In this document: positions 1 to 41,559 of the stretch, piece after piece
How the letters are laid out: every line of letters starts with the position of its first letter
Numbering within the stretch: the stretch's first letter is position 1
Virus record (IMG/VR): IMGVR_UViG_3300031766_002389
Coordinates: 1-41,559 of that record
Source of the DNA: a virus
Strand: one strand, 5' to 3'
Length of the DNA: 41,559 nt
Notes under the pieces: generated by a model
The model's input: only the letters and a program-made list of their open reading frames with translations
What the model was told of the DNA's origin: nothing
The model's database searches: none
Position numbers and translations under genes: made by a program

Positions 1-558
1 CGGGAACAGGGTGCGCAACAACCTACAAGGAGGATATCGACGGGCAGGAGTACATCGTAGTTTCGGGACATTGTGCAACAGGTGTTTATGTTACGGGAAC
101 AGGGTGCGCTACAACCTACAAGGAGGATATCGACGGGCAGGAATACATCGTAGTTTCGGGGGATTGCACCACCGATGTTTATGTTACGGGGACAGGGTGC
201 TCTACAACCTACAAGGAGGATATCGACGGACAGGAGTACATCGTAGTTTCGGGACATTGTGCAACAGGTGTTTATGTTACGGGAACAGGGTGCGCTACAA
301 CCTACAAGGAGGATATCGGCGGCCAGGAGTACATCGTGGTTTCGGGCGATTGCACCACCGATGTTTATGTTACGGGAACAGGGTGCGCTACAACCTACAA
401 GGAGGATATCGACGGGCAGAAATATATCGTGGTTTCGGGCGATTGCACCACCGATGTTTATGTTACGGGAACAGGGTGCGCTACAACCTACAAGGAGGAT
501 ATCGACGGGCAGGAATATATCGTGGTTTCGGGCGATTGCACCACAGGTAACCTTAGCG
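1..558 (+). repeat. 93-bp tandem repeat, six copies
   Basis: Copies begin at 1, 94, 187, 280, 373 and 466, each starting cgggaacagggtgc (one copy has cggggacaggg). The spacing is exactly 93 bp, so each copy encodes 31 residues and keeps frame. Copies differ at few positions, mainly alternation between a 'cattgtgcaacaggtg' and a 'gattgcaccaccgatg' junction. The array probably continues to the left of the window. Confidence 0.93.
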
Positions 559-2162
559 ATATCCAAAACATCACGGGAACGGGCTGCGTAACTTCCCTTC
601 GTTTAGGAGACACTATCTATTTAAACTCCAGCCACAGTGTTAGCAGCAACGGCAGCAATCTTTTATCAGGGATTGAATCCACTGAATGTGGGAGCAATTT
701 GGTTTTAAAAAGCCTAGAAGGCAAGCCAGGCTCCTGCATTGGCGTTCAAGATGGTCCTGGAAATATCTTGTATTTGACTGGGGGTTGCGGAGGCTCCAGT
801 TCTTATCAGCAAATCACTGGAGAAGCTTGTGTTAGCACCTATGAAGAAGGAGGGGTGCTTTATGTTTCGGGACACTGTTCTACAGGGAACCTTAGCGATG
901 TCGAAAATATCACAGGAACAGGGTGCGCCAGTACCTATAAAATAGGAGATACGCTTTATATCTCGGGACAGTGTTCCACAGGAAACCTTAGTGATGTCCA
1001 AAATATCACAGGAACGGGCTGCGTAACCTCCCTTCGTTTAGGAGACACTATCTACTTAAACTCCAGCCACAGCGTTAGCAGCAACGGCAGCAACCTTTTA
1101 TCAGGGATTGAGTCTACTGAATGCGGGAGCAATTTGGTTTTAAAAACCCTAGAAGGCAAGCCAGGCTCCTGCATTGGCGTTCAAGATGGCCCTGGAAATA
1201 TTTTGTATTTGACTGGGGGTTGCGGAGGCTCCAGTTCTTATCAGCAAATCACTGGAGAAGCTTGTGTTAGCACCTACGAAGAAGGAGGGGTGCTTTATGT
1301 TTCAGGACACTGTTCTACAGGAAACCTTAGCGATGTCGAAAACATTACAGGAACAGGATGTATTAGTACCCACAAGATCGGAGATACGCTTTATGTTTCT
1401 GGAGAGAAGGGCATTACGGGCGCTACGTCTGCAAATTTAGACAATCTTGCAAACGTTTATTCTGGCATTGTATTTGGTGACTGTGGGGACGAATTAGTAT
1501 TTAGGCAATTAAGCGGACTAAATTGTATAAATGTTACTGATTTCGATGACCATATAGAGGTATATGCTGATATTAGCTGGACAGCCAATCACGGCGAGTC
1601 TAATTTATGGATTGGTGAACATGGCATAACAACTCCTGGAGGTGATATCGCACGAACAAATAACCCAGAAAACGCTTGTGATTTTGTTTGGAATCTTAAA
1701 AGCATTACTGGGGTCGGTTGCATATCTTCGTATATAGAGGATAATACAATAGCTATTTCTGGCCAAGATTGTTTTCCTGCAGGAGGTAACTCTTGTGACG
1801 TTTTGGTCGGCCCTTCTGATGACGCTTCATGGAAGAGTGCGGAAGATTTGATTTTAGACTGCATGGGGCTTTCCTGGAAACAAGTGACAATGTGTGAAGA
1901 CGATGGTTCTACTGCTTGTTATGAAATATTAGCCCGTCAAGTTTCATGTACGACAACCAGCACTCCCACAAGCACAACCAGCACTCCCACAAGCACAACA
2001 AGCACTCCTACAAGTACAACAAGCGCCCCTACAAGTACAACAAGCGCCCCCACAAGCACAACAAGCGCCCCTACAAGCACAACAAGCGCTCCCACAAGCA
2101 CAACAAGCGCTCCTACAAGCACAACAAGCGCTCCTACAAGCACAACAACAACGCTTCCATAA
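1..2162 (+). CDS. Large repeat-containing virion-type protein (5' end outside window)
   Basis: The reading frame is open from the left edge (first full codon at base 3), so the N-terminus is missing; the visible part is about 719 residues. Six 31-residue repeats (core TGTGCATTYKEDIDGQ) come first. A 145-residue module containing NLSD, NITGTGC and GDTLY follows, present twice. A unique region of about 170 residues is next, and the protein ends in about nine heptads of the TSTTSAP type, finishing TTTTLP. Regular Cys in TGTGC and SGDC suggest a disulphide-rich or beta-repeat fibre. Such repeats are usual in phage fibres and adhesins, but I recognise no named family. ATG codons near 336 are internal, because the same repeat frame extends upstream of them. 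Fibre or adhesin function is inferred from repeats and neighbours. Confidence 0.8.
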   Translation, partial: GTGCATTYKEDIDGQEYIVVSGHCATGVYVTGTGCATTYKEDIDGQEYIVVSGDCTTDVYVTGTGCSTTYKEDIDGQEYIVVSGHCATGVYVTGTGCATTYKEDIGGQEYIVVSGDCTTDVYVTGTGCATTYKEDIDGQKYIVVSGDCTTDVYVTGTGCATTYKEDIDGQEYIVVSGDCTTGNLSDIQNITGTGCVTSLRLGDTIYLNSSHSVSSNGSNLLSGIESTECGSNLVLKSLEGKPGSCIGVQDGPGNILYLTGGCGGSSSYQQITGEACVSTYEEGGVLYVSGHCSTGNLSDVENITGTGCASTYKIGDTLYISGQCSTGNLSDVQNITGTGCVTSLRLGDTIYLNSSHSVSSNGSNLLSGIESTECGSNLVLKTLEGKPGSCIGVQDGPGNILYLTGGCGGSSSYQQITGEACVSTYEEGGVLYVSGHCSTGNLSDVENITGTGCISTHKIGDTLYVSGEKGITGATSANLDNLANVYSGIVFGDCGDELVFRQLSGLNCINVTDFDDHIEVYADISWTANHGESNLWIGEHGITTPGGDIARTNNPENACDFVWNLKSITGVGCISSYIEDNTIAISGQDCFPAGGNSCDVLVGPSDDASWKSAEDLILDCMGLSWKQVTMCEDDGSTACYEILARQVSCTTTSTPTSTTSTPTSTTSTPTSTTSAPTSTTSAPTSTTSAPTSTTSAPTSTTSAPTSTTSAPTSTTTTLP
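546..1415 (+). repeat. 435-bp tandem duplication inside the repeat protein
   Basis: The segment starting ggtaaccttagcgat at 546 recurs at 981 as ggaaaccttagtgat, a period of 435 bp or 145 codons. The two copies are nearly identical at DNA level, differing mostly at synonymous or scattered single positions, and diverge near 1400. High DNA identity points to recent duplication or ongoing gene conversion. Confidence 0.88.
1955..2155 (+). repeat. 21-bp coding repeats (TSTTSTP / TSTTSAP)
   Basis: About nine copies of a 21-bp unit such as acaagcacaacaagcgctcc form the C-terminal tail of the first protein. Codon-level variation is limited to synonymous third positions and one Thr-to-Ala change shared by the last six copies. 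Confidence 0.88.
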
Positions 2163-2171
2163 TAACAGGCA

Positions 2172-2894
2172 ATGGCTTTTATTCTTCAAATAGTCAATGC
2201 CGATGGAGAGTGTTGTCAGGCTTGCGATGGCCGAGTTAGCCCTTGCGACCCATGCGTTACTACAACTTTCGCTCCAGCAAGCACTACTCCTCAAGGCACT
2301 ACTACTTTTTCCCCAACGAGCACCACCGCTCAAGCAACGAGTACTACCGCTCAAGCAACGAGTACTACCGCTCAAGCAACGAGTACCACCGCTCAAGCAA
2401 CGAGCACCACCGCTCAAGCAACGAGCACCACCGCTCAAGCAACGAGCACTACCGCTCAAGCAACGAGCACTACCTCCACACCAACAACTACCACTCAGCT
2501 TTATCTGTGGCAGGGAGAGTATGAAGCCTGCACGACTACCGCTCAAGCAACGAGTACTACCGCTCAAGCAACGAGTACTACCGCTCAAGCAACGAGCACC
2601 ACCGCTCAAGCAACGAGCACTACTGCCCAAGCAACGAGTACTACCGCCCAAGCAACGAGTACTACCGCCCAAGCAACGAGTACTACCTCGACACCAACAA
2701 CTACCACTCAGCTTTATCTGTGGAAGGGAGAGTATGAAGTTTGCACCACTCCGTCGGCACAGGCATTTATTTCAACAACAACTACTTCATCACCATACCC
2801 CCCACCAGACCCCAGCCTTGGAGGAGATATCGGGGAAGCTGGTAAAGCTCTTGATGACTGGGAATATCCTACCGCCACGACTCCGTCTCCTTAG
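2172..2894 (+). CDS. Thr/Ala/Gln-rich repeat protein with mucin-like heptads
   Basis: This 240-residue protein begins 10 nt after the upstream stop codon. The N-terminal 30 residues hold three CxxC-type pairs (CCQACDG, CDPC). Two blocks of about seven TSTTAQA heptads follow, each ending in a duplicated module containing QLYLW and GEYE followed by Cys; the modules recur 213 bp apart. The tail is Pro/Ser-rich and ends TATTPSP. Thr and Ser exceed half of the repeat blocks, as in mucin-type linkers. It sits with other virion-type genes whose C-termini look alike, so a fibre accessory or O-glycan acceptor role is inferred. Another frame is also open across the repeats, only because the repeat unit lacks stops there. 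Confidence 0.75.
   Translation: MAFILQIVNADGECCQACDGRVSPCDPCVTTTFAPASTTPQGTTTFSPTSTTAQATSTTAQATSTTAQATSTTAQATSTTAQATSTTAQATSTTAQATSTTSTPTTTTQLYLWQGEYEACTTTAQATSTTAQATSTTAQATSTTAQATSTTAQATSTTAQATSTTAQATSTTSTPTTTTQLYLWKGEYEVCTTPSAQAFISTTTTSSPYPPPDPSLGGDIGEAGKALDDWEYPTATTPSP
2325..2690 (+). repeat. 21-bp coding repeats (TSTTAQA), two blocks
   Basis: Two blocks of about seven units like accgctcaagcaacgagtac are separated by the tctgtggcagggagagtatg module, which recurs at the end of the second block, giving a 213-bp higher-order duplication. Confidence 0.88.
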
Positions 2895-2898
2895 TGTA
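2894..2898 (+). promoter_or_regulatory. GTGTA start-proximal motif (candidate late promoter)
   Basis: ttaGTGTA lies 9 nt before the ATG at 2908, overlapping the stop codon of the preceding gene. It is one of at least seven start codons with GTGTA at 8-9 nt spacing in this window (see findings). Confidence 0.5.
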
Positions 2899-2907
2899 CC
2901 CATTTTT

Positions 2908-3405
2908 ATGGGTAATCCTTTTATTTTAAAAAAATTAGCGCACGGCGTATTAAAAAAAAAGCCAAACATCCCAGTTGCAGAACTGAGACAAGGTTTTATA
3001 TCCCCCTTGGTTTTTGGCGAGAAATACCTTATTAAGGCGGATGGCGCTGCAATCATTACGCTAGAAGGAGGAGAAGGAATCCTTTGGTCAAACGGTGTTG
3101 GGAGTAGAGCTATACAAATGCATGATCAAGAATTTATTTTTAGTTTTAAAGTACCGCCTACGGGCATAAAAATATCCTTAAATTCTAATAACCAAGAACT
3201 TCATTCCATCTCCTTAAGAGAGGTTCTTAAAATGCCTGATGAAGAAATCATAGTGCTCGAAGACGAGCTTATAAGAAACCATGATTTTTCATCTTCTTCA
3301 GATGAATACCTTTTTTTTGAAGACAGCGGAATAAAGAAAAATAAAAAAAAGATTAGATGGGTTGAGGGATATAATAACTATATAGTTAGGGAAGCTATAG
3401 AATAA
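2908..3405 (+). CDS. Hypothetical protein, virion-gene neighbourhood
   Basis: This 165-residue protein belongs to no family I recognise. The ATG at 2908 is chosen because it follows the upstream stop and a GTGTA motif by 9 nt; upstream codons in this frame only read through the repeats of the previous gene. The N-terminus is basic (FILKKLAHGVLKKKP). The middle (FGEKYLIKADG, ITLEGGEGILWSNG) looks beta-rich, and the C-terminal third is acidic then strongly basic (KKNKKKIRW). There is no signal peptide or membrane segment. The position suggests a small virion or assembly protein, but this is only contextual. Confidence 0.68.
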   Translation: MGNPFILKKLAHGVLKKKPNIPVAELRQGFISPLVFGEKYLIKADGAAIITLEGGEGILWSNGVGSRAIQMHDQEFIFSFKVPPTGIKISLNSNNQELHSISLREVLKMPDEEIIVLEDELIRNHDFSSSSDEYLFFEDSGIKKNKKKIRWVEGYNNYIVREAIE

Positions 3406-3408
3406 TAA

Positions 3409-3413
3409 GTGTA
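3409..3413 (+). promoter_or_regulatory. GTGTA start-proximal motif (candidate late promoter)
   Basis: aaGTGTA is followed by 9 nt (tttaatata) and then the ATG at 3423. Position and spacing match the copies before 2908, 5760, 8105 and 13120. Confidence 0.5.
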
Positions 3414-3422
3414 TTTAATATA

Positions 3423-3569
3423 ATGCCACTTCCAATAAAAAAAGACTCAGAAGAAAAAGATGTGTTTATGGATAGATGCATTAGCGACAAGGTCATGAAA
3501 AACGAATTTAAAGATATAAAACAGAGAATAGCTGTTTGTTTAACTCAATATAAAAAGAAAGCCAATTAA
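3423..3569 (+). CDS. Short conserved phage protein (RCxxxxxMKxEFxDxKQRxAVC type)
   Basis: A 48-residue protein starting MPLPIKKDSEEKD. The core FMDRCISDKVMKNEFKDIKQ followed by RIAVCLTQ matches a short motif I know from many phage proteins, where it occurs alone or at the end of larger head-region proteins; its function is unknown. Two conserved Cys bracket the motif. The stop codon directly abuts the ATG at 3570, so the two genes are probably co-translated. A GTGTA motif lies 9 nt before the start, supporting this ATG. Confidence 0.72.
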   Translation: MPLPIKKDSEEKDVFMDRCISDKVMKNEFKDIKQRIAVCLTQYKKKAN

Positions 3570-3785
3570 ATGTCTACAATACCTAGTAAAATCAATACCT
3601 CCTCAAGCGTAGTTACCGCAACTTCGGGAAGAAAAATATTCATCACTTCAATATTAAAATCCGCAGCACTTACGATAGACGGAGTAAGCCTCGGGACAGT
3701 CGGGCCGCTAAACTTGTCTTTTCCGATATCTTGCTCTAGTTTTAACCCTGATTCCGCAGGCCAGATAGCTTATTACGAAAACTAA
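3570..3785 (+). CDS. Small hypothetical protein, possible virion component
   Basis: A 71-residue protein with a Ser/Thr-rich N-terminus (SSSVVTATSG) and a short hydrophobic beta-like stretch (ILKSAALTIDGVSLGTVGPL), ending with Tyr-Tyr-Glu-Asn. It has no Cys pair, signal peptide or transmembrane helix strong enough to call. It starts immediately after the stop of the 48-residue gene and precedes a membrane protein by 14 nt, so it is in the same operon. The composition resembles small beta-structured phage virion proteins, but no family is recognised. Confidence 0.6.
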   Translation: MSTIPSKINTSSSVVTATSGRKIFITSILKSAALTIDGVSLGTVGPLNLSFPISCSSFNPDSAGQIAYYEN

Positions 3786-3799
3786 TACCACTAAACTTC

Positions 3800-5005
3800 A
3801 TGTTTTTTTATTTGCTAGTATTAATTTGCGCACTTAGCATTTCTGGCACTGGCGCATACTTCAGCATACTTGGGCTTGCGACTATGTTCCCTGGGGCGGC
3901 CACTTCAGTTGTCGCAATGGGGGTCGTGTTAGAAGTCGGGAAAATTGTAGCAGCAATCTGGCTACATTTAAACTGGAAGGTCGCAAACAAGCTTGTCAAA
4001 TACTACTTAACCGCTGCGGTTATTGTTTTAATGTTTATAACGAGCATGGGTATATTTGGTTTTTTGTCCAAAGCCCATATAGAGCATGATTTTCTTACTA
4101 GCAAAGAGTCGGCTTCTGTATCAATGATTGAAGAAAAAATACTTAGAGAAGAGCAGTTTATTAAGCGCCAAGAAAGTTACATACAAGACGAGGAAAAGCG
4201 CTTAGTTTCGTCCAAAGATATAAACCTAGTAGATATTGAAAGGGAAGAAAAAAGAATTGAACAACTCAATACCCAGCTAAGCAGTAATATAGCGTTTGAG
4301 CAAGAAAGGCTTAACCAATTATCTAATCGCCGAAAAGAGTTGGATGATGCTGTTGCAGCTATAGAGGCTCAATCTGGAGGCCTTTTCTCCGCCAAGAAAG
4401 ACAAGCTTAAAAAGCTACACGAAGTTCAGTTGCCAGAAAGAGAGGGTTTGAACAAAAGCATTACTGATATCGAAGCCCAAATCAAACTTCACCGCCAAAA
4501 ATCTGACGACCAAATTAAAGAATCTCTTACCAAAATTGCGTCCTTTCAACAAAACAGGGGCGATGGTCACGAAGATGCAAAAGATGAAATAGAAAAATAC
4601 AATACTGAAATAAACTCCGCAGTAGAACGTATTAGCTCGTTGGAGGTAGAAAAATTATCTTACGACGAAAAGGTTAGAATGTTAGAGGCGGAAGTTGGCC
4701 CAGTTAAGTACATAGCAAAGCTTTTTGAGGACCTTGGTTCAAGCGCTGTTCCTCTGGATAAGGCCGTAAGAATGGTGATTATTGTTTTAATTTTTGTATT
4801 TGACCCTCTAGCAGTACTCCTTGTTTTAGCTGGAGTTTCTAGCATACATTCGTTATCCAATAAAAAAGAAGTCCTCACCGCCCCCGTTAAATCTACTCCT
4901 GTTGCTGCCGATCAAAAAACAGAGAAAAGACTTAATAATATAGAGAAAAAAATGAAAGCTGTTGCGGCGATGGCAGTCTCTAGACAAGGTAAAAAAAAAA
5001 GTTAA
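3800..5005 (+). CDS. Membrane-anchored coiled-coil protein
   Basis: This 401-residue protein has three hydrophobic segments near the N-terminus (about residues 2-25, 33-57 and 70-91), a long charged coiled coil (about 100-300, rich in Glu, Lys, Gln and Leu), and one more hydrophobic segment (about 322-348, VRMVIIVLIFVFDPLAVLLV). The C-terminal tail is Lys-rich. The layout suggests a host-membrane protein with both anchors in the inner membrane and a long coiled coil between them. Similar coil-plus-TM proteins occur in marine phages without known function. Tape-measure, spanin-like or membrane-remodelling roles are possible; none can be shown from sequence. Confidence 0.72.
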   Translation: MFFYLLVLICALSISGTGAYFSILGLATMFPGAATSVVAMGVVLEVGKIVAAIWLHLNWKVANKLVKYYLTAAVIVLMFITSMGIFGFLSKAHIEHDFLTSKESASVSMIEEKILREEQFIKRQESYIQDEEKRLVSSKDINLVDIEREEKRIEQLNTQLSSNIAFEQERLNQLSNRRKELDDAVAAIEAQSGGLFSAKKDKLKKLHEVQLPEREGLNKSITDIEAQIKLHRQKSDDQIKESLTKIASFQQNRGDGHEDAKDEIEKYNTEINSAVERISSLEVEKLSYDEKVRMLEAEVGPVKYIAKLFEDLGSSAVPLDKAVRMVIIVLIFVFDPLAVLLVLAGVSSIHSLSNKKEVLTAPVKSTPVAADQKTEKRLNNIEKKMKAVAAMAVSRQGKKKS

Positions 5006-5192
5006 ATAATAATATTATAGCTTTTCATTTATCCCGTAAAGCTTTTCTCCTCGCAAAGCAATCTAAAAAACTATCCAATCAAAACAGGCGGATAACAAAT
5101 ATTCTTCGCAGACATGTTAAGAAAAACACAAATACAGGAAGGTCTAATTTTAAGAAAATTGTTTCCAGTATTAAAAATAAAATAGAAAAGTT
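5006..5192. other. AT-rich gap before the tmRNA promoter
   Basis: This 187-nt stretch holds no supported gene. One frame is open (about 60 codons, Lys/Arg-rich) but has no ATG, GTG or TTG start. No strong hairpin terminator for the upstream membrane-protein gene is evident. Confidence 0.5.
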
Positions 5193-5221
5193 TTGACATT
5201 ATCTCGCTGTAGTGATATATA
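5193..5221 (+). promoter_or_regulatory. Sigma70-type promoter for tmRNA
   Basis: TTGACA (5193-5198), a 17-bp spacer, then TATATA (5216-5221). The expected transcription start near 5228 leaves a 13-nt leader before the mature 5' end at 5241, consistent with RNase P trimming. It matches the other TTGACW-17 promoters in this window. Confidence 0.75.
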
Positions 5222-5240
5222 GTATATAGTTATTTGATAT

Positions 5241-5676
5241 GGGGGCGCACTGGATTCGACTGATATTGGATTTTTGCGTCGCAAGCAGGAGTGGGCTGGC
5301 TCCTTAAAAAGCCCAAGGCTTATATAAGTGCCAAATCTAAACTTGTAAATGGTCTGCTTGACCGCTTCAACCCTTCTAAGAGGGTTGCAACCCGTAAGGT
5401 TGTTGCTCGCAAGAGCGTTGCTCGTCAGCTGACTGCCGTAGCATAAGCTACCCCTTGCACCTAGGACGCAGATAATAGAATGCGAGGCCGACATCTGCAA
5501 AAGCAGAAATAGTTTACTTGTACCACAAACTGTAGCTCACTGAGTATTCGGAGACAAATAAATGAAACAAGAAGTTGGATGTTGATATCTAAACTATAAA
5601 AAATATCAACTAAGCTTGTAGAAGCGTAAATTTGAAGATGATCAACACGCGGGTTCGACTCCCGCCGCCTCCACCA
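5241..5676 (+). ncRNA. ssrA: Transfer-messenger RNA (tmRNA) with a 38-codon tag frame
   Basis: The ends form a tRNA-like domain. The 5' GGGGGCG pairs with CGCCTCC before A-CCA, giving a 7-bp acceptor stem with one G-U; CCA is encoded. TGGATTCGAC near the 5' end and the T-arm GGGTTCGACTCCC near the 3' end are tmRNA hallmarks. Pseudoknot PK1 is visible: GGAG 5288-5291 with CTCC 5300-5303, and GGGCT 5293-5297 with AGCCC 5310-5314. The likely resume codon GCC starts at RNA position 90 (5330), the same offset as in E. coli. The frame runs 38 codons (start AKSKLVNG, end RQLTAVA) to TAA at 5444-5446, inside a GTAGC/GCTAC hairpin loop. The 436-nt length is long for a tmRNA because of the tag insert, which itself contains hairpins (AACCCT/AGGGTT, and GCTC-GCAA-GAGC). 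It tags stalled peptides and frees ribosomes. Confidence 0.93.
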
Positions 5677-5678
5677 TT

Positions 5679-5726
5679 AAAAAAAAAAAAAAAAGAAGCC
5701 CGCTATTTATAGTGGACGAGACATAA
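5679..5726 (+). repeat. Intergenic A-tract/AGTGGACGA element, copy 1
   Basis: After the tmRNA a long A-tract runs into gaagcccgctatttatagtggacgagacat. The segment CCGCTAT-TT-ATAGTGG can fold as a hairpin (one G-U). Read on the minus strand it is a hairpin followed by a T-run, like a leftward terminator. It shares A-tract, CC...AGTGGACGA and ACAT with copies at 34226 and 40353. Confidence 0.6.
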
Positions 5727-5746
5727 GGGCAAAATAGTTTTATTTA

Positions 5747-5751
5747 GTGTA
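5747..5751 (+). promoter_or_regulatory. GTGTA start-proximal motif (candidate late promoter)
   Basis: tttaGTGTA followed by 8 nt (aatataac) and the ATG at 5760, the first gene after the tmRNA and the start of the second virion-type gene set. Confidence 0.5.
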
Positions 5752-5759
5752 AATATAAC

Positions 5760-6044
5760 ATGCCTTTAGGAAATTGCGGATGTAAACCGTGCACACAATG
5801 CTCTTGCTCGCCAGGAAGCACTTTAATCTGGGGGGATGGCGTATCTTACGCGGAGGATGATTGTGTATTATCTTCGGACGGCACAAATATATCTACATAT
5901 TATTGTACACAACCCCACACTTCCTCCGTAGGGAACAGTCCACAGTCTGAGGACGCAGTTCTTTATTGGACTCATTGCAGAATATGTGGCCAAAACTGGA
6001 CGTTTCTTTATGACTTAGAAACAAGCACAACCCCTTCGCCTTAA
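5760..6044 (+). CDS. Small Cys-rich protein with carbohydrate-binding-module-like pattern
   Basis: A 94-residue protein. The N-terminus is Cys-dense (CGCKPCTQCSC). The body reads LIWGDGVSYAEDDCV, then YYCTQPHTSS, then YWTHCRICG. The order W..G..Y..dD.V....YyC...H.s......YW..C resembles the short aromatic pattern of chitin-type CBM5/12 modules, which bind polysaccharide through surface Trp and Tyr. The C-terminus is TSTTPSP, like neighbouring proteins. No signal peptide is present, as expected for a virion protein. It is followed 2 nt later by the next gene. Carbohydrate binding is an inference from the aromatic spacing; a plain disulphide-rich virion protein is the alternative. Confidence 0.62.
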   Translation: MPLGNCGCKPCTQCSCSPGSTLIWGDGVSYAEDDCVLSSDGTNISTYYCTQPHTSSVGNSPQSEDAVLYWTHCRICGQNWTFLYDLETSTTPSP

Positions 6045-6046
6045 TT

Positions 6047-8080
6047 ATGATAGTCAATGGATACGATATCGATATTCCTGCAGCAATTACTGGGGCTGGA
6101 GGGATCCCCCCGATAACAGCTAATGTTTCTGGTCAATGCGTCTCTTTGAGCTTGGCGGGTGCGGGGACCGAGGCTTCCCCTACTAATATTAGCTGGAATG
6201 ATTCTGCTGGAAATCTGTTTTACGGAGTAGATTTATGGACTGGGCCCCAGGTCGACGGACAAGACGCAAAAATCAACTCTCGAGTAGTCGATGGCGACAT
6301 CGTTCAGCATGTATGGGACCCAAACATCAGTTATACTAGCGCTGTAGTAACTGAACTCAATAATTCTGCAGAACAGCTTTCTAAGTTCGGGTATCCAGAC
6401 TTCAGTAATATGGCCTCATCAGATCTCGCCTGCGAAGGAGGGGTCTATTTACAGGTTAAGTATAGCAGTTTAGGAACTTGCTACTCAAATGGACGTTTAG
6501 ATGAAGCTGTGTTATGGTTAAAATGTCACATTCCTTATTCTAATTTATCCGAGTCAGATGAACCAGCATCTTGGTCAACTTGGCATGATTGGATTATTGA
6601 TAGGGCTGCTGTAATTAAGTTGGCCCCGACCATGGCGAGTTGTCACTGGTGGAAGACTGGAGATTATGCTATCAGAGCGGCTCATAGGAATGAGGGTTAT
6701 GGTTCAGAATGCTATAAAGCTCAGTGGCTTGAATATGATGAGGAACCAGAAGTTCTCAAGGCAGATGCAAGACATAATTCTAGCGGCACCATATGTTGTG
6801 ATACAGGGATTGGGCTTCCTCTTGATTTGCGAATAGGTTATGTTCCTAATCCCGCTTCAGAAGAAAACATAGGATGTATTTCTATGAGTACGGGAGATTG
6901 GTTGATGCACGACTCTTTGTATGGGGGTGGCGAGTCTGCAGAATATCTACAAGAAATCGCCGAGACTAGCTACAAATGCTGCTTAAGGTTTGAGAGTGCC
7001 CAACAAATCAGTCAACATGATTATACATACAGTCGTTATAGATTAGAAGATCTTATATCCACGGTTCATGTTGAGCGTTTTGCGGGGGATGTAGATTATA
7101 CTATATCCAAAAAGGAGAGGTTATCAGAAATGAATTATGGCATATCTGGACAAAGCGAACCATGCGGCCCACTTCATTGGTTTGGGTACAAACCTCATAT
7201 TATTTATGATGCCGCCGATGGCGCTTGTGCCGAATGTATTGATTCGTTACCTCCCTGTGTATATGCTGCCGAAGATTGCTCCCCCTCTACTACTCCATCT
7301 CCACCTACTACCACATCAGGGCCCGTCACTACTACCGCATCCCCGCCAACGACCCCAGCCCCAGCAACCACCACATCAGGACCCGTCACTACTACCGCAT
7401 CCCCGCCAGTAACCACCACATCAGGGCCCGTCACCACAACTAGCTCAGCAACCTCTACAACCAGTAGTACTCCTTGCCCAGAAGAGTCATGCTATCCATG
7501 TTTAGAATTAGTTTTTGATAGCCCTTCTATATATGAGACCGAGTATACTGGAGTTTATAGTTCCGAGTCTGGAGAAGCTGTTATGTATAACTATTGGAGA
7601 AGCCCAACTAAAGACGAGATATGGGCTAAGGTTGACGATACTGGCAAATTCTTTGCTTCTAATTTTTACGTACCCGACGGGGATAGTAATCCATGTGGTT
7701 ATGAATTCTGGAGGCTTTTTGATTTAAGCCAGCACCCAACTGCTCCGCGCGCTAGCAAATATGTTGCTCAGTGTTCTGAAACCCAAAGGGGCTATTGTCC
7801 TGACGATGTTATTTGGTCTTTAAGCGGGTCTTCTTTTGACTTGGATTTTGTAAGTTGTTCTACCCCTACAACAACCAGTTCCACCCCTACAACAACTAGT
7901 TCTACCCCTACAACAACCAGTTCCACCCCTACAACAACTAGTTCTACCCCTACAACAACTAGTTCTACCCCTACGACAACTAGTGCTGCCCCTACGACAA
8001 CTAGTGCTGCCCCTACGACAACTAGTGCTGCCCCTACGACAACTAGTGCTGCCCCTACGACAACTAGTGCTGCCCCTTAA
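6047..8080 (+). CDS. Large Cys-containing virion-type protein with Thr/Pro linkers
   Basis: A 677-residue protein starting 2 nt after the previous stop. Residues 1-410 form a Trp/Tyr/Cys-rich, probably beta-structured region (for example YLQVKYSSLGTCYSNG and SCHWWKTGDYAIRAAHRNEG). Residues about 415-475 are a Thr/Pro linker (repeated TTTSGPVTTT). Residues about 480-600 form a second Cys-containing domain (CPEESCYPCLELVFDS ... CPDDVIWSLSGS). The C-terminus is about twelve heptads, PTTTSST then PTTTSAA, ending AAP. Two globular parts joined and tailed by Thr/Pro repeats suggest a fibre or surface decoration protein. The Thr-rich parts are candidate O-glycan acceptors. No homologous family is recognised. 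Confidence 0.7.
   Translation: MIVNGYDIDIPAAITGAGGIPPITANVSGQCVSLSLAGAGTEASPTNISWNDSAGNLFYGVDLWTGPQVDGQDAKINSRVVDGDIVQHVWDPNISYTSAVVTELNNSAEQLSKFGYPDFSNMASSDLACEGGVYLQVKYSSLGTCYSNGRLDEAVLWLKCHIPYSNLSESDEPASWSTWHDWIIDRAAVIKLAPTMASCHWWKTGDYAIRAAHRNEGYGSECYKAQWLEYDEEPEVLKADARHNSSGTICCDTGIGLPLDLRIGYVPNPASEENIGCISMSTGDWLMHDSLYGGGESAEYLQEIAETSYKCCLRFESAQQISQHDYTYSRYRLEDLISTVHVERFAGDVDYTISKKERLSEMNYGISGQSEPCGPLHWFGYKPHIIYDAADGACAECIDSLPPCVYAAEDCSPSTTPSPPTTTSGPVTTTASPPTTPAPATTTSGPVTTTASPPVTTTSGPVTTTSSATSTTSSTPCPEESCYPCLELVFDSPSIYETEYTGVYSSESGEAVMYNYWRSPTKDEIWAKVDDTGKFFASNFYVPDGDSNPCGYEFWRLFDLSQHPTAPRASKYVAQCSETQRGYCPDDVIWSLSGSSFDLDFVSCSTPTTTSSTPTTTSSTPTTTSSTPTTTSSTPTTTSSTPTTTSAAPTTTSAAPTTTSAAPTTTSAAPTTTSAAP
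7858..8077 (+). repeat. 21-bp coding repeats (PTTTSST / PTTTSAA)
   Basis: About six copies of a unit like cctacaacaactagttctac are followed by about five of cctacgacaactagtgctgc, with no interruption. Each copy encodes seven residues. The 21-bp period also occurs at 1955-2155 and 2325-2690 in two other genes, with different residues. Confidence 0.88.
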
Positions 8081-8090
8081 GCTAAAAAAC

Positions 8091-8095
8091 GTGTA
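8091..8095 (+). promoter_or_regulatory. GTGTA start-proximal motif (candidate late promoter)
   Basis: GTGTA is followed by 9 nt and then the GTG start at 8105. The nearby ATG at 8101 opens a frame that stops after three codons, so the GTG is the real start, and it falls at the usual 9-nt spacing. Confidence 0.5.
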
Positions 8096-8104
8096 ACATA
8101 ATGC

Positions 8105-9445
8105 GTGAGTAAGTTCTTCAAAGGTATTGGGCCAAACCCTTGTGTTATAACTGTGGGTGGCATATGCTATACGCAGATTCAGCCCTCCACTCAGTTCGCA
8201 AGCATGAGTGAATACAATCTTTCTACCGCTGACCCTAATTGGTCTAGCGGAGAATCTTGTGATTGCATCTGTGATTTACCTACCACAACTACATCTTCAG
8301 CGTTTAGCACTGATCCTCCCGAGAGCACCGATCCTCCCGAGAGCACTGCCATGCCTACTAGCACTACAGCTGCCCCCACCACCAGCACTACAATGGACCC
8401 ATTTGCTGGGGACCCCAGCGCCACTACTACTACATCTGCTCCAGGAGGCACCACCACTACATCTGCTCCAGGAGGCACCACCACTACATCTGCTCCAGGA
8501 GGCACTACCACCACTACTGTTGACCCCTGTGATTGCAGCGGAGAGAAGGCGTATACATCCCATGCAAGCGAGGGATGTGTAAATGCGGCCACGCCTTGGG
8601 CTGATGCCAATCCTAAATTTTATATAGACAAGATGTATAGTTATGAGGACAGCTTTGGGGTCTGGAGGGTTTTTCGCCGTACTGGCTGCGGCACTTTCTT
8701 AGGGGAAGATACTGGAGGTCGTTATTGCATTCAAGCCGACCTCCCCCCAACCTCAAATGGGCTAAACACAAACGCTTACTGGGAGCACTGCGGTACATTT
8801 GTCCCCACAACCGCTCCCCCCACAACTACCGCAGCCCCCACTACCACTCCAAATCCATGCTCCGAATTAAACACTTTACCCTTGTGGTCGGCTGGGACTT
8901 ATGCCAAATTTGATAAAGTCAAGCATTGTATCGACGGGACCTATCATGCTTGCACGGCTGACTGGGAATTTGAGATAGGTGACGCCCTCAAATTTACTAC
9001 AGATGAAGAGCCCTCTGCGTCGTCTTCGGATTGGGAGATAGTTAATTGCGAGACTGCTTGCACAACCGCTCCCCCGACAACTACCGCAGGCCCCACTACC
9101 ACTCCAGGCCCGTGTGCTGAATGTGAAAATCAGGGAGCGCCATGGTCGAAATGCGCGCAGTGTAGTTCGATTGGCGGTGGCGCCATTGGTCCTTATTATT
9201 GGTCTAACGACATGTGGTATCAGCCTGGAGATTGTATAGTTTATGGCAGTTATCTATATGTGTGTTTAATTGATCACTTAACAACATTCTCAGTCGGCAG
9301 CGTACCGCCTGGAATACCTACGCCATACCCATCCGATACAGATATTCCATTTACTACCGCTCCTTATAATGGGCAGGTATTTTGGTCTCTATGTAGCCCA
9401 TTTGCTGGACAAGGAGTAGAAATAACAACTACTACAGCACCTTAA
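8105..9445 (+). CDS. Virion-type protein with three Trp/Cys modules on Thr/Pro linkers
   Basis: A 446-residue protein starting at GTG 8105. After an N-terminal Cys-containing head (about residues 1-55), a Thr/Pro/Gly linker carries SAPGGTTTT repeats. Three modules follow, each closing with a W....C pattern: about 140-235 (ending YWEHCG), 255-320 (LPLWSAGTYAKFDKVKHCID ... DWEIVNC) and 345-440 (YWSNDMWYQPGDCIVYGSYL ... FWSLC). They are separated by TTAPPTTTAAPTTTPNP-type linkers, and the protein ends ITTTTAP. W..GtY..gD.v..g..Y.C......W..C is the spacing seen in CBM5/12-like carbohydrate-binding modules. I infer a multivalent glycan-binding adhesin; homology to CBM families is not proven. Confidence 0.7.
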   Translation: MSKFFKGIGPNPCVITVGGICYTQIQPSTQFASMSEYNLSTADPNWSSGESCDCICDLPTTTTSSAFSTDPPESTDPPESTAMPTSTTAAPTTSTTMDPFAGDPSATTTTSAPGGTTTTSAPGGTTTTSAPGGTTTTTVDPCDCSGEKAYTSHASEGCVNAATPWADANPKFYIDKMYSYEDSFGVWRVFRRTGCGTFLGEDTGGRYCIQADLPPTSNGLNTNAYWEHCGTFVPTTAPPTTTAAPTTTPNPCSELNTLPLWSAGTYAKFDKVKHCIDGTYHACTADWEFEIGDALKFTTDEEPSASSSDWEIVNCETACTTAPPTTTAGPTTTPGPCAECENQGAPWSKCAQCSSIGGGAIGPYYWSNDMWYQPGDCIVYGSYLYVCLIDHLTTFSVGSVPPGIPTPYPSDTDIPFTTAPYNGQVFWSLCSPFAGQGVEITTTTAP

Positions 9446-9757
9446 TTATTTAATTGAGTACTTTTTTAACTGAGAAAAAATATCATTTAAATTAACATAC
9501 CCAATACGATCAATCGTGATTGACCCTTTCTTATCCCTAATGGATATATTAGACGGGTAATAAGGTTCTACGATTTCTTCTATAAAATCCCACGCCCCAT
9601 GTTGCTTAAGCCATTTCCAATATATATCTTGTAGGTCTATTGGGCATTCTAGCACGTTTTCGTTTTTTAACATACAATTTGAAAACAATGTCACATCTCT
9701 AAAGCACGAGGTGCTGCTTGGCGGCTCAGACAATATAGCACTAATAGATACGATCAC
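9446..9757 (-). CDS. Small reverse-strand protein, unknown function
   Basis: A 103-residue protein on the minus strand, its stop codon directly abutting the stop of the convergent gene. The GTG start (9757) is supported by a GTGTA motif on the same strand at 9-nt spacing. The sequence is not shadow-like: it has a plausible mix with IDLQDIYWKWLKQHGAWDF and a charged C-terminus (LNDIFSQLKKYSIK). No Cys pair in a metal motif, no membrane segment. An alternative start is Met29. Its isolation on the other strand among virion-type genes suggests a small virion or regulatory gene; I do not recognise it. Confidence 0.65.
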   Translation of the reverse strand: MIVSISAILSEPPSSTSCFRDVTLFSNCMLKNENVLECPIDLQDIYWKWLKQHGAWDFIEEIVEPYYPSNISIRDKKGSITIDRIGYVNLNDIFSQLKKYSIK

Positions 9758-9766
9758 ATTTCAATA

Positions 9767-9771
9767 TACAC
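9767..9771 (-). promoter_or_regulatory. GTGTA start-proximal motif, minus strand
   Basis: On the minus strand caaGTGTA is followed by 9 nt and then the GTG start at 9757. This reverse-strand copy with identical spacing supports the motif being functional. Confidence 0.5.
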
Positions 9772-9821
9772 TTGTGCAACTTTTTTTATTTAAAAAAGAG
9801 TTCTGATCAATAATATACTAT

Positions 9822-10517
9822 ATGCCCGAAAGAAAAAAGATCCAAGAAGAGATTGATCAAATTGTCGCAGAGACTAAGAAGCTAGAAGCAGAAACTAGAA
9901 AAATCACGGCAGACGCCCTGGCTGCAGAATACTACGCTGGCTTAAGAAAATTAGATCTTGAGAAAAAAGAACAGGACCAAAGAAGGAGGGCTGCGTCAGA
10001 TAATGAGCACATGCTTTATAGATTTAATACCGTAGTAGACAAGAGCCATGTTTATGAATGCATGTACAAACTAACACAATGGTCACGAAGACATCCTAAT
10101 TGTAATATTGAAATAGTTTTTTCTTCAGGAGGTGGAAGCATTGTTGATGGCTTTATTCTTTTTGATTTTATCCAAGAGCTGCGGGCGCGCGGGCACAAAG
10201 TCACCACGGGTTCTTTAGGGATGGCTGCGTCAATGGCTGGCGTACTTCTTCAGGCGGGAGACGATCGATGGATGGGGCATCAGGCCTGGATGATGATTCA
10301 TCGCGCGGCTTTTGGAGCTATTGGAAAAACATTTGAAATTGAAGATGAAGTGGCATGGATCAAAAGAATCGAAGATAGAATCCTTGACATCTTTGAGAAA
10401 AGGTCAGACCTTACTAGAACAAAAATCAAGAGAAATTGGGACAGGAAGGACTGGTGGATTTCTTCGGACGAAGCCTTAAGCTTAGGTCTTATTGATGAAA
10501 TTAAAGGGGAGCTATGA
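9822..10517 (+). CDS. ClpP-like serine protease with N-terminal coiled coil
   Basis: A 231-residue protein of the ClpP/crotonase-like protease fold. Ser137 in GMAASMAG corresponds to the ClpP nucleophile, and His160 in WMMIHRA to the catalytic His. SSGGGSIVDG (101-110) forms the oxyanion region and DEALSLGLIDEI (216-227) the typical ClpP C-terminal motif. The third residue is uncertain: the ClpP Asp position falls in KIKRNWDRKDWW, where Asn205 aligns most directly and Asp207 or Asp210 could substitute. Residues 1-60 are a charged helix or coiled coil absent from bacterial ClpP. It could be a Clp peptidase working with the phage Clp ATPase at 37944, or a head-maturation protease of the ClpP type, which phages also use. 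A TAATAT-like -10 lies just before the start without a good -35. Confidence 0.85.
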   Translation: MPERKKIQEEIDQIVAETKKLEAETRKITADALAAEYYAGLRKLDLEKKEQDQRRRAASDNEHMLYRFNTVVDKSHVYECMYKLTQWSRRHPNCNIEIVFSSGGGSIVDGFILFDFIQELRARGHKVTTGSLGMAASMAGVLLQAGDDRWMGHQAWMMIHRAAFGAIGKTFEIEDEVAWIKRIEDRILDIFEKRSDLTRTKIKRNWDRKDWWISSDEALSLGLIDEIKGEL

Positions 10518-10954
10518 GTTTATCAAGACAGGCGTATTGTACTGCTTGGAATAAATACCTAGAGCTTATGGAGTTCTTTGGCGCTTCCAAAAAAGACTAT
10601 ACAATTATAAACCCCCACCTCCTTGATGGTATCAAATCTAAAGGCCCCAAGAGAGATATAAAAACTAATGACGCCAATACATTAGACCAAATTTTAGACT
10701 TAATAGACGCCCTCAATTCCCCCGCTCTTTTTATTATAGATCTAAAAAAGGGTGTAGAGGTAGGTTCTATTTTTTCCTCCCTTCAAAACAAGTTAATGAG
10801 ACTTCATTGTTTTGTTTTTCTTTCAGAAGATGGGTTTGAGGCAGAAGGCGTTCTAAAAGTTCAGTCCGCGTTGAAAAAAGTTACGTTTTATGGGTCTTTA
10901 ATTTCTTTTGACGAGAACACTATCATAACCTATCCGCAGCAAGAAGTTTCTTGA
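10514..10954 (+). CDS. Hypothetical protein translationally coupled to ClpP-like protease
   Basis: A 146-residue protein whose ATG overlaps the ClpP-like stop (ATGA), so the two are co-expressed. One of the few starts here with an SD-like sequence (aaaggggagct). The protein begins MSLSRQAYCTAWNKYLELME, has an acidic and hydrophobic middle (LDQILDLIDAL, ALFIIDLKKGVEVGSIF) and ends in Gln/Val. No known motif, membrane segment or metal site. It ends inside the promoter of the downstream nrdB gene. A ClpP adaptor or partner role is possible from the coupling but has no sequence support. Confidence 0.7.
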   Translation: MSLSRQAYCTAWNKYLELMEFFGASKKDYTIINPHLLDGIKSKGPKRDIKTNDANTLDQILDLIDALNSPALFIIDLKKGVEVGSIFSSLQNKLMRLHCFVFLSEDGFEAEGVLKVQSALKKVTFYGSLISFDENTIITYPQQEVS

Positions 10955-10979
10955 CTTAGGCCTGGGTTTTTTGTATCCT
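10951..10979 (+). promoter_or_regulatory. Sigma70-type promoter placing nrdB at +1
   Basis: TTGACT (10951-10956), 17-bp spacer, TATCCT (10974-10979). The ATG at 10986 begins 7 nt after the -10 element, so transcript and coding sequence should begin at the same base (leaderless). Confidence 0.78.
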
Positions 10980-10985
10980 ATTGAA

Positions 10986-12002
10986 ATGAGTAAAGAAAAA
11001 ACAGGAAATTTAATTAGTCAGGATATTGCTGGAGTCAACCGAATACTCCCTCATAAACATAAATTCGCATGGGACCTGTTTCTGAAAGGGTGCGCGAATA
11101 ATTGGATGCCTACAGAAATTTCAATGCAGGAAGATATCAACCAGTGGAAAAACGGAACAATTTCTGATGATGAAAAGCTTTTAGTTAAAAGATGTTTAGG
11201 TTTTTTTGCTGGAAGCGAATCATTGGTTGGAAATAATTTATTGCTTTCTGCTTTTAAATACGTAACAGATCCAGAATGTCGCCAATATATTTTGCGCCAA
11301 GCTTTTGAAGAGAGCTTGCACAACCTTACTGTAGTTTATATTTGCGATAGCCTCAGTCTAGATATAGATGAAGTTTTCCGTGCGTATGAAACCATCCCAT
11401 CAATCAAAGCAAAAGATGATTTCTTGATGGAAATCACTACTGACCTTACTCGTAATGATTTTTCTACAGATAACGAGGGCGGGAAGAAAGAGTTCTTAAA
11501 GAATCTTTTTACTTATTATGTAGTGTGCGAAGGTACGTTTTTCTTCTCTGGCTTTGCAATGCTACTTGCATTAGGTAGACAAAATAAGCTTCAAGGAATT
11601 TCAGACCAAATTAAATATACTCTTAGGGATGAGAGTATTCATATTAAGTTTGGGATTTATTTAATTAACACCATTACCGAACAAAATCCTGAGATTTGGA
11701 CGGAAGAAATACAGCAAGAATTTGTCGAGCACATGAAAAAGACTGTTGAGCTGGAAATTTCATATGCAAAAGATGTTCTTCCTACAGGTATTCTAGGTTT
11801 GAATGCAGATATGTTTGTAGATTACATGCATTATATTGGAAACAGAAGGCTAGAATCTATCGGCTTGGACTATAGATTTCCATCTGATACAAATCCATTT
11901 CCATGGCTAAGTGAAGTTGTTGACACCCAAGCAATGACTAATTTTTTTGAGCGCAGGGTTAGAGAGTACCAACAAAGCGGTTCATTGGAAGACGATTTTT
12001 AA
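10986..12002 (+). CDS. nrdB: Ribonucleotide reductase small subunit, class Ic-like (no radical Tyr)
   Basis: A 338-residue R2 protein that makes the radical needed by the NrdA subunit to reduce ribonucleotides; nrdA is not in the window. All six metal ligands are visible: Glu78 (GSESLV), Glu109 and His112 (FEESLH), Glu182 (CEGTFF), Glu216 and His219 (RDESIH). The first ligand is Glu rather than Asp, and the position of the radical Tyr (four after His112) is Val116. Ligand spacings equal those I recall for the Chlamydia class Ic R2 protein, whose Tyr is replaced by Phe and which uses a Mn/Fe cofactor. A manganese-dependent, tyrosyl-radical-free enzyme is therefore likely. The C-terminus (LEDDF) is the usual NrdA-docking tail. 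The ATG at 10986 is preferred to the upstream TTG because of the promoter geometry. Confidence 0.94.
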   Translation: MSKEKTGNLISQDIAGVNRILPHKHKFAWDLFLKGCANNWMPTEISMQEDINQWKNGTISDDEKLLVKRCLGFFAGSESLVGNNLLLSAFKYVTDPECRQYILRQAFEESLHNLTVVYICDSLSLDIDEVFRAYETIPSIKAKDDFLMEITTDLTRNDFSTDNEGGKKEFLKNLFTYYVVCEGTFFFSGFAMLLALGRQNKLQGISDQIKYTLRDESIHIKFGIYLINTITEQNPEIWTEEIQQEFVEHMKKTVELEISYAKDVLPTGILGLNADMFVDYMHYIGNRRLESIGLDYRFPSDTNPFPWLSEVVDTQAMTNFFERRVREYQQSGSLEDDF

Positions 12003-12006
12003 AATA

Positions 12007-13095
12007 ATGAAAAAAATTATAGTAACAGGGATAACAGGTCAAGACGGCAGCCACATGGTTGACTATCTCCTTGAAAACACAAGCCACGAAATCTACGGAA
12101 CAATTCGTCGTCTCAGCGTAAAGAACCACGAAAACATATTGCACCTCAAGAACAATCCCAGGGTTCATATTATCGACATGGATTTAAATGACGCCCATAG
12201 TATTAGAGATGTAATTATTAGCGTTCAACCCGATTATTTTATTAATTTTGCGGCGCAAAGCTTCGTTGCGGGGAGTTGGAAATACCCGACACAGACGTTC
12301 GATACCGACGCTAACGCAGTTTTGCATATATTAGAATCAATTAGGAGGTTTGCTCCCAAGTGTAGGTTTTATAATGCTGGAAGCAGTGAAGAGTTTGGGG
12401 ATGTCGCTTATTCTCCTCAAGACGAGAAGCATCCTTTAAGGCCTCAGTCTCCTTATGCGGCTGCGAAGTGTGGGGCAAGACATTTAGTTAGGGTTTATAG
12501 AGAAAGTTATGGCCTTTTCGCTATTCAAGGTTGGCTATTTAACCACGAAGGGACAAGGAGAGGCTTAGATTTCGTAACCAGAAAAATCTCTCATGGCGTT
12601 GCTCAAATAAAATTATGTATTGAGAATTCCTTTCGCAGGCCTTCTGCCGCGCGCCACCCTTTTCCCGTTTTAGAATTGGGCAATTTAGATGCCTTAAGGG
12701 ATTGGAGTGATGCAGAAGATTTTATGTCGGGAGTATGGGCGATGCTTAATGCAGTCAAGCCCAAGAATTATGTTCTTGCGAGTGGCGAAATGCATTCGGT
12801 TAGAGAGTTTGTAGAGAGATGCCTTTTTGTTGCACAAATAGAATTCATAAGGGAGGGTTCAGGCCAGGACGAGAAGTATTATGCTCTAAGCATTAACGGC
12901 GAGGAAGTTCCGCGACCTTTAATAGTCGGAATAAATCCAGAGTTTTATAGACCAGCAGAAGTTCATAAACTTTTGGGAGATCCATCTCTGGCAGAAAAAG
13001 AACTGGGCTGGAGAAGGTCTTCCAACTTCAACCAATTGGTCAAAAAGATGTATGACAATGATTACATGTTACTGAATAAACAAATAGTACCTTAA
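12007..13095 (+). CDS. gmd: GDP-mannose 4,6-dehydratase
   Basis: A 362-residue short-chain dehydrogenase/reductase of the extended GMD family, converting GDP-mannose to GDP-4-keto-6-deoxymannose, precursor of GDP-fucose, GDP-rhamnose or GDP-perosamine. The N-terminal NADP site reads GITGQDGSH. RRLSVKN, AAQSFVAGSW, GSSEEFGD (Thr/Ser-Glu catalytic area), YAAAK (catalytic Tyr and Lys) and FNHEGTRRG are characteristic; most GMDs have NHESPRRG at the last. Length is normal. The ATG at 12007 lies 4 nt after the nrdB stop; the longer frame upstream overlaps nrdB and lacks the Rossmann start. First gene of the glycan block; no obvious GDP-fucose synthase is in the window. Confidence 0.94.
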   Translation: MKKIIVTGITGQDGSHMVDYLLENTSHEIYGTIRRLSVKNHENILHLKNNPRVHIIDMDLNDAHSIRDVIISVQPDYFINFAAQSFVAGSWKYPTQTFDTDANAVLHILESIRRFAPKCRFYNAGSSEEFGDVAYSPQDEKHPLRPQSPYAAAKCGARHLVRVYRESYGLFAIQGWLFNHEGTRRGLDFVTRKISHGVAQIKLCIENSFRRPSAARHPFPVLELGNLDALRDWSDAEDFMSGVWAMLNAVKPKNYVLASGEMHSVREFVERCLFVAQIEFIREGSGQDEKYYALSINGEEVPRPLIVGINPEFYRPAEVHKLLGDPSLAEKELGWRRSSNFNQLVKKMYDNDYMLLNKQIVP

Positions 13096-13105
13096 CCTAT
13101 TTGCT

Positions 13106-13110
13106 GTGTA
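13106..13110 (+). promoter_or_regulatory. GTGTA start-proximal motif before epimerase
   Basis: ctGTGTA is followed by 9 nt and the ATG at 13120. This is the same geometry as before virion-type genes, placed in front of most of the glycan block. Confidence 0.45.
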
Positions 13111-13119
13111 TAAAAATAC

Positions 13120-14031
13120 ATGGCAAAGAAAAAATTTTTAGTTACTGGCGGTGCAGGCTTCATTGGAAGCCATGCGGTTGATACATTATTAGATATGGGC
13201 CACGATGTAGTTGTGGTTGATAATGAGTGCGCGGCGGAGAATGACAATTTCTTTTGGAGGGATGAGGCCGAGAATCACAAAGTCAATATTATCGACTACG
13301 ACCGCCTTGAGCCTCTCATGGAAGGGGTTGATTATGTTTTGCATTTTGCGGCGGAGTCTCGCATTCAACCTTCTATTATTGACCCTAGATATGCGATAGA
13401 GGTTAATGTAGTTGGTACGGCAAATGTTTTACAGGCTGCTAGAGAAATGGGAGTAAAAAGAGTTATGTATTCTTCTACTTCGGCGGCGTATGGTTTAAAA
13501 AATGAGCCTCCCCTAAAAGAGACAATGCCCACGGACTGCCTCAATCCTTATTCGGTCGGCAAAGTTGGAGGCGAAGAGGTATGCAGGATGTATACAAAGC
13601 TTTTTGGTTTAGAGACTGTTTGCTTTAGATATTTTAATGTCTACGGAGATCGCAGCCCTACCAAAGGCCAATATGCTCCAGTAGTTGGTTATTTTTTTAA
13701 ACAAAAGAAAGCTGGCAAGCCAATGACTATTGTTGGGGATGGCGAGCAAAGGAGAGATTATACCCATGTTTCTGATATAGTAAATGCGAATATTCTTGCT
13801 GCGCTTAGCGAAGATAAGTCTGTAGTAGGAGAACTTTTTAACGTAGGAACTGGAACAAATCACTCTATTAATGAACTCGTAAAAATTATAGGTGGAGATT
13901 CAGTTAATATACCTGCCCGCGAAGGAGAAGCTCGCATAACTCTTGCAGACAATAGCAAGCTAAGAGAAATGTTATCTTGGGAGCCTAAGATTAAATTTGA
14001 AGATTGGATAAATCAAAATAAACCCAGATGA
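13120..14031 (+). CDS. NAD-dependent nucleotide-sugar epimerase/dehydratase
   Basis: A 303-residue extended SDR protein. The NAD-binding motif is GGAGFIGSH near the N-terminus. HFAAESRIQPSI, SSTSAAYG and PYSVGK (Tyr and Lys of the YxxxK pair) form the active site; FRYFNVYGDR and GDGEQRRDYTHVSDIV are typical of UDP-hexose 4-epimerase-type enzymes acting on UDP-Glc/Gal or GlcNAc/GalNAc. Substrate cannot be assigned from sequence. UDP-galactose production would feed the UDP-galactopyranose mutase at 26594. The stop overlaps the next ATG (ATGA), so it is co-translated with the dehydrogenase. Confidence 0.9.
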   Translation: MAKKKFLVTGGAGFIGSHAVDTLLDMGHDVVVVDNECAAENDNFFWRDEAENHKVNIIDYDRLEPLMEGVDYVLHFAAESRIQPSIIDPRYAIEVNVVGTANVLQAAREMGVKRVMYSSTSAAYGLKNEPPLKETMPTDCLNPYSVGKVGGEEVCRMYTKLFGLETVCFRYFNVYGDRSPTKGQYAPVVGYFFKQKKAGKPMTIVGDGEQRRDYTHVSDIVNANILAALSEDKSVVGELFNVGTGTNHSINELVKIIGGDSVNIPAREGEARITLADNSKLREMLSWEPKIKFEDWINQNKPR

Positions 14032-14876
14032 GTATTGGCGTAATCGGTCTCGGCTTTGTGGGTTCGGCGGTCGAAAATGGCTTCCAAGGATATTTCACAA
14101 GATCTTTTGATAAAAAGCCAGAGCTTTCAAAGCATAGCTTAGAAGAAGTGCTGAAGCAAGATTTTGTATTCATATGCGTCCCCACCCCTATGAAATCGGC
14201 AGAAGTAGGCAAGTGCGATTTATCTATTATCGAAAACTGCATTGACGAAATAAACGAAATTGGATCACATTCTATTTTTATTATTAAGTCCACAGTACCC
14301 ATTGGCTTTACATTGAGAGTACAAAAGGAATATCCTCGTTTAAAATTTGTACATTCCCCTGAGTTCTTAACTGCAATTAATGCGCAAAATGATTTTGAAA
14401 ACCCCGACAGAAATGTAGTAGGCCATACGGGATCTCTTGCCACGGCCGAGAAGGTTGTTTCTCTTTACAGATCACGCTTCCCTTCTGCACCGTGCTTTTT
14501 AATGTCAAGCGATGAGTCTGAGATGACAAAATACATTGCTAATTGTTTTTTAGCCACAAAAGTTAGTTTTTTTAATGAGATGTATGATTTAGTTTGCAAA
14601 ATGGGGGGCTCCTGGGAATCGGTTTCGGCCGCGATTATTTCAGACGCTCGAATTGGCAAATCCCACTTTAAGGTTCCTGGTCCAGACGGAAGTAGAGGTT
14701 TTGGCGGAACTTGCTTTCCTAAAGATATCAATTCTTTGATATATCAAATGCACGACTTATCATTACCTACAGATATGTTAATGTCTGCTTGGACTACAAA
14801 TTTAAGAGTTAGAGAAGATCATGATTGGCTTTCTGAACCTTCAGCCGTATCAAATAGAGATGAATCTAAAAGTTAG
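14028..14876 (+). CDS. UDP-glucose/GDP-mannose dehydrogenase family protein, short form
   Basis: A 282-residue NAD-dependent dehydrogenase related to UDP-glucose 6-dehydrogenase, which oxidises C6 of a nucleotide sugar to the uronic acid. The Rossmann motif GVIGLGFVGSAV is at residues 4-15. VPTP (51-54), KSTVPIGF (87-94), SPEFL with a conserved Glu (110-114) and the catalytic Cys229 in GFGGTCFPKD are present. Family members usually have 390-450 residues; the C-terminal nucleotide-sugar-binding domain is missing, with only a short linker after the active site. It may work as a compact variant or hetero-oligomer. The start overlaps the epimerase stop. Confidence 0.87.
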   Translation: MSIGVIGLGFVGSAVENGFQGYFTRSFDKKPELSKHSLEEVLKQDFVFICVPTPMKSAEVGKCDLSIIENCIDEINEIGSHSIFIIKSTVPIGFTLRVQKEYPRLKFVHSPEFLTAINAQNDFENPDRNVVGHTGSLATAEKVVSLYRSRFPSAPCFLMSSDESEMTKYIANCFLATKVSFFNEMYDLVCKMGGSWESVSAAIISDARIGKSHFKVPGPDGSRGFGGTCFPKDINSLIYQMHDLSLPTDMLMSAWTTNLRVREDHDWLSEPSAVSNRDESKS

Positions 14877-15210
14877 AAATGGTAATTTCTTTAAGACCCA
14901 CGCCAATCAATACAAGGATTGGATAATTGGACCATTTGTAGGTGACCCAGATTTCAACTCGGAGCATTTTGAATTTAAATTTCAAAAAGGCAAAAAGGGT
15001 GAGGCTCGACCACCTAAATCCGCACCCGACCCTAACACTAAGACTCTTCCAATTCTAATATATGGAGAAATCCGCATAGCATTTCATAACGGCACGGACA
15101 ATGTGTATCTAAGAGAAGAGGGTGATTACGTTTTATTTGAACCTAATGAGCCTCATGAGTTTGAGTTTTTAGAAGATACATTAATTATAACATTGAGGTG
15201 GAAAGAATGA
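14860..15210 (+). CDS. Small cupin-like protein
   Basis: A 116-residue protein. The ATG at 14860 overlaps the dehydrogenase by 17 nt; an alternative start is 14821. GEIRIAFHNG, YLREEGDYVLFEPNEPHEFE and LIITLRW give the repeated beta-strand pattern with a late Glu-Pro-His-Glu that fits a cupin (RmlC-like) barrel. Such proteins act as sugar epimerases or isomerases or simply bind ligands. The centre contains a basic, Pro-rich insert (KKGEARPPKSAPDP). The stop overlaps the next start (ATGA). Cupin assignment is from motif appearance only; a sugar-modifying role is suggested by the operon. Confidence 0.65.
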   Translation: MNLKVRNGNFFKTHANQYKDWIIGPFVGDPDFNSEHFEFKFQKGKKGEARPPKSAPDPNTKTLPILIYGEIRIAFHNGTDNVYLREEGDYVLFEPNEPHEFEFLEDTLIITLRWKE

Positions 15211-15758
15211 TTAATCATAAACATAAATTTATTTTTATACACATACCAAAGTGTGGAGGACTTAGTATCGAGTCAGTATTTAATTGGAAGAGCTCCAGGC
15301 ATGACACCATGGAACTTTATAAAAAATGCAACCCCCACATAGATCTAAACAATTATTACAAATATACATTTGTCAGAAACCCTTGGGACCGTATGGTGTC
15401 CTGGTATTATTACCATTGGAATGGTAAGGATTATAGAGGTGCAACGTTTAAGGATTGGTGTAAAAATGGTTTTTTAACGCACTGGAAAGGTGCTGGTTGG
15501 AAAAACAAAGATCCCCTTGATTGCCAAGCATGGATAGTTGATAAAAAAGAATATGATTTCATAGGCAAGACTGAAAACCTACAAGAAGGCTTCAACACTG
15601 TCTGCGACAAAATTGGAATTCCCCGACAAGAACTTCCTCACAAAAACAAATCAAAGCACAGGCATTATAGCGAATACTACGACGATGAAACCCGCAACAT
15701 TGTGGCAAAAAAGTACGCAAAAGACATTAAAAGCTTTGGGTATAGATTTGGAGAATAA
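15207..15758 (+). CDS. Sulfotransferase-like protein (Sulfotransfer_2 type), copy 1
   Basis: A 183-residue protein starting MINHKHKFIFIHIPKCGG. IPKCGG is the 5'-phosphosulfate loop and FVRNPWDRMVSWYY the 3'-phosphate-binding motif of PAPS-dependent sulfotransferases. FIGKTENLQEGF and YYDDETRNIVAKKYAKDI are the usual C-terminal motifs of carbohydrate sulfotransferases that act on glycans. Transfer of sulfate from PAPS to a sugar hydroxyl is the likely reaction; PAPS must come from the host. An SD-like aggtggaaag precedes the ATG at 15207, which overlaps the cupin stop. It is closely similar at its first 60 bases to the next gene, suggesting tandem duplication. Confidence 0.88.
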   Translation: MINHKHKFIFIHIPKCGGLSIESVFNWKSSRHDTMELYKKCNPHIDLNNYYKYTFVRNPWDRMVSWYYYHWNGKDYRGATFKDWCKNGFLTHWKGAGWKNKDPLDCQAWIVDKKEYDFIGKTENLQEGFNTVCDKIGIPRQELPHKNKSKHRHYSEYYDDETRNIVAKKYAKDIKSFGYRFGE

Positions 15759-15769
15759 AAACCTCGTCT

Positions 15770-16408
15770 ATGACTAATCACAAGCATAAATTTATTTTTA
15801 TACATATACCCAAAACGGGCGGCCACAGTGTTGATAAGTTTTTTTTGGAGAGGTCCATGGTGGATGACACTAAGTGGCATTGCACCTCTAATCAAATAAT
15901 GAAGTTTGTTGGAGATGAAACTTGGAACTCTTATTTTAGTTTTACCATAGTCAGGAATCCTTGGGACAGAATGGTTTCTGAATATAGCTGGCAGAAAGGG
16001 TCGGCGGTTACTCAAATTGCTACTCCATGGGGAAATGACCAAGTTTCTTTTAAAGATTTTTTAAAAATGGTTCAATTATCCCCAAGAAACCATCATGACA
16101 TGAATCAAATTAGAGCTTTTGATACGTGGTATAGAATGCAAGAGATTAAAGACGGCCATTTAAATACTCAACTTTCATTCATTATTAATGACGATGGAGA
16201 AAAAATTATTGATCATATAATTAAATTTGATGCTCTAAATGTGGAGTTCACTAAAACATTAAAAAAGCTTGGACTTAAGGAAGAAAGTCTACCGCATCTT
16301 AATAAATCTGATAGAGGTTCTTATGATCAGTATTATGATCAAGAATGCATAGATATAGTAGCAGACAGGTTTAAGGATGACATTGATTATTTTAAATATG
16401 ATTTCTAA
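15770..16408 (+). CDS. Sulfotransferase-like protein, copy 2
   Basis: A 212-residue paralogue of the previous protein. MTNHKHKFIFIHIPKTGGHS holds the phosphosulfate loop (IPKTGG), and FTIVRNPWDRMVSEYSW holds the 3'-phosphate motif. IIKFDALNVEFTKTLKKLG and YYDQECIDIVADRFKDDI match the C-terminal motifs of glycan sulfotransferases. The central part is longer than in copy 1 and diverged, so acceptor specificity probably differs. The start is 11 nt after copy 1; the stop shares its last base with the next start (TAATG). All expected PAPS-binding motifs are present. Confidence 0.88.
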   Translation: MTNHKHKFIFIHIPKTGGHSVDKFFLERSMVDDTKWHCTSNQIMKFVGDETWNSYFSFTIVRNPWDRMVSEYSWQKGSAVTQIATPWGNDQVSFKDFLKMVQLSPRNHHDMNQIRAFDTWYRMQEIKDGHLNTQLSFIINDDGEKIIDHIIKFDALNVEFTKTLKKLGLKEESLPHLNKSDRGSYDQYYDQECIDIVADRFKDDIDYFKYDF

Positions 16409-17415
16409 TGCTTAAAACTCCTTCCCTCCCAGTCCACATAAGAGACTTTGTTGAAGAGTTTTTTCTTTGTGATGACCAAATACAAAGCTATCTTAAAGAT
16501 AATGACATAATCGTAACTTCTTTAAGGGTCAACAAAGAACCTGCTTGCATAAGTCGAGTTATTGGTAGGGATAATGGAAAATATAAATTGCTAAAGCCTA
16601 CCATTTTAATAGGTTTTGAGCCTTATATTGTAGGATCTCATTTAGATGCAGAAAGAAACGGTTTCTCTATAGAGTCTGCGAGAGGTAGTACGGGAGGCAT
16701 TCCTTTGGGTTTTGGGTTTGATTGCATAAATGGCATTTCTAATAGGAATTTATTTTTAGATAGAAATTTTTTAATTACTACTTGTGATGTCCAGAAAGAA
16801 TGTCATCACGTTCCCTTCGCATCAATGCACCCACGGCTCTTAGGGGAGGGGAAAACAAAAAGAATTCACTGCAATAACAATCGTCCTTTTTCCGTGGGTT
16901 ATATGAATAGAACTAAATGTCCCCGCAGAGAATCAATGTTTGATTGTTTAGTAGAAAAAATAGGAGAAAACAAATGCCACGCCTTGGGCGAGAGGCACGG
17001 AAGCTACCCTTCTACATTGAAACCTTCTTCAAACCTAAGATCTGGAAATGATTGTTGGTATAATAATGAGCTTTACAAAACATATTCTCAATATGATTTT
17101 GTTTTAGCTATGGAAAACACAATTAGCAAGGGTTATGTAACTGAAAAAATATTAAATGCATTTCTGGCGGGCGCAATACCAATTTACTATGGCGATTCTT
17201 TGACCAAAGAAATCTTTAACCCTGACTCCTTTATAGACATTACAGACTTCAATTCAATCGAGGATTGCGCAGAATACATTTCGCTTTTAAGCAATCAAGA
17301 AATAGAAAAAATGAGATCTCTGAATTTTTTCAAAACCCCCTTAAATGATTTTTTCAACAAAGACTCCCAAGTGTATTCTTTAATCAGAAAAGATATATTA
17401 AAAATGACATCATGA
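16408..17415 (+). CDS. GT10-type alpha-1,3/4-fucosyltransferase-like protein
   Basis: A 335-residue protein. The region around residues 230-270 reads YDFVLAMENTISKGYVTEKI, then LNAFLAGAIPIYYGD. This is the GT10 signature (FxxxxEN, GYVTEK, A..xGxxPvyxG) that binds GDP-fucose. The end of the protein (FNPDSFIDITDF) is also typical. GT10 enzymes transfer fucose from GDP-fucose to GlcNAc or glucose in glycans. GMD upstream could start GDP-fucose synthesis. The N-terminal 150 residues are less conserved and presumably bind acceptor. Coupled to neighbours at both ends (TAATG and ATGA overlaps). Confidence 0.87.
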   Translation: MLKTPSLPVHIRDFVEEFFLCDDQIQSYLKDNDIIVTSLRVNKEPACISRVIGRDNGKYKLLKPTILIGFEPYIVGSHLDAERNGFSIESARGSTGGIPLGFGFDCINGISNRNLFLDRNFLITTCDVQKECHHVPFASMHPRLLGEGKTKRIHCNNNRPFSVGYMNRTKCPRRESMFDCLVEKIGENKCHALGERHGSYPSTLKPSSNLRSGNDCWYNNELYKTYSQYDFVLAMENTISKGYVTEKILNAFLAGAIPIYYGDSLTKEIFNPDSFIDITDFNSIEDCAEYISLLSNQEIEKMRSLNFFKTPLNDFFNKDSQVYSLIRKDILKMTS

Positions 17416-18254
17416 ATAAAATTAAATTTTTTGTAGTTTATCATAAATCCATTCACGAAGAGGTTTATGATAGTGAGTCTCTAGAAAATATCAAATTCTT
17501 TGGGGTAAATGAAAATATTGAAAAATCCCCAATAACAATTTCTAAAGATGTTATCCAAGAAAAAGACCTACCTATTTACGAACCTCGATTTCAGGAGAGA
17601 GGTTACAGCGAAACTTCTGCAGCGTGGCATATATACAAAAACGAGATCTATAAAGATTTAGATTATATTGGCTTTGGGCAATACGATCAAGTCATAAAGA
17701 GAGATGTATTTGATGAGTTTAATAAAAGATTATCTACCAATAAAAATCCTTGTATTTTTTATTTTAATAAAAAAGATTTAACCACAGACCCTGAATTCAA
17801 TAAGGTCCCCTACGATTATGTTGTAGATCATTATAATGACTTTTTTGGCACTTCTTTCTCTATGGGCGAACTTAAGAAAAACGCCAAAACTAAAGACTCT
17901 TTAATTTTATTTGCTACCTTTATTATACATAAAGATCTATTTGAAAAATTAATGTCATGGATTGAGGTTTTAGTAGACGATATATATCCTTGGGCCAACC
18001 TTCCTCCTTGGCCTACTCACCACCCCCACCTAGGAGGTGTTCTAGAAAGGACTTACGGTTTATTTTTTGCTATGGAGCTGCTATCTAACCCGTCAACAGA
18101 TATTCAACAACTCCCAATACAACATCCTAAAAAATACAAAATCCAAAAACATAGAGGTAGAAGCGTTGCTCTTTCAGACGCTATGGAAGAGCACGACCTA
18201 GGAGATACAGAAATATATAAGTTAAATAATATTTTAAAAAATAATCAAAAATGA
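17412..18254 (+). CDS. Probable glycosyltransferase, DUF4422-like
   Basis: A 280-residue protein. It begins IKFFVVYHKSIHEEVY and has YSETSAAWHIYKN and DYIGFGQYDQVI. The order 'E.sa.wh.yKN......D.iGf.qYd' resembles DUF4422 glycosyltransferases, in which the D.IGf.hYrR element lies in a GT-A fold. PWPTHHPHLGGVLERTYGLF late in the protein is also typical of that family (the 'H...g..lER.....f' part). Sugar donor and acceptor are unknown. ATGA overlap with the fucosyltransferase gene. No membrane segment. Confidence 0.68.
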   Translation: MNKIKFFVVYHKSIHEEVYDSESLENIKFFGVNENIEKSPITISKDVIQEKDLPIYEPRFQERGYSETSAAWHIYKNEIYKDLDYIGFGQYDQVIKRDVFDEFNKRLSTNKNPCIFYFNKKDLTTDPEFNKVPYDYVVDHYNDFFGTSFSMGELKKNAKTKDSLILFATFIIHKDLFEKLMSWIEVLVDDIYPWANLPPWPTHHPHLGGVLERTYGLFFAMELLSNPSTDIQQLPIQHPKKYKIQKHRGRSVALSDAMEEHDLGDTEIYKLNNILKNNQK

Positions 18255-18288
18255 TTTGCCATAAAAATATCAAGTACACCTTTCACGA

Positions 18289-19056
18289 ATGAGAAATATA
18301 TTAATAAACTTTGCTGATAAAAACTACAGAAATTCTCAAGTTAGAAATTCTGCTTCTGCTTTGATGCATGGATTTGACTCCGTCCACCAGTATTCGCCAC
18401 AGTCTATTGACGGCAGTTTTTATAGTAAAAATAAATCTATATTAGACCAGAAAAAGGGTTGTGGATACTGGCTATGGAAGCCTTATTTTATATTAAAAAA
18501 TTTAGAGTTACTCAATAAAGAGGATATTTTATTTTACTCTGACTCTGGAGCAGATATCATAAAAGACTTTTCTCCAATAATAGAAAAAATCAGAAATTCC
18601 GAACAAGGAGTTTGTCCTTTTTCTCTTACTGGAAACCATAAAGAATTTCAATATACCAAAAGAGATTTGTTTGTGGCGCTCGATTTAGATAACGAAGAAT
18701 TCTCTGAAAGCGAACAGGTAATGGCTTCATTTATTGGATTTAGAAAAACTGATTTTTCTATTAACTTTTGCAGGGAGTATTTAAAATACGCCCAAATAGA
18801 ACAGCTAATCACTGATTCTCCAAGCAAAAAAGAAAATTATAAAGGATTTAAAGATCATCGCCATGATCAATCTATTTTTAGCTTGCTTTGTAAAAAAAAC
18901 AATCTTCCGCTTATAGGAGATCCTACTCAATGGGGGCAAAGACATAAAGAATTACATCCTAGACACCAATTTATTTGGCATAGAAGAAATAATAATAGCA
19001 TTAAAGTTGAGCCTAGGGACCTGGAAGGCGTACCTGTAAGATTAATAGTTGGGTAA
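18289..19056 (+). CDS. Probable glycosyltransferase-like protein (GCGYWLWKP family)
   Basis: A 255-residue protein. KKGCGYWLWKPYFILKNLEL and ILFYSDSGADI are recognisable from a family of GT-A-like proteins found in polysaccharide clusters and large viruses. SDSGAD would be the DxD-like metal and donor site. DHRHDQSIFSLLCKK and HPRHQFIWHRRNN follow in the usual order. Biochemical activity of the family is not known to me, so 'glycosyltransferase' rests on fold-like motifs and context. The start is 34 nt after the previous stop, with no clear SD. Confidence 0.65.
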   Translation: MRNILINFADKNYRNSQVRNSASALMHGFDSVHQYSPQSIDGSFYSKNKSILDQKKGCGYWLWKPYFILKNLELLNKEDILFYSDSGADIIKDFSPIIEKIRNSEQGVCPFSLTGNHKEFQYTKRDLFVALDLDNEEFSESEQVMASFIGFRKTDFSINFCREYLKYAQIEQLITDSPSKKENYKGFKDHRHDQSIFSLLCKKNNLPLIGDPTQWGQRHKELHPRHQFIWHRRNNNSIKVEPRDLEGVPVRLIVG

Positions 19057-19071
19057 AAAATTTGATTATAT

Positions 19072-19743
19072 ATGAACAAAGCAGACATACTTAAAATAAA
19101 AGTATTAAACAATAATTCTATCTATAGGCTATCTGATCTTTTTTGGGGCAGTAACCCTCGCGATGCTGATAGATTACTATCTTGCGGCAAGTACCAAGAC
19201 TCAATTCTAACGCAATATATTAAAAATAAAAAAAAGTTTAGGGATTGGGACACTTTAGCTGAAATAGTTGAAAAAAAATTAAATTCTAATTCTTTTAAAA
19301 AAGCAGCTAAAAGAGAATTAGTGCTTCACGCTAGACTTGGAGATGTTTTTGTCAGCGGAAAGAGTTGGCTAAGAGAGAATAGCAGATCGTTTTATGAAAA
19401 TCTCGTTAAAGAAATTCCCAGCTGGAGAAACGCCTACGATATAGACAAGGTTACTTGTGTTACGGCTCATCATTTTGGTCACGAGTACCCCCAAAAGTTT
19501 GTTGATTCGGCTGTTAAAACAGGCTTTTTATATTTAAGCAAAATTAATAACAAAATAAATCACAACGGCTGGAGTTTTGATTATTTTTCAAACGAAGACT
19601 TTGATAAAGATTTGATTTACATGGTTTCTTCTAGCAACTATGTCGCAAGTTATCAACAAGGATTTCATAAATGCGAAAAATTTGGATCTAATCTTGGCAT
19701 TTCAGATATCATTAATGAACTAAGAACTTTACTAAGTAAATGA
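19072..19743 (+). CDS. Possible fucosyltransferase-like protein (HxRLGD motif)
   Basis: A 223-residue protein. LVLHARLGDVF (around residue 82) resembles the HxRxGD motif with which GT11/GT23-type and protein O-fucosyltransferases bind GDP-fucose, and MVSSSNYVASYQQGFHKC resembles the late Ser-containing loop of such enzymes. The rest is not recognisable, and it is shorter than typical family members. The stop overlaps the next start (ATGA). With GMD and a GT10-like gene nearby, a second fucosyltransferase is plausible but uncertain. Confidence 0.55.
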   Translation: MNKADILKIKVLNNNSIYRLSDLFWGSNPRDADRLLSCGKYQDSILTQYIKNKKKFRDWDTLAEIVEKKLNSNSFKKAAKRELVLHARLGDVFVSGKSWLRENSRSFYENLVKEIPSWRNAYDIDKVTCVTAHHFGHEYPQKFVDSAVKTGFLYLSKINNKINHNGWSFDYFSNEDFDKDLIYMVSSSNYVASYQQGFHKCEKFGSNLGISDIINELRTLLSK

Positions 19744-20426
19744 AACGCATTATATCATTTTGTTTGTTTGGCGATGAGGCGAAATACTATTTTGGCGCTC
19801 TTGAGAATATAAAACTAAGAGACAGGTATTTCAAGGGGTGGGTCTGCCGATTTTATATAGCATCATATTGTGAGGCCCATCCTGTGATATTAAAACTCAA
19901 AAAAAAGCATAATGTTGAGATAGAGGTATGTTCCATACCACAAAATAAAGAAAAGCAGATAACGGGGGCTAGATTTTATGCAATTGATGATCCTGATGTT
20001 GAGGTAAATATATCGCGAGACACTGATAGTAGACTCTCAAAGAGAGATTCTTGGGCTGTAAATAAATGGCTATTAATGAATACTAATGCAATGACTATCC
20101 GAGATCACCCAGGCCACACACAAAAATGGCCTATAATGGCAGGCATGTGTGCGTTTAAATCGAGCGACATTAATTACCGTAATGAATACCAGAAATATAC
20201 AAAAAACAAAGGGGGATATTATGGCATTGACCAGCTTTTCTTGAGGGACGTAATCTATCCTAAATGCAAAAATGAATTGACAATTTTTGGAGATTTTCAA
20301 AAAGACACAATACCGATAAAAATACCTCGGATTGATTATGAATTTATAGGTGACACTTATGATGAGAATAATATACGCAAGCCTGAGTATAAAAGTATAT
20401 TAAAAAGACATATTGATAACCAATGA
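19740..20426 (+). CDS. Probable GT-A glycosyltransferase with RDTDSRL motif
   Basis: A 228-residue protein. FYAIDDPDVEVNISRDTDSR, then LSKRDSWAVNKWL, includes a DTDS element suited to metal and nucleotide-sugar binding. DHPGHTQKWPIMAGMCAFK and YGIDQLFLRDVIYP follow. This order occurs in a family of viral and bacterial proteins in glycan clusters. Donor and acceptor are unknown. ATGA overlaps at both ends place it in a tightly coupled run of four glycosyltransferase-like genes (19072-22284). Confidence 0.68.
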   Translation: MKRIISFCLFGDEAKYYFGALENIKLRDRYFKGWVCRFYIASYCEAHPVILKLKKKHNVEIEVCSIPQNKEKQITGARFYAIDDPDVEVNISRDTDSRLSKRDSWAVNKWLLMNTNAMTIRDHPGHTQKWPIMAGMCAFKSSDINYRNEYQKYTKNKGGYYGIDQLFLRDVIYPKCKNELTIFGDFQKDTIPIKIPRIDYEFIGDTYDENNIRKPEYKSILKRHIDNQ

Positions 20427-21238
20427 AAAGCTTATTGGTTTCAGTTAATTATTCCGATTACTTGGATTATATATTACCATATAACTCCTTAATTTTTGAT
20501 GAGATAATAGTGGTCACTATTAAGTCCGATATTGACTGCCAAAGAGTTTGCGATAAACATAAAACTGTAAAATGTATAGTTGTAGAAGACTCTTTAATCA
20601 AATACAACAATGCAGCCTTTAATAAAGGTAGGCTTGTGAACGAGGGGATGTCTTATTTGGAAGGCGAAAACTACCAAGGATTTTTATGCCTAACAGACAG
20701 CGATGTTATTTTTAATAATTTCAACGCCAGATTCAACCATCATATTGATAAATTAAATTCTATTGGAATTGATACTCGTCAAGTTCTTATGGGTATGGCT
20801 AGATATATAATAGAAAAGCAAGAAAACTTTTTATTATGGCAAAAAAATCCTCACCAAGAACATGATTTCCTGAAAAGGTTGCCATTGGGCAAGGAGAGAA
20901 CGCTATTGGGTTACGCGCAGATATTTTACTTTGATCACTTAGATGAATACAGAGACCACAATAACCAGCCTATATGGACGCAAGATCTCCATTGCGTGAA
21001 TGCACAAATTGTTGACTCAAAATTTATAGGTAAATTTCAAAATAGAGCGAAACAATCTTTAAATTGGAGGGATAGAGTTACTCAAGACGCCGATGAGTAT
21101 ATTTATGAATTTATAAAATATGGAGACAAAGAAGGTTTAGAGTATGGTGTACATATAGAAGATAAGGAGATGTTTTGCCTTCATATTGGAGAGACTTGGT
21201 TAAATAGAGATGGAAGAGTAACAGATAAATGGATATGA
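20423..21238 (+). CDS. Probable GT2-like glycosyltransferase
   Basis: A 271-residue protein. The N-terminus (SLLVSVNYSDYLDYILP) and FDEIIVVTIKSDIDCQRVCD match the start of a GT-A domain. GFLCLTDSDVIF holds the DxD-like TDSD motif, and TLLGYAQIFYFDHLDEYRDH and LHIGETWLNRDGR follow. Family members transfer sugars from nucleotide donors to glycans, but specificity cannot be read. Coupled to the genes on both sides by short overlaps. No transmembrane segment, so it would act in the cytoplasm. Confidence 0.7.
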   Translation: MKSLLVSVNYSDYLDYILPYNSLIFDEIIVVTIKSDIDCQRVCDKHKTVKCIVVEDSLIKYNNAAFNKGRLVNEGMSYLEGENYQGFLCLTDSDVIFNNFNARFNHHIDKLNSIGIDTRQVLMGMARYIIEKQENFLLWQKNPHQEHDFLKRLPLGKERTLLGYAQIFYFDHLDEYRDHNNQPIWTQDLHCVNAQIVDSKFIGKFQNRAKQSLNWRDRVTQDADEYIYEFIKYGDKEGLEYGVHIEDKEMFCLHIGETWLNRDGRVTDKWI

Positions 21239-22284
21239 AAAAGAAGATAAAAATTTATACCCCCATGCAAGGAGCCACCTCCGAAGAAAACGCACAAATA
21301 TTGCAGCCAGGCATAGCTAATAGCGACTTGTGTGAGTTAGTGAAATTACCAGATCAAGTTCGCACCCTAGACAACCCCGATGGCCCCTACATAAAAGCCG
21401 CTCCCCAAACCGCTGGTAGGCCAAAAGATGTAGACTTGATGATACTGCACGGCTGCATGCAGCCAGATCAGGCCATTGTTTGGAGAGAGCAGTACCCTGA
21501 TGTTCCTGCAATTATTATGGATTACAAGGACGAGCTCGAATTATATCATCCCAAGGCGCGAGTTTTGGGGCATTTCAAAAGAAACATGGCGATTAGAAAA
21601 TGGGGGAAGCCCTTGGGGGTGCAAGACTACTCTCCCCATGTAGTGCATTTTTCTCCTTATTGTGTGAGAGAAGATATTGTAGAAGAGTTTGAGAAACATA
21701 AAGGCAAGCCTAGAGATATGGATGTTTGTTGCTTCTTTGAGTCTAACGATGATAATTGGAGTCAGCATATTCCTATGCATTATCAAAGGGGTGGGGCATT
21801 AAGGGAAATGGTTGAAAGGCACCTGGGTTGGTGTGGAACTAGGCGTCTTATAGCTTCTGCACTAAAGGCTGCTCAAAAATGGTACGGTTGTGGTTACAAT
21901 TTGCATGTTGGTAAAACTGGAGGGGGTCAAACCGATGGGCGCCGCACCCCTCAGGAAGACTATTGCAGGTTAATGGCAACCACTAAAATTATTGTCACTG
22001 CTACCCCTGACGGCTGGGAAGGAGACTATAGGCTAATGGAAGCTATGAGTAGCGGAGCTTTAGTTCTTCATAACCGCATGATATTACCTCCAGTGGGTTT
22101 AGTAGATGGAGAGCATTGGATTGTTTATGATGATCATATTGATATGCTCGAAAAAGTTTATTACTACATGACGAACCAAGATGCAGCCAAGGCAATTGGG
22201 GAGGCGGGCAAGAAGTATGTAATGGAAAATCACCGACCCCACCATAGAGTAGAGTCTTGGCTAAGAACAGTTAATATTCTATAG
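21235..22284 (+). CDS. GT-B glycosyltransferase (Glycos_transf_1 / CgeB-like)
   Basis: A 349-residue protein. The C-terminal half has PQEDYCRLMATTKIIVTATP and GDYRLMEAMSSGALVLHNRM, the E-x7-E-like donor-binding region of GT-B enzymes in the GT4/CgeB group, followed by WIVYDDHIDMLEKVYYYM. The N-terminal half (YTPMQGATSEENAQILQPG) would bind acceptor. The ATG at 21235 gives the ATGA overlap usual here; 21229 is an alternative. G+C appears higher than in neighbouring genes (many GGC and GCC codons, as in the gmd region), which may mean a separate origin. Confidence 0.8.
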   Translation: MKKKIKIYTPMQGATSEENAQILQPGIANSDLCELVKLPDQVRTLDNPDGPYIKAAPQTAGRPKDVDLMILHGCMQPDQAIVWREQYPDVPAIIMDYKDELELYHPKARVLGHFKRNMAIRKWGKPLGVQDYSPHVVHFSPYCVREDIVEEFEKHKGKPRDMDVCCFFESNDDNWSQHIPMHYQRGGALREMVERHLGWCGTRRLIASALKAAQKWYGCGYNLHVGKTGGGQTDGRRTPQEDYCRLMATTKIIVTATPDGWEGDYRLMEAMSSGALVLHNRMILPPVGLVDGEHWIVYDDHIDMLEKVYYYMTNQDAAKAIGEAGKKYVMENHRPHHRVESWLRTVNIL

Positions 22285-22292
22285 TTGTACCA

Positions 22293-22907
22293 GTGAATAT
22301 TATACTTAATAGATGCATGCGTACTGCAGGTAGCGCCCTAAGCAATATATTCAGAGAGCTTGATGCGCGTAATGCTATCAGCTTTTTTGATTGCAGGCAT
22401 TTACCTTATGAGAAATCTAAATTAAAAAACAGTTCAATATGGAATCAATCCTATAAAATTTGTACAGTTAGAAACCCTTACGTTAACACAATTTCTTTGT
22501 ATTTTAGAATATCCAAACACCACAATACCTCTTCTATATCTAACTTAAATAAAGATCAAAAAGAAGAATTCAAGAGTGATTTAAAAAAACACATTTATTC
22601 TAACGATGGAAACAATACATTAACGCAAGAAATCAAGAGGCAGCATGATATCATTTTTAATGAATCTGGAAACTTATGGGCGGATTTTATTTTTAGATTT
22701 GAAGATGGAATAAGCGGAGTGAATAAAATCTTAGAAGAGTTAAATTTAATGGAAGAAGCGGAAGCGTGCAAGCATTATTCATTTTTCATTAAAGAAAATA
22801 ATAAAAAACCATCTATCGATATAGATGAATGGCTAGATAAGAACACAAAGAACTTAGTCTATAATTTAAGAAAAAAAGAATTTGAAAATTTTAACTATTG
22901 TATTTAA
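22293..22907 (+). CDS. Sulfotransferase-like P-loop protein, divergent
   Basis: A 204-residue protein starting at GTG 22293 (MNIILNRCMRTAGSAL). RCMRTAGSALSNIF occupies the phosphosulfate-loop position (compare IPKTGG), and YKICTVRNPYVNTISLYF corresponds to the VRNPWDRMVS motif. IFRFEDGISGVNKILEEL resembles the C-terminal part of sulfotransferases. The loop lacks the canonical Lys, so activity or donor could differ. It is nevertheless most like a PAPS-dependent glycan sulfotransferase, fitting the two canonical copies upstream. Confidence 0.65.
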   Translation: MNIILNRCMRTAGSALSNIFRELDARNAISFFDCRHLPYEKSKLKNSSIWNQSYKICTVRNPYVNTISLYFRISKHHNTSSISNLNKDQKEEFKSDLKKHIYSNDGNNTLTQEIKRQHDIIFNESGNLWADFIFRFEDGISGVNKILEELNLMEEAEACKHYSFFIKENNKKPSIDIDEWLDKNTKNLVYNLRKKEFENFNYCI

Positions 22908-22910
22908 AAG

Positions 22911-23660
22911 ATGGTGGACGTTATAGGCATAACTGTTTGTGTTAATTATGGAGCATTACTCAAAATAGCCCTAGAAGTAAATTCATCAATACTTAAACAC
23001 ATCTATGTCATAACCAAGGAAGATGATTTAGAAACAATTGAAGTCTGTAAAAAATACAATAATGTTGAGGTTCTTTATCATGATTTTAAAGTTGGAATGG
23101 GATGGTTTGATGTTCATCAAAAAAGATTTGAGAATGGCCAGATGAATCAGCCTCCTGATTCCCGCAAAGAATACTGGCCTAAGTTCTTAGAAAATGCTAA
23201 CTCAAAAGCCTTTAACAAGGGTTCAGGTCTTAGAATCGGACAAGAAAGAGGGGCAAAAGATTTTCCTAATGCGTTTCAATTAATTTTAGATTGCGACATA
23301 GTTCTTTCAGAAGGTTTGCCGATTACAGATGATGATTTAGAATCCGATGTTTTGTATACCCCGTCCTCAAGGAAAGACTTCCTCTCGCTTAAGGACTTCA
23401 AATCTATGGAAAGATTTTCTTTTTATGGAACGCCGAAATCTGGCTGGGGCTTTTTTCAGCTCTACAAACCCTCCTCAGAGGAGGCTAGAGTGCTTTATGA
23501 CGAGTGGCACTCTGCTGCGCAGAACGATGTTTGGTTTAGGGATGATATCATTAATAAAGATTTCTCTAAACTTAGAACTTTAGATCTTTCGGTTTCTCAT
23601 TTAGGGCAAAAAGGAGAATCTAAATTTGAGCAAGACTATCAATTTTTAATAAATGAATAG
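22911..23660 (+). CDS. Probable GT-A glycosyltransferase-like protein
   Basis: A 249-residue protein. IGITVCVNYGALLKIALEVN, IYVITKEDDLETIEVCKKYN and FQLILDCDIVLSEGL give the strand-helix start and DxD-like DCD motif of a GT-A domain. The late segment (DFKSMERFSFYG, GWGFFQLY, VSHLGQKGESKFEQDYQF) includes a His that could complete a metal site. It has the look of family members with unknown specificity in viral glycan clusters. The start is 3 nt after the previous stop. Confidence 0.66.
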   Translation: MVDVIGITVCVNYGALLKIALEVNSSILKHIYVITKEDDLETIEVCKKYNNVEVLYHDFKVGMGWFDVHQKRFENGQMNQPPDSRKEYWPKFLENANSKAFNKGSGLRIGQERGAKDFPNAFQLILDCDIVLSEGLPITDDDLESDVLYTPSSRKDFLSLKDFKSMERFSFYGTPKSGWGFFQLYKPSSEEARVLYDEWHSAAQNDVWFRDDIINKDFSKLRTLDLSVSHLGQKGESKFEQDYQFLINE

Positions 23661-23705
23661 TTTTTCACGAGCCGACTTAAATGGCATTCAATTCGAATTT
23701 TAAAC

Positions 23706-24728
23706 ATGATAATATCACATAAACATAAATTTATATTTGTTAAGACCCATAAGACATCAACGCAAACCTTTATGAAGTTTATTAAACCTCATTTAGGTTC
23801 TGATGACGTAATGGCAGGAGACCCTTCCAACGAAGTCAACGAGGATACTAAAGTTAATGTAGACAAGGTTTTTGAAGATACAGGTAAATCAGCGCTTGCC
23901 TATCAAGAGAAGTACGGCAACCATCTTCCATGGTTTATCATTAAAGAAATAGTGGGTAATGAAATATGGGATTCTTATACTAAATTCACTATCGAGAGAA
24001 GTCCCAAAGACAGAATGGTTTCTTTGTTTTGTTTTTTAAATTCTATCCTGATTAAACCTGGGCTGTTTTTGCCCTCACCTGAGCTAAGATCCAGAACAAA
24101 GGGTCCAGAAATGAAAGAGATGCTTTCCCAAAGTCTTCTGGGGTTATATCCCGAAGAAATCAGATCTTATTTTGAGGACTGGGCTTTGCTACAATTATCT
24201 GCAGAGGAGCTGCCTCTAACAGATCATGATACATATGGTGTTGCCGCCTTAGAAAAAGAACGGGCAATATATAAAAAACAAAATCAAAAATTAGGATTTA
24301 AATTATATGACATTGACAAAGAAGAGGTTGCCTTCACGCCTCCCAGTGGCATAGCTCACAGTAGATTTCCTTACTTATCTAATCCAGATATATATATTCG
24401 CATGGAGCCATTTGTCAAACATCAAAACACGGAGGGCCAGTGTAGGTTCTTAAATTATGGGTATTATTATGACGGGAAAGATCTAGCCGTAGACAATATC
24501 ATTGATTTTAAACATGTCGCAGACAACATTGGTAAGTTTTTTAAGAATAATTCTATAAATATAAAATGCAACAAATCAATATATGATTCCAACTCGCAAA
24601 ACGTTCATTATAGAAAAAATACCAATGCCAAATCTAAAGATTGGTGGTTTGATGGTGCTAGAGGTTCGCAGATCAACGGCGTTATAGAAAAAAAGTTTAA
24701 ATTATTAAGTGGCTTGATTGAATTGTAG
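23706..24728 (+). CDS. Sulfotransferase-like protein, long divergent form
   Basis: A 340-residue protein. The N-terminus MIISHKHKFIFVKTHKTSTQ is clearly related to the HKHKFIFIHIPK start of the two sulfotransferases, with THKTST as phosphosulfate loop. FTIERSPKDRMVSLFCFL stands for the VRNPWDRMVS motif. The C-terminal part is longer and contains FRMEPFVKHQ-like and YRKNTNAKSKDWWFD segments not seen in the others. Likely PAPS-dependent, though acceptor differs. It follows a 45-nt gap without clear promoter. Confidence 0.72.
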   Translation: MIISHKHKFIFVKTHKTSTQTFMKFIKPHLGSDDVMAGDPSNEVNEDTKVNVDKVFEDTGKSALAYQEKYGNHLPWFIIKEIVGNEIWDSYTKFTIERSPKDRMVSLFCFLNSILIKPGLFLPSPELRSRTKGPEMKEMLSQSLLGLYPEEIRSYFEDWALLQLSAEELPLTDHDTYGVAALEKERAIYKKQNQKLGFKLYDIDKEEVAFTPPSGIAHSRFPYLSNPDIYIRMEPFVKHQNTEGQCRFLNYGYYYDGKDLAVDNIIDFKHVADNIGKFFKNNSINIKCNKSIYDSNSQNVHYRKNTNAKSKDWWFDGARGSQINGVIEKKFKLLSGLIEL

Positions 24729-24755
24729 CCTTTGTTTGTGTATCTATTTTTGGAT

Positions 24756-26594
24756 ATGGAAAATAAAGAATTTACAATTAATGTTTGCTCCTTTATGGGC
24801 AGGGAATCTAATATAAAAATCCTTCACCAATATATTGAGGAAGGCTTAAGGATCGGGTCGATCGATAAGTATTACATGATAGACATGACCCGAAACAAAT
24901 CGGATCATAATTTCATTTGGAGCGAGTGCCAGAGACTGAATAAAACTTACCCAGACAGGGTGTTTGTCTCAAACAGAGAAGAGCGTGGAAAGCAGATACA
25001 AGATGGAACAGTAATGGACAGCGTTGGTTATTGGGCTCCGTTTTATAAATTCATGGGCACCTTTAAAGACAATGATGTCATCATAAAGCTTGATGACGAC
25101 ACTCTTTTTCTTGACGTAGAGACTCTTCGTTCCGCCGCACAGTTAAGGTGGGAAAATAAAGATCCAATCATAATGCATTCTAATTGCATCAACAATGGAA
25201 TGACCGCTTTTCATCAGGCAAAGAAAGGCATGTGGAATTTCCCCGACAAGGAGATTGAAATGTATCCTCCGTGCGGTTTGACTGGCCCCCTTTTTGCTCA
25301 CCCAAAAATCGCATGCAAATGCCATAAGCAATTTATATCAGACCTCATTAGGAACCCTAACAGCCTAGAATCTTACAAATTAAAAGAAAATATTTATTTT
25401 AATGCCCGAGTCTCAATTAACTGCATATTCATGCTTGGTTCCGATAGGAAGCATTTTATTAACATTGATGCACAAGACGAGTACATTACCAGTTCTAAAT
25501 TAGGCCAAGAGCTTGACAGGCCCAATATGATAATTGGGGATTTTATAACCGCACATCATACCTACGGTGTGCAGGAGCCAGTAATGGAAGACGAGGGAAC
25601 CTTCGAGTTGTACGAAAATCTTGCAAAAAATTGGTTTAAAAACGATGTGGAGAGAATTAATAAAGAAATTACTAATTCATTTGGATCTGCTACTCCCATT
25701 AAGTTTAATAATGCATACATAAATAGATCGTGGGTTGATGAGAACTCTTTTGTTATTCAAAATGCTCGAAGCAAAAAATACATGACCCTAACATATGATG
25801 TTCAAGAGAGAAAAGATCCCAAAACCAAAAAGGGGAATGGCGTACTCTTTCTGAGAACGGTATTGTCTGGATCAGACAATGACAAGTATGCATTCAATAT
25901 GGATTCAAATATTTATACATGCACAGAGCTCCTAAAAACAACTAACCCCAACAAAGAAAACCCTCAGTTTATGGCGTTTTATGTGAGCCGTTTTTTTCAA
26001 CAGAATTATACAAAAAACGGAGTAAAGTTACATGAGCAGCAGGATGGGACGTGTTTAATTGAATCGAAGTCGGACCCAGGAATGTTTTTATTCTCCAAGG
26101 AGGATGACGACGCTGGACAGGTGTTATATTTCTTTCGAAAAAAAGAAGATGGATTTGAACCAGATAGCTGGAACTTTATAAGCATGAAAGACAGGGCTAA
26201 TGAAATTTTTATATCCAATATCATTAGAAAAGATTTAGGCAAGTATGAAAACGACCCTACCTACGCGGAAGCAGTTTGCGACAAGGACTTTCCAAAAATG
26301 ATCACTCCTCGTGGTTTTTATTGGACTGTTAGGGGTCATTTATGGGAGTTTATCCAGCTAGATAATGGAAATTATCATATCAAATGTATTGATGACGAAA
26401 GAAAATCTGTTTGGTTGTCTAATTTAGGCAGCATAGCCAAGACCACGGATACCCCCCGTAACCAATGGAAGCTTCATAAGGCTGGGGGTAAGCACAAGAT
26501 ACAAGAAGTTAGTAGTGGTTTATTTTTAAAGGTCCATGATTCTGGCGCCTTAGTGCTGGATGGAGGCGCAACGCTTTTTACTTTGTCTCTATAA
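24756..26594 (+). CDS. Two-domain protein: GT-A glycosyltransferase plus C-terminal beta-rich domain
   Basis: A 612-residue protein. The N-terminal half has KYYMIDMTRNKSDHNFIW, DNDVIIKLDDDTLFLDVETL (DDD metal and donor site) and a His-rich MHSNCINNGMTAFHQAK, consistent with a GT-A fold. The C-terminal 280 residues contain repeats of the kind FVIQNARSKKYMTL, YHIKCIDDERKSVWLSN and HKIQEVSSGLFLKV. That spacing recalls beta-trefoil (ricin-B or fascin-like) units that bind sugars. ATG 24756 is chosen over TTG codons at 24732 and 24750. The stop overlaps the glf start. A glycosyltransferase with lectin tail is inferred; the trefoil call is tentative. Confidence 0.65.
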   Translation: MENKEFTINVCSFMGRESNIKILHQYIEEGLRIGSIDKYYMIDMTRNKSDHNFIWSECQRLNKTYPDRVFVSNREERGKQIQDGTVMDSVGYWAPFYKFMGTFKDNDVIIKLDDDTLFLDVETLRSAAQLRWENKDPIIMHSNCINNGMTAFHQAKKGMWNFPDKEIEMYPPCGLTGPLFAHPKIACKCHKQFISDLIRNPNSLESYKLKENIYFNARVSINCIFMLGSDRKHFINIDAQDEYITSSKLGQELDRPNMIIGDFITAHHTYGVQEPVMEDEGTFELYENLAKNWFKNDVERINKEITNSFGSATPIKFNNAYINRSWVDENSFVIQNARSKKYMTLTYDVQERKDPKTKKGNGVLFLRTVLSGSDNDKYAFNMDSNIYTCTELLKTTNPNKENPQFMAFYVSRFFQQNYTKNGVKLHEQQDGTCLIESKSDPGMFLFSKEDDDAGQVLYFFRKKEDGFEPDSWNFISMKDRANEIFISNIIRKDLGKYENDPTYAEAVCDKDFPKMITPRGFYWTVRGHLWEFIQLDNGNYHIKCIDDERKSVWLSNLGSIAKTTDTPRNQWKLHKAGGKHKIQEVSSGLFLKVHDSGALVLDGGATLFTLSL

Positions 26595-27583
26595 TGAAAA
26601 TTAATATAATTGGGTGCGGGCTATCTGGAGTGACGGCAGCGATCCTTCTAAAAGAGCAGGGCCATCAAGTAGAGATATTTGAGCTAAGAGACCATATCGG
26701 CGGCAACTGTTATGACTCAAAGATTAATGGAGTAACTGTTCATAAGTATGGGTCACATATTTTTCATACAAACGATGAGGATGTGTGGTCATTTTTAAAT
26801 AGGTATACTAAGTTTAATAGTTATGTCCATAGGGTGCGAGCCAATACAAAAAATGGATTAATTTCTATCCCCTTTAGCAAAAAAACGGCAGGAGAATTAG
26901 GGGAAGATTTATCTCCTAAGGAAATTCAAGACCTTCTTTTTAAAGAATATTCGGAGAGACATTGGGGTGTCAAGTGGGAAGATTTACCTAAATCCATAAC
27001 AGGAAGAGTGCCAAATAAAAGAGATGACTTTGATGATCGATATTTTACTGACAAGTATCAAGGCATTCCAGAAAAAGGTTATACAGAAATGTTTCACTCC
27101 ATGCTTGATGGGATAAAAGTTAACCTAGGTGTTGAGCGGGGTGCGTGGAGGAAATTAAAGTGTGATAAGTTAATCTGGACTGGTAAAATTAGCGAATATT
27201 TCAATCTAGAATTTGGTAAATTGCCATACCGATCACTAAGGTTTCAGCATTTTTATACAAAAAAGAGTGATGATTTTTCTTGGGAGAAAGGTGCGGTCAT
27301 TAATGAGTGTAATAAGCAGCCCTTTAATCGCACAATGGATAGTAGCGTATATTTAAACGAACAGGTTGACGAAACAGTATTAACCAGAGATTTCCCCGAA
27401 GAACACAACGAATACAATGAAGCTATTTACCCTAAGAATTTTGGATCTGCTAAGCATATATATTCAAAATACAAGATCGCAGCAGAAGCAGATAAAAACA
27501 CCATTTTTCTTGGCAGGTTGGCTACTTATAAATATTTAGACATGTGGATGGCCGTGAAGCAGGTCATGACCAAACTTCGTTAA
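26594..27583 (+). CDS. glf: UDP-galactopyranose mutase
   Basis: A 329-residue flavoprotein that interconverts UDP-galactopyranose and UDP-galactofuranose. The FAD-binding motif IGCGLSGVTAAILLKEQGHQ is at the N-terminus, followed by RDHIGGNCYD. KYGSHIFHTND is the conserved histidine-containing substrate and FAD region, and the C-terminus has IFLGRLATYKYLDM, where family enzymes carry GRL..Y.Y.dmd. SIPFSKKT and SERHWGVKWEDLP also match. Length is slightly short (about 370 usual). Presence implies Galf in the glycan. It ends the glycan block, 42 nt before the recombination operon and its promoter. Confidence 0.95.
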   Translation: MKINIIGCGLSGVTAAILLKEQGHQVEIFELRDHIGGNCYDSKINGVTVHKYGSHIFHTNDEDVWSFLNRYTKFNSYVHRVRANTKNGLISIPFSKKTAGELGEDLSPKEIQDLLFKEYSERHWGVKWEDLPKSITGRVPNKRDDFDDRYFTDKYQGIPEKGYTEMFHSMLDGIKVNLGVERGAWRKLKCDKLIWTGKISEYFNLEFGKLPYRSLRFQHFYTKKSDDFSWEKGAVINECNKQPFNRTMDSSVYLNEQVDETVLTRDFPEEHNEYNEAIYPKNFGSAKHIYSKYKIAAEADKNTIFLGRLATYKYLDMWMAVKQVMTKLR

Positions 27584-27590
27584 ATTTTTC

Positions 27591-27619
27591 TTGACAGATA
27601 TACATGCCTAGTATATCCT
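27591..27619 (+). promoter_or_regulatory. Sigma70-type promoter of the recombination operon
   Basis: TTGACA (27591-27596), 17-bp spacer, TATCCT (27614-27619). The ATG at 27626 lies exactly 7 nt past the -10, so the mRNA should be leaderless. Confidence 0.78.
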
Positions 27620-27625
27620 GGAGCA

Positions 27626-27979
27626 ATGTCAAAAAAATGCTTAAACAAAAGGCAGATTATTCAAAAACATATTAACGAACCTACGACAGCCAAAAGACCT
27701 TTTTGGAAAAAAGAAATGACTCTTCTAAATAGATTTCTTGAAGAGTTCCCTGATCAATGTTTTTGGAGCGATGTTAACTTTGGGCAAAAGTTTGACAGTC
27801 TAGCTATACTTGCTAGCCCGAACTGGAAAAAACTTGTAAAACGCAAATTTTTAGATTATAATTACAAAATTCCCAAACCAACTCAACACGAATTATCCCC
27901 CACAAAAATAGGAAAAGATGCAAACATCGGAAGAAGAAAAAGAACAATCAAAGACTTTTTGTCAGAAAGATATGAGTAA
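27626..27979 (+). CDS. Hypothetical protein upstream of recA-like gene
   Basis: A 117-residue basic protein. KRPFWKKEMTLLNRFLEEFP and LAILASPNWKKLVKRKFLDY suggest an all-alpha, nucleic-acid-friendly protein, and the C-terminus has GRRKRTIKDFLSERYE. Its position at the +1 of a strong promoter and its 8-nt overlap with the recombinase start suggest a partner in recombination, for example a loader or mediator like T4 UvsY. There is no sequence evidence for that and no family is recognised. Confidence 0.72.
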   Translation: MSKKCLNKRQIIQKHINEPTTAKRPFWKKEMTLLNRFLEEFPDQCFWSDVNFGQKFDSLAILASPNWKKLVKRKFLDYNYKIPKPTQHELSPTKIGKDANIGRRKRTIKDFLSERYE

Positions 27980-29066
27980 AACATTAAATAATATTAAAGC
28001 GTTTCTTGATGACAAGAACAACAAAAGGTTTCATTATAATGACCACGAAGAGCTGGACTATAAGATACCAACTGGGAGTTTAAATTTAGATCTTGCGTTG
28101 GACGGCGGCCTACCTGCTGGAGTGCATAGGTTTACGGGAGTGAATGAGGGGGGAAAGACATCTTGCGCCATGGCTATAGCCAAACGATTTCAAGATCATT
28201 TTGGAGACAAAGGCATGGTTGTTTATATAAAGAGCGAAGGGAGGCTGGGGCCAGAGATGATAAGAAGGTCGGGACTAGACGCTTCTGAAAATAAATTTTT
28301 TAAATTTGACTGCAATGTATTCGAAAAGGTATTTGAATTAATTCGCATGCTTGTAATGGACAATGAAGAGGAAAAGAAATATTTATTTATAGTTGATAGC
28401 GTCGATGCTTTATGTCGTCAGAATGATTACGACAAGCCTTTTGAAGATAGCGAACAAGTCGCTGGAGGCGCCCTTATAACTTCTGTTTTCTTAAAAAAAA
28501 TGGTACTCCCAATACTTAAGTTGAACCACATGATGATTTTAACATCCCAGGTTAGGGTGGAGGTTGCTACAAATCCTTATGCTGCAAGAGGCGGCCCAAA
28601 AACAAAGCAGGCTGGAGGGAACGCAATAAAACATTATGCTAACTTTATTTTAGAGTTTCAAGAGCGCTATAACAACGATATTATATTTGAAAATCCTAGT
28701 GCAGCAAAACTTGAAGACAAGGGCAATCCAATTGGCCACATATGCAAGGTAGTTTTTCGCAAAAGTGTTAATGAACGCACGGGAGCAATGGTAAGATATC
28801 CAATTAGATACGGCAGGACCAATGGAACTTCTGTTTGGCTAGAAAAAGAGGTCATTGAGATGTCTTATTTGTGGGGATTCTTGGAGAAAAAAGGAGCTTG
28901 GATTTCCTTAGACAAAGAAGTTGCAGATAAATGCTCTCAAGCGGGAATTGAATTTGTTGAAAAAATACAAGGAGAGCCTAAGTTGATTGATTATTTAGAA
29001 AATAATGCTCCGTTTAGAGATTTTTTATTAGAATTGATCACCGAAGAAGTTGCATCCCTCAGATGA
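27972..29066 (+). CDS. recA: RecA-like recombinase
   Basis: A 364-residue protein of the RecA/UvsX family, forming ATP-dependent filaments on single-stranded DNA for strand exchange. Walker A is GVNEGGKTS (residues 56-64), and Walker B is in YLFIVDSVDAL. LTSQVRVEV is the Gln-containing loop-1 region, and ARGGPKTKQAGGNAIKHYAN resembles loop 2. The RecA 'G-P-E-S-S-G-K-T' loop is replaced, and the length is close to bacterial RecA but lacks its N-terminal helix features. ATG 27972 overlaps the previous gene by 8 nt. The 3' end overlaps the next gene by 4 nt. Confidence 0.9.
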   Translation: MSKTLNNIKAFLDDKNNKRFHYNDHEELDYKIPTGSLNLDLALDGGLPAGVHRFTGVNEGGKTSCAMAIAKRFQDHFGDKGMVVYIKSEGRLGPEMIRRSGLDASENKFFKFDCNVFEKVFELIRMLVMDNEEEKKYLFIVDSVDALCRQNDYDKPFEDSEQVAGGALITSVFLKKMVLPILKLNHMMILTSQVRVEVATNPYAARGGPKTKQAGGNAIKHYANFILEFQERYNNDIIFENPSAAKLEDKGNPIGHICKVVFRKSVNERTGAMVRYPIRYGRTNGTSVWLEKEVIEMSYLWGFLEKKGAWISLDKEVADKCSQAGIEFVEKIQGEPKLIDYLENNAPFRDFLLELITEEVASLR

Positions 29067-29473
29067 GGTTCGTTACGCTTGGCGGGGCCGCTCGATCCGT
29101 AATTAATCCTAAGAAATATCTTATTAATTGGGACGGGAAAAGCAGAAGCAAGATACAAAAAGCCACAAAGTCTTTTTTAAAAGAATATTGGTTTAGTCAT
29201 GTTGTATTTGAAGAGTTCCCAGTAGCGGGTTCCAGGCTATCGTTAGATTTTTACAACGCCAATAAAAAAATAGCTATTGAAGTTCAGGGGGCTCAGCACC
29301 GAAAGTATACGCCTTTTTTCCATGGCAACAATAAATATAATTATATAAACCAGCTCAGAAGAGACCAGAACAAACTAAAATTTTGTGAACTAAACCATAT
29401 ACAACTCGTAGAGATTTACGACAGGAGGGAACTCACTCTGGATTTTTTTAAAAATGTCGGTATCTCTTTGTAA
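29063..29473 (+). CDS. Vsr/DUF559-like PD-(D/E)XK endonuclease
   Basis: A 136-residue protein. SRLSLDFYNANKKIAIEVQG followed by AQH is the catalytic block of Vsr-like and DUF559-type nucleases (Asp, then Glu-x-Gln/Lys, then His), and LRRDQNKLKFCELNHIQLVE matches the following 'R...l...G...i.i' helix-strand. Such proteins nick or cut DNA in mismatch repair, homing or recombination. Coupled by ATGA overlap to the RecA-like gene, it may process recombination intermediates. Confidence 0.78.
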   Translation: MRFVTLGGAARSVINPKKYLINWDGKSRSKIQKATKSFLKEYWFSHVVFEEFPVAGSRLSLDFYNANKKIAIEVQGAQHRKYTPFFHGNNKYNYINQLRRDQNKLKFCELNHIQLVEIYDRRELTLDFFKNVGISL

Positions 29474-29495
29474 AAGTGTATTACATAATAAGTCT

Positions 29496-29771
29496 ATGAA
29501 CTTTGATCCTAATAATATCCCTAGCTTTGAAATGCCCCAACAGATCTTTGATAAGATCTACGATTTCTCTAGTGCGTCCGAGGTCTCTCGCGGAGTCCTG
29601 ATTGCATATCTTCTTCAAGATGGCTCCCCTATAATATACGCTAGGTATGGCAGTCGTATTGTAGAATTTGGATTAAGAAAAGCTATGGAATCTTATCTGG
29701 AAGAAGTAGAAGCTTCTAGCTCGGTTACAGGCATCGATATAGATAATGGAGACGGTCTCGAGGGATTATAA
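29496..29771 (+). CDS. Small hypothetical protein before dnaB-like gene
   Basis: A 91-residue protein, MNFDPNNIPSFEMPQQIFDK, with an amphipathic middle (VSRGVLIAYLLQDGSPIIYARYG) and an acidic C-terminus (DIDNGDGLEGL). The ATG at 29496 is preferred; a start at 29454 would overlap the nuclease gene by 20 nt. GTGTA lies 15 nt upstream. It ends just before the promoter of the helicase gene. The position suggests replication or recombination, but no family is recognised. Confidence 0.65.
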   Translation: MNFDPNNIPSFEMPQQIFDKIYDFSSASEVSRGVLIAYLLQDGSPIIYARYGSRIVEFGLRKAMESYLEEVEASSSVTGIDIDNGDGLEGL

Positions 29772-29774
29772 TCC

Positions 29775-29803
29775 TTGACACATACCCATTTTTAATATAC
29801 TAT
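29775..29803 (+). promoter_or_regulatory. Sigma70-type promoter of the helicase operon
   Basis: TTGACA (29775-29780) with TACTAT (29798-29803) at 17 bp, or TATACT (29796-29801) at 15 bp. ATG 29810 is 7 nt beyond the 17-bp version, the same leaderless geometry as nrdB. Confidence 0.74.
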
Positions 29804-29809
29804 TAGATC

Positions 29810-31324
29810 ATGATTGAATCTAAAGAGCTTGAAAGGCATCTTTTGGCTGGGCTTATTAAACACCCAGAAATGTACGCAGAAATTGCTCCGTTTATTTCTG
29901 AAGACGACTTCTCTACAGAAGCGAGTCAAGTTCATGCCACTATATTCAAAATATTAAGAAACTGTATTGACAAAGGAGTACAGGTAGACGAAGTGGTTCT
30001 TGCGCAGAAGGTTAAAGATTTTAATATATCTTTTGAGGACAATATTGATATTTCTCAATACATTGCTTCTTTGGGCTTGAGAAAAATATCAGAAAAGGGA
30101 GTAACCAATTCAGCTCAAGAACTTAAAAAGATTAGCGTAAGAAGGTCTATTTACGCTTCCGCTGTAGAAGTAGCCAAGAAAATGAAAAGTCTGGGATCGA
30201 ACCATTCTTTTGACGACATTATTAGCGCTGCGGACAACATTTATAATAAACAGATAGATCTTTACCATGTAAACGACGCACCCCAAAATATTTATGCGTC
30301 AATGGAAGAGGTCATTGAAGAGCGCGGAGATAATCCAAAGGAAGAATTTGGTTTCATGGGCCCCTATAAAAGGGTGAATGAATTGTATGGTTCTCTTTTG
30401 AGGCCAGGAAATATCTCTGTTATTGTCGCTCGTTCTGGAGTGGGAAAGACTACCTTTTGCTTGGATTTTATAAGCAAGGTTTCTCGAAAATACAACAACG
30501 TTCCTGTCTTACACTTTGATAATGGAGAAATGTCCCAAGAAGAGATTACAATGAGGCAATGTTCAGCCTTGTCAAAAGTTCCAATACATTATCTCGAGAG
30601 CGGCATGTGGAGGAATAATCAAGATTTTGTCAAGCGAATTAGAGACGTTTGGAAAATTATTAAAGATTTTAAGTTCCATTATTATAATGTCGCTGGGCTC
30701 TCAGTTGATGAAATGGCTAATGTTTTACGTCGTTTTTATTATTCGAACGTTGGAAGAGGAAAAAATATGATATTTAGTTTTGATTATATTAAGACTACTG
30801 AGCAGACTCAAAATAGAAATAGTTCTGAGTGGCAAGTCGTGGGAGATATGGTCACTAAATTTAAAAACGTTATCCAAAAGGAGATTTTGGGTGACGATGG
30901 CCCTGTTATTTCAATGATGACCAGCGTTCAAAGCAACAGGCATGGAATTACAACTAATCGTCGCGCAGAAAACGTGGTTGATGACGAGAGCGTAGTTTCC
31001 TTGTCGGATAGGATAATACAGTTTTGTTCTCACATGTTTCATTTAAGAAGAAAAACCTTAGACCAAATACAAGAAGAACCAGATGGATTTGGTTCGCACC
31101 AATTATCTTGTCTAAAATCAAGGCATTTGGGTTCAGATTACCAAAGAGCAGTTCAGCCAGTAGAACTGCCTGATGGATCTAAAAGAAATAATTATATCAA
31201 TTTGGAAATTGATAATTTCTCTATTGAGGAGAGGGGTGATTTAGTAGATATGGTAGAAGCTTTGAATTTTAATGATGTGTCGCCTCAAGAAAATTTCATA
31301 GACAATCTCCCAGACGAATTATAA
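29810..31324 (+). CDS. dnaB: DnaB-type replicative helicase
   Basis: A 504-residue hexameric helicase. The N-terminal domain (1-150) has the DnaB pattern of ERHLLAGLIKHPE and FSTEASQVHATIFKILRN, which binds primase. The RecA-like motor has Walker A ARSGVGKTT (207-215), LHFDNGEMSQEEITMRQ (H1a; where DnaB usually has S.EM), IFSFDYIKTTE (Walker B) and VQSNRHG (Gln sensor). It unwinds DNA at the fork. It shares one base with the downstream primase gene (TAATG). Length and order are normal for a phage DnaB. Confidence 0.93.
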   Translation: MIESKELERHLLAGLIKHPEMYAEIAPFISEDDFSTEASQVHATIFKILRNCIDKGVQVDEVVLAQKVKDFNISFEDNIDISQYIASLGLRKISEKGVTNSAQELKKISVRRSIYASAVEVAKKMKSLGSNHSFDDIISAADNIYNKQIDLYHVNDAPQNIYASMEEVIEERGDNPKEEFGFMGPYKRVNELYGSLLRPGNISVIVARSGVGKTTFCLDFISKVSRKYNNVPVLHFDNGEMSQEEITMRQCSALSKVPIHYLESGMWRNNQDFVKRIRDVWKIIKDFKFHYYNVAGLSVDEMANVLRRFYYSNVGRGKNMIFSFDYIKTTEQTQNRNSSEWQVVGDMVTKFKNVIQKEILGDDGPVISMMTSVQSNRHGITTNRRAENVVDDESVVSLSDRIIQFCSHMFHLRRKTLDQIQEEPDGFGSHQLSCLKSRHLGSDYQRAVQPVELPDGSKRNNYINLEIDNFSIEERGDLVDMVEALNFNDVSPQENFIDNLPDEL

Positions 31325-32388
31325 TGTCAGGCACAGTAAAAGAAGTGCTCGAGTCCTTGGGTTATAAATTAAAGGATAGAGGGGCGTATTGGCAAGCGAC
31401 TGCCATATATAGGGACGGAGATAATCAGACAGCATTACAAATTTATAAAGATACGGGAGTATGGAGGGATTATGTTGACAGGGATGGTAGTAATAACAAT
31501 CCTTATTCAAGGTTCGAATTATTGGTTCAAAAAACTTTAGGAACCAGTAACCCATATACAATTAAGAAATATTTAAAAGATTCTAATTTAGGCGATTTAA
31601 AAAAAAAGCGCAGCAACCTCGAAGGAAAGATAGAGATGGAAGAGATATACGACATTAGTATTTTAGATAAGCTGCTCCCGCATTATAAGTTTTATAATAA
31701 CAGGGGGATCTCAGACACTACTTTAAAGTTTTTTTTGGGTGGGTTTGCAACGTATGGGCAAATGAACAAGAGGTTTGTATTCCCTATTATTAATATACAT
31801 GGCCAGATACACGGGTTTGCTGGCAGGGATATGATTGACGGAGAGAACAGGCCCAAATGGAAGCATGTAGGAAGAAAATCTAATTGGATTTATCCTGCCC
31901 ATTTAAAGTTTCGTACAGGTGAGTCAGTATCAGATATTATTTCTCAGAAAGATTCGGTAATTCTTGTGGAAAGTATTGGAGATCTTTTATCCTTGCATGA
32001 ACATGGAATCAAAAATGTTTTGGTAACGTTCGGCCTAGACATTTCTCCGTCCTTGATCTGTTTTCTTTCGGGAATAGGCTTGAATAAGATTACCTTATCT
32101 TTCAACAATGATAGCTCTAAAGAAGATAACAGAGGATTAAATGCATGCATTAAGAATTATCTTAAGCTATTGGGGCATTTTGACCCGAATGTTTTGCAGA
32201 TATGCCTGCCAGTCAAAAATGACTTCGGAGATATGGATGAAGATCATTTTGTTACGTGGAAAAATAAGGCTAAAGAGTTAGATATAGAAGCGCAAAAAAA
32301 CTATATCATTAAGTCGGCCAAGCTTCTTTTTAAAAAAGGTCGGTTGTCTAAAAACATAATGAAGAACCTTAAATATATTAATGAATAA
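31324..32388 (+). CDS. dnaG: TOPRIM primase, degenerate zinc domain
   Basis: A 354-residue primase-like protein coupled to the helicase. The N-terminal 60 residues have the CHC2-like fold order (YWQATAIYRDGDNQTALQIY, VWRDYVDRDG) but none of the zinc-binding Cys or His. YNNRGISDTTLKFFLGG and FAGRDM are DnaG-like. The TOPRIM motif is VILVESIGD (Glu216, Asp220), but the DxD element is LSFNNDSS, with Asn261 in place of the first Asp. RNA primer synthesis for the DnaB helicase is the likely role. Whether template recognition works without zinc is unclear. It overlaps the next gene by 8 nt. Confidence 0.85.
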   Translation: MSGTVKEVLESLGYKLKDRGAYWQATAIYRDGDNQTALQIYKDTGVWRDYVDRDGSNNNPYSRFELLVQKTLGTSNPYTIKKYLKDSNLGDLKKKRSNLEGKIEMEEIYDISILDKLLPHYKFYNNRGISDTTLKFFLGGFATYGQMNKRFVFPIINIHGQIHGFAGRDMIDGENRPKWKHVGRKSNWIYPAHLKFRTGESVSDIISQKDSVILVESIGDLLSLHEHGIKNVLVTFGLDISPSLICFLSGIGLNKITLSFNNDSSKEDNRGLNACIKNYLKLLGHFDPNVLQICLPVKNDFGDMDEDHFVTWKNKAKELDIEAQKNYIIKSAKLLFKKGRLSKNIMKNLKYINE

Positions 32389-33457
32389 AGAAGAACTTAC
32401 CCCTTTGTCTGCCAGTCGAATTAAGACTGCCCAAACATGTAGCTGGACTTACTTTTCTAAGTACGTTTTAAAGCTTCCAGAGTCAACCAATGAGGGAGCA
32501 TCTAAAGGATGGATTTGTCATCTTATATTTGAGCTTCTTGGCGCAGACAAGCACGCTTCCCACCTTAAAAAAATCTTGGACTCGGGTACGATTTATGCTT
32601 CAGGCCCCATAGCTAGATTAGTGTCTATTTATGCAGGTAGATTGGACATCAATTATCCAGAAGCCTTGGAGGATATGGATGAGATGACTTTAAAAGGTTT
32701 AAAGTATGATTTTTTTGGAGATACCGAACAAGTACCTAAGGAGGCTATATCCGAAAAGGATTTTGACCTTACGGTAAAAAAAGACGGGAAGCACTATCGG
32801 ATTAAAGGTTTTATTGATAAATTATTTTTATATAATAAACACGCGGTAATAAGAGATTTCAAGACAAGCAAACAGGTATTTAAAGGGAAAGATGCTACGG
32901 ATAATTTGCAAGACCTAATGTATTCCTTAGCAGTAAAACAGATGTATCCTAAATACAAAAAAAGATTTTCTGAATTTTTATTTTTGAGATTTCCTTTGGG
33001 AAAAGATTTGGTAGGAGCTACAGGCAAGGGGCTACTTCAAATGAACGAACTAGAAGATGAAGAGCTTGAGGGGTTTGAGTATCACCTAACAGAAATAAAT
33101 AAATATTTAAATGATTTTACGGACGCAAAAGCCCGCGTGGGATTTGCTGCAACAAAGCCTTACCCTAAAGACGGTTCCTTTGGCGGCCCCTTGTCTTGCG
33201 GTAGAGAGGGTTTTAAAAAGTTTAGAGGAGAGCCTTTATTGGATCAGGATGGCAACAAGATACCTGCGTATATTTGTCCTTTCAGGAGGCCTATGGATTA
33301 TTATGTTTTAATTAATAAAGACGAGAAGATAAAAGCTTCGGCCTTCAAGGAGAAGCGTATTGATTTAGAAAAAATACAAAAAGATGGAGATACAATAGAA
33401 TTAAGATCGTATAAGGGTTGCCCTCATTGGAATAAAAAGGATGAGTTTGATTTTTGA
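32381..33457 (+). CDS. RecB/Cas4-like PD-(D/E)XK nuclease
   Basis: A 358-residue protein. SASRIKTAQTCSWTYFSKYV is the N-terminal RecB-family motif. His47, Asp146 (GFIDKLF), Asp159 and Lys161 (IRDFKTSK) form the metal site, and LQDLMYSLAV carries the Gln motif. One Cys near the N-terminus (20) and three in the C-terminal third (SCGREG, YICPF, GCPHW) could hold an iron-sulfur cluster, as in Cas4/AddB, though the spacing differs. Activity is probably a 5'-3' or end-processing exonuclease in recombination or replication. Confidence 0.85.
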   Translation: MNKEELTPLSASRIKTAQTCSWTYFSKYVLKLPESTNEGASKGWICHLIFELLGADKHASHLKKILDSGTIYASGPIARLVSIYAGRLDINYPEALEDMDEMTLKGLKYDFFGDTEQVPKEAISEKDFDLTVKKDGKHYRIKGFIDKLFLYNKHAVIRDFKTSKQVFKGKDATDNLQDLMYSLAVKQMYPKYKKRFSEFLFLRFPLGKDLVGATGKGLLQMNELEDEELEGFEYHLTEINKYLNDFTDAKARVGFAATKPYPKDGSFGGPLSCGREGFKKFRGEPLLDQDGNKIPAYICPFRRPMDYYVLINKDEKIKASAFKEKRIDLEKIQKDGDTIELRSYKGCPHWNKKDEFDF

Positions 33458-33458
33458 G

Positions 33459-33487
33459 TTGACTGCATTGATTGTAAGTGTTATTCT
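33459..33487 (+). promoter_or_regulatory. Sigma70-type promoter of PHP-domain gene
   Basis: TTGACT (33459-33464), 17-bp spacer, TATTCT (33482-33487). ATG 33494 lies 7 nt after the -10 (leaderless). Confidence 0.76.
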
Positions 33488-33493
33488 GTATTG

Positions 33494-34240
33494 ATGATCC
33501 CTTTATTTAAATCACACTACTCCATAGGCAAAAGCATTTTAACTTTTGAGGAACCTTCAGAAAAAACAAAAAACCGAAGCATACTTTCTATTGCCAAAGA
33601 TGCGGACTTAAAGGATATCGTCTTAGTAGAAGACTCCTTGATAGGTTTTCTAGAAGCACGCGACGGGGCAAGAGATCATGGCCTTAATCTTAGGTTCGGG
33701 CTAAGAATCTCCATGTCTAACGAGGAATCAAAAGATTCGTCGTGCGTTCACAAAATAGTAATTTTTGCTAAAAATTCTTTAGGATGCAGGCTTTTAAATA
33801 AAATTTACACAAACGCTTTTACGATCGGCGGAGGCGTTCTTTCGGAGGAATACTTGAAGGATATTTGGGATGACTCTGCGTTAAAACTTGCCATACCTTT
33901 TTACGATTCTTTTATTTTTAATAATGCAATGTCATTTTCTAGTTGCACCCCCGACTTTTCTTTTGCTGATCCTATTTTTTTTACAGAAAATAATAATTTA
34001 CCCTTTGACGGCTTAATTGAAGACGAGGTTGATGCTTATTGCGACAGGAACTGTCACTCAATATTAGAAACAAAAAGCATTTTCTACAAAGCTAAAAAAG
34101 ACTTCTCTGCATATCAAACGTACAAATGCATCTGCAACAGGACGTTCAAGACCAGGGATTTAACGGTGCCCAATTTTGACCACCAAGGGAGTGATTCCTT
34201 TTGTTTTGAGGAATGGTTACCTACGAACGAAAAAAAATAA
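33494..34240 (+). CDS. Separate, degenerate PHP domain of DNA polymerase III alpha
   Basis: A 248-residue protein matching the N-terminal PHP domain of DnaE in layout: LFKSHYSIGKSIL (usual H.HS.YSLL), LSIAKDADLKDIVLVEDSLI (usual A...G..a.ALTDHGNM), GFLEARDGARDHGLNLRFGL and VIFAKNSLGCRLLNKI. Metal-binding His residues are mostly lost (only one of the first pair remains, and TDHG became VEDS), so no metal-dependent activity is expected. The DnaE core lies 1.1 kb downstream as a separate gene. This looks like a split polymerase whose PHP part is a stand-alone structural subunit. Alternative: an independent remnant. It ends in the intergenic element shared with the Clp gene 3' end. Confidence 0.72.
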   Translation: MIPLFKSHYSIGKSILTFEEPSEKTKNRSILSIAKDADLKDIVLVEDSLIGFLEARDGARDHGLNLRFGLRISMSNEESKDSSCVHKIVIFAKNSLGCRLLNKIYTNAFTIGGGVLSEEYLKDIWDDSALKLAIPFYDSFIFNNAMSFSSCTPDFSFADPIFFTENNNLPFDGLIEDEVDAYCDRNCHSILETKSIFYKAKKDFSAYQTYKCICNRTFKTRDLTVPNFDHQGSDSFCFEEWLPTNEKK

Positions 34241-34276
34241 AAACGGGAGCCAGTAGTCAGTGGACGATATATGGAT
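34226..34276 (+). repeat. Intergenic A-tract/AGTGGACGA element, copy 2
   Basis: Begins AACGAAAAAAAATAAAAACG, followed by GGAGCCAGTAGTCAGTGG, then ACGATATATGGAT. By eye it is about 80% identical to copy 3 (40353-40404) over 50 bp. It overlaps the 3' end of the PHP gene (Asn-Glu-Lys-Lys-stop) and lies just past the stop of the minus-strand gene, so its minus-strand reading (partial hairpin then T-run) could terminate that gene. Confidence 0.7.
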
Positions 34277-34280
34277 GCGA

Positions 34281-34628
34281 CTAGCTTTCGTCAACCAGTG
34301 TAGCGTCATCCATAATATTGTAGTAGAATGTAGTCTGATAATACCTCGTCAGGTAACTAGATTGATAAGTACTCCAATCAGATACAGTTTCTGTAAAATA
34401 AGATGGCTTATTAAAATCGTCGGGATTGGAAGTGCCAGTTGCAACACCTGTCGTAAAATAGTGGTAGCTTTCCTGAATTCCCCTCATCAATGTCCTGTAG
34501 TCTCCTGTAGCTTCTGCTTCAGTTATCGTGCTCCCCCCATATCGAATAGATGCTAAAGGAATGGTTAAATCGGTGCCATCAATACCTATGCCATTAAATA
34601 CTCCGCTGGATGATACATTAATACTCAT
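34281..34628 (-). CDS. Reverse-strand small virion-type protein
   Basis: A 115-residue protein on the minus strand between the PHP gene and the exonuclease gene. MSINVSSSGVFNGIGIDGTD, then LTIPLASIRYGGS, and later FTETVSDWSTYQSSYLTRYYQ, has the small-polar and aromatic composition of phage virion proteins; no enzyme motif is present. On its own strand GTGTA lies 12 nt before the ATG (34641-34645), as before other virion-type genes. The stop at 34281 falls beside copy 2 of the intergenic element. It interrupts the polymerase gene set, suggesting later insertion or promoter-sharing. Confidence 0.68.
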   Translation of the reverse strand: MSINVSSSGVFNGIGIDGTDLTIPLASIRYGGSTITEAEATGDYRTLMRGIQESYHYFTTGVATGTSNPDDFNKPSYFTETVSDWSTYQSSYLTRYYQTTFYYNIMDDATLVDES

Positions 34629-34640
34629 ATTGCAAATATA

Positions 34641-34645
34641 TACAC
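34641..34645 (-). promoter_or_regulatory. GTGTA motif, minus strand
   Basis: On the minus strand acGTGTAtatatttgcaat precedes the ATG at 34628 by 12 nt, slightly more than the common 8-9 nt. Confidence 0.35.
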
Positions 34646-34671
34646 GTAAAATTTATAGCTTCCGTTTTTTA

Positions 34672-34700
34672 TTGACTATTTATTCATTATCTAGTATGCT
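34672..34700 (+). promoter_or_regulatory. Sigma70-type promoter of exonuclease-polymerase operon
   Basis: TTGACT (34672-34677), 17-bp spacer, TATGCT (34695-34700). ATG 34708 lies 8 nt after the -10, so the transcript has at most a one-base leader. It is back to back with the minus-strand gene start. Confidence 0.75.
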
Positions 34701-34707
34701 ACACAAC

Positions 34708-35346
34708 ATGAAAGATGAACTTTTACGTTTTAAGAAAAACCAAAAATACATGGTATTCGATTTTGAGACTTGTAACTTAAATCTATGCAGTCTAAATAAC
34801 AAGCCCTGGCAAGCTGGGTTTATCATCTGTAAGGGGGACGAAGTGATTGAGGAATTTGATTTTTTAATTAAGTGGGACAGTTTGGACATTTCTGCGGACG
34901 CGGCGAAAATCACAGGCTTCAACAGAAAGAGATATGAAAAAAATGCACAAGACCCAGAAGAAGTTTTGGGAGTTATAGAAAAATATCTATATGACCCCCA
35001 ATACATAAAAATGGGACACAACTTATTGGGCTTCGATGTTTATATACATTCTATTTTTAGAAAGCTTTTAAACAAAAAGCCAGACTACTCTTATCTTGGA
35101 GACTTAATTGACACGCTATGCGTTGCTAAAGCTATACACAAAGGGATTAAGGCGGCCAAGGGTAATTTTTTATCGTGGCAATACAAGTTATGTTCCTTTA
35201 GGGAGCGCGGCATGAAAGCTAGCATTACGGCACTATGCAAACGCTATGACTTAGATTTCGATCCAAGCAAACTGCACGATGCAATTTATGACGTAAAGAT
35301 GAATTACGAAATCTTTCGTCGCCAACTATGGGAGATAGAATTATGA
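34708..35346 (+). CDS. dnaQ: DEDDh 3'-5' exonuclease (DnaQ-like proofreading subunit)
   Basis: A 212-residue protein. Exo I is MVFDFETC (Asp18, Glu20), Exo II is GHNLLGFDVYI (Asp110), and Exo III is LHDAIYDVKMN (His190, Asp195), giving the full DEDDh set. It removes mismatched 3' nucleotides and, with the polymerase encoded immediately downstream (ATGA overlap), should act as its proofreading subunit in trans. ATG 34708 is chosen because the promoter -10 covers the earlier in-frame ATG at 34696. Length is normal for epsilon-like exonucleases. Confidence 0.92.
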   Translation: MKDELLRFKKNQKYMVFDFETCNLNLCSLNNKPWQAGFIICKGDEVIEEFDFLIKWDSLDISADAAKITGFNRKRYEKNAQDPEEVLGVIEKYLYDPQYIKMGHNLLGFDVYIHSIFRKLLNKKPDYSYLGDLIDTLCVAKAIHKGIKAAKGNFLSWQYKLCSFRERGMKASITALCKRYDLDFDPSKLHDAIYDVKMNYEIFRRQLWEIEL

Positions 35347-37925
35347 ATTTTTTTAAAGGTTTTTCAGATTACGAAGAGGCTTGCCCACCAGGCGTGCGTT
35401 TGCCAGAAATTAAAATTGAACAGCGTTTTTATGACAAATTCAACATAAAATCCCCAATCTCTAATTTTGATTTTTTAAAAAGGTTATGTTGGGAAGGGAT
35501 TAAGGATAGGGGAATAGACCATTTCGAAAACAAAGATAAATATTACAAAAGGACAAAAGAAGAGTTAGATATACTTCAGGACCTTGGGTTTGTGGATTAT
35601 ATTTTATTAAATTGGGATGTTCATAATTTTTGCGCCGAGAAGAACATCCCCACAGGACCAGGACGAGGTTCAGCAGCAGGGTCTTTGGTTTTATATCTAA
35701 TTGATGTAACAAACATTGATCCCGTGAGATATGATTTATATTTCGAGAGGTTTGTTAGCAAGAGTAGGGCGAAGAAGATAGAGGGCAAGGATGGGGTTAC
35801 GTATTTAGATGGTTCATTATTAGCAGATATAGACAACGACATTTCTTACGAAAGGAGGCAGGATGTTGTTAAATTTATTGAGAATAGGTACCCATCAAGA
35901 ACTTGTAATATTTTAACGCTAAACACCTTAAGCAGCAAGCTTTGCATTAAAGAATGCGGCAAGATTGTAGGCTTGTATTCCGAGCAGGATGTCAATGCGG
36001 TTAGTGATTTTATTCCCAAAAAGTTTGGCAAGGTTGCCTCTTTAATCGATTCAGTACTTGAAAGCGAAAAGTTTGAAGAATGGGTTTCTAAAAACACCCA
36101 TATTTATGAGGTCGCCCAAAAGCTAGAGGGCTTGAACAAAAACACAGGAGTTCACCCTTCAGGCATTGCAATTTCTTACGACAAGCTTGAGGATATTTGC
36201 CCGCTTCAAAGCACTGGAGATGGTGGATTGGTAAGTGGTTACGACATGAATTGGGTGGCCGAGCTTATGGTTAAGTTTGACATATTAGGATTAAGAACGT
36301 TAAGTGTTATTTATGATGTATGCCAGAGCCTTGACTTATCTGTAGATCAAATACCATTGGGAGAGTCTTCTTCGTTTGCTCCATTATCTAAGGATTTCAA
36401 TTGTCCGCATGGCCTTTTTCAGATTGAGGCAGATGTAAACTTTAAAGTATGCAAAAAGGTTGGTCCAAAAACTTTAGAGGAGTTAAGCGCAGTCATAGCT
36501 ATTGGTCGGCCAGGCGCTTTAGATTTTATGGATAGTTTTGTAGAATTTGCTACTACTGGAGAATCTCAGAGTGTCCATCCTTTTTTTGATGATGTCCTTT
36601 CGTATACTGGGGGTATTCCTTTGTATCAAGAGCAGCTCATGAAGATGGCTGTTAAAGTAGGTTTTAGCTTGGACGAAGCAGAACAATTGAGGCGTATAGT
36701 AGGCAAAAAAAAGGTTAAAGAAATGCCTATTTGGAAGCAAAAGATTGATCAAAAAGTTATAGAGAATAACCTTCCCTCCGAGGTGGGCGAAGTGCTTTGG
36801 AGCGTGGCCGAGGACAGCGCTAACTATTCGTTTAACAAGTCTCATTCAATTTCATACGCAACACTTGCTGCGTGGACCACATACCTTAAATTCAAACACC
36901 CTCTTCAGTTCTTCAAATCCCTTCTGCGAATGTCGCAGTTTGAGCCTGCCCCGCACGAAGAGATTTGCAAAATTTCTCAAGAGTTACCTCATTTTAATAT
37001 TAAGTTGTTACCTCCTGACTTAGCAAGGTCAGACATGGACTTTACTATCGAGGATAAAGATATTAGATACGGATTAAACAGTATTAAGGGTATTAGCGAA
37101 AAGTCCCTCCAGAACTTGAAAGATTTTAGGGATTCGGCAAGAATAAATAAATACGACATTTTTCTTACAGCTAAAACGGCTGGCCTTAATATTGGTACGC
37201 TTTCCGCCTTAATACAGGCGGGAGCCATGTCTTCGTGCGGAGATTCCAGTCGGTCGCTTTTGGTTTTAGAGGCTCAGGCTTTCAACATCCTTACTGACCG
37301 AGAGAAGCGTAATTTCGTGGCCCTAGGAGAGAAATATGATTATAAACTCTTAGATTGTATAGCGTCCACTCAAAGGGATGCTTTGCTCGGTGATGATAGC
37401 AAATTAATAATGCCCGAAAAAAGATTTGGGACGTTTAAGAAGAAGTATCTTCCTTATAGAGAGATTTATAATCAAAACCGCAAGCAAGAGAAGTTTGCAA
37501 ACTGGTTCTTTGAAAGAAAATTGTTAGGATATAGTTATACTAATCGCTTAACTGAAGTTTTTATTGGGCAAGAATTAAACAACCTCTTATATGCTTCGAG
37601 GTTGGAGGAGGGAGATGGCGCTAAGTTTATTGGTGTAATATCTGACATAGTCAAAAGAAAGAGTCGAAACGGCAATCTTTATATTAAATTTTCTCTTTCG
37701 GATGAGACTGCCTCAATGGATGCCATGCTGCTTAATGGAAGGCAACGCACAGATAGGGGGTGGATAGAAAACAACAGAGTAGATACTTTTTTAAGTAAAA
37801 ATAAAATGCCAAAAAAAGAAAGCATAGTTGTATTTTCTGCCAGGAAAGGGTCAGATATTTTATTTATGGATAGCATTGCCGTCCTAGACGAAAAGATCTT
37901 TATGAAACTAAGCGATATTAAATAG
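35343..37925 (+). CDS. dnaE: DNA polymerase III alpha subunit, core without PHP domain
   Basis: An 860-residue DnaE-type polymerase starting at the palm region. GPGRGSAAGSLVLYLIDVTN (105-124) is a DnaE hallmark. Catalytic Asp are in ADIDND (Asp164 and Asp166, the PDxDxD site) and KFDILGLRTL (Asp313). GVHPSGIAIS, LYQEQLMKMA and NYSFNKSHSISYATLAAWTT also match. FIGVISDIVKRKSRNGNLYI near the C-terminus is the OB-fold region. The protein starts where a normal alpha subunit would continue from its PHP domain, and a PHP-like protein is encoded separately at 33494. The start overlaps the exonuclease stop. Replicates phage DNA with the helicase and primase encoded upstream. Confidence 0.94.
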   Translation: MNFFKGFSDYEEACPPGVRLPEIKIEQRFYDKFNIKSPISNFDFLKRLCWEGIKDRGIDHFENKDKYYKRTKEELDILQDLGFVDYILLNWDVHNFCAEKNIPTGPGRGSAAGSLVLYLIDVTNIDPVRYDLYFERFVSKSRAKKIEGKDGVTYLDGSLLADIDNDISYERRQDVVKFIENRYPSRTCNILTLNTLSSKLCIKECGKIVGLYSEQDVNAVSDFIPKKFGKVASLIDSVLESEKFEEWVSKNTHIYEVAQKLEGLNKNTGVHPSGIAISYDKLEDICPLQSTGDGGLVSGYDMNWVAELMVKFDILGLRTLSVIYDVCQSLDLSVDQIPLGESSSFAPLSKDFNCPHGLFQIEADVNFKVCKKVGPKTLEELSAVIAIGRPGALDFMDSFVEFATTGESQSVHPFFDDVLSYTGGIPLYQEQLMKMAVKVGFSLDEAEQLRRIVGKKKVKEMPIWKQKIDQKVIENNLPSEVGEVLWSVAEDSANYSFNKSHSISYATLAAWTTYLKFKHPLQFFKSLLRMSQFEPAPHEEICKISQELPHFNIKLLPPDLARSDMDFTIEDKDIRYGLNSIKGISEKSLQNLKDFRDSARINKYDIFLTAKTAGLNIGTLSALIQAGAMSSCGDSSRSLLVLEAQAFNILTDREKRNFVALGEKYDYKLLDCIASTQRDALLGDDSKLIMPEKRFGTFKKKYLPYREIYNQNRKQEKFANWFFERKLLGYSYTNRLTEVFIGQELNNLLYASRLEEGDGAKFIGVISDIVKRKSRNGNLYIKFSLSDETASMDAMLLNGRQRTDRGWIENNRVDTFLSKNKMPKKESIVVFSARKGSDILFMDSIAVLDEKIFMKLSDIK

Positions 37926-37929
37926 TGTA
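37925..37929 (+). promoter_or_regulatory. GTGTA motif before the Clp ATPase gene
   Basis: ataGTGTA overlaps the end of the polymerase gene. It is 8 nt from an in-frame TTG at 37938 and 14 nt from the ATG at 37944. Confidence 0.4.
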
Positions 37930-37943
37930 ACCTTATATTGAGA

Positions 37944-40388
37944 ATGGAAACGAAGCCCAATTTCACGCCTAGAGCCCAAGAAGCTCTGAAAATTGCAGCA
38001 GAAGCTGCTGAAGAAAATAATACTCTTGTAGTATCGATAGCGCATCTTTGCTATGGTATAGTATCGGTAGACGCAAAGGTTGTAGAGGAAACTTTTAATA
38101 GCCTAGACACCTCCGTAGATTTGGTGCAGTTGCATTTGTTGAGTATAATAGATAAGGATCAAGACTTTTCTTCAGAAAATAAGGGGGATTTTATGTATTC
38201 TCAACACGCGAATGAGTCATTGTTGATTGCCCAAAAAATTGCAGAGAAATTAGACCATGGATATATAGGTGTTGAACATATTTTATTAGCACTTTCTCAA
38301 TTCTCAGAATCCCCTATTTACGAATACCTTATTAAGGTAGGTATCGACCCCAAGGTTTTTTCTGCCGCCATGAAAAGCAGGTTCGTAGAGCAGGAAGAGT
38401 CTTTAGGTATTCACCCTGAAGAGGAGCGCGAAATGGTTACCGAGCTTCCCGAGCCAGAAGGGAGGCTGGAAAATTTATCTAAATTTTCAGTTAATTTTAA
38501 CGAATTAGCTAGAAATAAAAAATTAGACCCAGTTATTGGCAGAGATTTAGAGATTAAAGAAATTTCTGAGGTTTTATGTAAGCGCAAAAAAAGTAATCCA
38601 ATATTACTGGGTGATCCAGGCGTAGGTAAGACGGCAGCTATTGAAGGTTTGGCCCAGAACATAGTAGATGGTTGCGCCCCTGAGTTTTTGCTTGGCAAGG
38701 TGATATATGGCCTTGATATAGGTTCATTAGTTGCAGGCACTAAATATCGTGGACAGTTCGAAGAAAGACTAAAGAAGGTCATTAAAGAGGTTTCAGAGAG
38801 TGACAAAGTTATATTATTTATTGATGAGATACATACTTTGGTCGGTGCGGGGAGCGCAGAAGGCACTATGGATGCAGCAAATATGCTAAAGCCAGCTTTA
38901 GCGCGTGGAGAAATCATTTGCATCGGTGCTACTACATTTGAGGAGCACAAGAAAACCATCTCTAAAGATGGAGCATTAGATCGTAGGTTCCAAGTAGTTA
39001 AAATAGAAGAGCCTACAAAAGAAGATTCTATTTTAATATTAAAAAGCGCATGCAAATATTATGAAAAGTTCCACGGAGTTTCCTATCCAGAGTTTATTGT
39101 AGAAAATTGCGTCCATTTGGCAGAAAAATATATAGGAGACAGACGGTTCCCAGATAAAGCCCTAGATTTGCTAGATCATGCTGGGGCAAAAGCAAAGCTA
39201 GACGCTTTTAAGCGCCCAGATAAGGCCCACAAATTAGAGAAGGAGCTTGAAGATCTAATGCTTCAAGAAGAAACTTCGGGCAAGACTCCAGAGCTTACAA
39301 AAAAACAAAATGATTTATTTCATTCTTACGAAAAGCTTTTAGTAAAGTGGGCAGACAAAAAAAGCAAGACGCCGAGTTATGTTTCAGATAGAAACTTGTT
39401 TGAAGCGCTGTCTCAAAAAGCAAAAATTCCCTTGGATTCTATTTTTATAAATAGCTCCCGTAAATTTGTAGGCTTAAACGAGAAACTTAAAAATGCCTTG
39501 ATAGGGCAGGATGTCGCAATTGATAAATTATATAGTTGTTTGTTGCGTGGGCATACCCCTTTAAAAGAAAAGAACAAACCGTTTGGAGCTTTCTTATGCT
39601 TAGGTTCTAGCGGTGTAGGCAAAACGTTTTTGGCTAAAACTTTAGCTAAGGAAGTTTTTGGTGGTCGTGGGAGATTGATACAGCTGGACATGTCTGAATA
39701 TTCTGAAAAAATTTCAGCCTCACGTATGGTTGGATCTTCTCCTGGCTACGTTGGCTACGAAGAGGGCGGTCAGTTAACGGAAAAAGTTAAAAAGAACCCA
39801 TATTCTGTAATTTTATTTGATGAAATTGAAAAGGCAGACGCATCAGTACATCAGATGCTTCTTCAAATCATGGAAGAGGGCCACTTAACAGATAGTTTTG
39901 GCAAAGAGGTTAGTTTCGCCAATTGTATAATTTTGCTAACTGGTAACGTAGGCGCCCACTTACTTACGGAAAATAAGTCAATGGGATTTCTTACTACTGA
40001 CGTAGATAATTCCACAGAAGTTATCAAAGAGGCTTCTAAACATTTTAAGCCAGAGTTCCTTAATCGCTTGGACGATATTGTTGTTTTTAATACGTTGGGA
40101 CTTCCTGAAATCACTCGCATAGTTAAGTTGGAGCTTAAAAATTTAAAGGAAAAACTGTCTCCTTCAGGAGTCAAAGTTAATTTTGCCCCCAAAGTTTGCA
40201 ACTTTATATCCGATATTGCTTTTGAGAGAAACGATGGAGCGCGACCCATTAAAAAAATTATTAAAGACGAGATAGAAAATAAAATGGCGACGCTGCTCGC
40301 CTCCGAAGTAAAAGATATCGCTGTATCTATCAAAAAGCTAGAAATCTCTGTTAACGAAAAAAAAATAAAAACGAAAACCAGTCAATAG
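37944..40388 (+). CDS. clpC: ClpA/ClpC-type AAA+ unfoldase
   Basis: An 814-residue HSP100 protein. Domains in order: Clp N-domain (1-150, two repeats), AAA1 with Walker A GDPGVGKT (223-230) and Walker B FIDEIHTL, a short middle domain (about 420-480), AAA2 with Walker A GSSGVGKT (554-561) and LFDEIEK (624-630), and a C-terminal domain. NVGAHLLTENKSMGFLT (668-684) holds MGF where ClpC and ClpA carry the LGF/VGF/IGL tripeptide that docks to ClpP; ClpB lacks it. The middle domain is too short for a disaggregase. It would unfold and feed substrates to a ClpP, host or phage (9822). An in-frame TTG at 37938 fits the GTGTA spacing better and is an alternative start. Confidence 0.92.
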   Translation: METKPNFTPRAQEALKIAAEAAEENNTLVVSIAHLCYGIVSVDAKVVEETFNSLDTSVDLVQLHLLSIIDKDQDFSSENKGDFMYSQHANESLLIAQKIAEKLDHGYIGVEHILLALSQFSESPIYEYLIKVGIDPKVFSAAMKSRFVEQEESLGIHPEEEREMVTELPEPEGRLENLSKFSVNFNELARNKKLDPVIGRDLEIKEISEVLCKRKKSNPILLGDPGVGKTAAIEGLAQNIVDGCAPEFLLGKVIYGLDIGSLVAGTKYRGQFEERLKKVIKEVSESDKVILFIDEIHTLVGAGSAEGTMDAANMLKPALARGEIICIGATTFEEHKKTISKDGALDRRFQVVKIEEPTKEDSILILKSACKYYEKFHGVSYPEFIVENCVHLAEKYIGDRRFPDKALDLLDHAGAKAKLDAFKRPDKAHKLEKELEDLMLQEETSGKTPELTKKQNDLFHSYEKLLVKWADKKSKTPSYVSDRNLFEALSQKAKIPLDSIFINSSRKFVGLNEKLKNALIGQDVAIDKLYSCLLRGHTPLKEKNKPFGAFLCLGSSGVGKTFLAKTLAKEVFGGRGRLIQLDMSEYSEKISASRMVGSSPGYVGYEEGGQLTEKVKKNPYSVILFDEIEKADASVHQMLLQIMEEGHLTDSFGKEVSFANCIILLTGNVGAHLLTENKSMGFLTTDVDNSTEVIKEASKHFKPEFLNRLDDIVVFNTLGLPEITRIVKLELKNLKEKLSPSGVKVNFAPKVCNFISDIAFERNDGARPIKKIIKDEIENKMATLLASEVKDIAVSIKKLEISVNEKKIKTKTSQ

Positions 40389-40404
40389 TGGACGATACAT
40401 GAAT
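40353..40404 (+). repeat. Intergenic A-tract/AGTGGACGA element, copy 3
   Basis: Begins AACGAAAAAAAAATAAAAAC, then GAAAACCAGTCAATAGTGG, then ACGATACATGAAT. It covers the last codons of the Clp gene and ends at the ATG of the next small gene. It matches copy 2 closely and copy 1 in the AGTGGACGA part. Confidence 0.7.
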
Positions 40405-40566
40405 AACAGTCAAAAAAAATACTCAAAAAGCCCAAGAGGTAAGCTCGCACAAGATAAGGCTAGAAAAAAATATGATGAATCAGATATGGAGAGGCGCAGG
40501 GCACAGAAGAGGGATTACATGCGTAGAAAACGAGCGCAAAACCCTAATTATTGCAAGTGGAAATAG
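40399..40566 (+). CDS. Small very basic protein
   Basis: A 55-residue protein (MNNSQKKYSKSPRGKLAQDK, then ARKKYDESDMERRRAQKRDY and MRRKRAQNPNYCKWK). Nearly half the residues are Lys or Arg, and the Tyr-Met-Arg-Arg-Lys-Arg run resembles the basic leader of HNH-type nucleases and other DNA-binding phage proteins. The ATG lies at the end of intergenic element copy 3. Its 3' end overlaps the start of the nuclease gene. Nucleic-acid binding is inferred from charge only. Confidence 0.58.
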   Translation: MNNSQKKYSKSPRGKLAQDKARKKYDESDMERRRAQKRDYMRRKRAQNPNYCKWK

Positions 40567-40937
40567 GAATTCCAATACTAGCAGTACATTTATGTATTTT
40601 AATTTTCTTATTATGGAGAAGGGATAAACTATTATATATAGAGAAGATAGAAACAGCCAGTCTCAAATCTCAAAAAATAGTATCTCAGAAAAAAAGCTCA
40701 GAGGTCAGGACAGGGCAGATTGCTGAGCACTTTTCTCCCTTATTAAAAGATTTTAAATATAATCGCAAGCAGGCAAGATTTCTTGCTTCTCCAATTGATT
40801 TTATTATCTTTGAAGAAGATGAAATAATATTCATGGAAGTCAAAACGGGCAAAAGCCAGTTGAATAAAAATCAGCGCAGAATAAGAGATCAAGTAAACGA
40901 AAAGAAGGTTAGGTGGGAGGTGTTTAGAATTGAATAA
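40551..40937 (+). CDS. Holliday-junction-resolvase-related endonuclease with membrane anchor
   Basis: A 128-residue protein. The N-terminus has a hydrophobic helix (IPILAVHLCILIFLLWRR), then a charged linker. The nuclease part is EVRTGQIAEHFSPLLKDFKY, FLASPIDFIIF and IIFMEVKTGKSQLNKNQRRI, matching the Endonuc_Holl-type PD-(D/E)XK family (Glu...Asp...Glu-x-Lys). It may cut branched DNA. Starts are TTG 40551 or GTG 40557; both overlap the previous gene. A membrane-anchored form is known in this family. Confidence 0.78.
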   Translation: MQVEIGIPILAVHLCILIFLLWRRDKLLYIEKIETASLKSQKIVSQKKSSEVRTGQIAEHFSPLLKDFKYNRKQARFLASPIDFIIFEEDEIIFMEVKTGKSQLNKNQRRIRDQVNEKKVRWEVFRIE

Positions 40938-41445
40938 AAAACAAACTCAGGCCTCTACTCTCCCTCGTGGAATTGGTCCTCAAATTATACAATTAGGCAA
41001 GGAAGGTTTGAGTTATCGGGAAATTTCTCGAACCGTCCCCTGCTCTATTAGCACTGTTAATTACCATTTAGCTGAAGGGGGTAAGCAAAAATGTCATGCT
41101 CGGCGAGCCCTGCGCAGAGAGAAAAATACTTTGGCAACGAAGATAGAAAATTTTTTTGGCACGACTCGTAGAATGAAATTTAATTCTGAGATTAAACGTT
41201 TTTCGGTGGAGGATTTTATTAAAAAGTTCGGCAAGAATCCAAAATGTTATTTAACGGGACAATCTATAGATTTAAACAATAAACACACTTATAGCCTAGA
41301 CCATATTACACCTTTGTCTAAGGGTGGAGGCTGTTCTTTAAAGAATTGTGCTCCAGTTATTGCAGAAGCTAACAGGATGAAAGGAGCTCTCGCTTTAAAA
41401 GATTTTAAAAAGATTTGCAAGCAGGTTACTAAAAATTTTAAATAG
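40930..41445 (+). CDS. HNH endonuclease with helix-turn-helix
   Basis: A 171-residue protein from TTG 40930. Residues 17-47 (IIQLGKEGLSYREISRTVPC, then SISTVNYHL) form a resolvase-like helix-turn-helix. The HNH motif is YSLDHITPLSKGG (Asp124, His125), NCAPVIAEAN (Asn139, Asn148) and KGAL. CYLTG precedes it. Such nucleases are commonly free-standing homing enzymes in phages. Its last 8 bases overlap the convergent minus-strand gene, which could be an insertion footprint. No ATG lies near the predicted start; the TTG overlaps the previous stop. Confidence 0.85.
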   Translation: MNKKQTQASTLPRGIGPQIIQLGKEGLSYREISRTVPCSISTVNYHLAEGGKQKCHARRALRREKNTLATKIENFFGTTRRMKFNSEIKRFSVEDFIKKFGKNPKCYLTGQSIDLNNKHTYSLDHITPLSKGGGCSLKNCAPVIAEANRMKGALALKDFKKICKQVTKNFK

Positions 41446-41559
41446 TATAAGGCTTGCCTAAAAGTGGTTTAATATGTGGATCTCCTGCAACTCCACCACT
41501 AGCTGTAATTGTTGCAGAGCAGCTCCAATCTATGCTAGAACTACCTGGGTCTACATGGG
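41438..41559 (-). CDS. C-terminal end of a GDPH-motif virion-type protein (partial)
   Basis: On the minus strand a frame open from the right edge ends at TAA (41438-41440). The last residues are SCSATITASGG, then VAGDPHIKPLLGKPYTI. Gly-Asp-Pro-His starts von Willebrand factor D-like domains and also occurs in large marine-virus surface proteins; here the protein stops 13 residues after it. The N-terminus is outside the window. It is convergent with, and overlaps by 8 bp, the HNH gene. A surface or virion protein is likely; truncation of a longer domain is possible. Confidence 0.68.
   Translation of the reverse strand, partial: HVDPGSSSIDWSCSATITASGGVAGDPHIKPLLGKPYTI

Follow-up and report, generated by a model that had tools for sequence, protein, structure and literature searches.

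The virus represented by IMG/VR record IMGVR_UViG_3300031766_002389, a virus of bacteria, encodes a one-piece tmRNA with a basic tag of 38 codons whose peptide, judged from substitution patterns among relatives, is under selection, and tmRNA genes also accompany the viral ClpC proteins nearest to the one this phage carries. We put at about even the chances that the phage tmRNA is loaded by host SmpB and that its long tag steers the products of rescue to a Clp protease, probably via the phage ClpC. The stretch of DNA that was analysed, here called the window, is 41,559 nucleotides long; contig G001 (71,609 bases) is a second assembly of the same virus and adds 32.5 kb. The tmRNA gene has the following parts.

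5241-5676, plus strand: one-piece tmRNA gene (ssrA), 436 nt (RF00023, 109.9 bits, full model)
5241-5247, plus strand: 5' strand of the acceptor stem, GGGGGCG, pairing with 5666-5672 (7/7 pairs, G3-U70)
5287-5314, plus strand: PK1 pseudoknot, AGGAG 5287-5291 with CTCCT 5300-5304 and GGGCT 5293-5297 with AGCCC 5310-5314 (read from the sequence)
5330-5332, plus strand: resume codon GCC, RNA nt 90 (covariance-model alignment)
5330-5446, plus strand: tag reading frame, 38 codons and TAA, stop at 5444 (frame translation, conservation)
5405-5416, plus strand: hairpin GCTC-GCAA-GAGC within the tag (4/4 pairs in all three basic-tag RNAs, A-U for G-C in L342)
5438-5451, plus strand: stop-codon hairpin GTAGC-ATAA-GCTAC (invariant in three relatives)
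5666-5676, plus strand: 3' strand of the acceptor stem and ACCA end (covariance model, pairing comparison)

The covariance-model search matched the whole of RF00023 (model positions 1-374, E 3.2e-42, cut-off 47) and confirmed the tmRNA, with a canonical tRNA-like domain, PK1 and resume position, as a sequence-only reading of this DNA had proposed. A resume codon placed elsewhere in the RNA would have spoken against that reading; the alignment keeps GCC at 5330. The tRNA-like domain is of the alanine type, with a seven-pair acceptor stem containing G3-U70, a normal T arm and, in the window, a CCA end. Among the basic-tag RNAs the acceptor and T stems vary by compensatory changes, which in relative L219 keep 7/7 acceptor pairs, while the PK1 columns are unchanged across the three basic-tag relatives and U85 and A86, upstream of the resume codon, are invariant in all three RNAs. 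The stop codon had been placed in a hairpin loop of its own, a normal tmRNA feature (helix 5), and indeed this hairpin is conserved without change. With G3-U70 in the tRNA-like domain, PK1, a resume codon at about nt 90 and a stop in a hairpin, the RNA thus shares its plan with the bacterial one-piece tmRNA. When each of the three basic-tag RNAs is folded to minimum energy, the resume codon lies in an 11-nt hairpin loop closed by seven pairs (TATAAGT/ACTTGTA, 5323-5347); the resume-codon region of a tmRNA is normally single-stranded, and a hairpin there would be unusual if real. At position 5674 assembly G001 has A for C, so that its tmRNA would end in ACA; the relatives have CCA. ARAGORN reported no tmRNA on the window. 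Since the program misreads, misplaces or misses the tag or the tmRNA in several long-tag relatives, its silence here is uninformative, and surveys based on it probably record too few viral tmRNAs with long tags.

The tag peptide encoded in the window, AKSKLVNGLLDRFNPSKRVATRKVVARKSVARQLTAVA, has 38 residues with 10 Lys/Arg, one Asp and a net charge of +9, in agreement with the composition first read from the sequence. The other two frames from the resume region close after 2-5 codons. An open frame of this length arises in 10% of dinucleotide shuffles, and the frame alone is therefore weak evidence; the argument for the peptide comes from relatives. Relative L219 (contig IMGVR_UViG_3300046532_005078) encodes the tag AKSKLVNGLLDRFNPSKKVATRKVVARKSVARQLAAVA, and L342 and L343 (contigs IMGVR_UViG_3300025889_000496 and 3300006802_000177) encode AKSKLINGLLDRFNPAKKVASRKVVTRKSVAHQVAAVA. 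Both divergent viral relatives retain all 38 codons with zero indels, and the frame-disrupting changes that would have spoken against a long tag were found in neither. Between the window and L342 the tag differs by 23 substitutions, falling 6/2/15 on the three codon positions, and 15 of them are synonymous; a second comparison among the basic-tag viruses gave 1/1/6. Eight amino acids are changed between the window and L342, against 13.8 expected (P 0.0018), and when the same substitutions are placed at random, 48% of trials produce a stop. The 117-base tag is free of indels, whereas alignments of the RNA's 3' part contain 10-34 gap columns (24 for the window and L342). Conservation of the 38 codons, lack of indels and preponderance of third-position substitutions together argue that the tag frame is real and its peptide selected.

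The window tag ends in L-T-A-V-A, the basic tags as a group in LTAVA, LAAVA or VAAVA, and -AVA is small and hydrophobic like the -LAA, -VAA and -LAV of family tags. Two further hairpins had been noted in the tag region. The pairs of GCTC-GCAA-GAGC all persist, one of them through a compensatory change, but AACCCT/AGGGTT is a pair short in both relatives and is thus not a conserved element.

How unusual is a tag of this length? The most frequent length among bacterial tmRNAs is 10 (PMC11915505), compared with the 38 basic codons on this phage. Phage tmRNAs are already known (PMC4131195, PMC7162821), although a 2025 tmRNA database holds just 79 phage sequences (PMC11915505). Bacillus phage G and the mycobacteriophages Bxz1 and Wildcat encode a tmRNA, as do Streptomyces phages such as Lululemon, in which the annotated tags have 11-13 residues, not 38, and the methylophage Melnitz, in which the tmRNA has the two-piece form (PMC9004378) and not the one-piece form found here. 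In the open-access papers searched, we saw neither long, family-specific tags of viral tmRNAs described nor the occurrence of a tmRNA with a viral ClpC. The closest precedent for length is the extended SsrA tag of Mesoplasma florum and the mycoplasmas, a long tag tied to a particular protease, Lon (PMC9382460, PMC3439342). That tag is bacterial, ends in NYAFA and is paired with Lon, whereas ours is viral, ends in LTAVA and has Clp as its proposed partner; with endings of LTAVA, LAAVA or VAAVA, the basic tags are not of the mycoplasma type.

Long tags also turned up elsewhere among viruses. Using the phage's ClpP-like protein as query, we found 75 viral contigs, 74 of which were searched for tmRNA. 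Nineteen carry a full tmRNA: one is the basic-tag L219 and 18 have a long tag of another kind. These 18, together with further contigs found by tag pattern, make up the acidic-tag set (tmRNAs L202-L218, L232, L256, L257, L261, L271, L276, L280, L284, L286 and L289), whose tags comprise 22 distinct peptides, 30-35 residues long, with net charges of -3 to -10 and a core such as VDMAPSLAEADAILAKFGW. Again, variation falls mainly on the third codon position (295/305/729). Comparison of these tags indicates that long tags are common in the phage assemblage and that the basic one forms a version of its own. The 38 codons singled out at first as exceptional are thus real, but less isolated than claimed, given relatives with 30-35 codons and the mycoplasma-group precedent; the distinguishing points are the basic sequence and the accompanying Clp genes, rather than length.

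The basic sequence is unlike every short tag found in this analysis. In the ClpC-bearing L344 the 3' part is 73% identical to that of the window tmRNA (shuffled maximum 45%) and the tag has 20 residues, GNKSRIKAYSPKSEELALAA; by this alignment the RNA body is conserved while the tag differs. L141 (contig IMGVR_UViG_3300035698_016797) has the long tag RKETTFTGLRPVARKSVLAFAIAA, with an apparent Arg resume codon and the motif VARKSV in common with the window tag, and L193 has the long tag GEDNIAGLLDEAAAIMNNADAVLAGAEVAEVVA, with a ClpP family protein on the same contig. Three viral pattern matches, L357-L359, were rejected as not being tmRNAs. No tag similar to that of the window was found in 50,697 phage records (GenBank phages), and its DNA had no match in plasmids. 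Among 84,980 bacterial and archaeal species, exact degenerate patterns gave no match for the acidic type and a single match, not tmRNA-like, for the basic type. Mimicry of a host tag is therefore unsupported, within the reach of exact patterns.

The sequence-only reading had suggested that such a tag may recruit a different protease. The phage carries two candidate partners.

37938-40388, plus strand: ClpC-type AAA+ unfoldase, 816 aa; docking-type loop MGF, residue 682 (match to S. aureus ClpC, 570 bits; phrog_4871)
9822-10517, plus strand: ClpP-like serine peptidase, 231 aa, triad S137 H160 D210 (PF00574, 92 bits)

The phage ClpC shares with bacterial ClpC an N domain, two AAA+ modules, a short middle domain and the ClpP-docking-type loop, and its Walker motifs and pore loop are intact. 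Its nearest relatives are viral (57-62%), and the docking-type loop is kept as [MLVIF]GF in nearly all full-length viral relatives. ClpP, ClpA and ClpX have been reported on jumbo phages (PMC7824862). As an approach blind to tmRNA, we collected 51 contigs by ClpC alone and then searched 23 of them for tmRNA. All six contigs with the nearest ClpC, from three lineages, have one, compared with 0/17 contigs with a more distant ClpC (tmRNA over cut-off); in phage genomes generally the frequency is 2.3% (PMC9004378). One of the three is a large-phage lineage (G116, G117 and G128; contig up to 282 kb), whose tmRNAs (L346, L347 and L345, respectively) carry the 21-residue tag GETIAKLSAVGLIRSEEVVTA. 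Here SmpB and the tmRNA are about half a kilobase apart, and ClpP is present on two of the three contigs, G116 and G128. On G128, SmpB is at 43156-43569 (plus strand), the tmRNA at 44026-44412 (minus), ClpC at about 50.6-52.4 kb and ClpP at 1700-2224 (minus). By gene content this lineage has a complete viral set for trans-translation and degradation: SmpB, tmRNA, ClpC and ClpP.

The set is smaller elsewhere. SmpB was not found in the known 74 kb of the window virus, which would thus need host SmpB. On G114 and G118, fragments that carry a basic tag and ClpC, no ClpP was seen, nor was ClpC detected in the acidic-tag relatives, whose contigs are likewise fragments, so that absence of a gene is weak evidence throughout. 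Taken at face value, it suggests that the acidic-tag phages use a host unfoldase or none, and the notion that long tags depend on a viral ClpC was rejected on these grounds. The third basic-tag virus is represented by contigs of 28 kb and 10 kb, too small for a meaningful ClpC check, and the apparent contrast between basic tags with ClpC and acidic tags without it rests on very few lineages. A control on short tags pointed both ways: ClpP was present in 0/10 short-tag contigs and 0/3 Streptomyces phages, but Bacillus phage G has one.

Lastly, large open frames on both sides of the tmRNA contain tandem repeats (1-544, 541-1394, 1953-2148, 2314-2687, 7857-8077 and 8422-8511), possibly encoding repetitive virion fibre proteins. 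With the neighbouring proteins at 3800-5005 and 6047-8080 as queries, matches were obtained in the same virus only. Further along, 11947-27583 holds an extended series of genes of the nucleotide-sugar, glycosyltransferase, sulfotransferase-like and UDP-galactopyranose mutase types.

We propose the following course of events. The phage would make its own one-piece tmRNA, which would be charged by the host alanyl-tRNA synthetase and work with host SmpB and EF-Tu. It would enter ribosomes stalled during infection, and translation would resume at GCC 5330, adding Ala and the 38-residue basic, probably helical tag before the ribosome is freed at TAA 5444. The extended tag would then serve as an unfoldase address, with the C-terminal L-T-A-V-A engaging the pore and the long basic stretch making further contacts with a Clp unfoldase, most likely the phage ClpC, which would hand the chain to a ClpP, either the host's or the phage's. 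Support for delivery to Clp comes from the presence of tmRNA with the nearest ClpCs and not with the distant ones, and the idea of an extended tag matched to a particular protease has its precedent in mf-SsrA and Lon (PMC9382460). The suggestion of a different protease has accordingly gained ground from the phage's ClpC, its ClpP-like peptidase and the company that tmRNA keeps with the nearest ClpCs; charging, tagging, recognition of the tag by the phage ClpC and degradation are the steps that we infer.

A plausible alternative would be that the tag is an ordinary degron for host ClpXP, ClpAP/ClpCP or Lon, that the phage tmRNA merely boosts rescue and amino-acid recycling, and that the phage ClpC and ClpP-like protein act in capsid maturation or host takeover. 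A recycling role has been proposed for another phage tmRNA (PMC9004378), and the acidic-tag relatives have long tags yet no detectable ClpC. The ClpP-like protein may, by similarity, instead be a head-maturation protease: its best PHROG is head maturation protease, and although it has the peptidase triad in common with bacterial ClpP (invariant in 61 viral homologues except for one gap), its N-terminal region differs, and the protein is close to phage maturation proteases. However, where its gene has annotated neighbours in relatives, these are not capsid genes but PhoH, nucleotide-sugar and sulfotransferase genes, and an ordinary host degron fits poorly with a basic sequence unlike any short tag found and with tmRNA accompanying the nearest ClpCs. 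On balance we regard this alternative as possible but unlikely.

Less probable still, and in our view quite unlikely, is that the tag is not mainly a degron, and that its net charge of +9, from 10 Lys/Arg in 38 residues, lets tagged chains attach to nucleic acid, to membranes or to a different partner and so meet some other fate. The tag is indeed predicted to be helical, with a pLDDT of only 72, but its helical moment is not above that of shuffles (P 0.16), giving no significant sign of an amphipathic helix, and searches of Pfam and PDB turned up nothing similar to the peptide. Its small hydrophobic C-terminus is conserved, moreover, and Clp genes are present in the same virus. A structural RNA expansion in the tag region, with the frame merely incidental to it, is very improbable, for although two tag-region hairpins are conserved, AACCCT/AGGGTT is not, and the codon-position bias, the indel-free 117 bases beside a gapped 3' part and the deficit of amino-acid changes all point to a peptide. 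Equally hard to credit is a decaying or passenger tmRNA without function, which the ACA end in G001 and the missing SmpB might suggest, since the anatomy is complete, the acceptor and T stems change in compensation, the tag frame and stop are conserved and the relatives encode an intact CCA.

Delivery of rescued products to a Clp protease by the long tag hence remains our preferred reading. Going one step further, the basic tag and the phage ClpC could have co-evolved as a private pair and form a degradation channel that the virus owns, largely apart from the host ssrA-ClpXP route, and that during infection sorts what stalled ribosomes release to a viral protease, a possibility that we raise only tentatively. 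If tag and viral ClpC do cooperate, they could provide a laboratory tag-protease pair independent of host proteases; the virus would own a tag-and-destroy pathway, and the question of why phages carry tmRNA would become testable.
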